NCBI RefSeq assembly: GCF_000814025.1
Contig: NZ_JWLL01000010.1
Span: 62,001-126,000 of the forward strand
Length of the DNA stretch: 64,000 bases
Direction: 5' to 3'
DNA from: Tateyamaria sp. ANG-S1
GTDB lineage: Bacteria > Pseudomonadota > Alphaproteobacteria > Rhodobacterales > Rhodobacteraceae
The position numbers were made by a program, and so were the translations under genes. A model generated the notes under the pieces. The model made no database searches. It had not been told where the DNA came from and saw nothing but the letters and a program-made list of their open reading frames with translations. Positions within the stretch are counted from its first letter, which is position 1, and every line of letters begins with the position of its first letter. This document shows, piece by piece, positions 1 through 64,000 of the stretch.

Positions 1-1502
1 CGCTGGCGCAATCCATGTCCCCGGATGCTCTGCTGATCTGCAACGGGGCCAAGGACGCGGCCTTTATCCATCTTGCCCTCCTGTCCCTGAAACTGGGGTT
101 CAACACCGTCATCGTGCTTGAAAGCCTGCATGAGTTCGAGACGGTCCATCGCATTGCAACGGACCTCAACATACGCCCGCGTTTGGGTGTCCGTGTGAAG
201 CTGATGGAGACCGTTGGCGGCAAATGGCAAGCCTCGTCGGGTGACCGTTCCGTCTTTGGCCTCGGCGCGCTGGATCTGGTGGAGCTGGCGGAACGGCTCG
301 ATGACACGGGGATGATGGATTGCCTCGTTCTGCAACACACCCATGTCGGGTCACAAGTGCCCCACATCATGGATGTGCGTCGCGCGACAACTGAGGCGTG
401 CCGCTTCTATGCCGAACTGTCGCGTATGGGCGCGCCCCTGCAATACCTGGACCTCGGCGGCGGTCTTGGCGTCGACTACACCGGCGCCCGGCGCGCAGAC
501 GATAACTCGGTCAACTACACGGTTCAGGAATACTGTACTAACCTCGTGGAAAGCGTCTTTTACGCCATGGAAGAGGCTGATCTGCCCCACCCCACTATCG
601 TTACAGAAAGCGGACGGTTCATTGCGGCGCAATCGGCGATCTTTGTTTTCGATATTCTGGATGCGACACTCTACGACACGCCGGAACGCCCAGCAATCGT
701 CGCCGGTGATCATCACTTACTCAGCGACCTGCTTGCCATAGAAACCTACATCAACGGCGACAGACTGCAGGAAGCGCTGAACGACGCGATTTACTACCGC
801 GACGAGATCCGCACCCTCTTTCGACACGGTCAGATCGGACTGCCGCTGATGGCGCGTGCGGAACAAGCGTTTCTATTTCTGCTGTCGCGCTTCAAAAAGG
901 TTGCCGGACAAGACGGGTGTTCCGGGCTGATCGACCGGCAATTGTCGCGCTTCGTGGACTATTACCACGGCAACTTCTCTGTCTTTCAGTCCTTGCCAGA
1001 TGTTTGGGCCATTGATCAGATGCACCCGGTCATGCCGCTTAGCCGGCTGAACGAGGCACCGACGCGACAGGCAATCCTCACAGACCTGACCTGCGACAGC
1101 GATGGTAAGATCGACCGTTTTGTGCTGCGTGACGGAATTGCAAATGCCTTGCCCGTCCATGACCTGCGCCCTGACGAAGACTACAACATCGGCGTCTTCT
1201 TCGTCGGTGCCTACCAAGAGACTTTAGGCGATTTACACAACCTGTTTGGCGACCCGAATGTGGTGACAATATCACTCGATGCAACGGGCGGTTTCACTAT
1301 TGAAAACGAGACCGAAGGCGACAGGATTGCCGAGGTTCTGACATATGTCGAATACGATCCTCAGGCCTGCCTTGCCACCTTCCGCAAGACGGTCGAACGG
1401 GCAGTAAAAGCCGGACGTGTCGACGCGACCGAGCGGCGCACAATGATCGCCGCCTACAAGGAGAGCCTGGCTGGCTCCACCTATTTTTCCACTGACCGCT
1501 AA
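1..1502 (+). CDS. speA: Biosynthetic arginine decarboxylase (SpeA type), 5' end cut by window edge
   Basis: This is the C-terminal ~499 residues of a PLP-dependent arginine decarboxylase, which converts arginine to agmatine and CO2. The frame is open from base 3 into the left edge, so the first ATG at 15 is internal. SpeA proteins are usually ~630-650 residues, so the missing part should hold the PLP lysine and the start of the barrel. Recognisable SpeA stretches are LGVRVKL, the QHTHVGSQ segment followed by DLGGGLGVDY, and the C-terminal domain with YYHGNFSVFQSLPD and WAIDQMHP. It ends 21 bp before the carboxyspermidine dehydrogenase gene. Its position at the head of a spermidine-to-siderophore operon suggests it supplies agmatine for spermidine. 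Family assignment is firm; the promoter and any iron box lie outside the window. Confidence 0.93.
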   Translation, partial: LAQSMSPDALLICNGAKDAAFIHLALLSLKLGFNTVIVLESLHEFETVHRIATDLNIRPRLGVRVKLMETVGGKWQASSGDRSVFGLGALDLVELAERLDDTGMMDCLVLQHTHVGSQVPHIMDVRRATTEACRFYAELSRMGAPLQYLDLGGGLGVDYTGARRADDNSVNYTVQEYCTNLVESVFYAMEEADLPHPTIVTESGRFIAAQSAIFVFDILDATLYDTPERPAIVAGDHHLLSDLLAIETYINGDRLQEALNDAIYYRDEIRTLFRHGQIGLPLMARAEQAFLFLLSRFKKVAGQDGCSGLIDRQLSRFVDYYHGNFSVFQSLPDVWAIDQMHPVMPLSRLNEAPTRQAILTDLTCDSDGKIDRFVLRDGIANALPVHDLRPDEDYNIGVFFVGAYQETLGDLHNLFGDPNVVTISLDATGGFTIENETEGDRIAEVLTYVEYDPQACLATFRKTVERAVKAGRVDATERRTMIAAYKESLAGSTYFSTDR

Positions 1503-1523
1503 CTGCAAAGCGAGGATTCAATT

Positions 1524-2729
1524 ATGGGACGTGTTTTGGTCATCGGGGCTGGCGGTGTAGGGGCCGTTGCCGTCGTGAAGATGGCGATGAATCCGGAGGT
1601 TTTCACGGACATAACCCTCGCCAGCCGCACCCTGTCAAAATGTGAGGACATTGCCGCAAACGTGCTAAAACGCACCGGCGTCACCATCAAGACCGCGCAA
1701 GTGGACGCGATGGATGTGGCCGCAACCGTGGCCCTGATCCGCGAAACCCAGGCAGAGCTGCTGGTCAACCTCGCCCTGCCCTATCAGGATCTCGTCCTCA
1801 TGGACGCCTGCCTTGAGGCGGGGATCCACTACCTCGACACCGCCAACTACGAACCCGAGGACGAGGCCAAGTTCGAATACAGCTGGCAATGGGCCTATCA
1901 GGACAAGTTCAAGGCCGCCGGTCTCAGCGCAGTCCTCGGCTCCGGGTTCGATCCCGGTGTCACCTCGATCTTCGCCACATGGGTCCGCAAACACAGGCTG
2001 GACGGCATCCGCCTGATCGACATCCTCGACTGCAATGGCGGCGACAATGGCAAACCCTTCGCCACCAACTTCAACCCCGAAATCAACATTCGAGAGGTCA
2101 CCGCCGTGGCCCGCCATTGGGAAAACGGCGACTGGGTAGAAACCCCGGCGATGAGCCGCAAGGTCGCCTTCGACTTCCCTGAAGTCGGGGAAAAGAACAT
2201 GTACCTCATGTATCACGAGGAACTTGAAAGCCTCAAAACCCACTTCCCCGAAGTGCAGCGCGCGCGCTTCTGGATGACGTTTGGCGATGCCTACATCAAC
2301 CACGTCACCGTGCTGCAGAATGTGGGTATGACGCGGATCGATGCGGTTATGCACGAGGGGCAGGAAATCATCCCGCTCCAATTCCTGAAATCCGTACTGC
2401 CGGATCCCAGCGATCTGGGCGAATTGACCAAGGGCAAGACCTGCATCGGTGACATTATCACCGGACCTACGTCGGACGGGGAAAAGACCTTTTACATCTA
2501 CAACATTTGCGATCACGAGGAGTGCTTTGCCGAAGCAGGTAGCCAGGCCGTTGCTTATACCACAGGCGTGCCTGCGATGATCGGCGCGGCCATGATGCTC
2601 AAGGGGATTTGGAAGCAGCCCGGCGTCTGGAACACCGAACAGCTCGATCCTGATCCCTTCATGGACATGCTCAATACCAACGGTCTGCCCTGGCAGATAG
2701 TGGAACTAGACGGACACCCTGAGTTCTGA
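1524..2729 (+). CDS. Carboxyspermidine/carboxynorspermidine dehydrogenase (saccharopine dehydrogenase family)
   Basis: 401 residues. The N-terminus MGRVLVIGAGGVGAVAVVKMA is a Rossmann dinucleotide-binding loop (GAGGVG), followed by the saccharopine-dehydrogenase-like body with the ANYEPEDEAKFEYSWQWAYQDKF and GSGFDPGVTSIF segments typical of carboxynorspermidine synthases. The family reductively condenses aspartate beta-semialdehyde with putrescine (giving carboxyspermidine) or diaminopropane (giving carboxynorspermidine), using NADPH. No diaminobutyrate aminotransferase/decarboxylase pair is nearby, while SpeA and agmatinase are, so putrescine is the likely acceptor and carboxyspermidine the likely product (inference). 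A GAGG ribosome site lies just upstream. The stop is adjacent to the start of the decarboxylase gene at 2729, indicating translational coupling. Confidence 0.93.
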   Translation: MGRVLVIGAGGVGAVAVVKMAMNPEVFTDITLASRTLSKCEDIAANVLKRTGVTIKTAQVDAMDVAATVALIRETQAELLVNLALPYQDLVLMDACLEAGIHYLDTANYEPEDEAKFEYSWQWAYQDKFKAAGLSAVLGSGFDPGVTSIFATWVRKHRLDGIRLIDILDCNGGDNGKPFATNFNPEINIREVTAVARHWENGDWVETPAMSRKVAFDFPEVGEKNMYLMYHEELESLKTHFPEVQRARFWMTFGDAYINHVTVLQNVGMTRIDAVMHEGQEIIPLQFLKSVLPDPSDLGELTKGKTCIGDIITGPTSDGEKTFYIYNICDHEECFAEAGSQAVAYTTGVPAMIGAAMMLKGIWKQPGVWNTEQLDPDPFMDMLNTNGLPWQIVELDGHPEF

Positions 2730-3904
2730 TGGTGGACATCGTCGATCTTTCACGACGGGGTTTCGCCCGGTTCGACCTGTCGCGAGTCCCCTCGCCCTGC
2801 TTTGTCGTGGATGAGGTCGCGGTCGAGCGCAACCTGACGATCCTGCAAGATGTCGCCGAACGGTCTGGCGCGCATATCCTCTTGGCGCTCAAAGCCTTCT
2901 CCATGTTCGCCCTCGCACCTCTGGTCAATCGCTACCTTGCTGGCACATGTGCATCAGGCCTCTACGAGGCGCGGTTGGGGCACGAGAAATACGGCGGTCT
3001 GGTCAGCACCTACTGCGCAGGCTTCAAACCCGCCGACCTGCCAGAGATCATCCGCCTGTCGGATCACCTGATCTTCAACACGCCTGCACAGCAAACCCGC
3101 TTTGCATCTGAGATCATCACTGCGCGCGAGCAAAGTGACGCTATAAGCATCGGCCTGCGGATCAACCCCAAGCATTCCGAAGGCTGGAACCCCAAATACG
3201 ACCCTGCGGCCGCCTGCTCCCGCCTTGGCACACCGCTGTCGCAGATAACCGACACTGACCTGAAGGGCATCGAAGGGCTGCACATGCACACGCTGTGTGA
3301 ACAAGGGTTCGAACCACTTCTGAGCACGTGGGAGGCCGTCGAACCGCGCCTCGCCCCTTGGCTACCGGAGATGAAATGGCTCAACCTCGGCGGCGGGCAC
3401 CACATCACCATGCCGGACTATGATCGGAGCGGTCTCATCGACCTTATCCGCCATATCCGCGCGCAATATGACATCGACGTCTTCCTCGAACCGGGCGAAG
3501 CGGTCGCGCTGCACGCAGGCATTCTGGTGGGTGAGGTGCTCGACGTGGCCCAGAACGACATGGCGCTGGCCATCACCGATATCTCCGCCACATGCCACAT
3601 GCCCGATGTGATCGAAGCGCCCTATCGCCCCGACCTACTAGGCGAGCAGAAAGAGGGCACGCCGATCCGAATGGGCGGCCCCTCCTGCCTCGCAGGCGAT
3701 GTGATCGGTGACTATGTTCCTGCTGCACCCGTGCAGCCCGGCGACCGGATCGCGTTTCTGGATCAAGCCCATTACTCGATGGTCAAAACCAACACGTTCA
3801 ATGGCGTGCCCTTGCCGGGGATCGCCTTGTGGAACTCCGATACCGACGCCCTGCAGATGATCCGCACCTTTAACTACGATGACTTTGTGGGGCGGTTGTC
3901 ATGA
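2729..3904 (+). CDS. nspC: Carboxyspermidine/carboxynorspermidine decarboxylase
   Basis: 391 residues, the usual length for the NspC branch of alanine-racemase-fold (group IV) decarboxylases. The PLP lysine sits in HILLALKAFSMF near the N-terminus. The glycine-rich phosphate loop WLNLGGGHHIT and the C-terminal segment GPSCLAGDVIGDY, which carries the active-site Cys contributed across the dimer, are both present. It decarboxylates carboxyspermidine to spermidine, the last step of the bacterial alternative spermidine pathway. It overlaps the preceding gene by one base and the following agmatinase gene by four (ATGA at 3901-3904). The spermidine would be the diamine arm substrate of the siderophore synthetases encoded just downstream. 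Confidence 0.94.
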   Translation: MVDIVDLSRRGFARFDLSRVPSPCFVVDEVAVERNLTILQDVAERSGAHILLALKAFSMFALAPLVNRYLAGTCASGLYEARLGHEKYGGLVSTYCAGFKPADLPEIIRLSDHLIFNTPAQQTRFASEIITAREQSDAISIGLRINPKHSEGWNPKYDPAAACSRLGTPLSQITDTDLKGIEGLHMHTLCEQGFEPLLSTWEAVEPRLAPWLPEMKWLNLGGGHHITMPDYDRSGLIDLIRHIRAQYDIDVFLEPGEAVALHAGILVGEVLDVAQNDMALAITDISATCHMPDVIEAPYRPDLLGEQKEGTPIRMGGPSCLAGDVIGDYVPAAPVQPGDRIAFLDQAHYSMVKTNTFNGVPLPGIALWNSDTDALQMIRTFNYDDFVGRLS

Positions 3905-4755
3905 CGCATTTCCTTGCAGGGGAACTCACTGCCGCAGAACGCGATCCACGTACCGCCGGGTTCCAAGTGATCCCTGTGCCCTTGGAACGCACGGTCTCTT
4001 ACGGCGCGGGCACCGCCCAAGGTCCCGAAGCCATCATCGAGGCAAGTACGGAGCTAGAGCGGCTCTTTGCCGGATCAGAGCCTTGTACAAAAGGTATCGC
4101 TACGCAGGAGGCAGTAGAATGCAGCGGCCCACTCCCCGAAGTGATGGAGAATATTGCCGCACGCACGGAAAGCGCCGTGCGCGCAGGTGCTGTACCGGTG
4201 ACCCTCGGCGGCGAGCACGCGCTTACCTACGGAGCCGTGTGCGGCATCAGGCGTGCGGTGGCGCGATCTATAGGCATCGTACAAATTGACGCCCACGCCG
4301 ACCTGCGCTGCGCTTACCAAGGCGAGAGGCACTCCCATGCCTCTGTCATGCAGCTTCTGGCTGAAGAGGAAGGCATTCCACTGGCTCAATTCGGTGTCCG
4401 CGCGCTGTGTCAGGAGGAGGCGAACCTCCGTAAAACGGCCAATGTGTTCTTCCGGGATGCCGAAGAGCTTGTTGTTGGCGATGTTCACGCTGTGGATCTT
4501 CCGACCGATTTTCCACAGGACATTTACATCAGTTTTGATCTGGACGGGCTCGACCCTTCGATTTTGCCAGACACGGGCACGCCCGTGCCCGGAGGCTTGG
4601 GATATTACCAAGCGCTCAACCTGCTGCGACACGCACTGAAAGGACGGCGCCTGATCGGCTGCGATGTTGTCGAGCTCGCACCCACCCCCGGAGGCGCAGT
4701 GTCCAGCTTCACAGCCGCGCAAATCACATACGCACTCATGTCCCTCGCGGACTAA
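3901..4755 (+). CDS. speB: Agmatinase (ureohydrolase family)
   Basis: 284 residues. It shows the binuclear manganese centre motifs of arginase/agmatinase enzymes in order: GGEHALTYG, DAHADLR and SFDLDGLDPS, then the GGLGYYQ segment. The expected reaction is agmatine to putrescine plus urea. Together with SpeA upstream this gives putrescine for the carboxyspermidine dehydrogenase. The start ATG overlaps the nspC stop by 4 bp, so it is translationally coupled. A non-agmatine guanidino substrate (arginine, guanidinobutyrate) cannot be excluded from sequence, but the neighbours argue for agmatine. A 123-bp gap without a recognised terminator separates it from the siderophore synthetase gene. Confidence 0.9.
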   Translation: MTHFLAGELTAAERDPRTAGFQVIPVPLERTVSYGAGTAQGPEAIIEASTELERLFAGSEPCTKGIATQEAVECSGPLPEVMENIAARTESAVRAGAVPVTLGGEHALTYGAVCGIRRAVARSIGIVQIDAHADLRCAYQGERHSHASVMQLLAEEEGIPLAQFGVRALCQEEANLRKTANVFFRDAEELVVGDVHAVDLPTDFPQDIYISFDLDGLDPSILPDTGTPVPGGLGYYQALNLLRHALKGRRLIGCDVVELAPTPGGAVSSFTAAQITYALMSLAD

Positions 4756-4878
4756 GCCAGGCCGCGCGCCCCAGCTACCCCAACATCGCAACGACCTGAT
4801 CGCCCCGGGGGCATCCACCCGCGGGTCATCCGGTGATCAACCACTGGCCACTTCGGTCAGCGCAGGAGGTATGCCAGA

Positions 4879-6693
4879 ATGCAAGCACCAACTCTTGAGA
4901 TCACAAAGAGCGCTCCGCCACCGACACAGCCGCTGGTACATACGGCGACGCAATCACGCACGTTGGACGCAAGTCGCTGCGCCGAACGCGCAACGCTTAA
5001 GGCACTGCTGAATTGCTATATCCGCGAGGTCTGCGCAGGCGCAGTTCTCCGCCCTGACGACCAAAGTGCGCCCATGCAGATGGAGGTTGCCCTCCCCCAA
5101 AGCGCAACACGCCTTCGGGTCGAGCTCCACTATTGTTCACTGGTCGGCCCCCACGACTTCGGACCCATCACCCAGTTCGATCAACAGGCCAAGACATGGC
5201 GACCTGCCCATCCCGCGCAAGTGATCACTATGCTGCTTATGGAGTGCGAGGCGCGGGTCCCCGGCGCGAATGGCACCGGGATGCTCGAACTGATGCGCCG
5301 TGTGCTTAACAGCTACGATCAGATCAGCAAACTTTGCCAAAACGCACCAGCACCCTGCGCCAGTTTCCTGCCTGCCGAACAGAGCCTCTATTTCGGTCAC
5401 TGGTTACACCCCACACCCAAAAGCCGTGAAGGCATGACCGACTGGCAACAAGCCGTCTACGCCCCCGAGTGTGGACGTGCGTTCCAACTCCATTATTTCG
5501 CTGTTGATAGCACATTGATCGAAACCGGATCGGCAAATGGTCAAAGCGCGCAAGACCTGCTCGCCGATATGCCCGATCTCGCGCTTGACGACGTCCGTCC
5601 AACTGAAACCGCAATCCCTATGCACCCGCTGCAGGCGCAAACCCTGCTGCTGCAACCCCAGGTCCAAGGGCTCATCGCAGCCGGACATCTCCGCGACCTT
5701 GGACCGCGAGGCACGGAATTTGCTGCGACGTCTTCGGTCCGCACGGTCTACGCACCCGACTGCCGATGGATGCTGAAATTCTCGCTGCCCGTCAAAATCA
5801 CAAACTCCCGTCGTGTAAATCTGCACCACGAGTTGGAAGCCGGTGTCGTCATGGCCCGCCTACTAGACAAAATCGGCCCCCTGCCGCCGCAATTTCATAT
5901 CATCAACGACCCTGCCTTCATGACACTGTCCTTGCCGGACAGCACCGAAAGCGGCTTCGAAGTCATCTTTCGCGAAAACCCCTTTGTCGATCAGGCTGGC
6001 GATGGCGTTACCACCATCGCAGCTCTGACGGCTGACCCTTTGTCGGGGCAACAATCGCTATTGTCCCAAACCATCATGGCGCTGTCGCGTGTTAACAAGA
6101 CCTTGCCCAGCAAGATGGCAAAACAGTGGTTCGCAGCCTACCTCGATTGTGCACTCAAACCGGCACTTGCGCTTTACGACCGCTGGGGCATCGCGCTTGA
6201 GGCGCATCAGCAAAACACCTTACTCGACATCGGCACGGGTCTGCCCACACGCGCCTTCTTCCGCGACAACCAAGGGTACTACATCGTAGACACGAAGCTC
6301 GATCGTCTCGCCACGCTGGAGCCAGGTTTGCGCAGCATTAAGGCGCTTTGCTTTGCCGAGGCAGAGATAAACGAACGCTATTGCTACTACCTGATCGTCA
6401 ATCAGGTCTTTTCCATCATCAGCCGCCTGGGCCGCGATGGCCTAGCCGACGAAAGCGCGCTTATCGCTCACCTTCGCACGTGCCTGGCCGACATCGGTGC
6501 GCAAGCCATGGGCCCCGCTGCAGGCTTCATTCAGTTTGTCCTGACCGCGGATCACCTGCCCGCCAAAGGCAACCTTCTGACTCGTCTGCATGATGTGGAC
6601 GAGCTGCAGGCCGAGGGGGAGAAAGCAGTCTACGTACGCCTTCCAAACCCCCTTTCCACACCGACGACGGAGGCCCGACATGTCCCTGCGTGA
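4879..6693 (+). CDS. asbA: NRPS-independent siderophore synthetase, AsbA-like (IucA/IucC family)
   Basis: 604 residues, matching the ~600 residues of Bacillus AsbA. Family hallmarks are HPTPKSREGMTDWQ (about residue 175-190), PMHPLQAQTLLLQPQ, the nucleotide-binding region ATSSVRTVYAPDCRWMLKFSLPVKITNS and GIALEAHQQNTLL, and the tail GNLLTRLHDVDEL. I recall near-identical wording of these blocks in Bacillus AsbA, which condenses citrate with spermidine. In petrobactin assembly AsbA makes the first citryl-spermidine amide. An AGGAGG at 4864-4869 sits 9 nt before the ATG and fixes the start. The gene overlaps the next synthetase by 14 bp. The upstream spermidine genes agree with spermidine as the amine. 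Confidence 0.93.
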   Translation: MQAPTLEITKSAPPPTQPLVHTATQSRTLDASRCAERATLKALLNCYIREVCAGAVLRPDDQSAPMQMEVALPQSATRLRVELHYCSLVGPHDFGPITQFDQQAKTWRPAHPAQVITMLLMECEARVPGANGTGMLELMRRVLNSYDQISKLCQNAPAPCASFLPAEQSLYFGHWLHPTPKSREGMTDWQQAVYAPECGRAFQLHYFAVDSTLIETGSANGQSAQDLLADMPDLALDDVRPTETAIPMHPLQAQTLLLQPQVQGLIAAGHLRDLGPRGTEFAATSSVRTVYAPDCRWMLKFSLPVKITNSRRVNLHHELEAGVVMARLLDKIGPLPPQFHIINDPAFMTLSLPDSTESGFEVIFRENPFVDQAGDGVTTIAALTADPLSGQQSLLSQTIMALSRVNKTLPSKMAKQWFAAYLDCALKPALALYDRWGIALEAHQQNTLLDIGTGLPTRAFFRDNQGYYIVDTKLDRLATLEPGLRSIKALCFAEAEINERYCYYLIVNQVFSIISRLGRDGLADESALIAHLRTCLADIGAQAMGPAAGFIQFVLTADHLPAKGNLLTRLHDVDELQAEGEKAVYVRLPNPLSTPTTEARHVPA

Positions 6694-8383
6694 GGCCGTC
6701 CGCATTGAGACGACGGGTCAGCGGGTCGTGCGCCAACTATGCGAGGCGCTGATTTTTGAAGGGCTGTGCAAGCTCGCCCCAAACATCGGGATCGGGTGCT
6801 GGACATGGGGTGGCACAACCATTCGGGCCAAAATCACGTTGGGTGGCTTCAACCGCCCACGGATTACACCTGGTTCAGTGCAGATACAGTGCGGCACGGG
6901 TTGGGCACCGGCATCTGCAACAGATCTGCTCGCAACCGCGCCGATAGCAGAAGCCATGCGACAGGAATTGGCCGAAGATCTGCACCGCAGCGAAGCATTG
7001 ACCGATCTGACGGGTCCCGATGTCCACCAGCGCGGACTGCGCAGCGGCATGAGCTGTGACGCGCTGGAAAGCGCCTTGCACGAAGGACACCCCTACCACC
7101 CCTGCTTCAAGGCGCGTAGCGGGTTCTCGGACAAAGACCACCTGATTTACGGCCCCGAAGCCGGGCGCTGCTTCCAGCTTGAATGGCTGGCTGTAGATCA
7201 AACCTTGGTCGATCAGTCGCTTCCCGACCGCTTTCTCGACACCGAGTTGGACGCCGCCACGCGGCTGCAACTCTGCGCGCAAGCAACAGCCAAGGGTGTC
7301 ACGCTTGCCGCTCACACACTTGTTCCTGTGCATCCCTGGCAGCAGCGCGCACTTCAGGGCAATGCAATATATCAGGCGTGGCGTGATGCTGGGCGCATCA
7401 CGCATCTCGGCGCCTTCGGCGACCGGTACCGTGCCACGCAATCGGTGCGTACGCTTGCCAATGCCGATCACCCAAACCGTGCACACGTGAAGATGGCGAT
7501 GGCGATGCGCAATACGTCGTCACTGCGCATCATAGAACCACACTCTGTGTGCGCGGCACCGGCCATCAGCGACTGGCTCGTCACCATCATCGCAAACGAT
7601 CCTGTGTTCAGCGACACATGCCGCCTGACCCTGTTGCGAGAATACGCCGGGATCATCGTCGGGCGGGACACACCATTGTCGGGGCATCTCGCGGCGATCT
7701 ATCGCGACAGCCCTCAGGGCGCGGGCCTCAACGCGCACCAGGTCATGCCGCTCAACGCGCTCGCCGTCACCGAGGCCTCGGGCGAGCCGCTCATTGCCCC
7801 GTGGGTGCAGCGCTATGGCATACATGTTTGGGTAGATCAGGTGCTGCGCACCACTGTCTTGCCTATATGGCACTTGATGGTGGCCCACGGCATCGGGCTG
7901 GAGGCACATGGCCAAAACCTGCTTCTGGAACACGACAACGGCTGGCCCATTGGTCTGATCGCGCGGGACTTTCACGAAAGCGTGGAATACGTGCCGGACC
8001 TTTTATCGCAGCCTGACCTCGTTCCCGATCTCGCAGCCATCGACCCGGTCTATGCCAACGCCGCTCCGGGCCAGTTTCACCGCATGGCAGGGGGCGAGGA
8101 CCTGCGCGAATTGGTGATGGACACATTGTTCGTCTACAACCTGTCAGAATTGGCCGCGCTTTTGCAGCGCCACTACGGGCTGACCGAGACGCTGTTCTGG
8201 CAGCGGGTGCGTACCGTGATCGACCAGCATGTCGCCCGCCGTGAGTTGAAGGCGCGGCAAGCGGCCTTTGCCCCCTTCGTGCCCAGCATCTCTACCGAGT
8301 CTCTCCTGACACTCAAGCTGAACGGTGGAACGGGCGTGTTTCGTCACACCGTGCCCAATCCGCTCTGCACCACGAAAGGATAA
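6680..8383 (+). CDS. asbB: NRPS-independent siderophore synthetase, AsbB-like (IucA/IucC family)
   Basis: 567 residues from the ATG at 6680. An open frame continues upstream, but the GGAGG at 6668-6672 and the N-terminus MSLREAVRIETTGQRVVRQ support this start. IucA/IucC motifs are HEGHPYHPCFKARSGF, VPVHPWQQRAL, RYRATQSVRTLAN and the GIGLEAHGQNLLLE loop, followed by RDFHESVEY. In petrobactin synthesis AsbB adds the second spermidine, or its dihydroxybenzoyl derivative, to the citryl intermediate. The HPWQQ/GQNLL wording differs from the HPLQA/QQNTL of the upstream enzyme, so the two are distinct types and not a recent duplication. It is spaced 3 bp from the ligase gene downstream. Confidence 0.92.
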   Translation: MSLREAVRIETTGQRVVRQLCEALIFEGLCKLAPNIGIGCWTWGGTTIRAKITLGGFNRPRITPGSVQIQCGTGWAPASATDLLATAPIAEAMRQELAEDLHRSEALTDLTGPDVHQRGLRSGMSCDALESALHEGHPYHPCFKARSGFSDKDHLIYGPEAGRCFQLEWLAVDQTLVDQSLPDRFLDTELDAATRLQLCAQATAKGVTLAAHTLVPVHPWQQRALQGNAIYQAWRDAGRITHLGAFGDRYRATQSVRTLANADHPNRAHVKMAMAMRNTSSLRIIEPHSVCAAPAISDWLVTIIANDPVFSDTCRLTLLREYAGIIVGRDTPLSGHLAAIYRDSPQGAGLNAHQVMPLNALAVTEASGEPLIAPWVQRYGIHVWVDQVLRTTVLPIWHLMVAHGIGLEAHGQNLLLEHDNGWPIGLIARDFHESVEYVPDLLSQPDLVPDLAAIDPVYANAAPGQFHRMAGGEDLRELVMDTLFVYNLSELAALLQRHYGLTETLFWQRVRTVIDQHVARRELKARQAAFAPFVPSISTESLLTLKLNGGTGVFRHTVPNPLCTTKG

Positions 8384-8386
8384 CCG

Positions 8387-9610
8387 ATGTTCATTCTGAA
8401 TGACCGGCAAGTCGATATCGCCCCACTGTCCGGGCAAGACTTCATCAATCCCGAAAGTCATCGCTACGCTATACATCTGCATGATAAGGACGCAGTACTT
8501 AGCCATATCCTGGCTCTCTGGTGGGCTGATGCCGGGGTGTTTCCCATCCATCCTGACATCCCAGCGACCAAGGCGCGTGACATGGCCTTGCAGGCAGATT
8601 GCGACAGGTTGGTCAATGAAGCGGGCGTGCACGCGCTGCCCGTCGTGGCTGACGCACTGGGTGGTGTGCTGGTCCAGATGAGCTCTGGCACGACCGGTGC
8701 ACCAAAGGTCATCACCCGCACTTGGGACCAAGTGCGGCGTGAACTCGAAAGCTACGTCGCCGCTTTTCCTGAACCCGCTGACATGACGCCCGTTATTGCC
8801 TGTCCGATCACTCATTCCTACGGATTGATCGCTGGGGTCATGGTCGCGCTGGAGCGGGGTCACATGCCCGTCGTTATCGACACCCTGAACCCAAAATACA
8901 TATTGCGACGTATGCGCGAGCTGCGCGCGCCGCTCCTCTACACCTCTCCGGCAATGCTGCATACGCTCGCGGCCTTTTCACCAGCGGATCATCCCATGTA
9001 CGGGGCCATGACCTCCGGCACGATCCTGTCAAAGCCGTGGTTCGAACAGATCAGGGCCAAGACCACCCATCTGTTCCAGCAATACGGCTGCTCGGAAGCG
9101 GGCTGCATCGCCATCAATCCCGATCTTCAGGACGCCGCTGCGGTTGGGCGCCCTCTCACCCATCTGAAGTTGAAAACCAGCAAAGACCCCAACGCGCCAG
9201 CGCCCATAGTTGTCAATGATGGGCAGCGCAACATCGATACAGGCGACCTCGGGTACCTGACCTCGGATGGCATGCTCGTCTTCGTGGCGCGGCAGGACGA
9301 TGTCATCGACGTGGCGGGCCTTAACGTCTACCCGCAAGAGGTCGAACAGGCCGCCCTCGCCATGGACGGTGTCGGCGACGCGCTGGCCTTTGCGCAAAAG
9401 GACGCGCTCGGCGGTGATCGCGTCGGCCTCGTTTTCGAAGGGTCCGACGTGGCACCCAACGATCTGCGCCTGTGGCTGATAGAGCGTCTTGCGCCCTACC
9501 AACTCCCAGCGACGCTGCATTCTGTCCCGCGCCTCCCTCGCGAGGCCAACGGCAAGATCAACCGTCGCGACGTCGCCCGCCGGTTCGCCGAAGCGGAGAC
9601 AACGCTATGA
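8387..9610 (+). CDS. asbC: Aryl-AMP ligase, AsbC-like (3,4-dihydroxybenzoate adenylation)
   Basis: 407 residues, close to the ~410 of AsbC and shorter than usual stand-alone adenylation enzymes. The phosphate-binding loop is QMSSGTTGAPKVITRTW (about residues 96-112), the core motif is IDTGDLGYLTSDG, and the adenylate-forming lysine is in EANGKINRRD (Lys390). The C-terminal mobile domain is present (ERLAPYQLPATLHSVPRLPRE). The family activates an aryl acid and loads a carrier protein. The product of the downstream asbF homologue points to 3,4-dihydroxybenzoate (inference). The stop overlaps the carrier-protein fusion gene by 4 bp (ATGA), consistent with co-translation with its partner carrier. 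Confidence 0.9.
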   Translation: MFILNDRQVDIAPLSGQDFINPESHRYAIHLHDKDAVLSHILALWWADAGVFPIHPDIPATKARDMALQADCDRLVNEAGVHALPVVADALGGVLVQMSSGTTGAPKVITRTWDQVRRELESYVAAFPEPADMTPVIACPITHSYGLIAGVMVALERGHMPVVIDTLNPKYILRRMRELRAPLLYTSPAMLHTLAAFSPADHPMYGAMTSGTILSKPWFEQIRAKTTHLFQQYGCSEAGCIAINPDLQDAAAVGRPLTHLKLKTSKDPNAPAPIVVNDGQRNIDTGDLGYLTSDGMLVFVARQDDVIDVAGLNVYPQEVEQAALAMDGVGDALAFAQKDALGGDRVGLVFEGSDVAPNDLRLWLIERLAPYQLPATLHSVPRLPREANGKINRRDVARRFAEAETTL

Positions 9611-10878
9611 AAGACGCACACATCCTGTCCGCCATCGAAACCACCCTGCGCGGCCCAATGGCCAACGCTCACATGGCCAATTTCGACCCTGACGCGCGGC
9701 TAAACGAGGATCTGCATCTCGACTCGGTCCTGATCCTCCACCTGCTCCTGCACCTCGAAACCATGCACGGCATTGACGTGCCCGAACGGGAGATGAGTAA
9801 GGCAGGCGTCGGAACCGTCCGTGACCTGATCGCTTTCCTGACCGGGCAGTCCATTGAGGCAGAGCAAGAGGAAGAAATCGACATCAAGGTTCATTGCGTC
9901 GTCAGCTGCCTGAGTGCCGCGATCAAGGCGTGCCCAGACCTCGACCACCGCCCCTTCTACTTCGGCGTGTGGGACACCGGCTTCGAGGTCGATGACGCCT
10001 TTCGACTGTCCTACCACGGTCCAACAGTCAAACATGACCACTTTAGACACTGGTTCCGGCGGCTTTACGGGGTCAACGTGATTGGCTGGTACAGCAAGGA
10101 CCGGACCAAGGCCGAAAACATCGCGTGTTTCGAACACCTCCTGGCAACCAAACGCAGCACCGAACACCTTATGGTGATGCTGGACATGTACCACCTCCCC
10201 GAGCGGGAAAATAAGTTCAACCAGAACCCGTTTCCCCACTACATCATGATCGAAAAGACCCCCGATCCCGACCGCTGGTTCATGCACGATCCCGACTACC
10301 GGTGGGAGGGCATACTGCCCCGCGCCGCCATCCTGAACGCCATCAACCAGCCCACGGTCGCGGGCGGCTATATCTTCGACCGAGCCAAGGCGCGCGCGCC
10401 ACGCAACGAAGACCTGCGCGCCTATTTCGAGGCCGTGTTCCTTGAAAAACGGAACCCCATGATCGACGCCACGCGCCGGATCGTGCGCGCTCATCTCGAC
10501 CCGGCGGGGCCGCTCAATCACACCGCGCTTGCAGATGCCCTGCGCGAACTGCCCGTGCTCGCCATCCGCAAATACGCCTATGAGCACGGGTTCGCGGTGT
10601 TCTGGCGCGCGCTCGACCTGCCCGATCAAGACTTCGAAGACTGGTGCGACGAGATCGAAGCACTGCACCAGGGTTTCCGCACGCTCCAGTACAAGATCAC
10701 CAAACTCTCCGCCTCCGGCGACCCCGCACTGGCCACACAGGTCTTTGCCGCCCTCGACGCGCTCGACCAGCGCGAAACCCACATCAAGGCCGGGCTCAAG
10801 GCCTGGTTCGTCAAATGGCAAGTCTCGACCTTCGCCTCGGGCGAAGTCCCTCTCGTCATGACAGGAGCAGACCAATGA
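9607..10878 (+). CDS. Fused aryl carrier protein plus petrobactin-type condensing protein (AsbD-AsbE fusion)
   Basis: 423 residues from the ATG that overlaps the asbC stop; a longer upstream frame exists but would run deep into asbC. Residues 1 to ~85 form an acyl-carrier domain, with the phosphopantetheine serine at Ser40 in HLDSVLILHLLLHLE. After an acidic linker (EAEQEEEID) residues ~95-423 match the DUF6005/AsbE type, for example HRPFYFGVWDTGFEV, HDHFRHWFRRLYGV, NPFPHYIMIEKTPDPDRWFMHDPDYRWEG and ALRELPVLAIRKYAYEHGFAVFW. In Bacillus these are two proteins of ~91 and ~327 residues; here they are one chain of about the summed length. The expected role is to carry the 3,4-dihydroxybenzoyl thioester and transfer it to a spermidine amine. 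It overlaps asbF by 4 bp. Confidence 0.88.
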   Translation: MKDAHILSAIETTLRGPMANAHMANFDPDARLNEDLHLDSVLILHLLLHLETMHGIDVPEREMSKAGVGTVRDLIAFLTGQSIEAEQEEEIDIKVHCVVSCLSAAIKACPDLDHRPFYFGVWDTGFEVDDAFRLSYHGPTVKHDHFRHWFRRLYGVNVIGWYSKDRTKAENIACFEHLLATKRSTEHLMVMLDMYHLPERENKFNQNPFPHYIMIEKTPDPDRWFMHDPDYRWEGILPRAAILNAINQPTVAGGYIFDRAKARAPRNEDLRAYFEAVFLEKRNPMIDATRRIVRAHLDPAGPLNHTALADALRELPVLAIRKYAYEHGFAVFWRALDLPDQDFEDWCDEIEALHQGFRTLQYKITKLSASGDPALATQVFAALDALDQRETHIKAGLKAWFVKWQVSTFASGEVPLVMTGADQ

Positions 10879-11714
10879 ACATCTCGCTGTGCACGATCAC
10901 CTTTCGCCACCACCTTGTCAGCCTTGAACAAATCGCCGATTGGGCCAGCCGGAACGGCTTTCAGGGGATTGAGATCTGGGGCGCCCATGCGCGGCATATC
11001 CCCTTTGCCACGGGCCATGACGCGCGCTGGCTGGCGGGTTTCGGGCTACAGGTGCCTATGGTCAGTGATTACTTGCCGCTTCACAAACCGGAGGCTCTGG
11101 AGGATAAAACCGTGGCAGCGCTCAATCAGGCGCGGCGCTGGGACACGACCAACATCCGCACCTTCGTGGGTCCATCTGGCAGCGCAGACATGGCCGAACC
11201 GGACCGGAAGAATATCACAAGCGCTCTGCGCGCCGCTTGCGAACAGGTGGCAGAGCACGGGCGGTCCCTACTGGTTGAGACCCACCCAGGCACACTGGCT
11301 GACACGCTGGCCTCGACCGTGAGGTTGCTGGATGAAGTCGACCACCCCGCCCTCGGCATCAACTTCGATGCCCTGCATGTTTGGGAAGGCGGCGACGATC
11401 CCTGCGCCGCCCGGCAAGTGCTGCAGCCGAAGATACGTAACTACCATTTCAAGAACATATCGGCGCGTTCCGCACTGCCTGTCTTTGCCCCCAACAACAT
11501 CTATGACGCGGCTGGTTCGCGCGACGGCATCGTACCGGTATTCGAGGGAGAGATGGACTATACCCCGCTTCTCCAGGACCTCGCCGAAGAACCGGACGCG
11601 CGCATATCGCTGGAATGGTTCGGTGACAACGTGTTCGACACATTGAAACGCGACTGCGCCGCTCTGCACAAGATGCTGGGTGACGCGAAGACCTCATTGC
11701 AACACGCCTCCTGA
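10875..11714 (+). CDS. asbF: 3-Dehydroshikimate dehydratase, AsbF-like
   Basis: 279 residues, as in Bacillus AsbF (~280). It is a xylose-isomerase-like (AP endonuclease 2) TIM barrel with the divalent-metal ligands in family order: Glu135 (VETHPG), Asp165 (NFDALHV), His191 (NYHFKN) and Glu247 (SLEWFG). The N-terminus MNISLCTITFRHHLVSLEQIADWA also resembles AsbF. The reaction converts 3-dehydroshikimate to 3,4-dihydroxybenzoate (protocatechuate), the catechol of petrobactin. The start is chosen from the ATGA overlap with the asbDE fusion; an in-frame extension upstream would lie inside that gene. It is followed 11 bp later by the exporter gene. Confidence 0.92.
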   Translation: MNISLCTITFRHHLVSLEQIADWASRNGFQGIEIWGAHARHIPFATGHDARWLAGFGLQVPMVSDYLPLHKPEALEDKTVAALNQARRWDTTNIRTFVGPSGSADMAEPDRKNITSALRAACEQVAEHGRSLLVETHPGTLADTLASTVRLLDEVDHPALGINFDALHVWEGGDDPCAARQVLQPKIRNYHFKNISARSALPVFAPNNIYDAAGSRDGIVPVFEGEMDYTPLLQDLAEEPDARISLEWFGDNVFDTLKRDCAALHKMLGDAKTSLQHAS

Positions 11715-11725
11715 TACGTCCGGCC

Positions 11726-13555
11726 ATGCCTTTCCGTTTCTTCGAAAACCGAATTGACCCGTTCGCTGACATTGTGGACGGTGCACGGCCCCGCACAGTT
11801 CTGGGCTACATCCGATCAGAACTTATGCCCTATCGCCGCTGGTTGCCCTTGATCGCACTTACGGGGCTTCTAACGGCGCTGATGGAAAGCGGACTGATCT
11901 TCTATTCCGGGCGCCTCATCGACCTTATGACGACCAGCGGTCCCGCTGCGTTTTGGCAACAACACAGTACCGAGGTGTTGCTGGCCCTGTTCGTTGTTCT
12001 TGCGATCCGACCTGCTCTCGTGATGCTCAACCACCTGTTGCTGGAGCAGACACTGTCGTCAAACCTGCAGGAACAGGTGCGGTGGCGGGCGCATAAACAC
12101 CTTTTGGGGCAATCGGTTGGCTTCTTCCAAAACGACTTTGCCGGGCGTTTGTCGAACCGTGTGATGCAGATGGGTCCCGCGGTTCAGGACAGTGTGCACA
12201 TGACGTTCGAAGCCCTGTGGTTCAGCGTCACCTACGTGATCGGGGCAGTACTGATCCTCAGCCAGATTGACATCCGCCTGGCACTGCCTCTTGTCCTGTG
12301 GGTGATCGGCTATGGCTTCTATGTCCGCCATATCGCGGTAAAGGTCGGTACCGCCTCTGAACGATGGGCCGATGGGCGATCTATGGCGACAGGACGGGTT
12401 GTTGACGCCTACAGCAATATCGAAACGGTCAAGCTGTTCGCCCACAACAGGCAGGAGCAAGACTATGCGCTGTCCGCCCTGCGGCGCCTGCGCCTGCGCT
12501 TTCAACGGTTCCTGCGATTGATGACAATGCTGGCATTTGGCATGAACGCGATCAACGGCCTCCTGATCCTGATCCTTGTTGGACCGGCCATTTGGTTTTG
12601 GACCCTCGGCACGGTGACAATCGGAGAGGTAGCCGCCACCTCCGCCCTTGCCATCCGGCTGAACGGGATGAGCAACTGGATCATGTGGGTCACCATCCGG
12701 CTTTTTGAAAACAGCGGCATTATTCAGGAGGGTCTGCGGTCCATCGCAATACCGCATTTGATCAGAGACACCCAAGGGGCTTCCGTCCTGCCCCGCAGGG
12801 CAGGCGAGATTTCAGTGCGGAATGTCACCCACCGCCACGGCAAGAATGACAACGGACTACAAAGCGTGAACCTGAACATCCCCGCCGGCCAGAAACTCGG
12901 GATTGTCGGCAAATCCGGCGCTGGCAAATCCACGCTCGCCAACCTTTTGATGCGGTTTGATGATCCCGAACAAGGGCAGATCTTGATCGATGGCACACCC
13001 ATCGACCAGCTCACGCAGCGCAGCCTGCGGCAACAGATCGGCATGGTCAGCCAGAATAGCGCGCTCATGCACCGCTCCATCCGCGAGAACCTGCTTTATG
13101 GCAACGATACCGCGACCGAAGCAGATATGGTTCGTGCGGCCAAGCAAGCCCACGCCCATGACTTCATACTGACGCTTCGCGATAGTGCCGGGCGGCTTGG
13201 CTACGACGCACATGTCGGCGAACGTGGAGTAACCCTTTCCGGAGGTCAGCGTCAGCGTATCGCGATTGCCCGCGTGATCCTCAAGAACGCACCCATCCTG
13301 ATCCTGGACGAAGCGACATCCGCTCTGGACAGCGCGGTCGAGGTCGAAATCCAAGAGGCGCTTCAGACGATCATGCAGGACAAAACAGTAATCGTTATCG
13401 CGCATCGCCTGTCCACGTTGGTGAACATGGATCGCATCATCGTTCTTGAAAACGGTCGAATTATCGAGGATGGCCCTCCAGCCACATTGCGTGCAAGCAC
13501 GGGCCGCTTTGCAGAGTTCTGGCGCATGCAGCGGGGCGAGGTGCGCTCCGCTTAA
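11726..13555 (+). CDS. ABC exporter, fused permease-ATPase (candidate siderophore exporter)
   Basis: 609 residues: an N-terminal six-helix type IV exporter domain to about residue 330, then an ATPase with Walker A GKSGAGKST (about 395-403), Q-loop VSQNSALMHRSI, signature LSGGQRQR (about 505), Walker B ILILDEATSALD (about 524) and the H-loop IAHRLSTL. It is the last gene of the siderophore operon, 11 bp after asbF. No other membrane protein is encoded in the block, so export of the siderophore is the natural inference. No outer-membrane receptor or periplasmic binding protein for uptake is seen in the window. The 74 bp to the convergent type VI gene contain no convincing terminator hairpin. 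Confidence 0.85.
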   Translation: MPFRFFENRIDPFADIVDGARPRTVLGYIRSELMPYRRWLPLIALTGLLTALMESGLIFYSGRLIDLMTTSGPAAFWQQHSTEVLLALFVVLAIRPALVMLNHLLLEQTLSSNLQEQVRWRAHKHLLGQSVGFFQNDFAGRLSNRVMQMGPAVQDSVHMTFEALWFSVTYVIGAVLILSQIDIRLALPLVLWVIGYGFYVRHIAVKVGTASERWADGRSMATGRVVDAYSNIETVKLFAHNRQEQDYALSALRRLRLRFQRFLRLMTMLAFGMNAINGLLILILVGPAIWFWTLGTVTIGEVAATSALAIRLNGMSNWIMWVTIRLFENSGIIQEGLRSIAIPHLIRDTQGASVLPRRAGEISVRNVTHRHGKNDNGLQSVNLNIPAGQKLGIVGKSGAGKSTLANLLMRFDDPEQGQILIDGTPIDQLTQRSLRQQIGMVSQNSALMHRSIRENLLYGNDTATEADMVRAAKQAHAHDFILTLRDSAGRLGYDAHVGERGVTLSGGQRQRIAIARVILKNAPILILDEATSALDSAVEVEIQEALQTIMQDKTVIVIAHRLSTLVNMDRIIVLENGRIIEDGPPATLRASTGRFAEFWRMQRGEVRSA

Positions 13556-13629
13556 CATCTGCGCTCTCTAGGTTGTTTCGGTAAGCTCTCACGAAGCATA
13601 AACGTTTCAACGGGTGGTGACGCGGCTCG

Positions 13630-15021
13630 TCAGTCCCCGTCATTGCGCGACCGAAGCCGAACGCACATGGCGCTTGCGTCACACGACGCCCCGGCAATCA
13701 ATGCGTCTTGCGTGAGCTCCTCAACTGCTGCACGGGGCGTTGATGCCCGCGCCAATGTATGCGCAATCTCCTGTTGGCTCAGCGCAGTGGTGACACCGGG
13801 TGATGCCAGTAGAAAGCAGTCTCCGGGTTCGACCTGCCCGATTGCAGTCGAGGGTGCCGCCATCTGGTCCGCACCCAGTGCTTGCGTCACAACCCCGCGC
13901 AGCCTGGTATCTACATGCGGGCGGTTCAGGGAAAAGAGCGTTCCGTCTCGAAAGAGGAAGGCGCTGCAATGGCCAACCCAAAGTAATGCATACCGCCGCG
14001 CTTGCACCAGCAATACGATTGCAGACGCCGCAACCGGATCCTCAGCGGCCGTGGCCATACGCGCACGGGCTGAAAGCCGAGTGTTGGCCGAGCCGAATTT
14101 TCCCTTTGCGACTGCGATCAGGTCGCTCATTGAAAAAGGATCGGCAATGTCCTGAAACACCGGCACCAGACCGTTGATTTGTGATGCCAAGGACGGCGCC
14201 GACCCGATCCCGCTGAGCAGCGAGAACGCCTGATCATCTTTGTTGACGGCGGTGGCCTCGGTCAGTGTAGCGCTGCGTGCGCCTCGCAGACATGCGCTTG
14301 CGTGGTCCGCTTTAAGTAACTGAACAGGTGCGGGTGTTGGCGCAGGTGTTCGCGTTTCGCTGGGTGTTTCCGTCAAATGCAACCGGGTTTGCGGGTCCGG
14401 TGTGTCCTCGTCCGGTGGCGGCGGCCCCATGAACATGTCCGCAAACTCCGACGGGGATGGCAGGGCGCGTGTCAGGTGCGCGCGCGCGCCATCGGTGCCG
14501 GTCCACCAATAGGCGACAGGGGCTTCGGCATCCGCGACATCCGGAGGTGCGAGATTGCGCAACGCTCCGAAAGGCAGTGCCTCGACCTCCAGCGCGAGGT
14601 CGGTGGGAAGCTCGGGCGCCCGCAAGCAGGACATCACCAGCGCTTCGGCGGCATCGAAGAAAGCTGTGTCTTCGGTCAGCGCCATCGGATCGCGCTCTCC
14701 CAGATCAGGGCGCGACACGGCGATCACCAAGGGGAAGTACCGCCCCACGCGGTCGACCGATGGCATCATGACGCCTGCCACCGGATCAGGGCCTCGCCCG
14801 CCTGTTTCAAGAACGAAGCGCCAGACAGGTGTCACCAGAAACGCATCAAGCCATCCGCGCCCAAGGCTCTTTTGGCTTTCCCGCATCGCGGCGCGTAGCC
14901 AGTGGTCGAATGTGGTTTCGACATCGCGCGGCAGGCCTCCGCTCACGAAATCGCCTGCTTGCGGAATTTTCCCAAAAAAGCCGCGCCAACCTGTTCGAAC
15001 GGGGTCCGGAGCAACGGACAT
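13630..15021 (-). CDS. tagF: Type VI secretion TagF-PppA fusion with a degenerate phosphatase domain
   Basis: 463 residues. Residues 1 to ~195 are the TagF domain, starting GWRGFFGKIPQAGDFVSGGLP with LDAFLVTPVWRFVLE and PSVDRVGRYFPL. A Pro/Thr-rich linker (about 200-235) leads to a PP2C-like domain, an arrangement known from Agrobacterium TagF-PppA. The catalytic motifs are altered: NKDD at 260-263 for NEDA, SGIG at 270-273 where active enzymes have DGMG, VGHCS at 349-353 for VGDSR, and SPGV at 407-410 for SDGL. Only the terminal Asp448 looks kept. I therefore expect little or no phosphatase activity (inference). TagF is a repressor of type VI activity in other species. It is the last gene of the leftward operon, 3 bp after tssM. 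Confidence 0.85.
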   Translation of the reverse strand: MSVAPDPVRTGWRGFFGKIPQAGDFVSGGLPRDVETTFDHWLRAAMRESQKSLGRGWLDAFLVTPVWRFVLETGGRGPDPVAGVMMPSVDRVGRYFPLVIAVSRPDLGERDPMALTEDTAFFDAAEALVMSCLRAPELPTDLALEVEALPFGALRNLAPPDVADAEAPVAYWWTGTDGARAHLTRALPSPSEFADMFMGPPPPDEDTPDPQTRLHLTETPSETRTPAPTPAPVQLLKADHASACLRGARSATLTEATAVNKDDQAFSLLSGIGSAPSLASQINGLVPVFQDIADPFSMSDLIAVAKGKFGSANTRLSARARMATAAEDPVAASAIVLLVQARRYALLWVGHCSAFLFRDGTLFSLNRPHVDTRLRGVVTQALGADQMAAPSTAIGQVEPGDCFLLASPGVTTALSQQEIAHTLARASTPRAAVEELTQDALIAGASCDASAMCVRLRSRNDGD

Positions 15022-15024
15022 GTT

Positions 15025-18000
15025 TTAGAACCCCTCCGGGCATCGAAACGCCGACAGCGCGGGCAACATGAATGGGTTGTTCACGCTTCCCGATGTGATG
15101 CGGAATGTGACCTCTCGCCCGTCCACGAGGAAGGTGGCGTCGAACCTGTTGTCATTTCTTGGCGTGGTTTGCGCCTTGTCGAGCAACCTGAATGGTGCCC
15201 AGACCCCAGTTGCAGTTGGCGCCGTGGTCCTGTCACCGGGCAGCAGCATGACGCTTGCGATGTCGCCACCTTCTTCGGGGGGCCAAACAAGCCGCGTGCC
15301 ATCTGACAAGTTCTGGCGGAACGCCGCCCGTGCACTGCCCACGAAGAACAGTGCGACATTTGCGTTCTCTGCAATATCGACAAGGTCCACAGACAGTTCG
15401 ACCCGCGGTTCGGCTATTCCATTGGGGAAAAAGGCGTTGCGGATTGCGGCTGCACGTTGGAATTGCTGGAGCGCGCTTGCATCGCTGGCCTCACCAGCAA
15501 GGCCACCGCTGAACGTCCAGGGGTCCGTCGTGGTATCGACAATCTGCGCAAGATGTTCGTCAAAGAAGGTCTTGAACAGGCCTGTGGGACCAAACATCGC
15601 AATGAAGTCACTGCGCGTCACCTCGGTAGAAGCTGCCACGCTGAACGGGTATCGGTCACTAACGGCCCGCCGACAGGCCGCAGCACCTTCGGCCCGCCAT
15701 AGCCGGTCCGCGCCGGCGCGGGCTTGCCCGACAGAGGCTTCGGCAACCCGGGATGCGATGGTGACAACCCATGTGTCTGCCGGTGCATCCAATTGACGTC
15801 CGGCTGCCATGAGCGATTGCGCAGCATCACGTAGACCGTTTTCGGATGCAAGTGCCTGTACTGCAGCAGGATCAGGCATATCCAACCGGTTGAGCTGTTG
15901 AAAGACCTCATCATAGAGCGGTGTCAGTGACGACAGTGCATCAACGGTGTTGCCATCACCATCCGTCTCACCCTCAAGCGAGCGGCGGAGCGGCCCGAAG
16001 GGATCAGGTGCGGCGGTTGGATCAAAGGGCAGTTCTGCGAGGTTGATCCCTGCCCCATCCGAAATCCCGGTCAGGTCGGTCTGTACAACGATGTCGCGCA
16101 CAAGGCGGCCCAACGGATCAGACGCCGAAGCAAGGGCCGACATCATATCGGCGGCCTGCCCGAGACTGTCCGTTTCGGCCACCGTCGTATTCGCGATCGC
16201 GTCCCGCCAACTGCGCTCGAATTCGCTGTAGTAAAGCGCGATCGCATCCATCGCGATCTCGGACGGGTCGGTCCGCGTGGCCGCGCCCGGTCCACGCACC
16301 CAGTCCTCGCTTGCTGCAATTTCCGCCAGCGGGCCAAGTTGAGGTATCACGACCTGCCGATACCCGGTGCTGGTGAAAATCCCATCAATGCGCACACTTG
16401 CCATGGCATCGGAAAACACCTCAGTTGCTTGTGGGCCTGCAACGCCTGCGGGCCGCCAATCGCTCAACGCGCGCGTCGCCTCGCGCACAGCGAGCAGGTC
16501 CATCACCCGGCGCGCCGGGTTGCGTTGCGCAACTGTTGCGCGCACGTCAGCCACAAGATGGTCGTCGATTTCGAGTACCGGTAGCGTCCCCTTATCCAGC
16601 ATCGCGGTGACATGTTCCAGAAGCGCGTCTCGCGTCGCTTCCCTGCCCGAGCCGGGATAGAGTTCGGCGAAAATGCGTTCCGATTGGGCCAGCAGCCCGT
16701 CGCGATCAATTGGGCCAAGGCCCGCGAGCGACAGATAGTGTTTGAGCGTCTCAAAGGCGCGTGCTTCGGATGTATCAGGGTCCTTCAGGATGTTCTGCAA
16801 TGCGACCATGTAACGGGGCAAAAGGTAGGCCCCCAACGCCCGAGCATAGGCCACGGAGTGCCCTCGTTCGATCCGGGGGCGCCGATCCATGCCCAGCCCC
16901 GCCCGCTGCAGCGGTATCGGACCAACTTCGATGGTGTCGAAGACATCAGGGCTGCGCGCAAGCCGTTCGAGCGCAGGTAGGACGCGCAGAAAATCCTGAT
17001 CCTGCACGTCTCGGACAGGGATCGCATTTGTCAGCGCCTCGTATTCGACAAGGCTGGTGTCGATTGCCGCAAGGGATTGCCGGTTGGCGATATAGCCAAA
17101 AGTCCAACTGGCCAGGAAGAAGGTGGCGATCAGCGCCGCCGCCGCCGTTCCAAGCGATGTTGCGATCTGTTGGCGACGCCCGACCCGGCTGTCCTGTGTG
17201 ACAAGTGCCGCTTCGCCAAGGATCACGTCGCGAAACAGGCGTTCGACAAAATAGGTCCGGTTCATCGCGGACGCGCGGCGGGGAACGCCCGGAACCGAAG
17301 CTGGCTGCGCTGCATTTTCCTGCGTTGCGGACCCGAAATAGATCCCGCGCAGAAGCGGCTCGGACACGGACCCGGTGCCCGAAGACAGCTCTTCGATGAT
17401 TTCACGCAAGGCATCGTGCAGGGCTGCCACCTGCGCTGGAAAACGAAAGATGCGCCCGCGTTCGGTGATGTCGGTTTCCTGCTGGAGCCGTTCAACGAGC
17501 ATCGCGTTCAAGCGCGCCAGCAAGGCGTGGAACTCGCGGGAAAACACATCGGCCAGATCACTCTCGGTGACAGCGCCGCGTGTTTCTTCAGCTTCGCTGT
17601 AGGGGAATGTGATGCCCCAGACCTGTCGCCGCGCTTCCTGTCCCAGTGCGTCAAAGAAACGCCGAAAGCCCGTCAGCCGGTCAGCCTTGGTCAGCACGAT
17701 GTAGATGGGGACACGCGCGCCCAGTGCGTCTTCCATCTCGGTCATGCGCTGACGCATGGCGCGGATATCGCGCAAGCGCTCTTCTGGGTCCTGGGTCAGA
17801 AGGTCGGTCAGGGACAAGGTCAGGATGACACCGTTGATCGGTTGTCTGCGTCGGGTTTTGCGCAACATCGTTAGAAAGCCAAGGAACCCTTCGCGATCTC
17901 TCGCACGGCCTGTTTCCTGCGTAGTATAGCGGCCCGCCGTGTCGATCAGAACGGCCCGATCCGTGAACCACCAGTTGCAGTTGCGCGTGCCGCCCACGCC

Positions 18001-18516
18001 CTTGACCGGGTCGGCCCCTTCCGCTTCGCCCAAGGGGAACTTCAGGCCGGACCGCGTGAGCAAGGTGGTCTTGCCTGCCCCAGGCGCGCCCATCATCAGA
18101 TACCAGGGATATTCGTAAGCCGCGCCAAACCGACGCTTTGCCAGCCTGCGCATCGTCTTAAGAGCCGTGCGAAGACGTTCGCGCAACGCGGCGATTTCTT
18201 CGCGCGTTTCACCGGCTTCGATGTCTTCCGGGCTTTCCGATATCGCGTCATCTTCGGCCTGCGCCCGGCGGCGCTGACGTAGCCATGTCACGCCCGCGTA
18301 GATAAGCCAGATGAAGACCACGATGGCGATGGCGATCAGACGCGGACGGATTGGAGCCAGTGGATAGCCGCCGCCATATGGCAGCCGCGGGCCAAACATC
18401 CAGATGATCGCGCAGATGGCACCCACCCAGATCAGGGAGGCAAATCGCGGTCCAAGCACCGCAACATAAGACGAAACATTGGACCGGAACGAGGTCCACA
18501 TGCCAAGCGGGTTCAT
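15025..18516 (-). CDS. tssM: Type VI secretion inner-membrane protein TssM (IcmF)
   Basis: 1163 residues. Two N-terminal membrane helices (about 26-46 and 60-78) flank a short loop. The cytoplasmic NTPase domain has Walker A GAPGAGKTTLL near residue 143 and the following FTDRAVLIDTAGRY switch. A third helix (TSLGTAAAALIATFFLASW, near 470) leads into the large periplasmic part ending PEGF. TssM forms the membrane complex with TssL and, in many systems, the lipoprotein TssJ. No tssJ-like lipoprotein gene is found here, as in other alphaproteobacterial loci I know of. The start ATG overlaps the tssL stop by 4 bp. Confidence 0.95.
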   Translation of the reverse strand: MNPLGMWTSFRSNVSSYVAVLGPRFASLIWVGAICAIIWMFGPRLPYGGGYPLAPIRPRLIAIAIVVFIWLIYAGVTWLRQRRRAQAEDDAISESPEDIEAGETREEIAALRERLRTALKTMRRLAKRRFGAAYEYPWYLMMGAPGAGKTTLLTRSGLKFPLGEAEGADPVKGVGGTRNCNWWFTDRAVLIDTAGRYTTQETGRARDREGFLGFLTMLRKTRRRQPINGVILTLSLTDLLTQDPEERLRDIRAMRQRMTEMEDALGARVPIYIVLTKADRLTGFRRFFDALGQEARRQVWGITFPYSEAEETRGAVTESDLADVFSREFHALLARLNAMLVERLQQETDITERGRIFRFPAQVAALHDALREIIEELSSGTGSVSEPLLRGIYFGSATQENAAQPASVPGVPRRASAMNRTYFVERLFRDVILGEAALVTQDSRVGRRQQIATSLGTAAAALIATFFLASWTFGYIANRQSLAAIDTSLVEYEALTNAIPVRDVQDQDFLRVLPALERLARSPDVFDTIEVGPIPLQRAGLGMDRRPRIERGHSVAYARALGAYLLPRYMVALQNILKDPDTSEARAFETLKHYLSLAGLGPIDRDGLLAQSERIFAELYPGSGREATRDALLEHVTAMLDKGTLPVLEIDDHLVADVRATVAQRNPARRVMDLLAVREATRALSDWRPAGVAGPQATEVFSDAMASVRIDGIFTSTGYRQVVIPQLGPLAEIAASEDWVRGPGAATRTDPSEIAMDAIALYYSEFERSWRDAIANTTVAETDSLGQAADMMSALASASDPLGRLVRDIVVQTDLTGISDGAGINLAELPFDPTAAPDPFGPLRRSLEGETDGDGNTVDALSSLTPLYDEVFQQLNRLDMPDPAAVQALASENGLRDAAQSLMAAGRQLDAPADTWVVTIASRVAEASVGQARAGADRLWRAEGAAACRRAVSDRYPFSVAASTEVTRSDFIAMFGPTGLFKTFFDEHLAQIVDTTTDPWTFSGGLAGEASDASALQQFQRAAAIRNAFFPNGIAEPRVELSVDLVDIAENANVALFFVGSARAAFRQNLSDGTRLVWPPEEGGDIASVMLLPGDRTTAPTATGVWAPFRLLDKAQTTPRNDNRFDATFLVDGREVTFRITSGSVNNPFMLPALSAFRCPEGF

Positions 18517-20009
18517 TGTGCTGCCTCCTCGGGAGTGATCAGGCCATCCGGGTCAGGCAGGCCTTCTGTCAGCAAACTGTCGGGCACGCGCGCACCGGGT
18601 TCGCGCACGAGTATTTCGGTGCGCCGGTTCGCTTCCCTGCCCTCTTCTGTCTCGTTGGTGGCGATTGGGCGATTAGGGCCCAGTCCATCAATGGTGATAC
18701 GCTGCTCTTCGACATAGGGCAGCAGTAGGTCACGCACGGCGCTCGCGCGGGCCTGGCTAAGAAAGTAGTTGTTGGGGAACGGGGCTGCCCTGATGCCCAC
18801 ATTGTCTGTGTGTCCCAGAACGGTCACGTCGAATGTTTCGGCCGCAAGGGCCTGTCCGATGCGGTCGAACACGTCCACAAAGGTTTCTTCGATCGTGGTG
18901 CTGCCCGATCCGAAGGCGCCGTTGTTTGCGATGCGGACCAGAACGGCATCCTCGGCCCGGAACAGCCGCACCAGACCCTCATCCACTTCGGGCTGCAGAA
19001 AGGCGACGAAAGCGTCGATGGGCGGCGTCTGCGGTGGGCTTTCAGGCGCGGGTGGAGGGGTAACCAACGGCTCAGGCTGTGGTTCGGGTTCCGGCGCTGG
19101 AGGCTCCGGCACATAGAGGGACGGCGGACCATCCGGTGGCAGAACGGAAAGTTGCGCCAGCGTTCCATCGGCGGCGCGGTTCAGAAGGGAGGTGTAGACG
19201 ATGAACACCACCAGCAAGGCCAGCAACGCGGCACCGGACAACAGCCAGAACAAAAGGCCCGCACGGATTGGGTTGTGGGCGGCATCCTCACCACGCCATT
19301 GTGGTGACAGATCACGTTCGACGATGTCGAACTGCGTGCGCAAGGTACGGAACAGGTTTTCACGCACAAGCGCAAGTTCGGCCAGCCCGCGCGATGACAC
19401 ACGCGCGCGCCCTTCAAATCCAAGCGACAGACACAGGTAGATGAGAAGCAGAAGATCACGGTTGTTGCGTGGTGTTTGCTGGAAATGGTCGAGCAATGCG
19501 AACACCTTGTCGCCGCCAAGGACGTCGTGGTGAAAGGTCGACACCAAACCCTCGACCGCCCATTCACTGCCCCAATCGGTGTTGCGGATCACATCGTCCA
19601 ACGTTGCGCAGACAACGTAGTGCGCGGCCCGCGCCTGATCCGGAAGCGTTCCAGCTGCGGCCAATGCGGCCTCGTACCGCCGGGCGGCTCCGGTCAATTC
19701 GCGGCGCAGTTCCGGAACGGCTGGTGGGTTCTGGCCTGTTCGGAGAGCGTGGGCGAGGTTGAGAAGCGGCGCGGCCTTGGCAACCATGTCAGGCAGGTCG
19801 CCGCCAGAGAACCGGAACCCATTCAGAATGTCCCCGACCGACAACTCTGCTGCCGGAGCCGGTGGGTCCGTATCGACGACCTGCGGTGCAGGGTCCGCCG
19901 GAGGACGGGCGGCGCCCGGTGTGGGCAAAACGATACGCGGTGTCTCGTCATCCTCTTCAGGGATGCGTTGCGACACCTGATCCTTGTTTTTTCGGGCTTC
20001 GTTGCTCAC
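18513..20009 (-). CDS. tssL: Type VI secretion TssL (DotU) with C-terminal OmpA-like peptidoglycan-binding domain
   Basis: About 498 residues from a GTG at 20009 that overlaps the tssK stop as GTGA; a second GTG at 20024 would add five residues. The DotU domain covers roughly residues 75-260 and is followed by one membrane helix (LLFWLLSGAALLALLVVFIVY). After a Pro/Glu-rich segment (PEPPAPEPEPQPEP) comes an OmpA domain: VTVLGHTDNVG, NYFLSQARASAVRDLL and ANRRTEILV, the normal peptidoglycan-binding pattern. It is therefore an 'evolved' TssL that can anchor the complex to the cell wall, which may partly make up for the lack of TssJ (inference). It overlaps tssM by 4 bp downstream. Confidence 0.93.
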   Translation of the reverse strand: MSNEARKNKDQVSQRIPEEDDETPRIVLPTPGAARPPADPAPQVVDTDPPAPAAELSVGDILNGFRFSGGDLPDMVAKAAPLLNLAHALRTGQNPPAVPELRRELTGAARRYEAALAAAGTLPDQARAAHYVVCATLDDVIRNTDWGSEWAVEGLVSTFHHDVLGGDKVFALLDHFQQTPRNNRDLLLLIYLCLSLGFEGRARVSSRGLAELALVRENLFRTLRTQFDIVERDLSPQWRGEDAAHNPIRAGLLFWLLSGAALLALLVVFIVYTSLLNRAADGTLAQLSVLPPDGPPSLYVPEPPAPEPEPQPEPLVTPPPAPESPPQTPPIDAFVAFLQPEVDEGLVRLFRAEDAVLVRIANNGAFGSGSTTIEETFVDVFDRIGQALAAETFDVTVLGHTDNVGIRAAPFPNNYFLSQARASAVRDLLLPYVEEQRITIDGLGPNRPIATNETEEGREANRRTEILVREPGARVPDSLLTEGLPDPDGLITPEEAAQ

Positions 20010-21337
20010 CCTCTGATACCCCACAATTCAAGGTCGATACCCGGGATGTCAGTCGCAAGATGGATGGCAAGTGCGCCGCCTTCGGTGGCATCGGCCCATA
20101 GCTCGTCCGAGGTTTCGAGTTCGAAATAGACAGAGCCCGCGCGGAACGGCAGCTGTCGTGGCGCGACGGGCGACGGGCGGATCGGGATACCCGGTAAGGC
20201 GACGTTGACCAGTTCGCTGATCCGCTCGACTGGCCCGATCTTGATCTGGTTGGGCAGCGTACGGCGCAACTGTTCGACCGGCAATTCGGACCGGGCCGCC
20301 AAAACCATGGCCGCATCGGATTTCAGCCCTGCATCTGCCAGCATACCGACACGCACCCCGTGGCGGCGCATCTCAAGCGGTATGGGCGTGGCGGACTGAT
20401 CCAGAACGGCAGAGAGAGACCGGCGCAACTCGTCCATCACCGGGGCAAAGGTCGCTTCGGGATCCATATGGCCGTAGGGCGGCAGCTCGGGCGCGAGATT
20501 GTCGGATGCAATGAACGTCGCCAGTTCCCCTGCCAGCGCGACAAGGGTCGCAAATATGCGTTCGGGGTGGATCTGCCCGGCTTGCGCTTCGAGGTGCGCG
20601 ACCAGCGGTGTCGATCTGTTGAGGGTTTGAAGCATCATGTAGTCGCCGATTTCCGCCGCCCCCCTGATGGATGGGTCGCCGATGCGGCGCGCAATGGCGG
20701 CGGAACGGTGTTGAAGCAGCCCAACCAGTTCTGTGAGGTACCCTTTCAGTCGCGGCGATGCCCCGACCTGCATCACTGGCGGGATCATCGTATCATCCAA
20801 CACCACCCGAAGATCCGCGCCTGTCTCAATGACGCGCGCGACCGGCAGGCATTCAAAGCCTTCGCGTTCATCCCGGTCGGTTTTGAGTGAGAGTTCAAAG
20901 CGGCCCACCTCGATCGCGGCGGTAAAGGCCGTATCGGCATTCGCGTCCTCGGCTTCGTATTCGACGCGGCGGTGCCGTGCTGTCCCGTCGCCAGCCGGGC
21001 CATATTCGTCTTGTCCACCCTTCGCCATGCGCACAGCCAGGTAGACGGTTGTCGCACCCGATCCTTCGGCCAACTGAACGGGCGCGGGCAGATCGGCAAG
21101 GTCGGGGGCGGAGACCGGCGCGCCATCCGGCAACACGCAGGACAACGACGACAGCGCGACCCGACCGACCCCGAGAGCGGAGCGATCAATCTCAAGCTGC
21201 GTGAATCCCCAAGAGTATGGGCTGAGCGCGGCAGTGCGATCACGCAACATGCGCTCGGTCCATCGGTCCGCTTGCTGAAAGTGCTGAACCTTGAGGAACA
21301 TGCCCTCGGTCCATGCGACACGGTTGTCAGTTTTCAC
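20006..21337 (-). CDS. tssK: Type VI secretion baseplate protein TssK
   Basis: 443 residues from the GTG at 21337, which is preceded about 10 nt upstream by AGGAG. The open frame extends another 39 codons upstream into the fha gene, but that extension is basic and unlike TssK. The N-terminus VKTDNRVAWTEGMFLKVQHFQQADRW is the classic TssK opening (W-EG-FL-PQHFQ). The length equals the family norm (~445). TssK links the baseplate wedge (TssF, TssG, TssE) to the TssL/TssM membrane complex. The end overlaps tssL by 4 bp and the start lies 16 bp from the fha stop. Confidence 0.95.
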   Translation of the reverse strand: MKTDNRVAWTEGMFLKVQHFQQADRWTERMLRDRTAALSPYSWGFTQLEIDRSALGVGRVALSSLSCVLPDGAPVSAPDLADLPAPVQLAEGSGATTVYLAVRMAKGGQDEYGPAGDGTARHRRVEYEAEDANADTAFTAAIEVGRFELSLKTDRDEREGFECLPVARVIETGADLRVVLDDTMIPPVMQVGASPRLKGYLTELVGLLQHRSAAIARRIGDPSIRGAAEIGDYMMLQTLNRSTPLVAHLEAQAGQIHPERIFATLVALAGELATFIASDNLAPELPPYGHMDPEATFAPVMDELRRSLSAVLDQSATPIPLEMRRHGVRVGMLADAGLKSDAAMVLAARSELPVEQLRRTLPNQIKIGPVERISELVNVALPGIPIRPSPVAPRQLPFRAGSVYFELETSDELWADATEGGALAIHLATDIPGIDLELWGIRG

Positions 21338-21353
21338 GAAACGTCTTCTCCTG

Positions 21354-22610
21354 TCATTTCCGCGGTTCGCCACCGGGTGTGGGCAGCGGGAACGGTGTTT
21401 CGTCATGTGTTGCGTCGTCTTCGGTCTTGGCCGAGTGCGCGCGGATTGCGGCACTCAGAGCACGATCCGAAAGCGGCGGATCATCGCGCCCGCCCGCAAA
21501 ACGTTCTTCATAAAGAGCCCAGGCCCTGGCAGCGGTGCCGACCCGCAGCGTATTGGTCGCATTTGCGCGCAGGCTGTCCGGATCAAGCGCCACACGCGCA
21601 GCGGCAGCAAAGGCATAGGCACCGTCATGCGTGGCCGCGTAGGTGCGCGCCAAGGCGTCAAGCCGTGCTTCCAAATCTGCGAGGGCACCGCCCCCGGATT
21701 GCACGGCGCCGAGGATCATATGGATCGCATCACGCGGTGCTGGCCCAACTGCCTCGCTGGCCCGATCGGCAGCGCGGTTCAACGCAGCACGCTCCAGCGC
21801 AACGATACCATCAAGGGCGGTTCGCAATATGACCCCCAGCGCTTTCATCGCGTCTTGGTTCAGATCATCGAGTTCATTGGCTGAAAGACCTGCGCCGTTC
21901 AGGAAGGCCAGCCCATCTGGTCCGATGCGGCGATTTTGCTGCAAACCGTCGCCAATGGTTTGCGCTGCCACGACATGACCTGTTGGGCGTGATTGCCCGC
22001 TGCGCGCATCGGTGTCAGAGGCGTTCGCGTCGCCTTTGTCCGTGTGCCAGTCGTCAGGCAGAAACGTCCCGCCTGAGTGCAGAATGTCGAGCGGCGTGTC
22101 ACGTTCCCCGTCTTCTTCTGTTACCTCAGCACGGTGATCGAACCGGCCCAGCCGGTCCCAATCGGGGCGTTTTGTCCCAGGTTCACCGGTCAGCCTTGAA
22201 ATCCAGTCGTCGTCTGAGCGGGCTTGCACAGGGCTTTCGGCAGTGATCCCACCGGGTGCGATATCGGCCAGGATGGTGCTGATTGTGGGGGCTGCCGACG
22301 CGCGTGCATCGGTCAAATCATTGCGGAAACGCGCTGCGATCCGATGCGACCCCAAGCCGATCACCGCACCATCGGACACGGTCCGCGCCTCGCCCGTCGC
22401 AAGGGCGCGCTGGTCCAGATGCGCGGTGCCGCGCACCAGAACAACGCTTGCCCCGCCGCTTTCGGCAGTTACGCGCAATTCGCCGCCACTGTCCTTACCG
22501 CCCGCAGCAAGCGACCATGTTGCGTTTGGATAGGTTCCAACGGTGAAGGGTTGCCCGGCCTGCACAATGCGCCTGTCGCCAGCGTCGAGGTGTTCGAGAA
22601 CCAATGTCAT
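21354..22610 (-). CDS. Type VI secretion FHA-type accessory protein (Fha/TagH-like), forkhead motifs degenerate
   Basis: 418 residues from the ATG at 22610, which overlaps the tssG stop. The N-terminal ~100 residues fall where an FHA domain is expected (QAGQPFTVGTYP ... SDGAVIGLGSHRIAARF). However, the phosphothreonine-binding Arg of the GR motif is Thr (VGTYP), and no S..H motif is visible. The C-terminal ~200 residues resemble the conserved tail of type VI Fha proteins (AFLNGAGLSANELDDLNQDAMKALGVILRTALDGIVALERAAL). Fha normally scaffolds TssL after phosphorylation by PpkA; here phosphopeptide binding seems unlikely (inference). Position between tssG and tssK supports the assignment. Confidence 0.8.
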   Translation of the reverse strand: MTLVLEHLDAGDRRIVQAGQPFTVGTYPNATWSLAAGGKDSGGELRVTAESGGASVVLVRGTAHLDQRALATGEARTVSDGAVIGLGSHRIAARFRNDLTDARASAAPTISTILADIAPGGITAESPVQARSDDDWISRLTGEPGTKRPDWDRLGRFDHRAEVTEEDGERDTPLDILHSGGTFLPDDWHTDKGDANASDTDARSGQSRPTGHVVAAQTIGDGLQQNRRIGPDGLAFLNGAGLSANELDDLNQDAMKALGVILRTALDGIVALERAALNRAADRASEAVGPAPRDAIHMILGAVQSGGGALADLEARLDALARTYAATHDGAYAFAAAARVALDPDSLRANATNTLRVGTAARAWALYEERFAGGRDDPPLSDRALSAAIRAHSAKTEDDATHDETPFPLPTPGGEPRK

Positions 22611-23587
22611 GCACACAGCGCCTTTTCGCTGTCGATGATCGCTTCGACGCTGTCTGTGGCCGCATCGGCATCGCGCGCCCAGCTGTTCCATCCAAGGCGC
22701 GGCGCAGGGCCGTCACCGCCCAATCGGGTCTGTGGGATGTCACGTCGATCCAGAACAACCTGAATGTCAAAATCGAGGACGGGACCGACAGCAAACCGAA
22801 CCAGTCGCGCCAGGTCGCGAAGACGCGGCTGGCCTTGCTCTAGCGACAGGAAATCGGTGTAGCGCACCGGGCCGACCACCAGCCGGATTTGGCCAGCGCA
22901 GTCGCGTATCCAGGACCCTGTCGTTGCATCGTCATCAAGACGTCTGGTGCCATTCAAGCATGTTTGTTCGTCCGGCAGTACCTGACGCCACTTTAGTTGG
23001 AACTGCTGCACCTTTACCGGCAATCCCAGATGCCTGTGGGCGATGGCCTCAAGGGCCACGGCAGAGCGCGTGCGTTGGGCCAGTAACCCGGCATGCACAA
23101 GCGTGGCGTCTTGAAACAGCGGCGCCCGCGCTTCAAGCCCGGGCGTCGCCAGACCGATCAAGGCGTTTAAAGCTTGCAGAACACCGTTCGCGCGCCGCGG
23201 TGCCCATTGTAGAAGCACGGTCAAATCATACTTGGCCGCCGCCCGGGCAAATAAAATGGCGAGCCGGGATGAGAAAAGGTCGAGAAACGCCGCCAGACCA
23301 CCCGCGCGGCGGCGGCGATCAGCAGCAGCGAGTTCGGTCCAGGCCGGTGGCAGTGGCGATAGTGGGCCTACCAATCCGGCAAAGCTGGCCTCTAACCGCA
23401 CTTCGGTTGCGTCCACAGACACGCGCGAGATTGCAGTGGGCGCAAGCGTGCCTGTCGGCGGTGCCGTGATGTGAATTGGAACGCCCCGGCGTTTGGCTTC
23501 TGTCTCCGCCAGTCTGAGCGCGGTCATCGGCTCGAACAGGTGCGGATCCTGGCACAGACGGTCAAAGGAATGGTTTGGGGCAGTCAT
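22607..23587 (-). CDS. tssG: Type VI secretion baseplate protein TssG
   Basis: 326 residues. The opening SFDRLCQDPHLFEPMTALRLAE and the GLVGPLSPLPPAWTEL segment are typical of TssG, as is the C-terminal GQPRLRDLARLVRFAVGPVLDFDIQVVL. TssG forms the baseplate wedge with two TssF copies. It starts just after the tssF stop (1 bp between TGA and ATG) and ends in an ATGA overlap with fha. Nothing unusual is seen. Confidence 0.94.
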   Translation of the reverse strand: MTAPNHSFDRLCQDPHLFEPMTALRLAETEAKRRGVPIHITAPPTGTLAPTAISRVSVDATEVRLEASFAGLVGPLSPLPPAWTELAAADRRRRAGGLAAFLDLFSSRLAILFARAAAKYDLTVLLQWAPRRANGVLQALNALIGLATPGLEARAPLFQDATLVHAGLLAQRTRSAVALEAIAHRHLGLPVKVQQFQLKWRQVLPDEQTCLNGTRRLDDDATTGSWIRDCAGQIRLVVGPVRYTDFLSLEQGQPRLRDLARLVRFAVGPVLDFDIQVVLDRRDIPQTRLGGDGPAPRLGWNSWARDADAATDSVEAIIDSEKALCA

Positions 23588-23588
23588 G

Positions 23589-25364
23589 TCAGATCAGTGC
23601 TCCTTCGCCCGAGCGCGCAGGAAAACGCGCCAGAACATCAAGCCGGTTCTTCATTCGGACGCTCAGCCGGGTGAAGGTATTGATGGTCGTGTAGCAGCCA
23701 AAGAAACGGTCCAAAACGGAAGCAAATACAACCGCTTGCCCGGAAGAGATACGGCCGTCATCCAGGGTGAGCGTGATGTCGGTTCCGGTCACGTTCATGC
23801 CTGACATACGTGCCAGCCCTGTCTCGGTCTCAACCCTGTCAATGGCATCAATCATCTGCGTCATCTCGGGACCGTCGCCGGGGTCGTAAAGCCGCAGGAT
23901 TTCGCGCAGTGTCGCGGCACCACCCGATTGCAGGGACAGGTGGTTCAGTGACAGATGCGACATCAGTTGCCAGGCCCGGTCATCATCTGCGGCAGGGCGT
24001 CGCGGCGCGGTTGGTGCCCGCAGGCACGCGATGCCTGCGACGTGATCAATCGGAGCGGACAGAGCGAGTCGGGGTTGACCGCCACCGAACGGCAATTTGC
24101 GTGGCAGCATCCCATTGGTGGCCAGGATGTCGACCCCAGCTGTGCCAGCATCAGATGCCGTATCCACCCCGCGCCTGTCTAAAAAAGCGAGCGTCGTACG
24201 ACCGGTGCCATCCTCCTTCCGCGATGTATGCCGACGCAGTTGCCAATAGACCTCGCCCTCCCGCCTGTCAGTCAGCCGGTGAAAGAGCGGTGGTGCGACC
24301 TGCGTTTTGCCATCGGACCCGGCGATTGTGACACGGGTGACTGAATGGACTGCGCGGGTTTCTGGGCGGCGGGCATCTGCGGCCAGCGGATATGCCGTTC
24401 GACTGCCATCCAAGGCGATTGGTTCCGCTCTGGCCGGAAAGAGGTTTACGGCAGGTGTCGCATGCAACGTGACCGACCCCACACCAACGCGGGCCAAGGT
24501 GTCATCCGGGGAACTATCAAAATACAGGTACACATCCAGCCTGTCGGTCTCCCGCAAAGGCCCGAGGTCAATGTCGAAGAACAGAAACTTCTCCGAGAGT
24601 GCGGCGAATTCGGCCAGGCTTCGGTATCCTGCGAAGCTGCCCTTTGGCCAAGGTGTCAAAGCCGTGTCAGCATCGAAGCCAACCGGCGTGACGGACGACG
24701 CAGGAAGGCGCCGTGCATCAGGATCGGAAGCATGGGCCGCAAGCGCCACCCCGACTGTCGATTGCAGCAGGAGCCGGGCCAGGCCCTGCGCCTGTGCCGT
24801 TGGCCCGGACAGGAACAACCGAAGCCGATCAAGCCCCATGTCATTCAACGCCACCTTGCCTGTCGTTTCTATCGTCAGGCGCAGGCAAGCCGCAGCGCTT
24901 GCAGGTGCTGAGGGGGCTTCGAACGGGCGGGCACGCAAGCGCGTCTCGGTAAGCCGGATAGGGGCGAGATGCACCTCTTGTGTCGTTGCAAAACAAACGC
25001 GATCCCCATCAATCGGTTCCGATGTCACTTCGGTCCCGCGCGGCACTGGAAGCGCACCGTCCAGGGCCGGATCCGGGGCGAAGGAAAGGATCGTAAAGGA
25101 TGGCTGCGGCGCGAGATAATGCGGGTACAGGGTTTCGAGCAGCCCGTCGGTCAGTTCCGGCAACCCGTCCTCGAGCTTCTGACGCACCCGGGCCGCAGTA
25201 TAGGAAAAGGACTGGATCAGCCGTTCGATGTTTGGATCATCTGCTGCATCGTCAGACAAACGCAAACGGGCGGCAATCTTCGGGTGCGCTGCGGCAAAGC
25301 GCGCCGCGCGTTGCCGCAGCGCCTCAAGTTCAGCGTTGTAAAAGTCGAGAAAGCGGTCAGCCAT
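23589..25364 (-). CDS. tssF: Type VI secretion baseplate protein TssF
   Basis: 591 residues from the ATG at 25364, a standard TssF length. The N-terminus MADRFLDFYNAELEALRQRAARFAAAHPKIAARLRL is the family signature, followed by DPNIERLIQSFSYTAARVRQKLEDGLPELTDGLLETLYPHYL. An upstream frame continues into tssE but lacks this signature. TssF is the main wedge component and pairs with TssG. It overlaps the tssE end by 8 bp. AGGAGG at 25371-25376 (seen on the minus strand) provides a good ribosome site. Confidence 0.95.
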   Translation of the reverse strand: MADRFLDFYNAELEALRQRAARFAAAHPKIAARLRLSDDAADDPNIERLIQSFSYTAARVRQKLEDGLPELTDGLLETLYPHYLAPQPSFTILSFAPDPALDGALPVPRGTEVTSEPIDGDRVCFATTQEVHLAPIRLTETRLRARPFEAPSAPASAAACLRLTIETTGKVALNDMGLDRLRLFLSGPTAQAQGLARLLLQSTVGVALAAHASDPDARRLPASSVTPVGFDADTALTPWPKGSFAGYRSLAEFAALSEKFLFFDIDLGPLRETDRLDVYLYFDSSPDDTLARVGVGSVTLHATPAVNLFPARAEPIALDGSRTAYPLAADARRPETRAVHSVTRVTIAGSDGKTQVAPPLFHRLTDRREGEVYWQLRRHTSRKEDGTGRTTLAFLDRRGVDTASDAGTAGVDILATNGMLPRKLPFGGGQPRLALSAPIDHVAGIACLRAPTAPRRPAADDDRAWQLMSHLSLNHLSLQSGGAATLREILRLYDPGDGPEMTQMIDAIDRVETETGLARMSGMNVTGTDITLTLDDGRISSGQAVVFASVLDRFFGCYTTINTFTRLSVRMKNRLDVLARFPARSGEGALI

Positions 25365-25899
25365 TGCGTCCTCCCCTATTTCCGCCCGCGCTGCTCGTCG
25401 TGTCGCTAACGCTGAAACGGCCCGCGACCGGATCCATTGCAGTTTCAAACACGATTGGGGGCAATCCGGGTCGCGCCACATGGCGTGCCTTGATCCGGAG
25501 CCTCAGATGCCGACGCGAAGGTATCGGGTCCGATACCAGATCCACGGTCAGATCACTGAGCCGTGGTTCGAACTTCTCGATCCGTTTTCGGATTTCCTCG
25601 GAAAAGGCCTTGCGTTGGGCCTGCGTCACCAGTTCCGCTGAAAAGAAGTCTCCGGACCCGTAGCTCAGCGCGCTGTCGCCAAGCTCCATAAGATGTTGCG
25701 GCAGATGACGGGGTGCTGTGCGCGTGTTCAGGAGCATCTCCAGATCCCGACGCAGCGCAGCCCGCAGCCCGGCAACTGTTTCCATGTCGGTCCTGGGCGG
25801 GTCTTCGGACAGGTCGGGATCAAGGTCGATCAGCCGATCCAACAGGGCCGGAGCAACGCGATGTTCCTGCGTGTTTCTCTGTCGCATTTGATCAACCAT
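25357..25899 (-). CDS. tssE: Type VI secretion baseplate protein TssE (gp25-like)
   Basis: About 180 residues from the ATG at 25899; an alternative ATG at 25887 would remove four residues, and neither has a strong ribosome site. The gp25-like features are ALLDRLIDLDPDL at the N-terminus, the LRRDLEMLLNTRTAPRHLPQHLMELGDSALSYGSGDFFSAE core and the C-terminal IEKFEPRLSDLTVDLV. The conserved EPRL glutamate motif needed for sheath polymerisation in gp25 proteins is intact. The C-terminus runs on in a Gly/Ser/Arg-rich tail. It overlaps tagJ upstream (8 bp) and tssF downstream (8 bp). Confidence 0.93.
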   Translation of the reverse strand: MVDQMRQRNTQEHRVAPALLDRLIDLDPDLSEDPPRTDMETVAGLRAALRRDLEMLLNTRTAPRHLPQHLMELGDSALSYGSGDFFSAELVTQAQRKAFSEEIRKRIEKFEPRLSDLTVDLVSDPIPSRRHLRLRIKARHVARPGLPPIVFETAMDPVAGRFSVSDTTSSAGGNRGGRNG

Positions 25900-26680
25900 T
25901 GAAAACCACAGTGGTTGGGTCCAGCAGGCCGCCGAGGGTGTCATTGAGCAGATAGGATCGTTGCCCATGTCCGCGGGTGACGTCAGGCACCACTTGCGAG
26001 AAATCGGTTACGCGGCCAAGCATTTCAGCCCCACTGCGCGGCGCATCATAGATTGCTGCGAGCCTCAGGTCGGCAGTCGAGCCGTCACGCAACCTGAGCC
26101 GGGCCGGTCTTGCCAGTACGTCAAACGGTGCAACGACGGGCTCAAAATCAATGCGTGCAATGCGGGCGAGATCAATCCACAGGTAGTGTCCGCCAGGTGT
26201 CAGCGCCTCCACCGCATGCGGCAGCCGATCATCAACATCCCGCAGGTCTTCGACCTCAACCTCGTCCCAGGTTACAGGGCATGTTGCCCGTGTGTCTTCC
26301 AGTTGCTTGGCCAGTGCAGCAGCTTCGGTGTCATCCCTCGACTTAAGTGCCACGTTCAGTGCCATGGCGATTGCATCGGAGGGTGTTGGCGCGCCCGGAA
26401 ATTCAGGTGCCGCACCGTCCGACCACCACGCTGCTCGCGCGTGCAAGGCCCGCAAATACTGGCGGAATTCTGACAGCGCCACCGTATGTCCCACGCTCTG
26501 AACTTGCGCCATCTTGGCATGGGTCTCTGCCCGCTCCAGATCTCCGGACAGGGCCAGAAGCTGGGCAAGTGTGACGCGCAGCTCAATATCATTTGGCGCA
26601 GATTTGACGCCTGTGACAGCGGCATCCACCGCCTCTGATATGGCGTCCTGAAATAGAAGTTCGCGAACTGAGATACTCAC
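25892..26680 (-). CDS. tagJ: Type VI secretion accessory protein TagJ (ImpE family)
   Basis: 262 residues. The N-terminal half is TPR-like helical (DIELRVTLAQLLALSGDLERAETHAKMAQ). The C-terminal half carries the ImpE signature (GGHYLWIDLARIARIDFEPV, DVLARPARLRLRDGS and the closing QRSYLLND/LLDPTTVVFNG). TagJ binds the sheath protein TssB and is thought to help ClpV recruitment to contracted sheaths in some systems. The start overlaps the stop of the second tssC by 4 bp. Its place between tssC and tssE is usual for this subtype. Confidence 0.9.
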   Translation of the reverse strand: MSISVRELLFQDAISEAVDAAVTGVKSAPNDIELRVTLAQLLALSGDLERAETHAKMAQVQSVGHTVALSEFRQYLRALHARAAWWSDGAAPEFPGAPTPSDAIAMALNVALKSRDDTEAAALAKQLEDTRATCPVTWDEVEVEDLRDVDDRLPHAVEALTPGGHYLWIDLARIARIDFEPVVAPFDVLARPARLRLRDGSTADLRLAAIYDAPRSGAEMLGRVTDFSQVVPDVTRGHGQRSYLLNDTLGGLLDPTTVVFNG

Positions 26681-28101
26681 GCGATGGCCCTTTCCACGCC
26701 AGCCGGAGCCTCGGAGACGAGGTGAAAGCTGGTCGAAATGTCGTCGAGTTGAAAATGTGGTTGCAGCCTGATCGTTGCTGCATAAGCGCCCGGTCGCCCT
26801 GGCAGGGGTGCCACACGGGCTGATGCGTCGCGCAGCGGATACTGCGCCTTGAGTGCTGGATCTGCATCCTCATTGCCCAGGCAATAGCCCCGCAGCCAAT
26901 CGTTCAGCCCCTTTTCGATGACCTCAGGCGGCGCAACAGACCCGATCTCGTCCCGCATCAGGACCTTGAGGTAATGTGCAAAACGCGACGTGCAGAGCAC
27001 ATACTGCAGCATGGCCGAGATGCGCGCGTTTTCGCTGGCAATGCCGGTACCGAAACGGGCGGGCTGATGCAGCGACGGGTTGGCGTTGAAGACAGCGGTT
27101 TCACTCATCGGCAGAGTGCTAAGCGGTATGACACCGCGGGCAATCAATGCGTCTTCTTGCGTTGCCGTGAGGCGCAGCGTTGCGGGTGGCTGGCGTGACA
27201 GGCCGTGGCAATCCACACCAAGGTCGTGGCCGGGCCATCCCGGCACCGTGCCCGCACCCTGCGCTTCATCCTGGGCGCCTCTGATCGCGGCGAACCAACC
27301 TGACCGCAGGTAGGCTGCGACAACGGTCACAGCAAAACCAAAGGCACCGGTTACGGTAAGGGGCGCACGCAGGTCTTCGTCGAACGTGAACCCGTCTGCG
27401 CGGGCAGGCGACAGGCGCGTACGGGGCGCACGAATGACAAGATCCGGTGCAACAAGACCAAGAAAGCGCGTATCTTCTTGCTTACGCAGCGCCGACCAAC
27501 GCATGTTTTGCGCCCGCTCGCTTTGGCTCGGTCGACGCTCGGACAGGTCCGTGTGCGGAGCGATCCGGTCATAGCTTTCAACCCCCAGCAGATCAGGAGC
27601 CGCGCCAAGCACAATTGGACAGAATGCGCCCGCACCGACGGCCGATAAGCGCGCCAGTGTTTCGACCTGATCGCCGCGGGTGCGATCCGTGGCCGAAGAC
27701 ACCGCGTAGTCCCCAACAATCAGACCAAAGGGCACGCCACCCGGCATCCCGAATTCGCCGTCATGCACAAGGCGGTGCAGATGCGATTGATCGAACTCCA
27801 CCGCACGATCAAGGTCGCGCACGACCTCGGGCCATGCGGCGTCAAATACGCGCACGATAACTTGTCCATCCGATCCGGCCTGCGCAACAAGCCGCGCGAG
27901 GGCACGCCAGCGCGCCTCCAATGCACGGACCTGCGGAGCCCCGAGGATCGCGTTGACCTGGCGCGTCAGGGCGGCGTCTATCGCCGAAATGAGCCTATCG
28001 ACCCGGGCCGCGATATGCGCGAAATCCGGGTCCGGTTCATCGAACAACGCCGCCCCGGCACCGCCCGCGTGATGCGGGGCGATGACGGGTGCAGTTGTCA
28101 T
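26677..28101 (-). CDS. Second TssC-like sheath protein
   Basis: 474 residues, clearly a paralogue of the TssC encoded immediately before it. Shared landmarks are ARWRALARLV, the VEFDQSHLHRLVHDGEFGMPGGVPFGLIVGDY block, AAYLRSGWFAAIRGA, and the C-terminal SRFAHYLKVLMRDEIGS with APLPGRPGAYAATIRLQPHFQLDDISTSFHLVSE. The N-terminal region lacks the long TssB-pairing segment of TssC (SYNRNLTITLTKAIEALDEQISVQL is replaced by a shorter helix). Tandem tssC paralogues are known in alphaproteobacteria such as Agrobacterium. Whether this copy enters the sheath or has a separate role cannot be told from sequence. Confidence 0.88.
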   Translation of the reverse strand: MTTAPVIAPHHAGGAGAALFDEPDPDFAHIAARVDRLISAIDAALTRQVNAILGAPQVRALEARWRALARLVAQAGSDGQVIVRVFDAAWPEVVRDLDRAVEFDQSHLHRLVHDGEFGMPGGVPFGLIVGDYAVSSATDRTRGDQVETLARLSAVGAGAFCPIVLGAAPDLLGVESYDRIAPHTDLSERRPSQSERAQNMRWSALRKQEDTRFLGLVAPDLVIRAPRTRLSPARADGFTFDEDLRAPLTVTGAFGFAVTVVAAYLRSGWFAAIRGAQDEAQGAGTVPGWPGHDLGVDCHGLSRQPPATLRLTATQEDALIARGVIPLSTLPMSETAVFNANPSLHQPARFGTGIASENARISAMLQYVLCTSRFAHYLKVLMRDEIGSVAPPEVIEKGLNDWLRGYCLGNEDADPALKAQYPLRDASARVAPLPGRPGAYAATIRLQPHFQLDDISTSFHLVSEAPAGVERAIA

Positions 28102-28102
28102 G

Positions 28103-29581
28103 TCACTGCTTCTCCGGAATCCGCGCCACCATCCGCAGGGACGTGGTTAGTTCTTCCATCTGAAGCCAGGGACGCAACCAGGCCACGGCGTTGTAGCTGC
28201 CGGGCTTGCCGGGGATCTCCTCGACCGACACACGCGCGTCGCGCAGCGGATAGGCCGCCCGCATTTCGGGGCCCGCATCGTCATTGGCGTTGACGTAGTT
28301 GTTGATCCAGCGGTTCAGCCAGGCTTCGCAATCCTCCGGCTCCATGAAAGACCCGATTTTATCGCGACCGATCACCTTTAGGTAATGCGCAAACCGCGAC
28401 GTCGCCATCATGTACGGCAGACGGGCCGAGATTGCGGCATTCGCGGTCGCCTCGGGTCGATCGTATTTGGCCGCCTTGTGCGTCGTCTGCGCCCCGAAGA
28501 ACACGGCGTAGTCGTGGTTTTTGTAGTAGCACAGCGGCAGGAAGCCCATAGCGCCAAGCTCTGCATCGCGCCGGTCGGTGATCGCAATCTCGGTCGGGCA
28601 CTTGATGTCCGTGTCACCTGCATCGGTTGAGAACAGGTGCATAGGCAGCCCGTCAACCTTGCCGCCATTCTCTGCGCCGCGAATGGCCGTGCACCAACCG
28701 GTCTGATTGAACGCTTCGGTCAGGTTTGCGGCCATCGCATAGGCTGCGTTCATCCAGCAATAGTTGTTGTGTGGGATGCGGTCACCTTCGAACGAAGCGG
28801 CCTCATCATAGCTGAACTCGTCAATCGTGCGCGTCGTTGGGCCGTAGGGCATACGGGCAAGCACGCGGGGCATGGTCAGTGTGGCAAAACGGCTTTCGTC
28901 CGATGCCCGGAAGTTGCGCCATTTCGAGTATTCAGACGCATCGAAGATTTTCGACAGATCGCGTGGCTTCGACAGTTCCGTATAGTCATCGAAACCAAAG
29001 AGCTTCGGTGATGCTGCCGAAATGAACGGTGCAAAGGCCGCGGCAGAGACCTGACTGATGCCTTGCAGGCATTCCAGATCCTCAAAGCTGTTGTCGAACT
29101 CGAAATCTCCGATCATTGCGCCCAGAGGCTCGCCGCCCGGCGTGCCGAATTCGTCTTCATAGATAGATTTGAACAGCCGCGACTGGTCAAATTCCACGGC
29201 CTTGGCCAGATCACGTCCGATTTCGGATTTCGATGCGTTCAGTACGCGGATTTTCAGGTTCGCTGAGGTGTTCGAGTTCTGCACCAGATGCCACAGACCG
29301 CGCCACGACCCTTCCAGCTTGGAAAACTCCGGGCTTTGCATGATCGCTGCCAACTGGACGGATATTTGTTCGTCCAGCGCCTCAATCGCCTTGGTCAGTG
29401 TGATGGTCAGATTGCGATTGTAGCTGACGGTGCCATCGAGCGCGGCGTCGGTCAGTGTCTTGAGCAGTTCCTTGGTGCGGTCCGGTTCGGTCTGCCGGGT
29501 TGCGCCAATGACACTGTCCAGAAGTGACTGTTCATTGACGGCCTGGGCTGCGCCCGCCTCGGTTTGAAATTCGGTACCCAT
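28103..29581 (-). CDS. tssC: Type VI secretion contractile sheath large subunit TssC (VipB)
   Basis: 492 residues from the ATG at 29581, which has GGAG 11 nt upstream; a GTG at 29587 would add two residues. Canonical TssC blocks are present: LEGSWRGLWHLVQNSNTSANLKIRVLNASKSEI, AVEFDQSRLFKSIYEDEFGTPGGEPLGAMIGDFEF, SRFAHYLKVIGRDKIGSFM and the C-terminal WLRPWLQMEELTTSLRMVARIP. It forms the contractile sheath with TssB, which is encoded 2 bp upstream. Translation is probably coupled to tssB. Confidence 0.96.
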   Translation of the reverse strand: MGTEFQTEAGAAQAVNEQSLLDSVIGATRQTEPDRTKELLKTLTDAALDGTVSYNRNLTITLTKAIEALDEQISVQLAAIMQSPEFSKLEGSWRGLWHLVQNSNTSANLKIRVLNASKSEIGRDLAKAVEFDQSRLFKSIYEDEFGTPGGEPLGAMIGDFEFDNSFEDLECLQGISQVSAAAFAPFISAASPKLFGFDDYTELSKPRDLSKIFDASEYSKWRNFRASDESRFATLTMPRVLARMPYGPTTRTIDEFSYDEAASFEGDRIPHNNYCWMNAAYAMAANLTEAFNQTGWCTAIRGAENGGKVDGLPMHLFSTDAGDTDIKCPTEIAITDRRDAELGAMGFLPLCYYKNHDYAVFFGAQTTHKAAKYDRPEATANAAISARLPYMMATSRFAHYLKVIGRDKIGSFMEPEDCEAWLNRWINNYVNANDDAGPEMRAAYPLRDARVSVEEIPGKPGSYNAVAWLRPWLQMEELTTSLRMVARIPEKQ

Positions 29582-29583
29582 TC

Positions 29584-30099
29584 TCACTTGTCTCCTTGAT
29601 CACCGGTTTGCGCTTCGAGCTGATCAACAACGTCCTTGATCGCGGTATCGTCCTGCAGAAGTTTCTCCAGCAGCGTCTCAAGCTCTTCAGAGCGGTCGGC
29701 CTTGGACAGCAGGTCACGCAGCTGATTGCGGCTTTCCAACAGCTTGTTCAGCGCAGGCACCTGGCTGACGACCTGCGCCGGCTCAAAATCCTCAAGACGG
29801 GAAAAGGACAGTTGAACCTTCATTTCCTCGTCCGCATCGCTAAGCGTGTTTTCGACGCGGAAATTCAGCCCGGGTGTCATCTTCGCCATCACGTCGTCGA
29901 AGTTGTCTTTGTCGATTTGGACAAACTTACGCTCGCCGAAGGGTTTCAGCTTTTCGGTGGGATCGCCTGAAAAGTCGCCAAGGACGCCGACCACAAAGGG
30001 CAGCTCCTTTTCGACCATCGTGCCTTCTGTTTCGACTTCATATTTGATGTGCACGCGCGGTTTGCGCACGTTGTCGAGTTTGTCGTGAATACTTGCCAT
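29584..30099 (-). CDS. tssB: Type VI secretion contractile sheath small subunit TssB (VipA)
   Basis: 171 residues. The N-terminus [45 protein letters not shown] is the standard TssB opening, and the [24 protein letters not shown] segment follows. The C-terminal helix ([21 protein letters not shown]) is the part that pairs with TssC and contacts ClpV/TagJ in characterised systems. A perfect AAGGAGG lies 6 nt before the ATG (minus strand, near 30106-30112), the best ribosome site in the cluster and fitting for an abundant structural protein. A 114-bp gap separates it from tssA. Confidence 0.96.
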
Positions 30100-30213
30100 G
30101 GGTGGCCTCCTTAAAATTCGGTGAAGTTTCGAGGTGGGTTTGCACCTGCAATTGAAATGCGTTTCGCGGATTCAGTGTGCGCGTGCGGCAGGATCGCAGC
30201 GTTTTGTGTTAGG

Positions 30214-31257
30214 TCACTCTCCGTTCTGGTTCTTGTCTGGTTGGCGCCCGATGCCTGCGGTGGTCATCACGGCGGTGCGGGCGTGTTCGTCCGGGATCAG
30301 TTCGGCCAGCAGGGTCGCAAAATCCATGCGCCCGCGGCGGACCAGCGTCTCAAGCGCATCGGCGATGGGTGAATGCGGTTCGGCACACCGGAAGTAAGCG
30401 GCAATGCGCAGCATCTGGTCAAAGGCGTCCTCGCGCGACGAAATTGTGCCGGATGAGGGTGTGGTTGCGGGCGGCCCGTCTGACATTGCAACCGTATCGC
30501 CGTTCGGGGCCTCATTTTCAGATACATCTATATCAAGGCTATCTGCGGCCAGACTGCGAATGGTCCGCGCGGCCTCATCCAACGCGTCTGCAATTTTGTT
30601 GAACGGTGGGGCTTCGGGACCGAGAAGATCACCAAGAAGGTTGTCGCAGCGTTCCAGTTCAGAGCTTGCATATTGTATAGCGTGAAGTTGGGCGCTGACG
30701 GCTGCCTGCCCGGATTGGGCCAGCGCGTTGGATACTGCTGCACTGCCGCCGCCATCGGTCACATTCCAAAGCCCATGCTCGCCGTAATTGCCATCCGGTG
30801 ACAAGGGGACGAGGCGCAGGGGTGCGATCAGCGTGCCTTCCCGCCCGACGCCGTTCAACGCGCCGATGATGTCAAATGGACGGTCGAGGGCATCTTCCGG
30901 TTGCGGGTGCAGATTCGTTCCGTGCGCCGCGATCATGTCAGCGAGTCGCACAAGCGATTCGCCCAAACCCGTGAACCCATCAAGTCTGGTGCGCGCCTCA
31001 ATCAGCCACACCGCGACTTCTATATCCAACCCGATTTCGTCGAGCAGATACGCCGCTGTATCGGCGACATGTCGCCAATCCGGCGCAATCTTGAGTACAC
31101 GCTCTGCGGGTTCCGCCCCCTCCTGTCGGCGTTCTTCCGCTCGCGCTGCTGACCGGGCATCACGCAAGCGGCGATAATCCGCTAGCGCTGTGCTGGATTC
31201 CCGCGGGTTCTCGCCAACCGAGAGGGCTGTTTGGGGAAGCCTGCTGTCGTCTGGCAC
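30214..31257 (-). CDS. tssA: Type VI secretion TssA (ImpA N-terminal domain)
   Basis: 347 residues from a GTG at 31257 with AGGAG about 9 nt upstream. The ImpA_N domain spans about residues 10-140, with DWRHVADTAAYLLDEIGLDIEVAVWLIEARTRLDGFTGLGESLVRLADMI and LHPQPEDALDRPFDIIGALNG. The C-terminal part (SREDAFDQMLRIAAYFRCAEPHSPIADALETLVRRGRMDFATLLAELIPDEHAR) matches the short TssA class that caps or primes sheath assembly. It is the first gene of the leftward type VI operon and is divergent from clpV across a 300-bp control region. Confidence 0.92.
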   Translation of the reverse strand: MPDDSRLPQTALSVGENPRESSTALADYRRLRDARSAARAEERRQEGAEPAERVLKIAPDWRHVADTAAYLLDEIGLDIEVAVWLIEARTRLDGFTGLGESLVRLADMIAAHGTNLHPQPEDALDRPFDIIGALNGVGREGTLIAPLRLVPLSPDGNYGEHGLWNVTDGGGSAAVSNALAQSGQAAVSAQLHAIQYASSELERCDNLLGDLLGPEAPPFNKIADALDEAARTIRSLAADSLDIDVSENEAPNGDTVAMSDGPPATTPSSGTISSREDAFDQMLRIAAYFRCAEPHSPIADALETLVRRGRMDFATLLAELIPDEHARTAVMTTAGIGRQPDKNQNGE

Positions 31258-31557
31258 CGTTTTACTCTCCTACCGTAAATCATGTTTTTTCAATAAAAAC
31301 CGAGACTTAATGAAATTCACATCTCGATTCGTACAAAACCGTACCCGAGCAATTCCGGAATTCCGAATGGATAATTTGCTTGAAGAAAGTTCAACTGACT
31401 GAGACCTTCACTGGTAACGAAGGCGTGTGATCGTCAGCAAACCTTGAAGCGAATTCAGCGTGTTTCAGGGCGCTTGTATTACAACCTTTGAATGTATTTT
31501 AATGCGTAAATTCTTGCGCTGTAACGACGAGCAAATCGTTTTGATTGATGTGTAACT
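31258..31557 (+). promoter_or_regulatory. Divergent type VI promoter/control region between tssA and clpV
   Basis: These 300 bases lie between the divergent tssA and clpV starts and are visibly more AT-rich than their neighbours, with runs such as TTTTTT near 31285-31290. I see no real gene; the open frames crossing it lack family features. It contains a perfect 12-bp palindrome, AATTCCGGAATT (31351-31362), roughly in the middle. I could not identify a convincing sigma-54 -24/-12 element or clear -35/-10 boxes. Promoter function is inferred from the divergent gene arrangement. Confidence 0.6.
31351..31362. repeat. Perfect 12-bp palindrome in the type VI divergent control region
   Basis: AATTCCGGAATT reads the same on both strands. 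It lies about 94 bp from the tssA start and 196 bp from the clpV start, so it could be an operator acting on either operon. No known regulator consensus was recognised. Confidence 0.4.
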
Positions 31558-34140
31558 ATGTCCCAAATTGATCTGCATGTTTTGATTTCCCGGCTGGCGC
31601 CAGATGTCTCAGCCACCCTCGAAGAAGCCGCCGGAATTGCGGTGCGCCATGGGCATGGAACGATTGAGCCAGAGCACTGGATCGTCGCCATGTCCGCGTC
31701 AAAGCCTGCCGCCGAGGCCATCGAAGCGGCTGGCGTCAATCCTGACGAAGTGCGGTCCCAGGCCCAGCTTGCGGTGGATGGTTTGGCGCGTGGAGCGGCC
31801 GCGACCCCCACAATGGCGCCAGCGGTTGTCGATCTGGCACGCGAAAGCTGGACGGCTGCCAGCTTGCGGTTCGCGCAAAGATCAATCACCGCAGAGACAC
31901 TGTTGTACGTCCTGACCAGCGACACCGCCCTAAGCGCCAACTTGCGACGCGCGGCACCCGCATTGCTAAAGCTGGACAAGGCCGTCCTGCAGGACCGGAT
32001 CAAAGCCTCTGCAGACACACATTCGCCGGACGATCCCTCGCCCGCTGTTGGCGGCGAGGATTTCCTGGCGCTCTACACCCACGACCTGACAGCGCAAGCC
32101 CGCGATGGAAAGATCGACCGTATCGTGGGTCGCGATGCCGAATTGCGCCAAATGGTCGACATCCTGCTGCGCCGCCGCCAAAACAACCCGATCCTGCTGG
32201 GCGAAGCGGGTGTCGGCAAAACCGCCGTTGTCGAAGCCTTCGCCATCATGATCGCTGATGGGACAGCACCAGGGCCGCTGAAGGACGTCACGCTCTATAC
32301 GCTTGATTTGAACCTGCTTCAGGCGGGCGCTGGCGTGAAGGGCGAATTTGAACGGCGTCTGACCGGTATTCTTGACCAAGTCAAAGCGGCTACAGGCCCT
32401 GTCATCCTGTTCATCGATGAGGCACATGGCCTTATTGGCGCTGGTGGTCAGGCGGGCCAAGGTGATGCTGCCAATATCCTCAAGCCTGCCCTTGCGCGAG
32501 GCGAGTTGCGTACCATCGCAGCGACCACTTGGAGCGAGTATAAAAAGTATTTTGAAAAGGATGCGGCCCTCACACGTCGCTTCCAACCGGTCAAAGTCGA
32601 TGAGCCTGACATCGAGACAGCCATTCGCATGATGCGCGCCGTTGCGAGCAAGTTCGAAGCGCATCATGGGGTGCCCATCCGGGAAAACGCATTGCGTGCC
32701 GCCGTGGAATTATCGGCCCGCTATCTGCCCGAGCGCCAACTGCCGGACAAGGCCGTCAGCGTCATTGACACCGCGGCCGCAGCCGTCCGTCTGTCGCGCG
32801 AAGTCGATCCCGAAGCGCTTGAACGCCACAGGACCGAGGCCAGGCATTTGTCGGCCGAGATCGCGCGGCTCGAAAGCGAGCCCACGCTGTCCGGCGCGAA
32901 GGAAAGCGACCTCAAATCACTGCGCACCGCACGCAGTGCTGAGGAAAGTGCCGCCGATGCGGTCGCGGGACAGCTCAGCACACAACGCGCGCTGGCGCAA
33001 ACAGCGGATGAGATCGCCACGGCAGACCAAGCGGACCTGCCCAAGCTCGCAGAAGCCGAACGCGCGCTGGCCAAGGCTGCGGGGGAAGCGCCGCTGGTGC
33101 ATCGCGTCGTTGATGCAGATGCCGTTGCACAAGTGATCGGGCGCTGGACCGGTGTTCCAACCGGTCGCCTGATGCGGAGCCAGATCGACGCTGTCGAAAC
33201 GCTGGATCAGCGCCTCAAGGCGCGCGTGCTGGGTCAGGACGCAGCCCTCAACGCGCTGTGCGAAGCAATGCGCGTTGCGCGCGCGGGATTGGGCGAGGTG
33301 CGCAGACCGCAAGGCGTGTTTCTGCTGGCCGGTATGTCAGGCGTCGGAAAGACGGAAACGGCGCTGGCACTTGCGGATGAGCTTTATGGCGGCCAGCAAG
33401 CGTTGAGCGTCATCAACATGTCGGAATTCAAGGAAGAGCATAAAGTATCGCTGCTCATGGGATCGCCCCCCGGCTATGTTGGCTACGGCGAGGGCGGCGT
33501 GCTGACCGAAGCGGTACGGCGCAGGCCCTATGGCGTTCTATTGCTTGACGAAATCGATAAGGCGCACCCGTCGGTGCAGGACATTTTCTATCAGGTCTTT
33601 GACAAGGGTATGCTGCGCGACGGTGAGGGTCGCGATGTGGATTTCCGCAACACGACGATCCTGATGACCGCCAACACCGGCACGGAAACGCTGGCCACAT
33701 TGGCAGAGGACCCCGATGCCATGCCTGCGCCCGAGACGCTGCCCGATCTGATCCGGCCGGAGCTTTTGGCGCATTTCAAACCCGCCTTCCTCGGTCGGCT
33801 CACGGTGGTGCCATACCAACCGCTCGATACAGAAACCCTGAACGGCATTGTTGATCTGCAGATCGCCGGCATCGCGGAGCGGTTGGCTGGAAGTTACGAT
33901 GCACAACTCAAGATCACCGATGCCGCCCGCGATGCGCTCGGCGCCCGCGCGAAATCAAGCGAAACCGGCGCTCGGGCAATCGAGGCGATGCTGTCACAAA
34001 AGGTCCTGCCCAAGCTGGCTGACCTTTTCCTGGATTCGGTCACCCGCGGACTTGTGCCGCGGGTGGTCGAACTAGACGTCGATGAGAGTGGCGAAATTTC
34101 TGTCGCCGCAATCGGAAAAAGGAGACGTCTGGCAAGCTAG
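31558..34140 (+). CDS. clpV: Type VI secretion AAA+ ATPase ClpV (TssH)
   Basis: 860 residues. The N-terminal Clp-N domain covers about residues 1-150 (LEEAAGIAVRHGHGTIEPEHWIVAM). The first AAA+ module has Walker A GEAGVGKT near 215 and Walker B VILFIDEAHGLIG. A coiled-coil middle region (about 415-510, EIARLESEPTLSGAKESDLKSLRTA) follows. The second AAA+ module has Walker A GMSGVGKT near 593 and LLLDEIDKAHPSVQDIF. ClpV disassembles contracted TssB/TssC sheaths. The Clp-N domain and shortened middle region fit ClpV rather than ClpB. It is the first gene of the rightward type VI arm and is followed 70 bp later by hcp. Confidence 0.95.
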   Translation: MSQIDLHVLISRLAPDVSATLEEAAGIAVRHGHGTIEPEHWIVAMSASKPAAEAIEAAGVNPDEVRSQAQLAVDGLARGAAATPTMAPAVVDLARESWTAASLRFAQRSITAETLLYVLTSDTALSANLRRAAPALLKLDKAVLQDRIKASADTHSPDDPSPAVGGEDFLALYTHDLTAQARDGKIDRIVGRDAELRQMVDILLRRRQNNPILLGEAGVGKTAVVEAFAIMIADGTAPGPLKDVTLYTLDLNLLQAGAGVKGEFERRLTGILDQVKAATGPVILFIDEAHGLIGAGGQAGQGDAANILKPALARGELRTIAATTWSEYKKYFEKDAALTRRFQPVKVDEPDIETAIRMMRAVASKFEAHHGVPIRENALRAAVELSARYLPERQLPDKAVSVIDTAAAAVRLSREVDPEALERHRTEARHLSAEIARLESEPTLSGAKESDLKSLRTARSAEESAADAVAGQLSTQRALAQTADEIATADQADLPKLAEAERALAKAAGEAPLVHRVVDADAVAQVIGRWTGVPTGRLMRSQIDAVETLDQRLKARVLGQDAALNALCEAMRVARAGLGEVRRPQGVFLLAGMSGVGKTETALALADELYGGQQALSVINMSEFKEEHKVSLLMGSPPGYVGYGEGGVLTEAVRRRPYGVLLLDEIDKAHPSVQDIFYQVFDKGMLRDGEGRDVDFRNTTILMTANTGTETLATLAEDPDAMPAPETLPDLIRPELLAHFKPAFLGRLTVVPYQPLDTETLNGIVDLQIAGIAERLAGSYDAQLKITDAARDALGARAKSSETGARAIEAMLSQKVLPKLADLFLDSVTRGLVPRVVELDVDESGEISVAAIGKRRRLAS

Positions 34141-34210
34141 CCGCCGCTGTGCTTGCCGAATTCGATACCACTACAGACTGCAACCCAATTGACTCAAGGA
34201 GCAATACAAT

Positions 34211-34687
34211 ATGCCAATCTACATGCAACTCGACGGTGTGCCTGGTGACGCGACGCACGAGACCCACCGTGAGTGGATGGACATCGAAACACTGCACTGG
34301 AACGTGGCACGCAACATGAACACGCAGGCCGGTTCCACCGCGAACCGCGAGGCGTCCGAGCCAACGGTCAGTGAAGTGGTTCTGACCAAAGTGACCGACA
34401 GCTCCTCGACCAAACTGTTTGCCGAGGCCTGCACCGGTCGGACAGGCAAGCTGTGCACGATCCATCTGGTGACCACCGGCAACCCCGGCGACACCTATGT
34501 CGAGTACAAGCTGACCAACACGCTGGTGTCGAACTACTCGGTCGATACGTCGGGCGACCGCCCGGTTGAGACCATTCGTCTGAACTTCACCAAGATGGAA
34601 GTGAAGTACATCCCGCATGACGAAAACCACAGCCCGCAGTCGCCGATGATCGCGTCCTACGATCTGACAACGACCAGAGCTGCGTAA
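34211..34687 (+). CDS. hcp: Type VI secretion tube protein Hcp (TssD)
   Basis: 158 residues. The N-terminus MPIYMQLDGVPGDATHETHREWMDIETLHWNVARNM is typical of Hcp, which forms the hexameric inner tube. Later blocks (VVLTKVTDSSSTKLFAEACTGRTGK and VEYKLTNTLVSNYSV ... IRLNFTKMEVKY) are also standard. An AAGGAGC ribosome site lies about 8 nt before the ATG. It is followed by a hairpin (34696-34734), so hcp may be transcribed at higher level than the next gene. No C-terminal effector extension is present. Confidence 0.96.
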   Translation: MPIYMQLDGVPGDATHETHREWMDIETLHWNVARNMNTQAGSTANREASEPTVSEVVLTKVTDSSSTKLFAEACTGRTGKLCTIHLVTTGNPGDTYVEYKLTNTLVSNYSVDTSGDRPVETIRLNFTKMEVKYIPHDENHSPQSPMIASYDLTTTRAA

Positions 34688-34695
34688 GCGCATTC

Positions 34696-34734
34696 GGCCG
34701 ATCCCCGCCTCCGCAGGGGTCGGCCCACCTTTTC
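34696..34734 (+). terminator. Hairpin after hcp (terminator or attenuator)
   Basis: A GC-rich stem pairs GGCCGATCCCC (34696-34706, one bulged T) with GGGGTCGGCC (34716-34725), and TTTT at 34730-34733 follows shortly after. It starts 9 bp after the hcp stop. It may terminate most hcp transcripts or protect their 3' end while allowing some readthrough to the 34778 gene. Confidence 0.6.
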
Positions 34735-34777
34735 TGCCCAAACTCCATTTTGTCAGCGAAAAGAGGGACGCCCTACC

Positions 34778-35941
34778 ATGGCCACCGATGCAAAGACGAG
34801 GCTTGAAGCGCACGCGCGACGGCTCGGTTCGATCAAGTCAGACTACTACGGACATGTGTTTCAAGGCGTTGCCGGCGCTTATTCAGATGCGTTTAATGCA
34901 TTCAACAAAAAGCTGGATGAACAAAAGACCGCCGACGATCTGAAGATGGAACTGGCGATGACCGTGCTGATTGTGGCCGCCGTCGCCGCCGCGCCCATCG
35001 CTGCGGGCAGCGCCGTCACAGCACTTGCAGGAACCGCCGTTGGTAGGACCATGGCAACCTATTCAGCACGTGTTGCCTCATCGGGTGTTGCCACGTCGAA
35101 GGCCGTGCAATGGGCCGTCTCGCAAGGGGGGGCCCTGCACTCTGCAACCACCCAGCTGTCCAATCGCACCGTGGTGAAAGCCATCTGGGCGCCTGTGCGG
35201 TCCGAGGTCGCCAGTTACGTGCGCAAGCAAAGCGCAAAGCAAGCGACACGGATGACCACGGATGTACCCGGGCTTGAGATTGAAACAGGCAACCCCAGCT
35301 CCCTGCTGCGGGCGATGACGGCATATGTAAAAGATTCCTACGCCTATCTTGAAACGCAGATTGAGGCAGCGATTGCCAGCGATGGGCACAAAGATATTCT
35401 CGAAGCATTTGCCGACGATCTGGACAAGCACCCGTTCCTCAAACGCCCGCCGACCATCGACGAAGCAACGCTGGCAACGATGCGCCGCCGCTTTGAGTTG
35501 GCGTTGTTTCTCGACTACCTGATGCAATTTGATCGTTTGGAAGTCACGACATTCAGCCACCATACCCGGAAGGATGCGATCCCTGTCTACACGACGACAT
35601 CCTCCGCAATTCCAGCGCTGCCGGGGTCGCCCGACTACCCGCGCAATGTCTCCAAGCAGTATTCGCAGGAAGGCCAGCGTGTTGTTCACCGTGATCCAGG
35701 CAACAAGGTCGAGGATCGTATAAACGAGTTGATGGCCGCTGAACTGGACGCGAGCAACACGCTTGTGCAACTCAAGGATCTGCCGCGTACGCTGATCCGG
35801 GACCGGTCCATCTTTGAAACCGGCCCCTTCGGCCCAGACGTGGATGCAAAGGCCATGCGCGACAGTGCGAAAGTGCTGCGTGCCCTGAACGACGCATCAC
35901 CGCTGGTCAAACTGATCCCCGCACAGATGGCGGCGGGGTAG
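34778..35941 (+). CDS. Unrecognised protein encoded after hcp; candidate type VI effector or accessory protein
   Basis: 387 residues; I recognise no family. The N-terminal ~55 residues are amphipathic and polar (MATDAKTRLEAHARRLGSIKSDYYGHVFQGVAG). Residues ~57-89 form an Ala/Gly/Val-rich hydrophobic stretch (MTVLIVAAVAAAPIAAGSAVTALAGTAVG) with glycine-zipper-like spacing. The remaining ~290 residues are soluble-looking and mostly helical, with Arg/Lys-rich parts. There is no signal peptide, Rhs repeat, PAAR, MIX motif or peptidase motif. It sits 90 bp after hcp on the same strand behind a hairpin, and no small gene follows that could encode an immunity protein. The hydrophobic segment with no Sec signal suggests a membrane-active cargo loaded through Hcp, but this is inference; a structural or adaptor role is possible. 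Confidence 0.55.
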   Translation: MATDAKTRLEAHARRLGSIKSDYYGHVFQGVAGAYSDAFNAFNKKLDEQKTADDLKMELAMTVLIVAAVAAAPIAAGSAVTALAGTAVGRTMATYSARVASSGVATSKAVQWAVSQGGALHSATTQLSNRTVVKAIWAPVRSEVASYVRKQSAKQATRMTTDVPGLEIETGNPSSLLRAMTAYVKDSYAYLETQIEAAIASDGHKDILEAFADDLDKHPFLKRPPTIDEATLATMRRRFELALFLDYLMQFDRLEVTTFSHHTRKDAIPVYTTTSSAIPALPGSPDYPRNVSKQYSQEGQRVVHRDPGNKVEDRINELMAAELDASNTLVQLKDLPRTLIRDRSIFETGPFGPDVDAKAMRDSAKVLRALNDASPLVKLIPAQMAAG

Positions 35942-35975
35942 CAGACACCAGAGAGGTGCGCCTTAAGAGACGAAC

Positions 35976-36032
35976 GCCAGCATCGACATATGTCGTGCCG
36001 AACTGGACCTCGATTGGAAGATCGATGCTGGC
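35976..36032. repeat. Inverted repeat with nested palindrome downstream of the candidate effector gene
   Basis: GCCAGCATCGA (35976-35986) and TCGATGCTGGC (36022-36032) are perfect 11-bp inverted copies 35 bp apart. A further palindrome, CGACATATGTCG (35984-35995), overlaps the left arm. There is no T-run on either side, so a Rho-independent terminator is doubtful. It could be a cruciform, an mRNA end structure or a protein site. Confidence 0.4.
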
Positions 36033-36099
36033 CCACCGACCTCACCTACGCGCGTTGATCAGCGACTCTTTGACGGCCAACTCGTAACAACCGTACAGG

Positions 36100-36119
36100 C
36101 ATTTTCACCCGTGAAAATG
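36100..36119. promoter_or_regulatory. Possible operator upstream of the rhodanese/persulfide-dioxygenase pair
   Basis: CATTTTCAC (36100-36108) and GTGAAAATG (36111-36119) are perfect 9-bp inverted repeats separated by CC. The element lies 162 bp before the rhodanese start. Its size suits a dimeric winged-helix regulator. Sulfide/persulfide-responsive ArsR-type repressors control such gene pairs in related bacteria, but I could not match a known consensus. Confidence 0.45.
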
Positions 36120-36281
36120 TCAGAAACGGGTACAAATCTAGGTCCGTGCAAAGGCAACAACCGTCACCCGCAGCGCCTTGGCCCATAATCAGTGGGTTTT
36201 AAGCACAGCTCGCACGGGCACAGAAACCTTGCCGAGAGCGTCATCCGCTGGCACAGTTTTGCCCGCAATACGGAGACGCAC

Positions 36282-36680
36282 ATGGCCCTGAAGACAACTG
36301 CCGCCCAAATGGTCGCAGATGCGCGCGCCCGCATAAGGGAAGTTGAGACCACAGACGCCATCAAAATGGTCAATGACGCCGACGTGGTTATCGTCGATAT
36401 CCGCGACATACGCGAACGTCAGCGCAGCGGCTACATCCCCGGATCGGTACACGCCCCACGCGGCATGATCGAGTTCTGGGTGGACCCCGACAGCCCGTAC
36501 TTCAAGGACGTGTTCGGTCAGCCAGACAAGACCTACCTGTTTCACTGCGCCTCCGGCTGGCGATCGGCCCTCACCGTCGCCACATTACAAGACATGGGAT
36601 TTGATGCGGCACATCTGCGCGAAGGGTTTTCAACCTGGGAAGCGCAAGGAGGGCCGGTAGAGAAGGAGGACAAGACGTGA
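36282..36680 (+). CDS. Rhodanese-like sulfurtransferase
   Basis: 132 residues from the ATG at 36282, preceded by GGAG; an in-frame extension upstream looks non-coding. It is a single rhodanese domain: VVIVDIRDIRERQRSGYIPGSVHAPRGMIEFW, then the active-site loop LFHCASGWRSA with the persulfide-carrying Cys89, and a tail ending GGPVEKEDKT. Such proteins move sulfane sulfur between thiols. Its stop overlaps the GTG start of a metallo-beta-lactamase-fold gene, and this pairing is common for persulfide oxidation. Cytoplasmic; no signal peptide is visible. Confidence 0.9.
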   Translation: MALKTTAAQMVADARARIREVETTDAIKMVNDADVVIVDIRDIRERQRSGYIPGSVHAPRGMIEFWVDPDSPYFKDVFGQPDKTYLFHCASGWRSALTVATLQDMGFDAAHLREGFSTWEAQGGPVEKEDKT

Positions 36681-37552
36681 CACCAGACATGACCTGCCAT
36701 CCGATTGTAACACCGTTCTTTGATGAACGATCCAACACCATCTCGTATGTTGTGCAGGAGCCCAACGGACGGGCCTGTGCAGTAATCGACGCCGTGATGG
36801 ACATTGACTATGCCGCAGGTGCTTTGAATTTCGACGGCGCGGACAGGATCATAGCCCATATCCGCGCCAATGACCTGCAACTCGACTGGATCATTGAAAC
36901 CCACGTCCACGCCGATCACCTGTCCGGTGCGCCATACATACAGGACGCCCTTGGCGGCAAAATCGGCATCGGTGCCAAAATCACCGAAGTGCAGGACACC
37001 TTTGGAAAGGTGTTCAACGAAGGCACCGAATTCCAGCGGGATGGCTCGCAATTCGATGCGCTTTTCAAAGATGGCGACACCTACGAAGTTGGCGCAATGA
37101 CCTGTTTTGCCATCCACACACCCGGCCATACACCGGCCTGCATGGTGCATGTGATGGGCGATGCAGCCTTTGTCGGCGATACGCTATTCATGCCGGACGG
37201 CGGCTCCGCCCGTGCGGATTTCCCCGGCGGCGATGCGGGCCAGCTTTATGACAGCATTATGCGCGTTCTGTCCCTGCCCGACGCGATGCGCCTGTTTATT
37301 TGCCACGACTATGGTCCCGGCGGGCGGGCTATTGCATGGGAAACCACGGTGGCCGAAGAACGGGAAAACAACATCCATGTAGGCGGAGGCAAATCACGCG
37401 CGGATTTCATCAAGTTCCGAACCGAACGGGACGCGCAGCTCGCAATGCCAAGCCTGATCATTCCAGCATTGCAGGTGAACATGCGGGCGGGCGAGATCCC
37501 GCGCGATGATGCGGGCGACATGGCGCTCAAGGTGCCGTTGGGCAAGCTGTAG
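36677..37552 (+). CDS. Metallo-beta-lactamase-fold hydrolase, persulfide-dioxygenase-like (ETHE1/Blh type)
   Basis: 291 residues from the GTG at 36677, with AGGAGGA 6 nt upstream; an ATG at 36689 is too far from it. The metal-binding motif is IIETHVHADHLSGAPY (about residues 72-88), followed by HTPGHTPACMVHVMGDAAFVGDTLF and the final LFICHDYGPGGRAIAWETT. This layout is that of persulfide dioxygenases and Blh-type sulfur hydrolases, which oxidise glutathione persulfide to sulfite using one iron. The operon partner rhodanese supports sulfur-oxidation or sulfide-detoxification use. A glyoxalase II role is less likely because only the ETHE1-like segments are seen. The gene is followed by four hairpins. 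Confidence 0.85.
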   Translation: MTPDMTCHPIVTPFFDERSNTISYVVQEPNGRACAVIDAVMDIDYAAGALNFDGADRIIAHIRANDLQLDWIIETHVHADHLSGAPYIQDALGGKIGIGAKITEVQDTFGKVFNEGTEFQRDGSQFDALFKDGDTYEVGAMTCFAIHTPGHTPACMVHVMGDAAFVGDTLFMPDGGSARADFPGGDAGQLYDSIMRVLSLPDAMRLFICHDYGPGGRAIAWETTVAEERENNIHVGGGKSRADFIKFRTERDAQLAMPSLIIPALQVNMRAGEIPRDDAGDMALKVPLGKL

Positions 37553-37652
37553 CGGTCTTTGACGCAAAGACCCGCTGGAAATCGGCGCGATTTCCGGTCC
37601 CAACTGCGGCTTTCTGCGTCAGAAAGCCCACGGAGTTTGCGTCAAACTCCGT
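37552..37652. repeat. Cluster of four small 3-nt-loop hairpins between convergent genes
   Basis: Four tandem stems fill the 100-bp gap. H1: GGTCTTTG/CAAAGACC, 37554-37572, loop ACG. H2: GGAAATCG/CGATTTCC, 37577-37595, loop GCG. H3: GGCTTTCTG/CAGAAAGCC, 37608-37628, loop CGT. H4: ACGGAGTTTG/CAAACTCCGT, 37630-37652, loop CGT. H1 and H4 share the core TTTGACGCAAA in opposite orientation, and H3 is a variant (TCTGACGCAGA read on the minus strand). The last stem reaches the panC stop codon, so it may act as terminator for one or both convergent genes. They look like related extragenic palindromic elements. Confidence 0.75.
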
Positions 37653-38507
37653 TTACCTGGCCAAAGGCACGTCGATATTGTCGATCAACCGCACCCCCGC
37701 CATGTAAACGGCGGCAAACAATCGCGCCGGTGTGCCCGCCCGTTCAATCAAGCTGAACGTATCGTTTGTCCGCATCTCCAGATAGTCGATGTCGCCGAAC
37801 CCCGCCGCGGCCAGACGCGCCTCGGCATTTGGCAGCAGATCAGCCATAGATGCCCCCTGCCCCAACTGATCAACCATGTCTTCCATGACCTCGTTCAGCG
37901 CCGACGCACGGCTGCGCGCCTGATCCGACAACAGCAGGTTGCGTGATGACATGGCCAGCCCATCAATCTCCCGGATGGTCGGGCAGCCCACCACCTTAAC
38001 CCCGAGGTCCAAATCACGCGCCAACCGCCGGACGACCTGCAATTGCTGAAAATCCTTCTCCCCGAAAAACGCCAGATCGGCGGAGGTTTGGGTAAAGAGT
38101 TTCGTGACAATCGTGGCGACCCCATCAAAATGACCGGGCCGATGCGCCCCGCACAGCACGTTGGTCAAGCCATCAACGCTTACAGTGGTGGCAAAGCCGT
38201 CCGGGTACATCTGCGCACCGTCAGGCACGTAAATCGCATCGACAGCAAAGCGCTCCAGCTTGCGCGCGTCCTCGTGCTCGGTCCGGGGATAATTCGCGAG
38301 GTCCTCGGGATTGTTGAACTGCTTGGGGTTCACAAAGATGGTCACGATCACCCGGTCGCTCATCTCCTTGGCACGCGCCACGAGGCTCAGGTGCCCGTCA
38401 TGCAGCGCACCCATGGTCGGCACCACGCCAATCGTTTCGCCCGCCCTCTGCCAACCGCGCGTCATCTGTCGCAACTCGGCCAAGGTACGCACAATTGGCG
38501 CAGTCAT
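37653..38507 (-). CDS. panC: Pantothenate synthetase
   Basis: 284 residues, the family norm. It carries the nucleotidyltransferase motifs [15 protein letters not shown] (HxGH type) and [16 protein letters not shown], plus [18 protein letters not shown] with the KMSKS-like element. It joins pantoate and beta-alanine with ATP to make pantothenate for coenzyme A. It overlaps panB by 4 bp (ATGA). It is convergent with the metallo-hydrolase gene across the hairpin cluster. No anomaly is seen. Confidence 0.96.
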
Positions 38508-39337
38508 GCCTTGGCTCCCGGAACGACGTCTGCAAAGACATGCTCCGGCCCGGGAAAACGACGCGCGCGCACGTCCTCAGCATAGGCGCCGATGGCTGCT
38601 TCACCGACTTTGCCCAGTTCCGCATAACGCTTCACGAACTTGGCCTTGAAGGCAGTGAACAGGCCCAACATGTCATCCACCACGAGGATCTGGCCGTCGC
38701 AGCCTGCGGACGCACCGATACCGATGGTCGGAATCTCGACGGCTTCGGTGATGTCGTTGGCAAGCCTTTCCGGCACCTTCTCCAACACCACGGCAAAGGC
38801 TCCGGCCGCCGCAACGGCCTCTGCATCCGCCTTCAGCGCAGCCCCTGCGTCACCCCGGCCCTGTACCTTGTAGCCGCCCAGCGTGTTGATGGATTGCGGG
38901 GTCAGGCCCACATGCGCCATCACCGGAATACCCCGCGCCACAAGGAACGCGATGGTGTCGGCCATCGCCACGCCCCCTTCCAGCTTCACCGCCCCCGCAC
39001 TCGTCTCTGCCATCAGGCGGGCTGCATTCCGGAACGCCTGTTCGGGGCCTTGCTCGTACGAGCCAAAAGGCATGTCGATCACCATCATCGCCGACGACAG
39101 CCCCCGCGCGACGGCCTGCCCGTGCATCACCATCATCTCCATCGTCACCCCCAGGGTCGACGGCAAACCATGCAGCACCATGCCAACGCTGTCGCCAACC
39201 AGAACAAAATCGCAATGGGCATCCATCATCTGCGCCATTGGTGTTGTGTAGGCGGTCAAACTGACAATGGGCGTGCCGCCCTTCATGGCGCGAATGTCGT
39301 CGGGCAAAGGGGCGGTCTTGCGGGCGGTGGCGCTCAT
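38504..39337 (-). CDS. panB: 3-Methyl-2-oxobutanoate hydroxymethyltransferase (ketopantoate hydroxymethyltransferase)
   Basis: 277 residues from the ATG at 39337, where [57 protein letters not shown] begins as expected for PanB. A frame upstream of this point lacks homology. Magnesium and substrate motifs ([22 protein letters not shown]) are intact. It forms ketopantoate from 2-oxoisovalerate and methylene-tetrahydrofolate. It is divergent from the binding-protein gene at 39482, with 144 bp between them presumably holding both promoters. Confidence 0.96.
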
Positions 39338-39481
39338 CTTCGGGCCTTTCGCTGGTCGTTTCGTGGGCGCAGATACCAGCCTTCCGCCCTCTGCGCCACT
39401 GAACAAAAGGCGCACCAGACTTGCGCGACGCCACGTTTGCGGGAAAGCTGTCTTTGAACCGGACCGACAGGGGAGACCGCC

Positions 39482-40951
39482 ATGTTCCACCGACTGCTGA
39501 TGACCACCGCCGCCATCGCTTTAGCCTCAAGCGCGTGGGCCAAGACCGACATCACCGTGGCGATCCAGCTCGAACCCCCGCATCTCGACCCGACCTCAGC
39601 GGCAGCTGGCGCCATCGACTCGGTGCTCTATTCCAACGTGTTCGAGGGGCTCACCCGCTTCATGGGCGACGGATCGGTCGTGCCAGGCCTCGCCGAAAGC
39701 TGGGAAATCTCGGATGATGGACTGACCTACACCTTCACCCTGCGCGACGGTGTGACATTCCACGACGGCACCACCATGGATGCCGAAGACGTCAAGTTCA
39801 CCTTCGACCGCATCCTCGCCGAAGACAGCGCCAACGCACAGAAAGCGCTCTATGCCGCCATCAGCACGGTCGAGATTGTAGACCCGCAAACTGTGCAGAT
39901 GACGCTGTCGGAACCCAACGGCAACCTGCTCTTCAACCTCGCCTGGGGCGATGCGGTGATCGTGGCCCCCGATAGCATCGAGACCATCAAACAGCAGCCG
40001 ATCGGCACGGGCCCCTTCAAATTCGACAACTGGACCCAGGGCGACAGCATCCGGATCAGTCAATATGACAGCTACTGGGGGGACGCCCCCGCCCTAACAG
40101 AAGCCACGTTCAAATTCATCTCAGACCCGACCGCGGCCTTTGCTGCCGTGATGGCCGAGGATGTGGACGCCTTCATCGGCTTCCCGGCGCCCGAGAACCT
40201 GCCTCAGTTCGAAGCTGACCCGCGTTTTCAGGTCCTGATCGGGTCAACCGAAGGCGAAACGATCCTGTCCACCAACAATGCGGTGGCCCCCTTCGACGAC
40301 CTGCGCGTGCGGCAGGCGGTGGCCCACGCCATCGACCGGCAGGCGATCATCGACGGAGCCATGTTTGGCTACGGCACACCCATCGGCACCCATTTCGCAC
40401 CGCACAACCCGGCTTATGTCGATTTCACAGGTGGTTCCGCCTACGACCCGGAAAAAGCGCGCGCCCTGCTGGCCGAAGCAGGCATGGCCGACGGGTTCGA
40501 GACCACTCTGCATCTGCCGCCGCCCTCCTACGCCCGCCGCGGGGGTGAGATCATCGCCGCCCAATTGGCCGAGGTCGGGATCAGGGCCGAGATCATCAAT
40601 GTCGAATGGGCCCAATGGCTCGAAACCGTGTTCCGAGGCAAGAACTTCGGCCTGACCATCGTCAGCCACACCGAGCCAATGGACATCGGGATCTACGCAA
40701 ACCCCGACTACTACTTCCAATACGACAACCCCGCCTTCCAGGAACTGATCGCGACGCTCAACAGCACCACCGACCCTGATACGCGCACCAACCTGATGGC
40801 CAAGGCGCAGGAAATGATCGCCAACGACGCAGTCAATGGCTACCTGTTCCAGCTCGCGCAGCTGGCGGTGGCCAAGGCAGAGCTTCAGGGCCTCTGGACC
40901 AACATGCCAACACAGGCGACAGACCTCACAGGCGTAAGCTGGGCCGAATAA
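39482..40951 (+). CDS. Periplasmic oligopeptide/dipeptide-type ABC transporter binding protein (family 5)
   Basis: 489 residues with a Sec signal peptide at the start ([20 protein letters not shown], cleavage after AWA near residue 20). The family 5 body includes [59 protein letters not shown] and [10 protein letters not shown]. It is the ligand-capture part of a Dpp/Opp-type importer; the ligand cannot be read from sequence. No permease gene follows directly. The matching permease and ATPase genes start 3 kb downstream at 43927 after an unrelated-looking insertion of four genes, so they are probable partners by proximity only. Confidence 0.93.
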
Positions 40952-41061
40952 GCGCAAGGTCCCCGCTTCCCTGTTTTAAAAAATCCTCCCCGAAGGACCG
41001 ATCCGCCAAGGAGCCGTTCGGGGAATTCAAAGTCCATCGCGCCAATGTCAGAGGACACCCA

Positions 41062-41457
41062 ATGATCATCCATCCCGCAGGCAGCCGTGCCAGCTTACGC
41101 GCCAACCCAGACTATTTCACAGGCGACGTCTGGCAGGGCCCGATCATCTCAACCGAAGCACCCGCCCGGCTACAGGCCCTCTTGGTCCACTTCGCGCCGG
41201 GTGCCCGCACCGCCTGGCACACGCACCGGTTGGGTCAGACACTTCATGTCACACAAGGCACAGGCCTAATCTGCCTGCGCGGCGAGACACCGCAGATAAT
41301 CCGCGCAGGTGACACCGTATGGATCCCGCCGGGGGTCGAACACTGGCATGGCGCGGGACCGGACACTGCCATGTCACACATCGCCATGCAGGAGGCTGAA
41401 GACGGCGCGGCTGCAACATGGCTCGAACAGGTCAGCGACACGGACTACGGCGGATAG
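41062..41457 (+). CDS. Cupin-domain protein
   Basis: 131 residues, a single small cupin. The two conserved motifs are visible: TAWHTHRLGQTLHVTQGTGLICLRG (metal-binding HTH pattern) and GDTVWIPPGVEHWHGAGP. This (R)-HxH.. small cupin group is often annotated as carboxymuconolactone-decarboxylase-associated or as a quercetinase-like oxidoreductase, but function is not assignable here. It follows the binding-protein gene on the same strand by 110 bp and converges with the AcuC-like gene, with a GC-rich inverted repeat between. Confidence 0.85.
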   Translation: MIIHPAGSRASLRANPDYFTGDVWQGPIISTEAPARLQALLVHFAPGARTAWHTHRLGQTLHVTQGTGLICLRGETPQIIRAGDTVWIPPGVEHWHGAGPDTAMSHIAMQEAEDGAAATWLEQVSDTDYGG

Positions 41458-41463
41458 GTGAGA

Positions 41464-41479
41464 GGGGGGCCAGCCCCCC
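41464..41479. terminator. GC-rich hairpin between convergent cupin and deacetylase genes
   Basis: GGGGGG and CCCCCC pair across a CCAG loop (41464-41479), and a second C-run at 41490-41496 offers an alternative longer stem. There is no good T-run on the plus strand, so terminator function is tentative. Confidence 0.4.
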
Positions 41480-41500
41480 GGCTGCGCCTCCCCCCAGAGT

Positions 41501-42601
41501 TTATCTGGCAAGATGAAGGATCTTGTCGCGTACCTCGTCCCGGATAGGTCCGTTGCGTGGTGCGTCGCGCAGGTTTGTGAACCAATGCTCCGGCGGGTTC
41601 TTGCCGCGCCGGTTGCCGTCAAAGCGCAGCGCGCGCAGCACCTCTTCGCCCGCATATTCGACACGATCCGGGATCTCATAGCCACTCAACGTGGCCCAAA
41701 CCCCCGTCCAAAGCCGTCCGACTGACCATGGGTTGTATCCGCCACCGCCCAACACCAACAGGCGCGGTGCCATCCCGATCAGCGCTTGCACGACAGCCCA
41801 ATGGGCGTTGTTTGACAGGGACAAATGCGCCTGCGGGTCTTCCTCCACCGCATCCGCACCGCATTGCAGGACGATGGCGTCGGGCTTGAAGGCCGAAACA
41901 CGGAGCAAGATCACATCATCGCGGATCAACGCCATCTCGTCATCGTTCAAACCACGCGGAACGGGCAGGTTCACCAGCGTATCAGTCGCCTCAAGCGGCC
42001 CTGTACGCGGCCAAAGCCCGTCCTCGTGGACCGAGATCATCAGCACGTCCGGATCATCGGCAAAGGCCAACTCGACTCCGTCGGGGTGATGCGCGTCTAT
42101 ATCCACGTAGGCCACCCGCTGCGCCCCGTTGCGGCGCAGGGACAGGATCGCCAGAACGGGATCGTTGAGGTAACAAAACCCCCCTGCCCGATCCGGCATC
42201 GCATGATGCGTACCCCCGGCCGGGTGGTAGACAATGCCGCCATCCGCCAGAAGTTCCCCAGCCAGCAGCGACCCACCTGCCGCAGTCGCTGGGCGCCGGT
42301 ACATTTCCGGAAAAACGGGGTTGTTCGAAGTGCCAAGCGCGTGCCGCGACCTGACATCGGCGGTTACGGCCTGTGCCGCCTCAGCCGCGTGAAGCGCTGC
42401 AATATAGTCCGGCGTGTGCCAGATCGTCAGCGTGTCGGGCTTCGCACGCGGGCTGGGCACATAGGCGTCGCGCGGCAGCCAGCCCATGGCCCGGCTCAGA
42501 TCAATCACGGTCGACACCCGCGGCACCCTCAGCGGGTGCCACGGGCCATAGGACGATCCACGATAGATCTCCGATCCGATGAACAGCGGGCGGGGCAACA
42601 T
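41501..42601 (-). CDS. AcuC-like histone-deacetylase-family protein
   Basis: 366 residues from an ATG at 42601 (MLPRPLFIGSEIYRGSSYGPWHPLRVPRV). An upstream in-frame ATG at 42658 would add 19 residues and overlap the next gene. It has the zinc-dependent deacetylase motifs GGTHHAMPDRAGGFCYLNDP, YVDIDAHHPDGVE, SVHEDGLWPRTG and LGGGGYNP. The family removes acetyl groups from lysine side chains (AcuC acts on acetyl-CoA synthetase) or from acetylated polyamines. Wording and length are closest to AcuC. It is encoded with a flavodoxin-fold reductase on the minus strand, inside the binding-protein/permease gap. Confidence 0.85.
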   Translation of the reverse strand: MLPRPLFIGSEIYRGSSYGPWHPLRVPRVSTVIDLSRAMGWLPRDAYVPSPRAKPDTLTIWHTPDYIAALHAAEAAQAVTADVRSRHALGTSNNPVFPEMYRRPATAAGGSLLAGELLADGGIVYHPAGGTHHAMPDRAGGFCYLNDPVLAILSLRRNGAQRVAYVDIDAHHPDGVELAFADDPDVLMISVHEDGLWPRTGPLEATDTLVNLPVPRGLNDDEMALIRDDVILLRVSAFKPDAIVLQCGADAVEEDPQAHLSLSNNAHWAVVQALIGMAPRLLVLGGGGYNPWSVGRLWTGVWATLSGYEIPDRVEYAGEEVLRALRFDGNRRGKNPPEHWFTNLRDAPRNGPIRDEVRDKILHLAR

Positions 42602-42641
42602 CGCCCATAGATAGGCGGCCCGCCGTTCAAAACGAGGGGGA

Positions 42642-43211
42642 TCAAGCCGCGGCGGCACCCATCGTCTCTGCCCGCGACAACCAGCGGTCGATCTTTTCCG
42701 GTTTGGCGAGTTTCACGGATCCGAACATCACGACATTCCGAGGTTTGACGCCCACGAACTTCATCACCTGATTGCGCATCACACGACGCCCCGGGCTGCG
42801 ATAAATCAGAGTGTCGAGCCAGGTCGGCGTGTCCGCCGTGATAATCGCATCGCCCGTCCGCCCATCCAGCAGCTTGTCCCAACCGAGGCCCCGGTCATGG
42901 TACTTGTAGGCAAATCCCGATTGCAGGCCCGCGTCCATCACGGCCTTGGCCTGCGCGGGCATCGCGCCCCACCAGTAGGGGTGTACGATCATCACGTGAT
43001 CGGCCCAGCTAATGTTGTCCTGCCAGACCTGGATGTCGGGCGAAAGATCCTGCCCCTCGCTGTAACCAGCCTCGGGCGCCATGTCCGACAGGTGCATGAT
43101 CCGCACATCCGCCCCCTTGGCGCGGGCGCCTTTAGCATAGCGCTCGGCCAGTGCAGCGTTCAGCGATCCGGCCTTGGGATGCGCCACCCAGATGAAAACA
43201 CGTTTGGTCAT
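42642..43211 (-). CDS. Flavodoxin-fold NAD(P)H oxidoreductase (quinone reductase/MdaB-KefF type)
   Basis: 189 residues from the ATG at 43211. The flavin phosphate loop is VFIWVAHPKAGSLNAALAERY, and the HPYWWGAMPAQAKAVMDAGLQSGFAYKY block is typical of NAD(P)H:quinone oxidoreductases. It probably reduces quinones or electrophiles with FMN or FAD. It is divergent from the TetR gene, and three palindromic operators lie between the two starts, so it is very likely the regulator's direct target. Confidence 0.9.
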   Translation of the reverse strand: MTKRVFIWVAHPKAGSLNAALAERYAKGARAKGADVRIMHLSDMAPEAGYSEGQDLSPDIQVWQDNISWADHVMIVHPYWWGAMPAQAKAVMDAGLQSGFAYKYHDRGLGWDKLLDGRTGDAIITADTPTWLDTLIYRSPGRRVMRNQVMKFVGVKPRNVVMFGSVKLAKPEKIDRWLSRAETMGAAAA

Positions 43212-43232
43212 TTCGAAAACTCCATCGCTTGC

Positions 43233-43247
43233 TTGACACAGTGTCAA
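43233..43247. promoter_or_regulatory. TetR-family operator 1 (perfect palindrome)
   Basis: TTGACACAGTGTCAA is a perfect 15-bp palindrome with a central A, 22 bp upstream of the flavodoxin-fold gene start. It shares the TTGACA/TGTCAA half-sites with two further copies to the right. Confidence 0.8.
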
Positions 43248-43262
43248 TTGACAGCGTGTCAA
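43248..43262. promoter_or_regulatory. TetR-family operator 2
   Basis: TTGACAGCGTGTCAA has perfect 6-bp half-sites TTGACA/TGTCAA and one mismatched inner pair. It directly abuts operator 1 with no spacer. Confidence 0.78.
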
Positions 43263-43272
43263 CTATGTGCTT

Positions 43273-43289
43273 CTTGACATCATGTCAAG
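43273..43289. promoter_or_regulatory. TetR-family operator 3, overlapping the regulator start codon
   Basis: CTTGACATCATGTCAAG is a perfect 17-bp palindrome. It contains the ATG at 43282, so the regulator bound here would block its own start region. Half-sites match operators 1 and 2. Confidence 0.8.
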
Positions 43290-43914
43290 TGAAGTGATCG
43301 ACACCCCGACCAAAATTTTGCGCGCCACGCTGGAGCTGCTGGAAGCCCCCGGCGCCAAGCTGCCCACGATGTCTGACATTGCGCGGGCGACAGGGATCAG
43401 TCGGCAAGCGGTCTACCTGCATTTCCCCAGCCGCACCGACCTGCTGGTCGCCGCAACGCGCTATCAGGACCGGCAAAACCAAGTGGACGCCGCACTCGCC
43501 CCCAGCCGCGGCGCACGCTCCGGGGCCGAACGGCTCGACGCCTTTGTCACCGCTTGGGGGAACTACATCCCCAAGATCTACGGCGTGGCGCGGGCCATCA
43601 TGGCGGTAACGGACACGGATGCCGAGGCGGCGGCAGCCTGGAACACCCGCATGCAGGACATGCGCGAAGGCTGCGCGGCTGCCATCCAAGCGCTGGCGGA
43701 GGACGGCTCTCTGCCCCCAGACACCGACATCGAACAAGCCACCGACCTGCTCTGGACGCTGCTCTCGGTCCGCAATTGGGAGAACCTGACCCAAACCTGC
43801 GGCTGGTCGCAGGAGTGCTACATCGCCACGATCCGGGGACTTGCCATGGCCACCATCGCCCGCGACCTCGGCGCTCTGACGGACGTGCTTGCCTGCACAG
43901 ACCCGCCCGCCTAA
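43282..43914 (+). CDS. TetR-family transcriptional regulator
   Basis: 210 residues from the ATG at 43282; a GTG at 43267 would give 215 and neither has a clear ribosome site. The helix-turn-helix is MSDIARATGISRQAVYLHFPSRTDLLVAA (about residues 31-60). The ligand domain (60-210) is not assignable. It is divergent from the flavodoxin-fold reductase gene, with three tandem TTGACA-N-TGTCAA operators between the starts, one spanning its own start codon, which indicates autorepression and control of the reductase. It is followed 12 bp later by the permease genes, so those may also be under its control. Confidence 0.92.
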   Translation: MSSEVIDTPTKILRATLELLEAPGAKLPTMSDIARATGISRQAVYLHFPSRTDLLVAATRYQDRQNQVDAALAPSRGARSGAERLDAFVTAWGNYIPKIYGVARAIMAVTDTDAEAAAAWNTRMQDMREGCAAAIQALAEDGSLPPDTDIEQATDLLWTLLSVRNWENLTQTCGWSQECYIATIRGLAMATIARDLGALTDVLACTDPPA

Positions 43915-43926
43915 CGTCGTGGCTAC

Positions 43927-44874
43927 ATGCTGCGCTACACCCTCAAACGGCTCCTGTCGCTCATCATCAGCCTCGCCATCGCGTCGCTGGTCATCTTTAC
44001 GGTGATCGAGGTGGCACCGGGCGATCCCGCCTCCTTCATGCTGGGCATCAACGCAGCCGAAGATACGCTGGCCGCCCTGCGTGCTGAGTTGGGCCTCGAT
44101 CAGCCGAAATGGCAACGCTATCTCGCGTGGGTCGGCGGGATGCTTCAGGGCGATTTCGGCACCTCATACCAATACCGTACGCCCGTGTCCGAGATGATTG
44201 CCGACCGGCTTTGGGTGTCGCTACCACTCGCACTCTATGCCCTGACACTGTCGACGCTCATTGCATTTCCGGCGGGCATCTACGCCGCCTCGCGCCGGGG
44301 GAAAGCAAGCGATGTCGGCGTGATGGGCGCCACACAAATAGGCGTCGCCATCCCGAATTTCTGGTTCGCGATGATCCTAGTGCTGATCTTTGCCATCAAC
44401 CTGCGCTGGTTCAGCGCGGGCGGTTTCGCGGGCTGGGACAAGGGGTTTTTCGCCGCGATGAAATCCCTCACCCTGCCCGCCATCGCGCTCGCCCTGCCGC
44501 AAGCCGCCATCCTCGCACGGGTGATGCGGTCATCGCTGCTCGACGTGCTGGATGAGGACTTCATGCGCACCGCCCGGGCCAAGGGATTAAGCCGCGGCGC
44601 GGCGCTGCGCCGCCACGGATTGCGCAACGCGATGATCCCCGTGCTGACAATCCTCGGCCTACAATTCTCGTTCCTGCTGGCAGGAGGCATCATCATCGAA
44701 CAGGTGTTCTACCTGCCCGGCCTCGGGCGGCTCATTTTCCAAAGCATCTCTGCCCGCGACCTCATCGTCGTGGAGTCGGTCACGATGCTTCTCGTCTTTG
44801 CAGTGATCACGGTGAACTTCCTCGTCGACCTCGCCTATGCCGCCGTGGACCCAAGGCTAAGGGCGCGCGCATGA
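43927..44874 (+). CDS. Dipeptide/oligopeptide-type ABC transporter permease (DppB-like)
   Basis: 315 residues. The opening MLRYTLKRLLSLIISLAIASLVIFTVIEVAPGDPASFMLG and the EAA loop (DEDFMRTARAKGLSRGAALRRHGLRNAMIPVLT) are those of DppB/OppB permeases, with six hydrophobic segments. It starts 12 bp after the TetR gene and overlaps the DppC-like gene by 4 bp. With the following genes it forms a complete importer core; the likely binding protein is encoded at 39482. Confidence 0.94.
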   Translation: MLRYTLKRLLSLIISLAIASLVIFTVIEVAPGDPASFMLGINAAEDTLAALRAELGLDQPKWQRYLAWVGGMLQGDFGTSYQYRTPVSEMIADRLWVSLPLALYALTLSTLIAFPAGIYAASRRGKASDVGVMGATQIGVAIPNFWFAMILVLIFAINLRWFSAGGFAGWDKGFFAAMKSLTLPAIALALPQAAILARVMRSSLLDVLDEDFMRTARAKGLSRGAALRRHGLRNAMIPVLTILGLQFSFLLAGGIIIEQVFYLPGLGRLIFQSISARDLIVVESVTMLLVFAVITVNFLVDLAYAAVDPRLRARA

Positions 44875-45686
44875 ACCGAACGCTGATCCTCGGCGGCATC
44901 CTATCCGCCCTCATGGTCATCGCAGCATTGCTGTCCTTTGTCTGGACACCCTTCGACCACAGCGCGATGAACATCCCCGAAAAACTGCAAACACCGAACA
45001 GCAAGCACTGGTTCGGCACCGATCACTTCGGGCGCGACCTGTTCTCGATGATCATGGTGGGCGCACGCACGTCCATTGCAGTCGCCTGCGTGGCAGTGGG
45101 CATCGGCATCGGGCTCGGCGTGCCGCTCGGCCTCTGGGCCGCCGCGCGGCAAGGCGGCTGGGTGGACGAGGTGATCATGCGCGGCAACGACCTGATCTTT
45201 GCCTTCCCCAGCCTCGTCATCGCCATCCTGATCACGGCGATCTTCGGTGCTGGGGCCATCAACGCTATCGTCGCCATCGGCATCTTCAACATCCCTGTCT
45301 TCGCCCGCGTCACGCGAGGTGGCGCCCTGCCCCTCTGGGCGCGTGAGTTCATCCTGGCCGCCCGTGTGGCAGGCAAGGGCGCGGCACGGATCAGCATCGA
45401 ACACATCCTGCCCAACATCGCGAACCTGCTGATCGTACAGGCTACAATCCAGTTCAGCCTCGGCATTTTGGCCGAAGCAGCGCTGTCCTATGTGGGCCTT
45501 GGCGCGCAGCCACCGACGCCAAGCTGGGGCCGCATGCTGGCAGACGCGCAGACGCTGGTCAGCATCGCACCCCACATGGCACTGGTGCCGGGCTTCGCGA
45601 TCATCCTTACTGTTCTGGGCCTCAACCTGCTCGGCGACGGGCTGCGCGACGCGCTTGATCCCAAGCTCAGGGTGGCAAGAGTATGA
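44871..45686 (+). CDS. Dipeptide/oligopeptide-type ABC transporter permease (DppC-like)
   Basis: 271 residues. It shows an N-terminal helix, the WFGTDHFGRDLFSMIMVGARTSIAVA segment characteristic of DppC/OppC proteins, and the coupling loop with ILAARVAGKGAARISIEHILPNI. It overlaps the permease gene upstream and the ATPase gene downstream by 4 bp each. It pairs with the DppB-like subunit to form the channel. Confidence 0.94.
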   Translation: MNRTLILGGILSALMVIAALLSFVWTPFDHSAMNIPEKLQTPNSKHWFGTDHFGRDLFSMIMVGARTSIAVACVAVGIGIGLGVPLGLWAAARQGGWVDEVIMRGNDLIFAFPSLVIAILITAIFGAGAINAIVAIGIFNIPVFARVTRGGALPLWAREFILAARVAGKGAARISIEHILPNIANLLIVQATIQFSLGILAEAALSYVGLGAQPPTPSWGRMLADAQTLVSIAPHMALVPGFAIILTVLGLNLLGDGLRDALDPKLRVARV

Positions 45687-47236
45687 GCCTGCTGGACGTC
45701 CAGAACCTGTCGCTATCAATCGCAGGCACACCGATCCTGCGGGACGTGTCGCTGACGCTGGCACCGGGCGAAGTCGTGGCGGTAACCGGTGAAAGCGGTT
45801 CCGGCAAATCCATGACAGCCCTTGCCGTGATGCAACTTCTGCCCTCCGCCGCGGTCGCAACCGGTAACATCACACTCGACGGCAATGACATGCTCGCGCT
45901 GGATGAAAGTACGCTGTGCACCCTGCGCGGCGACCTCGTCGGCATGGTGTTTCAAGAGCCGATGACCGCGCTCAACCCGGTGCAGACCATCGGCGCACAA
46001 GTGGGCGAGACAGTGCGCTTGCACCGCCCGGACCTCGACCCGAAGATGCAGGCACGGGAGGTGCTGGACCGTGTCGGCCTCGACGCCATCCCCCTCACCC
46101 GCTACCCGCACGAGCTGTCAGGCGGCCAGCGCCAGCGCGTCGTCATAGCCATCGCCATCGCCTGCAGACCCAAGTTGCTGATCGCCGACGAACCGACCAC
46201 AGCGCTTGATGTCACCACACAGGCGCAAATCCTCGACCTGCTGAAACAGCTTGCCGCCGATGATGGCATGGGCCTCCTGATGATCACCCACGACCTCGCC
46301 GTCGTGGCCGAAATGGCCGACCGGATCACCGTGATGCACCATGGTGAAGTGGTCGAGGCGGGCGACACGCCAGCCTTACTCGCCAACCCGCAACACCCTT
46401 ACACCCAAGCCCTTCTCGCAGCCTCTGACCACCAAGTCGATCTGCCGCAAACCCAAAAACAGGCCCCGCTGTTAAGGGTGCAAAATGTCGTGCGCGACTA
46501 CACACTGCCCCGCACCCGCCTCTTTGTCCCCGCGGGGACACATCGTGCAGTGGATGATATCAGCTTCGACATAAAAAGGGGCGAAAGGGTCGGATTGGTC
46601 GGCGAGTCGGGCTGCGGAAAATCGACATTGACCCGCGCCATTCTTGGGCTTGAGCCGGTACAAAGGGGCACCATCACACTTGATGGCACCCCGGTCACCG
46701 ACCCTTCTGTGCGGCGCAAGATGCAGGTGGTGTTCCAGGACCCCTACGGCAGCTTCAACCCGCGCCACCGCGTTGCGCGCCTGATCTCGGAACCCTTTCA
46801 TCTGCTGGACACCACGCCGGACGATCGCGAAGCCCGTATCGCCGCGGCCCTCACCGATGTGGGCCTGTCGCCCGAGGATGCACAGAAATACCCGCACCAG
46901 TTCTCAGGCGGGCAGCGCCAACGCCTCGCCATCGCGCGGGCACTCATAATCCGCCCGGAGCTGGTGATCTTTGACGAGGCTGTGAGTGCTCTCGACGTCT
47001 CGGTGCGCGCGCAAATCCTCGACCTGATCGCTGATCTCTGCCGCCAATACGACCTGACCTATCTGTTCATCAGCCATGACCTGAGCGTCGTACGCACAAT
47101 CACAGACCGGGTTCTGGTGATGAAAAAGGGCCAGATCGTCGAGGCAGGCGAGACCGAGCAGGTGTTCACGCAGCCCGCTCACCCCTATACCCAAACGCTG
47201 ATCGAGGCGGCCCCAACCCTGCCGGGAGCGGCGTGA
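45683..47236 (+). CDS. Fused DppD-DppF-type ABC transporter ATPase
   Basis: 517 residues containing two complete ATPase modules. The first has Walker [10 protein letters not shown] (near residue 36), signature LSGGQRQR and Walker [12 protein letters not shown]. The second has Walker [10 protein letters not shown] (near 312), signature FSGGQRQR and [11 protein letters not shown]. Each carries the oligopeptide-specific HPYTQALL / [12 protein letters not shown] tail. Fused double ATPases of this kind energise Dpp/Opp importers. Note Met in place of Thr/Ser after GKS in the first Walker A (GKSM), a variation seen in many DppD proteins. It overlaps the next gene by 4 bp. Confidence 0.94.
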
Positions 47237-47703
47237 TGCAGGTTGCACTCACCCCGCTGTCCAGCGCGGACACGCCGTGGCTACTTCACGTCGCAGAACC
47301 CTACTTCAACGAACTGGTCCCGGGTTTCGGACAACTGGCACAGGACCGCTTCGATATCTGGTGGACGGACGCAGACCGCGCAGCCTATGCCATCCTCGTC
47401 AACGACAAACGCTGCGGATTCGCCCTGATCCGCAGATGTGAAGATGGCCATCACGAGATATCCGAGTTCTGCATCGTACCGTCCGCTCGAAACGCAGGCA
47501 CCGGCACCCATGCAGCCACCCTATGCCTGCGGCAACATCTCGGCCCATGGCGTATTGGCGTTGCAAGCGCGCTGCCGGGCACCGCTCGCTTTTGGGACCG
47601 ACTGCTGAAAACAACACCCGGGATCACAGACCTTGCACAGGGCCCCGCCCTGACACCATCTCAGGCTCACAGCTATACCTTCACGTACCGGAACACCCCA
47701 TGA
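47233..47703 (+). CDS. GNAT-like acetyltransferase (small)
   Basis: 156 residues beginning [32 protein letters not shown]. The central HEISEFCIVPSARNAGTGTHAATLCLRQHLGPWRIGVASALPGTARFWDRLL resembles the acetyl-CoA-binding loop (V..R..G.G) and the C-terminal W....L of GNAT enzymes. Substrate unknown. It overlaps the ATPase gene upstream and the aldehyde dehydrogenase gene downstream by 4 bp each. Confidence 0.82.
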   Translation: MMQVALTPLSSADTPWLLHVAEPYFNELVPGFGQLAQDRFDIWWTDADRAAYAILVNDKRCGFALIRRCEDGHHEISEFCIVPSARNAGTGTHAATLCLRQHLGPWRIGVASALPGTARFWDRLLKTTPGITDLAQGPALTPSQAHSYTFTYRNTP

Positions 47704-49142
47704 CAGACGCCCTTTGGTTCGACCCCTCCCTCATACTGATCGGAGGCACCTGGCGCGCTGCCACGGGGACGCTGCCCCTCATTAACCCTTCCGACGGCAG
47801 CGATCTCGCACGCATCGCACGCGGCACGGCAGACGACATCTACGCGGCGGTCAGCGCCGCCCACGCCGCACGCGCAGGCGATTGGGGGCGCATGACCGCC
47901 ACCGAACGGGGGCGTATCCTGACCGAGATCGGGCGCCGCGTGCTGGACCGCGTCGATGAACTTGCAACACTCGAAGCCTTGGACGTCGGCAAACCACTGA
48001 CCCAGGCGCGCGCCGATGCCACGGCTCTGGCGCGGTATATGGAATTCTACGGTGGTGCCGCAGACAAGGTGATGGGCGAGACGATCCCCTATCTCGACGG
48101 CTACACGGTCTATACCTTACGCGAACCGCACGGCGTCACAGGCCATATCGTGCCATGGAATTACCCCATGCAGATCATTGGACGCAGCGTTGGGGCCGCC
48201 CTCGCCATGGGCAACGCCTGTGTCCTCAAACCGGCAGAGGAAGCGTGCCTGACCGCCCTCGCCTTCGCTCACATCTGCCAAGAGGCCGGGCTACCCGATG
48301 GCGCATTGAACGTCGTACCGGGACTGGGGGCCGAGGCGGGCGCAGCTCTCGCCGCGCATCCCGGCGTGCAGCATATCAGTTTCACAGGCTCGGTTGGAAC
48401 AGGGGCGCTGGTCCAGCAGGCGGCAGGGGCCAACGTGGTGCCGGTAACACTGGAACTCGGCGGCAAATCCCCGCAGCTTGTCTTTGACGACGCCGACCTC
48501 GATGCGGCCCTGCCCTTCCTCGTGAACGCAGGCATCCAGAATGCTGGACAAACCTGCTCCGCCTCGTCCCGCATCCTGGTCCAGCTCGACATTTACGATG
48601 ATATACGCCACCGTATGTCCAAAGCCTACGAAGACCTAACTGTCGGCCCAGCCCTGTCAGACCTGCGCGTCGGCCCCCTGATCTCGACGAGGCAGAAGGA
48701 GATCGTCCAAGGCTTCCTCGACCAAGGCGCGGACCTCACCATCGCAGCACAAGGACGGCTACAAGACGCCCCCAACACCGGCGCCTATGTCCTGCCAACG
48801 CTCTTTGCCGATGTACCCCCAGACCACACGCTGGCGCGGGAAGAGATCTTCGGCCCCGTGCAGGTCCTGATCCCCTTCGACACCGAAGAGGACGCATTGC
48901 GCATCGCGAACAGCACCGACTACGGCCTCGTGGCCAGCGTCTGGACCCGCGACGGCGCGCGCCAGATGCGACTGGCCAAGGCGCTGCACGCGGGCCAGGT
49001 CTTTATCAACAACTACGGCGCAGGCGGCGGGGTGGAACTGCCCTTCGGCGGGGTGGGCAAATCGGGGCATGGGCGCGAAAAGGGTTTTGAGGCGCTCTAC
49101 GGCTTCTCGACCCTCAAAACCGTCGCCGCACATCATGGCTGA
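47700..49142 (+). CDS. NAD(P)-dependent aldehyde dehydrogenase
   Basis: 480 residues from the ATG at 47700 (MTDALWFDPSLILIGGTWR), in ATGA overlap with the GNAT gene; an upstream extension would lie within that gene. Motifs include GHIVPWNYPMQIIGRSVGAALAMGNACVLKPAE (with the catalytic-site Asn), FTGSVGTG for dinucleotide binding, the general-base glutamate in LELGGKSPQLV and the nucleophile in GQTCSASSRI. The sequence fits the broad betaine/gamma-aminobutyraldehyde group, but specificity cannot be assigned. In this operon it would oxidise an aldehyde made from the imported substrate (inference). Confidence 0.93.
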   Translation: MTDALWFDPSLILIGGTWRAATGTLPLINPSDGSDLARIARGTADDIYAAVSAAHAARAGDWGRMTATERGRILTEIGRRVLDRVDELATLEALDVGKPLTQARADATALARYMEFYGGAADKVMGETIPYLDGYTVYTLREPHGVTGHIVPWNYPMQIIGRSVGAALAMGNACVLKPAEEACLTALAFAHICQEAGLPDGALNVVPGLGAEAGAALAAHPGVQHISFTGSVGTGALVQQAAGANVVPVTLELGGKSPQLVFDDADLDAALPFLVNAGIQNAGQTCSASSRILVQLDIYDDIRHRMSKAYEDLTVGPALSDLRVGPLISTRQKEIVQGFLDQGADLTIAAQGRLQDAPNTGAYVLPTLFADVPPDHTLAREEIFGPVQVLIPFDTEEDALRIANSTDYGLVASVWTRDGARQMRLAKALHAGQVFINNYGAGGGVELPFGGVGKSGHGREKGFEALYGFSTLKTVAAHHG

Positions 49143-49635
49143 GATTATCCCGCTCACTTGGCCAGACGATGGCCCGCGCATCCTGGACCTGTGCCACCGC
49201 GCCAGCGACTATGTCATGCTGGAACGGGGCCAGTCGCCTGACCTCGCCTATGTCGAAAGCGAAATGACCGAGGCGCCGCCATCGGTCCCGCCGAACCAGA
49301 TTTGGTGCTGGGGACACTCGCAAGCAAACGGCTCACTCGACGGCGTCGCGACCTGCCTCAAGGGGTACTATGACCCCGATGACTGGTACCTCGGTCTCCT
49401 CCTGCTCGACCAAGCGGCGCGGGGTGCTGGTTTGGGCACGCAAATGGCCCAGCATGTGATTGAGCAGGCAAAGGCGGACGCCGCCCAATGTCTGCGCATC
49501 GCCGTGCTTGATGACAATCCCCGTGGCCGCGCGTTCTGGGAACGGCTCGGGTTCGCACATGAAAAATCGACCACTGCAGGTGACGGCCGTCTGCGTCACG
49601 TCCACCGCTTGCCGCTTAGAAAGGCCGCCGCATGA
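49135..49635 (+). CDS. GNAT-family N-acetyltransferase
   Basis: 166 residues from the ATG at 49135, overlapping the aldehyde dehydrogenase gene by 8 bp. The acetyl-CoA loop is DQAARGAGLGTQMAQHVIEQAKADAAQCLRIAVLDDNPRGRAFWERLGFAHEK, a complete GNAT A-B motif. Acceptor unknown. The end overlaps the frameshifted SDR start by 4 bp. This is the second of three GNATs in the operon, which suggests repeated acyl-transfer chemistry or self-protection. Confidence 0.9.
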   Translation: MAEIIPLTWPDDGPRILDLCHRASDYVMLERGQSPDLAYVESEMTEAPPSVPPNQIWCWGHSQANGSLDGVATCLKGYYDPDDWYLGLLLLDQAARGAGLGTQMAQHVIEQAKADAAQCLRIAVLDDNPRGRAFWERLGFAHEKSTTAGDGRLRHVHRLPLRKAAA

Positions 49636-50347
49636 TCTTCGAAAACCGCTTTCAGGGCCGCAAGGCTGTTATCACCGGCGGGGCTGCGGGCCTTGGCCGC
49701 GGCATCGCGGAACGCATAGCGGCAGAGGGCGGCGATGTTGAGATCTGGGACATCAATGCCGAAGCGCTCGCGGCATTCGACATGAGCACCCGGCAGATCG
49801 ACGTCACGGACGCAACCGCCGTGGCCGACGCCATGACGCAAGCCCAGCCAGACATCTTGGTTTGTTCCGCCGGGATCACAGGGCCGAACACAACCACATG
49901 GGACTACCCGATCGACGACTGGCTGCGCGTGCATGACCTGAACCTCAACGCCGTCTTTTACTGCAACCGCGCCGCCGCCCCGATCATGCGCGGCAAAGGC
50001 TGGGGCCGGATCATCAATATCGCCTCCATCGCGGGAAAAGAGGGAATCCGAACGCCCCGGCCTACTCCGCCTCCAAGGCAGGCGTGATCGGCCTGACCAA
50101 ATCGTTGGGCAAGGAATTGGCCACCAGCGGCGTCACCTGCAACGCCATCGCGCCCGCCGCAGTACGCACCGCCATTTTCGACCAGATGACGCAGGAGCAC
50201 ATCGACTTCATGCAATCCAAGATCCCGATGGGCCGCTTCGGAACGGTGGACGAAATCGCCAGCATGGCCTGCTGGCTCGCCTCGGACGAGGCCAGCTTCA
50301 CCACCGGCTTCTGTTTTGATCAATCCGGCGGACGGGCCACGGCATAA
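49632..50347 (+). pseudogene. Short-chain dehydrogenase/reductase with a one-base frameshift
   Basis: The first part (49632 to ~50045) encodes a normal SDR N-terminus: KAVITGGAAGLGRGIAERIA, VCSAGITGPN and GRIINIASIAGKEG. The frame then shifts. The second part (from ~50047) continues in the next frame with NPNAPAYSASKAGVIGLTKSLGKELA, including the catalytic Tyr-X3-Lys, and runs to a normal end at 50347 (FDQSGGRATA). Adding one A in the AA of GGGAATCC near 50045-50046 restores a continuous ~239-residue protein. It is either a real frameshift mutation or an assembly error in a short A-run. All other SDR features are intact, and the operon continues normally, so an error or a very recent mutation is likely. 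Confidence 0.88.
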
Positions 50348-50406
50348 CAGGTTGCGTCGGCCAACAGGCCGCACATCATGCACATGAAAACGGGGGGGAT
50401 TTCCAA

Positions 50407-51147
50407 ATGCAGCTAAAGGGCAAAACAGCCATCGTCACCGGCGGCGCAAGCGGCTTCGGCGAGGGGATCGCCCGCGCCTTTGCCAGCGAAGGGGCGCGGG
50501 TCTTGGTGGCGGACATCAACGCCGATGGGGCCGAAGCCATCGCAAGCGACATTGATGGTGTGGCCGCACAGGTCGACGTATCGAACGCCGCTTCGGTCGC
50601 GTCTCTGGCCAAGCACGCCCTGTCGACCTTTGGTCATATCGACATTCTGGTGAACAACGCAGGGATCACTCACCTGCCCCAAGCGATGGAGGATGTCACC
50701 GAAGAGGAGTTCGATCGCGTTCTCGCCGTGAATGCAAAATCCGTGTACCTCACCGCCCGTCACCTCGTGCCCCACTTCAAGGCGCGGCAGGCCGGCGCAA
50801 TCCTCAACGTGGCCTCCACCGCCGGGGTCAGCCCCCGGCCCCGGCTGAACTGGTACAACGCCTCCAAGGGTTGGATGATCACCGCGACCAAGGCGATGGC
50901 GGTGGAACTCGCCCCGCACGGTGTCCGCGTGAACGCGATCAACCCGGTGGCGGGCGAAACACCGTTGCTCAAATCCTTCATGGGCGAAGACACACCAGAG
51001 ACGCGCGAGAAGTTCCTGTCGACCATTCCCTTGGGGCGCTTCTCCACACCGCAGGACATGGGGGCGGCGGCCACCTTCCTATGCTCCGACTCGGCCTCAA
51101 TGATCACGGGCGTCGCCATGGAGGTGGATGGCGGGCGTTGCATCTGA
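50407..51147 (+). CDS. Short-chain dehydrogenase/reductase
   Basis: 246 residues. The Rossmann loop is TGGASGFGEGIA, followed by NNAGITHLP, the catalytic Ser in NVASTAGVS and Tyr-X3-Lys in YNASKGW. The end (MITGVAMEVDGGRCI) is typical of classical SDRs of the FabG/glucose dehydrogenase type. It oxidises or reduces a hydroxyl/keto group with NAD(P); substrate unknown. It follows the frameshifted SDR by 59 bp and could mask loss of that gene, although the two proteins are clearly different enough not to be a recent duplicate. Confidence 0.92.
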   Translation: MQLKGKTAIVTGGASGFGEGIARAFASEGARVLVADINADGAEAIASDIDGVAAQVDVSNAASVASLAKHALSTFGHIDILVNNAGITHLPQAMEDVTEEEFDRVLAVNAKSVYLTARHLVPHFKARQAGAILNVASTAGVSPRPRLNWYNASKGWMITATKAMAVELAPHGVRVNAINPVAGETPLLKSFMGEDTPETREKFLSTIPLGRFSTPQDMGAAATFLCSDSASMITGVAMEVDGGRCI

Positions 51148-51187
51148 GCCGCCGGGACATCAGAGCCGGAATAACCAAGGCGATCAC

Positions 51188-51697
51188 ATGACAACGCCCT
51201 CCCGCTACACGTTCCGCACAGCGACGCTGGATGACCTCGCTCTTTTGAAGGATTGGCAGTCAAACCGGCATGTAAGCGCGTGGTGGGACACGGATACGCC
51301 CTATGAAGCAGCCGACTTGGACAACCCACTGGTCAGGCGCTGGATCGTTTCAACCAACAACCGTTCCTTCGCTTTCATTCAGGATTACACGGTTCATGGC
51401 TGGGAAGATCATCACTTCGCCGGTCTTCCAAAGGGATCGCGGGGTATCGACCAGTTCATCGGCGAACCAGACATGGTCGGGATCGGCCACGGGTCCGCGT
51501 TCATTGGCCAGCACATGCGCAGCCTCTTTGATGCTGGTGCGCCGGTGATAGCAACCGATCCGCATCCTCAAAACGGACGGGCCATAGCAGTCTATACCAA
51601 GCTGGGCTTCGCGCCCCTGGGACCCCGACAAGACACGACATGGGGCTTGATTTTGCCCATGATCGCGCATCCACAGACCATATCGACACCCTTGTAG
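51188..51697 (+). CDS. GNAT acetyltransferase, AAC(6')-like
   Basis: 169 residues from the ATG at 51188 (MTTPSRYTFRTATLDDLALLKDWQSNRHVSAWWD). The block GSRGIDQFIGEPDMVGIGHGSAFIGQHM followed by VIATDPHPQNGRAIAVYTKLGF is typical of the aminoglycoside 6'-N-acetyltransferase-like group. Many chromosomal members act on unrelated amines, and resistance cannot be claimed. It is spaced 40 bp after the SDR and 44 bp before a cupin gene on the same strand. Confidence 0.85.
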   Translation: MTTPSRYTFRTATLDDLALLKDWQSNRHVSAWWDTDTPYEAADLDNPLVRRWIVSTNNRSFAFIQDYTVHGWEDHHFAGLPKGSRGIDQFIGEPDMVGIGHGSAFIGQHMRSLFDAGAPVIATDPHPQNGRAIAVYTKLGFAPLGPRQDTTWGLILPMIAHPQTISTPL

Positions 51698-51741
51698 ATG
51701 CCGACCGTTCGGGCATGATAGCGCCCAGACAGGAGACCGCC

Positions 51742-52092
51742 ATGCAGCCCATCAACCTCAACACCAAGCTCTCACAATTCTCGACCCACTGGGATCCGCA
51801 TGTCATTGCCGACTACAACGAGAACGATGTGATGGTGGTCAAATTCCAGGGCGAATTCCCCTTCCATCTGCACGAGGACACCGACGATTTCTTTCTGGTG
51901 CTCAACGGCGAAATGGTCATGGACCTCGAAAACGAAAGCCACGCGGTCAAAGCCGGTGAGCTTTTCATCGTGCCCAAAGGCGTGACACACCGCCCGCGGG
52001 CAGACGCGGAATGCAAGGTGCTTCTGATCGAACCCAAAGGCGTGCCCAATACCGGCGATCCCGCCACTGCGGCGCCCAAACCGCGTATCTGA
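51742..52092 (+). CDS. Small cupin-domain protein
   Basis: 116 residues from the ATG at 51742, preceded by CAGGAGA. Single cupin: FHLHEDTDDFFLVLNGEMVMDLENE with the HxH metal ligands, and GELFIVPKGVTHRPRADAECKVLLIEPKGVPNTGD. Close relatives occur widely in proteobacteria without a known role. It lies between the AAC(6')-like and P1-hydrolase genes in the operon. Confidence 0.87.
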   Translation: MQPINLNTKLSQFSTHWDPHVIADYNENDVMVVKFQGEFPFHLHEDTDDFFLVLNGEMVMDLENESHAVKAGELFIVPKGVTHRPRADAECKVLLIEPKGVPNTGDPATAAPKPRI

Positions 52093-52141
52093 TCCACCTT
52101 CATCTTGCCAAGAAAACTCCCGCCGGAGGCACAAAATCCAA

Positions 52142-53146
52142 ATGACCCCAGGCCCGCAAAATGCGATCACCGACATTGCCGGGCTCAAGGTCGGCCACGC
52201 GCAGGACGACACCCTCAAATCCGGCGTAACGGTGCTTACGGCAGACACACCCTTCACCGCCTCGGTCGCGGTGCAAGGCGGCGCACCGGGGACTCGGGAA
52301 ACAGACCTTCTAGCCCCCGACAAGTCCGTAGCACAGGTAGATGCGCTGGTGCTGTCTGGCGGCTCTGCTTACGGGCTCGACGCCTGTTCCGGCGTGGTGG
52401 CAGGCCTAAGAGCCCAAGGGCGCGGCTACCGCGTAGGCAACGCGATCATCCCTCTTGTGCCAGGCGCCATCATCTTTGACCTTTTGTCCGGCGGTGATCA
52501 AAGCTGGACCGACACACCCTACCCTGCACTAGGCCGCGCCGCACTCGACGCGGCAACCGAAAGCACACCGATCGGCACCGTGGGCGCAGGCACCGGTGCC
52601 ATGACCGCGATGATGAAGGGCGGGCTGGGCACCGCCTCCCTCACCCTCGACAGCGGTATTACGGTTGGCGCACTTGTGGCCGCCAATCCCATGGGCAGCG
52701 TGACCACGCCCGGGGACAGACACTTCTGGGCCGCTCCCTTTGAGATCGATGGCGAATTCGGCGGCCTTGGCCCCGATCCGAACGGCGGGCTGGGACGCAG
52801 CACCGACAGCCGCAAGCTCACAGCGATGATGGAACGCGCCAACACCACCATCGCCATCGTCGCAACCGACGCCACACTGGACAAGGCCCAATGCCAGCGG
52901 GTCGCCATCGCGGCCCATGACGGCATCGCCCGGGCCTGCGTCCCGGCGCACAGCCCTGGTGACGGGGACCTCGTCTTCAGCGTCTCTACCAGCGCCAAGC
53001 CCATGACATCACCGCAGGACCTGGCCCTGATCGGCCACGCCGCCGCGCTCTGCCTCAGCCGCGCCATCGCGCGCGGTGTGTATGCGGCAACACCCGCCCC
53101 AAATGACCTGCTACCAACCTGGAGCCAGCTCAATGCCAAAACTTGA
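52142..53146 (+). CDS. P1-family (DmpA/NylC-like) N-terminal-nucleophile amidohydrolase
   Basis: 334 residues. The N-terminus NAITDIAGLKVGHAQDDTLKSGVTVLTADTPFTASVAVQGGAPGTRETDLL and the VLSGGSAYGLDACSGVVAGL segment are the P1-family signature. These proteins are made as precursors that cut themselves to free a Ser/Thr nucleophile. Here the expected site is Asn234-Thr235 in ERANTTIAIVATDATLDKAQ, an Asn-Thr junction as in the nylon-oligomer hydrolase NylC rather than the Gly-Ser of DmpA. It should hydrolyse an amide or beta/D-peptide substrate. With a peptide-type importer and an aldehyde dehydrogenase in the same operon, use of an imported amide is plausible (inference). Confidence 0.9.
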   Translation: MTPGPQNAITDIAGLKVGHAQDDTLKSGVTVLTADTPFTASVAVQGGAPGTRETDLLAPDKSVAQVDALVLSGGSAYGLDACSGVVAGLRAQGRGYRVGNAIIPLVPGAIIFDLLSGGDQSWTDTPYPALGRAALDAATESTPIGTVGAGTGAMTAMMKGGLGTASLTLDSGITVGALVAANPMGSVTTPGDRHFWAAPFEIDGEFGGLGPDPNGGLGRSTDSRKLTAMMERANTTIAIVATDATLDKAQCQRVAIAAHDGIARACVPAHSPGDGDLVFSVSTSAKPMTSPQDLALIGHAAALCLSRAIARGVYAATPAPNDLLPTWSQLNAKT

Positions 53147-53924
53147 GACGGGCGACATAAACCTCCACTACGAGGTGACCGGCAACGGGCCGCCGCTTCT
53201 GATGCTGGCGGGCTTCATGTCGGACCACGCCAGCTGGACGCCCCTGATCCCGCTGCTGCAGGACCATTTCACCTGCATAACCCCCGACAACCGCACCACT
53301 GGGCAGACGACACCGTGGAACGCACCGGTCAGCATTGACCTGATGTGCAAAGACGCGCTGGCGCTAATGTCCCACCTCGGCCACGACCGTTACCACACCA
53401 TCGGACACTCCATGGGCGGGATCATCGCCCTGCACATGGCGCAAGAGGCGCACGAGCGCATGGCCTCGACCCATATCGCAGCCTCGGCCCCTGTGCGTCT
53501 GCCCCGCAACACAGCGCTCTTCGCGACGCTCATCGCGATCCGCCGCAGCAACGCGCCCGAAGACACATGGCTACGCGCCCTCTTCCCTTGGCTCTTCAAC
53601 CCCCGCGTCTACAACAACCCATCAGCCGTGGATCAGGCGGTGGCCGACAGCCTCGCCTACCCCCACGCGCAATCCGCAGACGCCATGGAACACCAGCTCA
53701 CCGCCCTGCGCGGATTCGACGGGACGGCCCTCGCCAACCCCAACTGTCCTACCCAAGTTCTGATCGGAACGCTTGACCTCATCGTACCACCGGACCACAT
53801 CCTTGCGGTCCTCAGCCACCTGCCGCACCATATCCTTGAAGGGGCCGGGCACTCGATCCACTGGGACGCGCCCGACCAGGTCGCAGACCTGCTACGCGCC
53901 TACGCAGCCAAACACCCGATCTGA
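53133..53924 (+). CDS. Alpha/beta-hydrolase
   Basis: 263 residues from the ATG at 53133, overlapping the P1-hydrolase gene by 14 bp. The oxyanion segment is PLLMLAGFMSDHASW, the nucleophile elbow GHSMGGIIAL (Ser near residue 93), the acid in GTLDLIVPPDH and the catalytic His in GAGHSIHWDAPDQV. The catalytic triad is therefore complete. Likely an esterase/lactonase-type enzyme of the 3-oxoadipate enol-lactonase-like group; the substrate cannot be assigned. Confidence 0.92.
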   Translation: MPKLETGDINLHYEVTGNGPPLLMLAGFMSDHASWTPLIPLLQDHFTCITPDNRTTGQTTPWNAPVSIDLMCKDALALMSHLGHDRYHTIGHSMGGIIALHMAQEAHERMASTHIAASAPVRLPRNTALFATLIAIRRSNAPEDTWLRALFPWLFNPRVYNNPSAVDQAVADSLAYPHAQSADAMEHQLTALRGFDGTALANPNCPTQVLIGTLDLIVPPDHILAVLSHLPHHILEGAGHSIHWDAPDQVADLLRAYAAKHPI

Positions 53925-53934
53925 AAGGGGCATC

Positions 53935-55287
53935 ATGCAAGACCTCTACAGCCTGCCAATCACCTGCGAAAACGACACGACCCGACAAGGGATCGACGAC
54001 TTCGTCCACGGCTTCATCAGCTTCCAGACCAAGGCGGTGAACATCCTCAAGGCGGCCAAGGCTGACCCCTCAAGCGGCCTCGCCAACGCCTACGCCGCGA
54101 TCCTCTACATGCTGCTCGAAGCGCCCGCGGCCCCCGCTCTCGCCCAGCCCTTCCTCGACAACGCGCTCGCCGCCACAGACCTCACGCCTCGCGAGGACGC
54201 AGCCGTCGAAGCCGCCCGCCTGTTCGTCACGGGTGACATCCCCAAACTCATCGAACTGTGCGAAGCAACCGTCAGCGCCTACCCCCGCGACATGGTCATG
54301 CTGAAACTGGGGCAGTACCACACGTTCAACATCGGCGACTTCCCCGCAATGCTGCGTATCGCACAAAAGGCACAGCCACAGGCGGCGGACATCGCTTACG
54401 CCCACGGCATGCTCGCCTTCGGGTTCGAGGAGTGCCACCTGCTCGACGATGCAGACGCCGCCGCGCGGCACGCGCTCACGCTCGACGACAGCGAACCCTG
54501 GGCGCACCATGCGCTCGCACACATCTACCTCACACGTGGGCAGGTGGCCGAGGGCACTGCGTTCCTGGAATCCGTCGCGCACCATTGGGCCGACCTCAAC
54601 AGCTTCATGCACAGCCACAACTGGTGGCACCTAGCGCTGTTCTACATCTCCGCCGGGCGCACCGATGACCTGCTTGCGGCCTATGACACCCACGTTTGGA
54701 ACCAGAACAGGGACTACAGCCAAGACCAGGTGGGCGCCGTGTCCCTGCTGGCGCGCATCGAGTTTGCGGGCATCAACGTGGGCGATCGCTGGCAGGACGT
54801 GGCGGACCACATTGCGAAACGGGGCGCAGACACAACCAGCCCTTTCCTGACGCTGCAATACCTCTACGCCCTCGGGCGCACCCAGCGGCCCGAGGGCGAA
54901 GACCTCCTCAAAGCCATCGAAGCCCGCGCCGAAGACGAGACGAAACACGACTGGCCCGTCTGGCGCGATGTGGCCCTGTGGGCCGCCCACGGCATCGCCG
55001 CTCACGCGGCCGAGGATCATGAAGACTGCATCCGTTTCCTGGGCAAAGCCCTGCCCCGCCTCGCTGAATGCGGGGGCAGCCACGCCCAACGGGACCTCTT
55101 TGAACAGATCCACCTCGACGCGCTGATCAGCGCGGGCCGCACATCACAGGCGCAGCAAGTTCTCGAAATGCGCCGCACCTTCGACCCGGACGGCGTACCG
55201 CTGAACACGATGCTGGCCGATGTCTACGAGAAGTCAGGGCTTCCAGCCCAAGCCGCCAACGCACGCGCGCGTGTTTCTTCTGACTGA
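53935..55287 (+). CDS. TTC38-like tetratricopeptide protein
   Basis: 450 residues from the ATG at 53935, with AAGGGG about 7 nt upstream. It resembles the TPR protein 38 family: an N-terminal FVHGFISFQTKAVNILKAAKADPSSGLANAYAAILYMLLE, then repeats such as AHGMLAFGFEECHLLDDADAAARHALTLDDSEPWAHHALAHIYLTRGQVAEGTAFLE and the His-rich SFMHSHNWWHLALFYISAGRTDDLLAAYDTHVW. The function of the family is not established to my knowledge. No signal peptide. It is the last gene of the operon and is followed by a strong terminator. Confidence 0.85.
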   Translation: MQDLYSLPITCENDTTRQGIDDFVHGFISFQTKAVNILKAAKADPSSGLANAYAAILYMLLEAPAAPALAQPFLDNALAATDLTPREDAAVEAARLFVTGDIPKLIELCEATVSAYPRDMVMLKLGQYHTFNIGDFPAMLRIAQKAQPQAADIAYAHGMLAFGFEECHLLDDADAAARHALTLDDSEPWAHHALAHIYLTRGQVAEGTAFLESVAHHWADLNSFMHSHNWWHLALFYISAGRTDDLLAAYDTHVWNQNRDYSQDQVGAVSLLARIEFAGINVGDRWQDVADHIAKRGADTTSPFLTLQYLYALGRTQRPEGEDLLKAIEARAEDETKHDWPVWRDVALWAAHGIAAHAAEDHEDCIRFLGKALPRLAECGGSHAQRDLFEQIHLDALISAGRTSQAQQVLEMRRTFDPDGVPLNTMLADVYEKSGLPAQAANARARVSSD

Positions 55288-55295
55288 AAATACGA

Positions 55296-55345
55296 CCGCC
55301 GGAGGCTCCCACATCAGATGTCGGAGCCTCCGGCGGGGATTTTTT
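55296..55345 (+). terminator. Strong Rho-independent terminator ending the catabolic operon
   Basis: A 14-bp perfect GC-rich stem (CCGCCGGAGGCTCC at 55296-55309 with GGAGCCTCCGGCGG at 55323-55336) continues after one mismatch into a 4-bp inner stem with a CAG loop, and is followed by T6 at 55340-55345. On the minus strand it is followed by TATTTT, so it may also stop dxs transcripts. Confidence 0.92.
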
Positions 55346-55391
55346 GAAACAGGGAAGAAGAGACCACCTCGCCAAATGTGACGGCGGCGCG

Positions 55392-57323
55392 CTATTCGCC
55401 TGCGATCAGATCAACCACGTTTGTCTCTGCCGAGCGCATGGCTTGGCGTATGGTGTTGGCAATATCGTCGGCTGTGAGGCCCGCATCCGCATACATCTCA
55501 TCCGGGTTCGCCTGATCAATGAAGCGGTCTGGTAGATGCATCGTGCGCACCTTCAGCCCCTGATCCAGCAGCCCTTCGGCTGCCATCGCCTGCAGCACCA
55601 TCGCGCCAAAGCCGCCCACGGCGCCCTGTTCAACGGTGACCAGCAACTCATGCCGCGCCGCAAGATCGCGGATCAGTTCCATGTCGAGTGGCTTGGCAAA
55701 GCGGGCATCGGCGATAGACACCGACAACCCTTCGGCCTCCAACCGTGCCGCCGCGCGTTCGCATGCGTCCAGATGCGTGCCAAGAGACAGGAGCGCAACG
55801 TCTTCGCCCTCTTGGATCATCCGGCCCTTACCGATCTCAAGCACCTCACCCTGTTCCGGCATTTCGACCCCGCGCCCATTGCCCCGCGGGTAGCGGAAAG
55901 CGATGGGGCCGCTGTTATGGGCGGCGGCGGTTGTGACCATGTGGACCAGTTCCGCCTCATCCGCCGCAGCCATCACGACGATGCCCGGCAGCGACGCGAG
56001 ATACCCGATGTCGAACGACCCGGCATGGGTCGCGCCATCGGCACCGACCAGTCCTGCCCGGTCGATGGCGAAGCGCACGGGAAGCCTCTGCAGCACAACG
56101 TCATGCACCACCTGGTCATAGCCGCGCTGTAAAAAGGTCGAATAGATCGCGCAGAACGGCTTGAGTCCCGACGCTGCCATCCCGGCAGCAAAGGTCACGC
56201 CGTGCTGTTCGGCAATGCCCACGTCAAAGACGCGGGCCGGGAAGCGGTCGGCCATTTTGTTGACACCGGTGCCCGACGGCATGGCGGCAGTCACAGCCAC
56301 AATGGACGGGTCCTTCGACGCCAGATCGGCCAAGGTCTCACCAAAGACCGAGGTATAGGATGGCGCGTTGCTCTTGCCCTTGGATTGCTGGCCCGTCTCA
56401 ACATCGAACTTGCTGACACCATGGTACTTGTCCGCCGACCCTTCGGCGGGAGCGTAGCCCTTGCCCTTGACCGTGCAGGCGTGGATCAGAACGGGCCCCG
56501 TGGCGCGCGTGCGTGCTGCACGCAGGACACCCAGCACCTGCTCCATATCATGGCCATCAATCGGTCCGATATAGTCAAACCCCAGCTCTTCGAAGAACGT
56601 ACCCCGGCTTTCTACCCCCGTCACCATCTCGCGCGCACGGCGGGCGCCGTCGCGCATGGGTTTGGGCAAGGCCGCCTCCATACCCTCGGCGATCGCGTGC
56701 AAAGGGGCAAAGGGCGAGTTGCGAGAGAGGTTCGACAGGTATGTACTCATGGCCCCGGTGGGCGGCGCAATCGACATCTCATTATCGTTGAGGATCACGA
56801 ACAGCCGACGCCCCTCGTGACCCGCATTGTTCAACGCCTCGTAGGCCATGCCCGCGCTGATCGACCCATCGCCAATCACAGCCACCGCGTCACCGGTTGG
56901 CATCCCCATATCGCGGCCCACAGTGAAACCAAGAGCCGCCGAAATCGAGGTCGAAGAATGGGCCGCTCCAAAAGGATCGAAATCACTCTCGGCCCGCTTG
57001 GTGAACCCGCTCAACCCATCCTTCTGGCGCAAGGTGCCCATGCGATGCCGCCGCCCCGTCAGGATCTTGTGGGGGTAACATTGATGGCCCACATCCCAGA
57101 TCAGCTTGTCGCGCGGCGTGTCAAAGACGGCGTGAATGCCCACCGTCAACTCCACGACGCCAAGGGACGACCCCAGATGCCCGCCCGTCCGGCTGACCGC
57201 ATCAATCACATCGGCGCGCAGCTCATGGGCCAACTGCCCCAACTCCGCATCGTTCAGCCGTTTCAAATCAGCCGGTCCGGCAACCGTATCCAGCAGTGGT
57301 GTCTTGGTCATCGAATGGGTCAT
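55392..57323 (-). CDS. dxs: 1-Deoxy-D-xylulose-5-phosphate synthase
   Basis: 643 residues from the ATG at 57323, which has AAGGAGG 9 nt upstream; an open frame continues a further 19 codons and an ATG at 57311 is possible. Thiamine-diphosphate enzyme motifs are [52 protein letters not shown] and the transketolase C-terminal half with [18 protein letters not shown]. It makes the first intermediate of the non-mevalonate isoprenoid route, the precursor of bacteriochlorophyll phytol and carotenoids. Placement after pufC links precursor supply to photosynthesis-gene expression, but a hairpin series lies between them. Confidence 0.96.
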
Positions 57324-57378
57324 TGCGCACATCCTCCTTATGCCGCCCCACCCGCCTTGCCAAACGGACCCCTGGGGC

Positions 57379-57415
57379 AAAAAGGCGTCGTGCCTGAGGG
57401 TTCAAGCACGACGCC
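57379..57415 (-). terminator. Hairpin terminator between pufC and dxs
   Basis: Ten-bp perfect arms (57384-57393 and 57406-57415, GGCGTCGTGC/GCACGACGCC) with a 12-nt loop; on the minus strand the stem is followed by TTTTT (57379-57383). It should separate most puf transcription from dxs. Confidence 0.85.
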
Positions 57416-57491
57416 AGGTTCCTGTAGCCAACAGGAAGGGAACCGGGATCAGATGATCCCGCACGTGGGTCAAGGAAGCCGATGACCCGCG
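57416..57491. repeat. Series of short hairpins between pufC and dxs
   Basis: Three further inverted repeats follow the terminator-like stem: TTCCTGT/ACAGGAA (57419-57437), GGGATC/GATCCC with AGAT loop (57445-57460), and GGGTCA/TGACCC (57467-57488, extendable by GC pairs). They lie in non-coding DNA upstream of dxs on the minus strand and may structure the dxs leader or the puf 3' end. Confidence 0.6.
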
Positions 57492-57554
57492 CCTGGCGTC
57501 ACAGGGACGGCGCGAACCGCCCATGTCACATCTTGCTGCGCCCGCACCGGGGCG

Positions 57555-57584
57555 AAAATCGTAAGGCGGGCGTGTCGCCCGCCC
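57555..57584 (-). terminator. Hairpin directly after pufC
   Basis: A perfect 8-bp stem GGCGGGCG/CGCCCGCC (57565-57583) with a three-base loop starts 7 bp after the pufC stop on the minus strand and is followed by TTACGATTTT. It is a weak terminator or an mRNA 3'-end stabiliser. Confidence 0.65.
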
Positions 57585-57590
57585 AAGGCA

Positions 57591-58679
57591 TCACTCGTAA
57601 ACAGGCGCACCCGTCGTCGCCAGTTCAGGCCAGTCGGCCACCATGTTCATGCCCTGCAGCGGCTTCTGATAGCCCTTGTGGCACGTCCGGCAGCCGACCT
57701 TCGGTGCATCGGCAAAGATCGGACCAAGGCGCTCCGGCGGATATACCTCGCCCAGGGGGATCAGGTATTCCTGGTTCAACTCGATCACCATCTGACGCCC
57801 CAGAAGTGCAGTGCTCCACTGCGGCGTCACCTGCGCAGGGTCATAGAACGCACGGCTGTTGTGACAGAACACGCAGTTCACACCCAGCGAGTTCGAGAAG
57901 TAATTCATCAACGAATAGGTCATCTCGGTCTTCTGGATGGTCGCGACATCCTCGTCGATGCCCGGCACACCTGCCACCCGGCTTTCCAGATCGTGGACGT
58001 TCACCTGGCTGTCATAGTCGGTCAGGTAGACCTCGAGCGCTGACGATGGCAGGGACGTTGACGAACTCATCGACGTTGCACGGTTTTGCACCGCAGCCCA
58101 GCCACCGACATTCTCATTCACCGGTGTGACATTGAACCAGATGTCCGAAGGCACCGCCTCGCCACGGTGGCAGGTGTAGCAGTTCACACCTGCATTGCCG
58201 TTCACATTGACATGCGACGCCCAGTTTTCATTTAGGTTCTGGGTCATCTGGATCATGCGCCGCGCGACCACGGTCTGATAGTTCTCCTCCCCGTTGAACA
58301 GAACGTTGATCCCAACCCATGTCCGCATGGCGTTGACAACCCGTTCGTAGTTTTCCGGCGTCAGATCAGCGAGCAGCGGCTCGGCGTTCTCGATCACGTC
58401 ACCGGCACGGACCGCATCCGGCCCCGGCACCACCGGAGGAGAGGAACTGTACCCGGCAATTGTCGGATCCTCGGCCAGACGTGACACGTTGTACTCCGGC
58501 ACCGACATGCCCGTGCCGCGTGGACCCGTTTGCATGCTCTCGGTCTGAAGCGGGTTGCCCCATGTCACGACCAGAGCGGCGACAAAGACAGCACTGCCCA
58601 CGATACCGATGGCGATGGCGGGCCCGAACACATTGGTCGGGTTCGCCTTGTTCCAGTCATTGAACCACTTGGGTAGCAT
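57591..58679 (-). CDS. pufC: Photosynthetic reaction-centre cytochrome c subunit, triheme type
   Basis: 362 residues. One N-terminal membrane helix (about 19-40, FGPAIAIGIVGSAVFVAALVVTW) anchors the periplasmic domain; there is no lipobox cysteine after it. Only three CxxCH haem motifs are present: CYTCH 167-171, CVFCH 269-273 and CRTCH 330-334. The region where tetraheme PufC proteins carry haem 1 (after the MRTWVG... segment, about 118-135) has no cysteine at all. Loss of this haem is known from Rhodovulum sulfidophilum. The subunit re-reduces the photo-oxidised special pair. It follows pufM by 2 bp. Confidence 0.95.
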   Translation of the reverse strand: MLPKWFNDWNKANPTNVFGPAIAIGIVGSAVFVAALVVTWGNPLQTESMQTGPRGTGMSVPEYNVSRLAEDPTIAGYSSSPPVVPGPDAVRAGDVIENAEPLLADLTPENYERVVNAMRTWVGINVLFNGEENYQTVVARRMIQMTQNLNENWASHVNVNGNAGVNCYTCHRGEAVPSDIWFNVTPVNENVGGWAAVQNRATSMSSSTSLPSSALEVYLTDYDSQVNVHDLESRVAGVPGIDEDVATIQKTEMTYSLMNYFSNSLGVNCVFCHNSRAFYDPAQVTPQWSTALLGRQMVIELNQEYLIPLGEVYPPERLGPIFADAPKVGCRTCHKGYQKPLQGMNMVADWPELATTGAPVYE

Positions 58680-58681
58680 GA

Positions 58682-59671
58682 TCAGTCCTCCTGCCCGATA
58701 AAGGCTTCGTAGGAGCCATAGTCTTCGTAGCCATAGGCGCCGTCATACATCGGAGCGAAGTTGTGCTCCTGCGCCCAGATGAACCAGTTGTCCACGACCG
58801 TCCCGGTCAGCAGGATGCCGATACCACCGGTAATCGGGGTCAGCACCGCAAACCACCAGGCCCATCGGTGAATACCCTCCATGGTCGCGTTGAACCCCAT
58901 GGTCCAGCGCCAGAACAGGGCCGCCCGCTCGGTCGCCGTGCCGCGGTCATAGATCTGCTCCAGCTCGCGGTCGCCGCCATAGCGGGTCACAGCCAGAATG
59001 GTGCCGCCGTGCATACAGAACAGCAGGACAGAGCCATACAGGAACACAATCGAAAGACAGTGGAACGGGTTGTAGTACAGGTTGCCGTAGCGGATCGAGA
59101 ACGCCGTGGTCCAGTCAAGGTGCGGGAAGATGCCGTAAGGCACGGCCTCACTCCACGACCCCATCAGGACCGGACGGAACAGACCCAGCACCAGGAACAG
59201 CCACACGGCTGAGGCAAAAGCCCAGAACACATGCTTGCCCATCTTGTGCTCAGCCGCCAGCAGATACGACCGCAGCAGCCACGTCATCACCGAAACCAAC
59301 AGAAAGAAGCTCGCGATGATGTACCAGCCACCTTCATTCAGCGGCGGCATCGACAGGCCGTATTCTGGCGATGGCGGCTCAAGCGCCAGCCAGAACAGTT
59401 GTCGGATGAACTCGGGGATCGAGTAGCCGACCTGCGCCAGCATGTTGAAGCCCACGATCACGAACCAAATCAGGCCCGTCGCCAGCGACACCATCCCGGT
59501 CCAGCCCAGATAAAGCGGCCCGATCTGTGCGTTGCCCAGCCAGCCTGCGAGGGTGGAGAACCAAGGCTTGCCGACACGCTCGCGTGTCATCTCGCCGCTG
59601 TCGTCCATACCCCATTCGGGGTTCCCCTGAACTTGGACCTGGGTGAAGATGTTTTGATATTCAACAGCCAT
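58682..59671 (-). CDS. pufM: Photosynthetic reaction-centre M subunit
   Basis: 329 residues from the ATG at 59671 ([16 protein letters not shown]), 4 bp after the pufL stop; the frame upstream is not PufM-like. Five membrane helices and the cofactor-binding core are present: [10 protein letters not shown] with the accessory-chlorophyll His, [31 protein letters not shown] with the special-pair His, the Tyr M210 equivalent and an iron-ligand His, ELEQI with the iron-ligand Glu, and [11 protein letters not shown] with the last iron His. All look functional. Confidence 0.97.
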
Positions 59672-59675
59672 GATC

Positions 59676-60539
59676 TTAGCCCCCAAATCCGGATTGATAG
59701 ACAGGCAGCGGATCGGCACCCCAGATGGGCAGGTTCAGCCACCAGTTCCACCATTCGGGCCAGCCAGCGGTCCAGACGGGGCCAGAGATAATGATGCAGA
59801 TCGCACTCCAGAAGCCAGCGTTGATGGCCAGCAGCCAGCCAAGGCGGTGAATGCCCAGCGTACCGATGGAATAGCCGATGAAGTCACGGAAGAACGTGTC
59901 CTCGTGATCCGGCGTCTTGGCCAGCTCGCCTTCCTCGGGGTTGGCGGCGGACAAGATCAGCGCGCCGTGCAGCGCCAGCGCCAGCGTGGTCGTGAAGAAC
60001 AGCGTGACGGCCAGCATGTGCGCCGGGTTGTAATGGAAGTGCAGATAGGCGTAGCCGGTGTTGCTCACCCAATCGAGGTGGCTGAAGATGCCATATGGGA
60101 ACCCATGCCCCCACGCGCCCATCAGAAGCGGGCGGAAGATCACCAGCGTCACATATGCAAAGATGGCAAAGCCGAAGCCGATGGGCACATGGTACCCCAT
60201 GCCCAGCTTGCGACAGATCTCAACCTCGCGCAGCGCCCATGAGATAAAGGCGCCCGTCGCACAGATCGTGATGATCTGCCACAGCCCGCCTTCCATCAGC
60301 GGCGCCATGCCCAGACCGTAACTCAGGTCCGGCGGTGCGATGTTGATCAGCCAGGGATTAAACGTGCCCTGCTGGGATGCGCCCCAGAAAATCAGGATTG
60401 TGCCCAGCAATGAGAAAAAGGCAGTCGTGACCCCGAAAAAGCCCACGTAGAATGGGCCGACCCAGAAGTCGAACAGATCGCCGCCGATCAGCGTCCCTCC
60501 GCGGACGCGATACTTTCGTTCGAAGGATAGCAGTGCCAT
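59676..60539 (-). CDS. pufL: Photosynthetic reaction-centre L subunit
   Basis: 287 residues, starting [37 protein letters not shown] as in other PufL proteins. Key ligands are visible: [11 protein letters not shown] (accessory-chlorophyll His), HFHYNPAHM (special-pair His), [16 protein letters not shown] (iron His) and [11 protein letters not shown] (iron His). It overlaps nothing and is separated from pufA by 144 bp that contain a strong hairpin. It pairs with PufM to bind the special pair, pheophytins and quinones. Confidence 0.97.
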
Positions 60540-60614
60540 CTCGTACGTCTCCGCGTTTGGCGGCGCGGGCCCCCGATGGGCACGTCAGCCGTCTTTTGTC
60601 GTCAGAATTGATTT

Positions 60615-60656
60615 GCTGCGGGCAGGCAGGGGCGCACTTTATGCCCCGCCCGCAGC
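60615..60656 (-). other. Intercistronic mRNA hairpin between pufA and pufL
   Basis: A 9-bp outer stem (GCTGCGGGC 60615-60623 with GCCCGCAGC 60648-60656) stacks through a 5-nt bulge on an inner GGGGC/GCCCC stem (60629-60633, 60643-60647). Hairpins at this point in other purple bacteria protect the pufBA segment and raise antenna over reaction-centre synthesis; the same role is inferred here. Confidence 0.8.
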
Positions 60657-60683
60657 GCTGTCTTGGATCCCTTCAGACCGGTC

Positions 60684-60842
60684 TTACTGGGCGGTTTGGG
60701 CCGCCAGTTCGAACCAGTTGAAGTGCTCCGTGCTCAGCAGGACGAGGTGAATCATCGCTGCCAGCAGGAACAGAAAGACGCCTTGCGCAACGAACACGCG
60801 GCGGGGATCAAAAATGAGCCAGATCTTGTAGAACTTTGCCAT
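60684..60842 (-). CDS. pufA: Light-harvesting complex 1 alpha polypeptide
   Basis: 52 residues, read by direct translation of the minus strand. It begins [21 protein letters not shown] and continues with a membrane helix holding the bacteriochlorophyll-ligand histidine in [12 protein letters not shown], then [13 protein letters not shown]. Length and pattern are those of LH1 alpha chains. It starts 9 bp after the pufB stop. The conserved Trp/aromatic belt at the C-terminus (FNWF) is present. Confidence 0.96.
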
Positions 60843-60851
60843 GTCCATTCC

Positions 60852-61007
60852 CTACCAACCGTTCGCGAACCAGGGACGCCAGATGTACGTTGCCAAGTGA
60901 GCGACAACGGCCACGGCTGTGAAAAGCCAGAGCCCGCTCATGTAGACAGCGTGCAGCTCTTGCGCCTGCTCGTCTGTGAGACCTGTGAATGACAGGTTTT
61001 CAGCCAT
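60852..61007 (-). CDS. pufB: Light-harvesting complex 1 beta polypeptide
   Basis: 51 residues from the ATG at 61007, with GGAGG about 8 nt upstream (minus strand). The sequence [25 protein letters not shown] is the standard beta N-terminus. The helix carries the ligand histidine in [15 protein letters not shown] longer frame extends upstream but has no homology. It assembles with PufA around the reaction centre. Confidence 0.96.
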
Positions 61008-61166
61008 AGTAATTCCTCCGGAATTCAGTGCTGACGCCGCGCACCCCGCGGCCGGGTCCATCGGGGTCACCCCCTCCGGGCTCTGTCCACCTGTTGCCAG
61101 GCGTCCAGTCTCTGATCTCGGCAGGCGCACATTGCCAAGAATTCCGTGTTATGCCGTGGGCACCGA

Positions 61167-61397
61167 TCACGCGTTAAAGATCATCGGCGTGATGATCCGC
61201 GCTTGGGTCCAGGCCCGGGCCATCGGGCCCTTGTCCGTAAAGCTGCGCGACTTGATCGCGGCCAGCGCCCAGGTCAGGCAGGCCAGCGGCAGGGTCGCCA
61301 CAAAAATGATCGCGAAATAGACCATGAACTCGGTCCGCTCGCCGTTGCGCTTTTTCGCATGGGTCTCGGTGACCACGTTCGATGTCATGTCAGTCAT
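61167..61397 (-). CDS. pufQ: PufQ, bacteriochlorophyll-linked photosystem assembly factor
   Basis: 76 residues with one membrane helix ([24 protein letters not shown]) and a C-terminal [13 protein letters not shown], the PufQ signature. An AAGGAGG lies 6 nt before the ATG, which overlaps the bchZ stop by 4 bp. PufQ is required for normal bacteriochlorophyll supply to the antenna in Rhodobacter. A 159-bp gap to pufB probably carries a puf promoter or processing sites; I could not define one. Confidence 0.92.
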
Positions 61398-62884
61398 GCT
61401 GTTCCTCCTTCGGAAACGTTGTCTGACGACCCGGCAAGGGCCGGGTCTAATGCGCGCACGGTTTCGATCACAACCCGGTCCGCGCCTTGGGCGAGGGCTG
61501 CTTGCTCAGCCGCATCGCGCAGGGTCTTGGCCGCGGAAATCCGGGTCAGGATGGGGTGCTGCTCGACAATCTTGTCGAGCATGGCCTGCGCATCGGCATC
61601 CCAGGGGAAATCCCGGCGCAGGGTCGTCGGTGTCGCCTCGGCGGCATCCATATCGGTGGCCAAGGGCAGAATGTGAAAGAGCGCATCAAAGAGGCCATTG
61701 CAGACCTCCTGAATGACATAAGTGGCGCCCGCATAACCCATAAAGGGCGTCCCCGTGGCCCGCCGGATCGCGGCACCGGGGAAGCTGGCGGGAATAAACG
61801 CGGGGCTCGGCCCATGCCCACCCTTCAACTCAGCCAGATACATCTTTTCATTGATGGACCCAAAGACGACCAACGGTCGCTTCTGTCCCATCCAGGCGCG
61901 CACTTCCTCGTTATTGGTCTTCTTGCCCGCCACCCGGGCGGTGGCAAAGGCGCACGGCAGGCCCATGTCTTCTTCAAGGAACAGGCGCAGCCCGCGGGCA
62001 TAGGTCTCGTTCGCCACCACGGCAAAGCTGGCCGTTGCAAAGAAATCCTGCGTCACGGACCGCCACAGGTCCCACACAGGCTTCAGCGTCGAATGCTTCT
62101 CGCGCTGGATAAAAGGTTCGGGGTCGAGGCCGACCAAGGTCCCCAGTGCGCGCAGGAACTTGGTGGTACTCTCGACCCCTATCGGGGCTTGCAGATACGG
62201 CTTGGCAAGAAGCTCGCACAACCCGCGCCCGAACTCGCGGTACATGCAGATGTTCACATCCGCATTCACCAGATTTCGCATCTCGGCCACATGGGCGCCC
62301 AGGGGCATCACCATGTTGACCTCGCAGCCGATGCCTTCAACAAGGCGACGGATTTCAGCCAGGTCCGACGGCATGTTGAACGTGCCGTACATCGGACCCA
62401 GGATGTTGACACGAGGCTTCGCACTTTCCTCCCGCTTGGCCTCGCGGGGCATCCGACCCTTGGTCATACCGAACTCGGTAAAGATCCAGGTCATCGCCCG
62501 GTCTGCTGCTTCCCACTGATCTTCGTCGATGGTGCGTGGCAGAAATCTCTGAATGTTGGTGCCTTGGGGCGTGACCCCGCCCCCGATCATCTCGGCGATG
62601 GAGCCGGTGACGACAACCGCAGGCAAAGCCGGATCAAGCGTGCCCCAAGCCCGCTTCATGGCACCCTCGGTCCCGTCCCGGCCCAGCTCTTCTTCGCCCA
62701 GACCGGTAGTCACAATGGGCAACTCATGCGGCGGCAAGGCGTCGGTGTAGTGCAAGACGGACGTCACCGGCAGGTTCTCACAGCCCACCGGGCCGTCGAT
62801 GACGCATTGCAGGCCCTTCACAGCACAGAACGCATAGACCGCGCCCCAGTACCCGCCAGCCCTATCGTGATCCATGATCAGCAT
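61394..62884 (-). CDS. bchZ: Chlorophyllide a reductase subunit Z
   Basis: 496 residues. The N-terminus [68 protein letters not shown] matches BchZ, a nitrogenase-MoFe-like subunit. Cys in GPVGCENLP is a cluster-ligand candidate. With BchX and BchY it reduces ring B of chlorophyllide a on the way to bacteriochlorophyll a. It overlaps pufQ by 4 bp, showing the bch-puf superoperon arrangement. It starts 100 bp after the bchY stop. Confidence 0.96.
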
Positions 62885-62922
62885 GGCACGCCCCCCGCGG
62901 GCTTCTTCAACCGCGCTGCGGT

Positions 62923-62959
62923 CTCATCAGCCGAAGAGGTCCGAACCCGGACCGATGAG
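62923..62959. other. Hairpin between bchY and bchZ
   Basis: GGTCCG (62938-62943) pairs with CGGACC (62948-62953) across an AACC loop, and outer arms CTCATC (62923-62928) and GATGAG (62954-62959) extend it with a one-sided 9-nt bulge. It lies in the 100-bp gap between the two reductase genes and lacks a T-run, so an mRNA processing or stability role is more likely than termination. Confidence 0.5.
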
Positions 62960-62984
62960 GCTAAATATGAACCCCGCGAAACCA

Positions 62985-64000
62985 TCAAATCATCTCCGCC
63001 GCCTTCGCGGCCTTCGCTTGACGTTCCAGCTTCTTGGCGTTCTGCGCCCGGAAATCGGGCCGCACATTCGGATCGCCTTCCCAGACGCCAGCAGTGTCAC
63101 CCTCGCCAACACCTTCAAAGAACTCCCACATGTGATCCATGCGCCCCTTGTTGGCGATGGCCGCATTGATGACCTGCGCCAGCGATCCAGCACCGGCTGG
63201 CCCCATCAAAGGCCGCGCTGAAATCAGGTTGGTGAAATACAAGCCAGGCACACCCAGTTCCTTGGCCTTCTGCACCACCGGCGTCGTGCCTATGGCAAGA
63301 TCAGGCGTCACAGCCTCCATCGCCGCACAATCATCTTCCAGCGACGCGCGGAACTTCACCTTCACGCCCTTGGCCTCAAGCCACGCCTGATCCTCGGCAT
63401 TCCATGGGGTACGCGGACATGCAGTGCCCACATAAGGCACCTCCGCCCCGCTCTCGATCAGCAGACGGGCCACCAGCAACTCAGACCCTTCGTAGCCGGA
63501 CAAGGTAATGGTCCCCTTGATCGGCATCGCGGCCAGCGCACCAGCGATCGCAGGCAGCATCGCATTCTGCGCCTCAGCGATCTGCTCCGCCGAACAGCCA
63601 TGGGCCTCGCCAATCGCCTTCAACCACGAAGCCGTGCCATCCCGGCCCACAGGGGCAGAGCCAACAATAGGCCGACCGGCGGCCTCAAACTCACGTACCG
63701 CCGCCGTGTAAAACGGATGCACAGCCGCCACGACCGCACTGTCCAAAGCAGCATACAGCTCGCGCCACTCACGACACGGCACAACGGGCCCCGCCGCCAG
63801 CCCCAAAGGCGCCAGCATTTGCCCGATCATCATGGGATCCGCCGGGAACATCTCACCCAGCAGCGCCACGGTCGGGCGATCAGATTTCCCACCCACGGGA
63901 GCCGCCACCGGCCCCGCCTCGACCTCGGCGCGGGCATAGTTCAGCATTGCTCCGGCCAGAACATCCTTGGCCTCGGCATGAGTGGGAATGCCAAATCCGG
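62985..64000 (-). CDS. bchY: Chlorophyllide a reductase subunit Y, 5' end cut by window edge
   Basis: The C-terminal ~337 residues are visible; the frame stays open to the right edge (reading GIPTHAEAKDVLAGAMLNYARAEVE), so the ATG at 63947 is internal. BchY blocks are PTVALLGEMFPADPMMIGQML, GSAPVGRDGTASWLKAIGEA, ITLSGYEGSELLVARLLIESGAEVPYVGTACP and GVPGLYFTNLISARPLMGPAGAGSLAQVIN. It is the partner of BchZ in the nitrogenase-like reductase. Full BchY is ~500 residues. Confidence 0.95.
   Translation of the reverse strand, partial: GFGIPTHAEAKDVLAGAMLNYARAEVEAGPVAAPVGGKSDRPTVALLGEMFPADPMMIGQMLAPLGLAAGPVVPCREWRELYAALDSAVVAAVHPFYTAAVREFEAAGRPIVGSAPVGRDGTASWLKAIGEAHGCSAEQIAEAQNAMLPAIAGALAAMPIKGTITLSGYEGSELLVARLLIESGAEVPYVGTACPRTPWNAEDQAWLEAKGVKVKFRASLEDDCAAMEAVTPDLAIGTTPVVQKAKELGVPGLYFTNLISARPLMGPAGAGSLAQVINAAIANKGRMDHMWEFFEGVGEGDTAGVWEGDPNVRPDFRAQNAKKLERQAKAAKAAEMI

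Follow-up and report, generated by a model that had tools for sequence, protein, structure and literature searches.

The window analysed here, a 64,000-base stretch from the squid symbiont Tateyamaria sp. ANG-S1, opens within a run of ten intact genes, all on the + strand, which ORF analysis traces from 478 bases 5' of the window to position 13555. The genes stand in the order speA, carboxyspermidine (carboxynorspermidine) dehydrogenase (CASDH), nspC-type decarboxylase, speB, asbA, asbB, asbC, asbDE, asbF and ABC exporter, which bears out the initial annotation of a petrobactin-type operon that carries spermidine genes. The window edge cuts speA (biosynthetic arginine decarboxylase), so that its 3' part occupies 1..1502 (+), whereas the frame opens with a GTG at L003 17523, 478 bases upstream of the window; the whole gene exceeds the cut-offs of NCBIfam PRK05354 (711.7 bits, cut-off 369) and TIGR01273 (634.3, cut-off 624.1). 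CASDH (1524..2729, +) matches solved structures of a saccharopine dehydrogenase (PDB 4rl6, 543.4 bits) and a carboxyspermidine dehydrogenase (8deb, 530.3 bits), and scores 404.3 bits against NCBIfam NF043000, under the cut-off of 800. The nspC-type carboxyspermidine/carboxynorspermidine decarboxylase (2729..3904, +) aligns with PDB 9eaf over residues 17-391 (400.3 bits) and falls slightly under the cut-off of TIGR01047 (394.2 against 409.05), while speB, encoding an agmatinase (3901..4755, +), passes TIGR01230 (194.5 bits, cut-off 174.3) and has an agmatine ureohydrolase as its closest solved structure. Together, the four predicted enzymes would form the ADC-CASDH-CASDC-agmatinase pathway from arginine to spermidine in one operon, with the NCBIfam scores of CASDH and the decarboxylase being sub-cut-off.

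Downstream lie two IucA/IucC synthetase genes, one of type A and one AsbB-like. The asbA-like product (4879..6693, +; Pfam IucA_IucC and FhuF) has IucA as its top solved match (170.1 bits) with no AsbA chain among four matches, and is placed only as a type A NIS synthetase, in a position and order matching those of asbA in other asb loci. By comparison, the asbB-like NIS synthetase (6680..8383, +) has petrobactin AsbB itself as top solved match (3to3, 284.8 bits; runner-up 144.9); its longest frame opens at 6590 and its likely start is 6680, with the domains retained. The asbC-like AMP ligase (8387..9610, +; AMP-binding Pfam) scores 450.5 bits against PRK08308, under the cut-off of 513. Separate homologues of asbA to asbF had been annotated initially, and all six functions are indeed present; separate asbD and asbE genes are, however, ruled out by a single open frame (9607..10878, +), in which a carrier domain is fused to DUF6005 (AsbE; 481.5 bits), as also seen in an alignment with two relatives. 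The carrier part scores 53.8 bits against the AsbD model PRK07639, under the cut-off of 100, so that the petrobactin-type set of AsbC ligase, AsbD carrier and AsbE is complete with AsbC and AsbD below and DUF6005 far above their thresholds. The product of asbF (10875..11714, +), a predicted 3-dehydroshikimate dehydratase yielding 3,4-dihydroxybenzoate, has AsbF as its sole solved match at E<=0.001 (3dx5, 245.3 bits), and this score and that of DUF6005 put the operon content far beyond chance.

The last gene (11726..13555, +) encodes a probable siderophore exporter of the ABC type with fused membrane and ATPase domains (Pfam ABC_membrane and ABC_tran) and no above-cut-off NCBIfam model among the matches listed. 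An exporter gene also adjoins asbF in L065-L067 and, with opposite orientation, in L068, L119 and L120. Successive genes are separated by +21 (speA/CASDH), -1 (CASDH/nspC), -4 (nspC/speB), +123 (speB/asbA), -14 (asbA/asbB), +3 (asbB/asbC), -4 (asbC/asbDE), -4 (asbDE/asbF) and +11 bases (asbF/exporter). Overlaps thus exist at several junctions, as was initially put forward in favour of a single transcript, which we consider likely for the ten genes; however, a second promoter is possible between speB and asbA because of the 123-base gap.

Upstream of the operon and outside the window lie a TonB receptor gene (L003 11354-13366, +), for which the initial annotation had suggested looking, a FecBCD-type ABC importer with binding protein (L003 13379-16934, -) and a DUF2218 gene (L003 17027-17332, -). 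Heme-receptor models score highest for the receptor, yet sub-cut-off (189.3 vs 316.85), so that it is a candidate for ferric siderophore uptake. YclQ, a petrobactin-binding protein, is among the top three solved matches of the binding protein. A single TGA-N9-TCA palindrome between the DUF2218 gene and speA is retained in the close relative G396; the motif has 11 matches in 32 kb, and no such palindrome was found ahead of speA in L119. As a candidate iron-responsive operator it is weak. Scans of window positions 1-14000 for promoter- and terminator-like signals gave fewer matches than in shuffles, and Rfam at gathering thresholds returned a TPP riboswitch only.

CASDH, the nspC-type gene and speA each occur once in the host genome, in all three cases inside the siderophore operon. 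PF00278 is found only in the nspC-type decarboxylase and in LysA; the latter accounts for the additional AR-fold decarboxylase considered as a second spermidine route (TIGR01048, 476.6 bits). Searches of the host with CASDH, PF00278, PF02784, PF01564 and PF01276 turned up no further route to spermidine or putrescine. PF01564 and PF01276 are both absent from it, and as positive controls were detected in 11/14 and 4/14 genomes, respectively. Within these searches, the siderophore block seems to hold the only recognisable spermidine pathway of the host.

Within the genus, two of 20 Tateyamaria genomes have both CASDH and asbE, and the other 18 have neither. Operon content and order are conserved in G396 (75-94% protein identity), and the ten-gene order is identical in L065, L066 and L067. 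Spermidine genes stand beside asb in 3/23 asb loci, in line with the initial view that most such loci rely on general polyamine metabolism, several of the other 20 having short upstream flanks. The same four genes also adjoin the asb cluster on a plasmid of Leisingera sp. S132 (L119), and in G327 asb and the four genes are on separate contigs. A close CASDH homologue is present in 35 other genera of Rhodobacteraceae, and in 20/20 contexts examined from other genera it is accompanied by speA and stands without asb. These free-standing speA-CASDH-nspC-speB operons comprise the same four genes (CASDH 75-85% identical), and no other siderophore cluster was found among the 10 neighbouring ORFs examined around the two nearest of them (L045, L046). 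The best explanation is that the four-gene set derives from this spermidine operon, which stands alone in other genera of Rhodobacteraceae.

In the AsbDE tree, the four genes adjoin asb clusters of two distinct lineages, and a single clade for the asb-linked four genes was rejected by an AU test on quick trees. Based on the trees and the differing junctions, we favour attachment of the four genes to asb clusters at least twice, once in a Tateyamaria type and once in a Leisingera type; alternatively, they may have been joined once, early on, with asb later lost from G243 and G308. Gene loss is plausible because the four genes have been reported from Epibacterium ulvae and Phaeobacter, which belongs to the same AsbDE clade, does not have them. 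The CASDH tree omitted L065 (a repeat of G396) and L128 (a repeat of L049); the AsbDE tree omitted L065, L010, L012, L015, L073, L075, L080, L086 and rows <330 residues; and the four-gene tree omitted L051 (no nspC-type gene), L065, L127, L128 and L129.

We propose that ANG-S1 encodes a complete petrobactin-family siderophore locus whose spermidine genes mainly feed the siderophore, a reading in which we have considerable confidence. What the Asb enzymes do is well known from the petrobactin pathway, and petrobactin holds two spermidines. SpeA would convert arginine to agmatine and SpeB agmatine to putrescine, from which CASDH and the decarboxylase would form spermidine, predicted here over norspermidine because SpeA and SpeB yield putrescine. 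AsbF would provide 3,4-dihydroxybenzoate, which AsbC could load onto the AsbDE carrier domain and AsbE couple with spermidine, before AsbA and AsbB attach the arms to citrate. The product, most likely a petrobactin-family siderophore of citrate, 3,4-dihydroxybenzoate and spermidine, would be exported by the ABC protein, and its ferric form re-imported via the upstream receptor and importer. The supply, assembly and export logic of the initial annotation thus fits the observed families, structure matches and synteny. Counting against a petrobactin locus are the sub-cut-off curated models for CASDH, the decarboxylase, AsbC and AsbD, the heme-type receptor scores, the split contigs of G327, a negative CAS result for ANG-S1, and the fact that free-standing four-gene operons can serve a cell without a siderophore.

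The four spermidine genes could instead be a general polyamine operon that merely adjoins asb, with the siderophore drawing on a common spermidine pool. The lack of other such genes in the host, the 20/20 free-standing contexts and the speB-asbA separation would all suit this arrangement; nevertheless, we regard it as unlikely, since the 18 genus genomes without CASDH are exactly those without asbE, so that CASDH is not generally needed in the genus, and since the four genes adjoin asb clusters in two different lineages. Somewhat less unlikely is a petrobactin relative, roseobactin-, rhodopetrobactin- or methylolanthanin-like, with another polyamine (homospermidine or norspermidine), acetylation or a different aryl acid. 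The asbD-asbE fusion is common to the rhodopetrobactin, roseobactin and methylolanthanin loci, and methylolanthanin has 4-hydroxybenzoate despite an asbF-like gene in its locus (PMC11317620); homospermidine is described in rhodopetrobactin (PMC7857480), and the NCBIfam names for CASDH and the decarboxylase refer to carboxynorspermidine. Against such a product, SpeA and SpeB point to putrescine and hence spermidine, the ten operon genes hold no match to a diaminobutyrate enzyme, and neither they nor the upstream genes examined match an acetyltransferase, a trait of the rhodopetrobactin/methylolanthanin subtype.

A locus that is silent or dead in ANG-S1 appears improbable, even though PMC4337385 reports no siderophore activity for this strain in a CAS test. 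The authors propose special induction conditions, all ten genes are open frames, and their content and order persist in G396. CAS activity is reported for E. ulvae, which carries a cluster of this kind (PMC7989816).

The architecture is not new, and the initial claim of novelty carries little weight: roseobacter siderophore clusters with these four polyamine genes were published in 2015 (PMC4337385) and 2019 (PMC7989816). As in the ANG-S1 locus, these clusters of squid-gland roseobacters (Collins et al. 2015) and of E. ulvae are described as combining the four genes and an asb-type cluster with a TonB receptor and an iron-chelate ABC importer. The plasmid cluster of Leisingera sp. S132 has a TonB receptor between speB and asbA, whereas in ANG-S1 asbA directly follows speB, the receptor is on the far side of the importer genes, the exporter is co-directional and the AsbDE protein falls in a different clade. 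Petrobactin asbABCDEF loci of Bacillus and Sinorhizobium fredii (PMC8822346) have equivalents of the six functions, likewise arranged; unlike them, the ANG-S1 locus has fused asbD and asbE and attached spermidine genes and ABC exporter, the petrobactin exporter of B. anthracis being the RND-type ApeX (PMC5596346). Compared with the rhodopetrobactin, roseobactin and methylolanthanin loci, it has spermidine genes and no asbB-asbC fusion.

What is new, within the profiles searched, is a host spermidine route found nowhere but in this operon, together with the co-occurrence of CASDH and asbE in 2/20 genus genomes set against free-standing CASDH operons elsewhere. How petrobactin producers pay for two spermidines is rarely visible from a genome. 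In ANG-S1 the genes for supply accompany those for assembly, and they are missing from members of the genus that have no such siderophore locus. The operon is therefore a clear-cut case in which to study modules of precursor supply that move with biosynthetic clusters, and also possible iron control over the polyamine synthesis of a cell. More tentatively, the cell could depend on this operon alone for de novo synthesis of putrescine and spermidine, with iron starvation rather than growth timing polyamine synthesis. On this view, asb clusters would have taken up an existing spermidine operon on two or more occasions, which would make siderophore output independent of the host's polyamine metabolism in a genus mostly without recognisable spermidine synthesis.

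The host had also been considered unusual as a phototroph. Phototrophy is indicated in the window by Photo_RC (58682-59719, -) and a protochlorophyllide-reductase-type protein (61394-62884, -). Petrobactin-like loci are already known in Alphaproteobacteria (PMC8776838, PMC8822346, PMC11317620).

The siderophore operon with spermidine genes of its own, as proposed in the initial annotation, is real and consists of ten plus-strand genes extending from L003 17523 (on L003, the stretch of the same contig that reaches upstream of the window; 478 bases ahead of its first base) to window position 13555. Their order is speA, the carboxyspermidine dehydrogenase gene (CASDH), an nspC-type carboxy(nor)spermidine decarboxylase gene, speB, asbA, asbB, asbC, asbDE, asbF and an ABC exporter gene, with gaps at the nine junctions (5' to 3') of +21, -1, -4, +123, -14, +3, -4, -4 and +11 bases. 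All six functions listed there as separate asbA to asbF homologues are present, but asbD and asbE form one fused gene, a fusion known from rhodopetrobactin loci, roseobactin loci and mllDE, according to the accessible part of PMC11317620. The window covers bases 62001-126000 of a contig of 139,830 bases (GC 61.4%), one of the 32 that make up a genome of 4,425,579 bases (completeness 100). Upstream of speA, a DUF2218 gene (83.2 bits, cut-off 29.1) and importer genes for a periplasmic binding protein, two FecCD permeases and an ATPase lie on the minus strand. The TonB receptor that the initial annotation proposed to look for upstream is found beyond them on the plus strand. Thiamine genes, preceded by a TPP riboswitch (L003 10984-11086, minus strand, 73.1 bits), are located farther upstream than this uptake module.

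Among solved structures, the top match of AsbB is petrobactin AsbB (284.8 bits; runner-up 144.9), and AsbF matches AsbF as its sole hit; the DUF6005 domain, the AsbE part of AsbDE, scores 481.5 bits. AsbA can be assigned only from its type and position, since its top solved match is IucA (170.1 bits). SpeA exceeds both arginine decarboxylase cut-offs, and SpeB exceeds that for agmatinase. The decarboxylase aligns with a solved carboxynorspermidine decarboxylase along almost its entire length (400.3 bits), and a solved carboxyspermidine dehydrogenase ranks second for CASDH (530.3 bits) after a protein named saccharopine dehydrogenase (543.4). Curated NCBIfam cut-offs are not reached by CASDH (404.3 of 800), the decarboxylase (394.2 of 409.05), AsbC (450.5 of 513) or AsbD (53.8 of 100). 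The top three solved matches of the binding protein are an ABC transporter protein, a siderophore-binding protein and YclQ. No ligand is assigned to the TonB receptor because heme-receptor families, its best models, all score under cut-off and its top solved match, FrpB, reaches only 70.1 bits. Based on these predicted activities, the operon is likely a complete petrobactin-family siderophore locus in which the four spermidine genes would mainly feed the siderophore, our confidence being slightly lowered by the several models under cut-off.

These four genes form the only spermidine route found in the genome among the families searched. Tateyamaria sp. ANG-S1 encodes a single CASDH, its PF00278 matches are LysA and the operon's decarboxylase and nothing else, and its PF02784 matches are LysA and the operon's SpeA and nothing else. 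Neither a PF01564 aminopropyltransferase (control: matched in 11 of 14 genomes) nor a PF01276 decarboxylase (control: 4 of 14) was found in this genome. Within the genus, CASDH occurs in two of 20 genomes, ANG-S1 and its close relative G396, and these same two carry asbE (DUF6005). Such a coincidence of two pairs would arise at random once in 190, and shared descent may make the overlap a single event. A third candidate carrier, G408, was discarded (partial match, 23%, E 7e-5). All 20 genomes have a first PF02784 match of ~200-210 bits, which is LysA in ANG-S1 and was taken as LysA in the others. Nine have a second, namely SpeA in ANG-S1 and G396, proteins of ~390-463 residues in six genomes (the one examined, at locus L112, is nearest to lysine/ornithine decarboxylases) and a 592-residue protein in G403, whose matched part comes closest, under cut-off, to an exosortase-associated decarboxylase model. 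An aminopropyltransferase scores above cut-off in one genome, G400. Recognisable spermidine synthesis is therefore seen in three of the 20 genomes, two of them via the siderophore operon, in a search that covered CASDH, PF02784 and aminopropyltransferases in all 20 and, of these 20, PF01276 in ANG-S1 alone.

Across the family, DUF6005 was detected in 3 of 394 genomes, ANG-S1 included, and the nearest named locus is that of Tateyamaria omphalii DP5N21-5 (L065; AsbDE 88% identical). Two short patterns, run against genome contigs in a non-exhaustive scan, yielded 23 asb loci. The adjacency noted in the initial annotation recurs in three of these (L065, L066 and L067), and the four genes were not found within the fetched flanks of the other 20, the upstream flank being short in several of them. 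Plasmid records with AsbDE matches number 71, including 47 from Phaeobacter and five from Leisingera; CASDH at >=80% identity occurs in two plasmid records, one of which, from Leisingera sp. S132 (L119), has it beside asb. The annotation of that plasmid places a CcdA/CcdB toxin-antitoxin pair (L119 32750-33282) between the asbF and exporter genes. In L015 (3046-5820, minus strand) and L084 (probably Pararhodobacter sp. CCB-MM2), a single 924-residue frame spans AsbB and AsbC, resembling mllBC, a fusion in the methylolanthanin locus; AsbF was not found adjoining it.

CASDH matches occur in 129 of the 394 family genomes, five of them discarded as weak and partial only. By our own count, 36 are of a close form (73-100% identity), 87 of a distant form (~40-46%) and one is a 58% fragment; the two very different forms occur together in none of the listed genomes. 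The close form is nearer (~55-63%) to proteins of Catenovulum, Paenibacillus and Bacteroidota than to the distant form. In 20 contexts of 10-20 kb, fetched from the 35 close-form copies besides that of ANG-S1, CASDH is accompanied by speA in all 20, the nspC-type gene in 19 and speB in 18 (L051 stops at a contig end; L049 has no speB match). None of the 20 contains asbA to asbF, one of these genomes (G327) having asb on a different contig.

A CASDH tree (27 rows) and a quick four-gene tree (24 rows) both recover five asb-linked and two free-standing copies as a supported group of seven, within which the Leisingera S132 copy is sister to the free-standing copy of G308 and the four Tateyamaria-type copies group with that of G243. 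On quick trees, a single clade of all five asb-linked copies was rejected (lnL 173 lower, p-AU 1e-48), and holding the four Tateyamaria-type rows together was not (p 0.53). The Tateyamaria and Leisingera types also form separate clades in the AsbDE tree (34 rows). The junctions differ. L119 has a TonB receptor between speB and asbA, and comparison with Phaeobacter places its four genes in the space that separates the binding protein from the receptor. In ANG-S1, speB is followed directly by asbA, and the receptor is found on the far side of the importer genes. Because of these trees and junctions, we read the four genes as having joined asb clusters at least twice. Alternatively, one early union may have been followed by repeated losses. 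Loss as such is plausible given that the AsbDE clade of Leisingera and Epibacterium holds both E. ulvae with the four genes and Phaeobacter without them. This lowers the probability of the broader proposal, which we regard as rather doubtful, that the operon is the cell's only de novo source of putrescine and spermidine, timed by iron starvation, and that asb clusters captured a spermidine operon at least twice.

The initial interpretation holds in part. The architecture it considered unusual is of a kind already in print (PMC4337385, PMC7989816). The accessible sections of these papers describe, in squid-gland roseobacters, a siderophore cluster with four polyamine genes as well as catechols produced by Leisingera ANG1 (Collins 2015, PMC4337385), and, for E. 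ulvae, name the four genes, propose spermidine for the siderophore backbone and report CAS activity (PMC7989816). A literature search, mostly without subscription papers and extending to parts of the sources, returned no statement of such an operon as its host's only polyamine pathway. The ANG-S1 operon is a further case of the published architecture, differing in how its genes are arranged and set in an unusual context across the genome.

A 17-base imperfect palindrome fitting TGA-N9-TCA lies between DUF2218 and speA, and at the same place in G396. This pattern is reported for RirA targets in the available text of PMC8822346, where 5 of the 10 RirA peaks found in S. fredii contain it. As G396 is close to ANG-S1, 32 kb hold 11 matches to the pattern and no match precedes speA in L119, this predicted regulatory site is a lead only. 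Rhodobacterales are stated to have no RirA homologue (PMC3413700); RirA homologues are named in Paracoccus denitrificans (PMC9409073) and RirA in Dinoroseobacter shibae (PMC8007024), each according to the accessible part of the source.

Directly downstream of the operon are type VI secretion genes (TagF, IcmF, DotU, VasE, TssF; 13630-25481, minus strand), with a ClpB/ClpV-like ATPase of this region at 31558-34140 (plus strand). In the accessible text of Collins et al. 2015 (PMC4337385), which lists a Tateyamaria sp., such a system is present in all but one of the authors' isolates. A reaction-centre gene is also present within the window. Oligopeptide-type ABC transporter genes (39482-40951, 45683-47236) surround a gene for a histone-deacetylase-family protein (41501-42658, minus strand), and an aldehyde dehydrogenase gene (47523-49142) lies in the same region (39482-49142). 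The histone-deacetylase family includes acetylpolyamine amidohydrolases, and uptake and use of polyamine or acetylpolyamine is a possible function of these genes.
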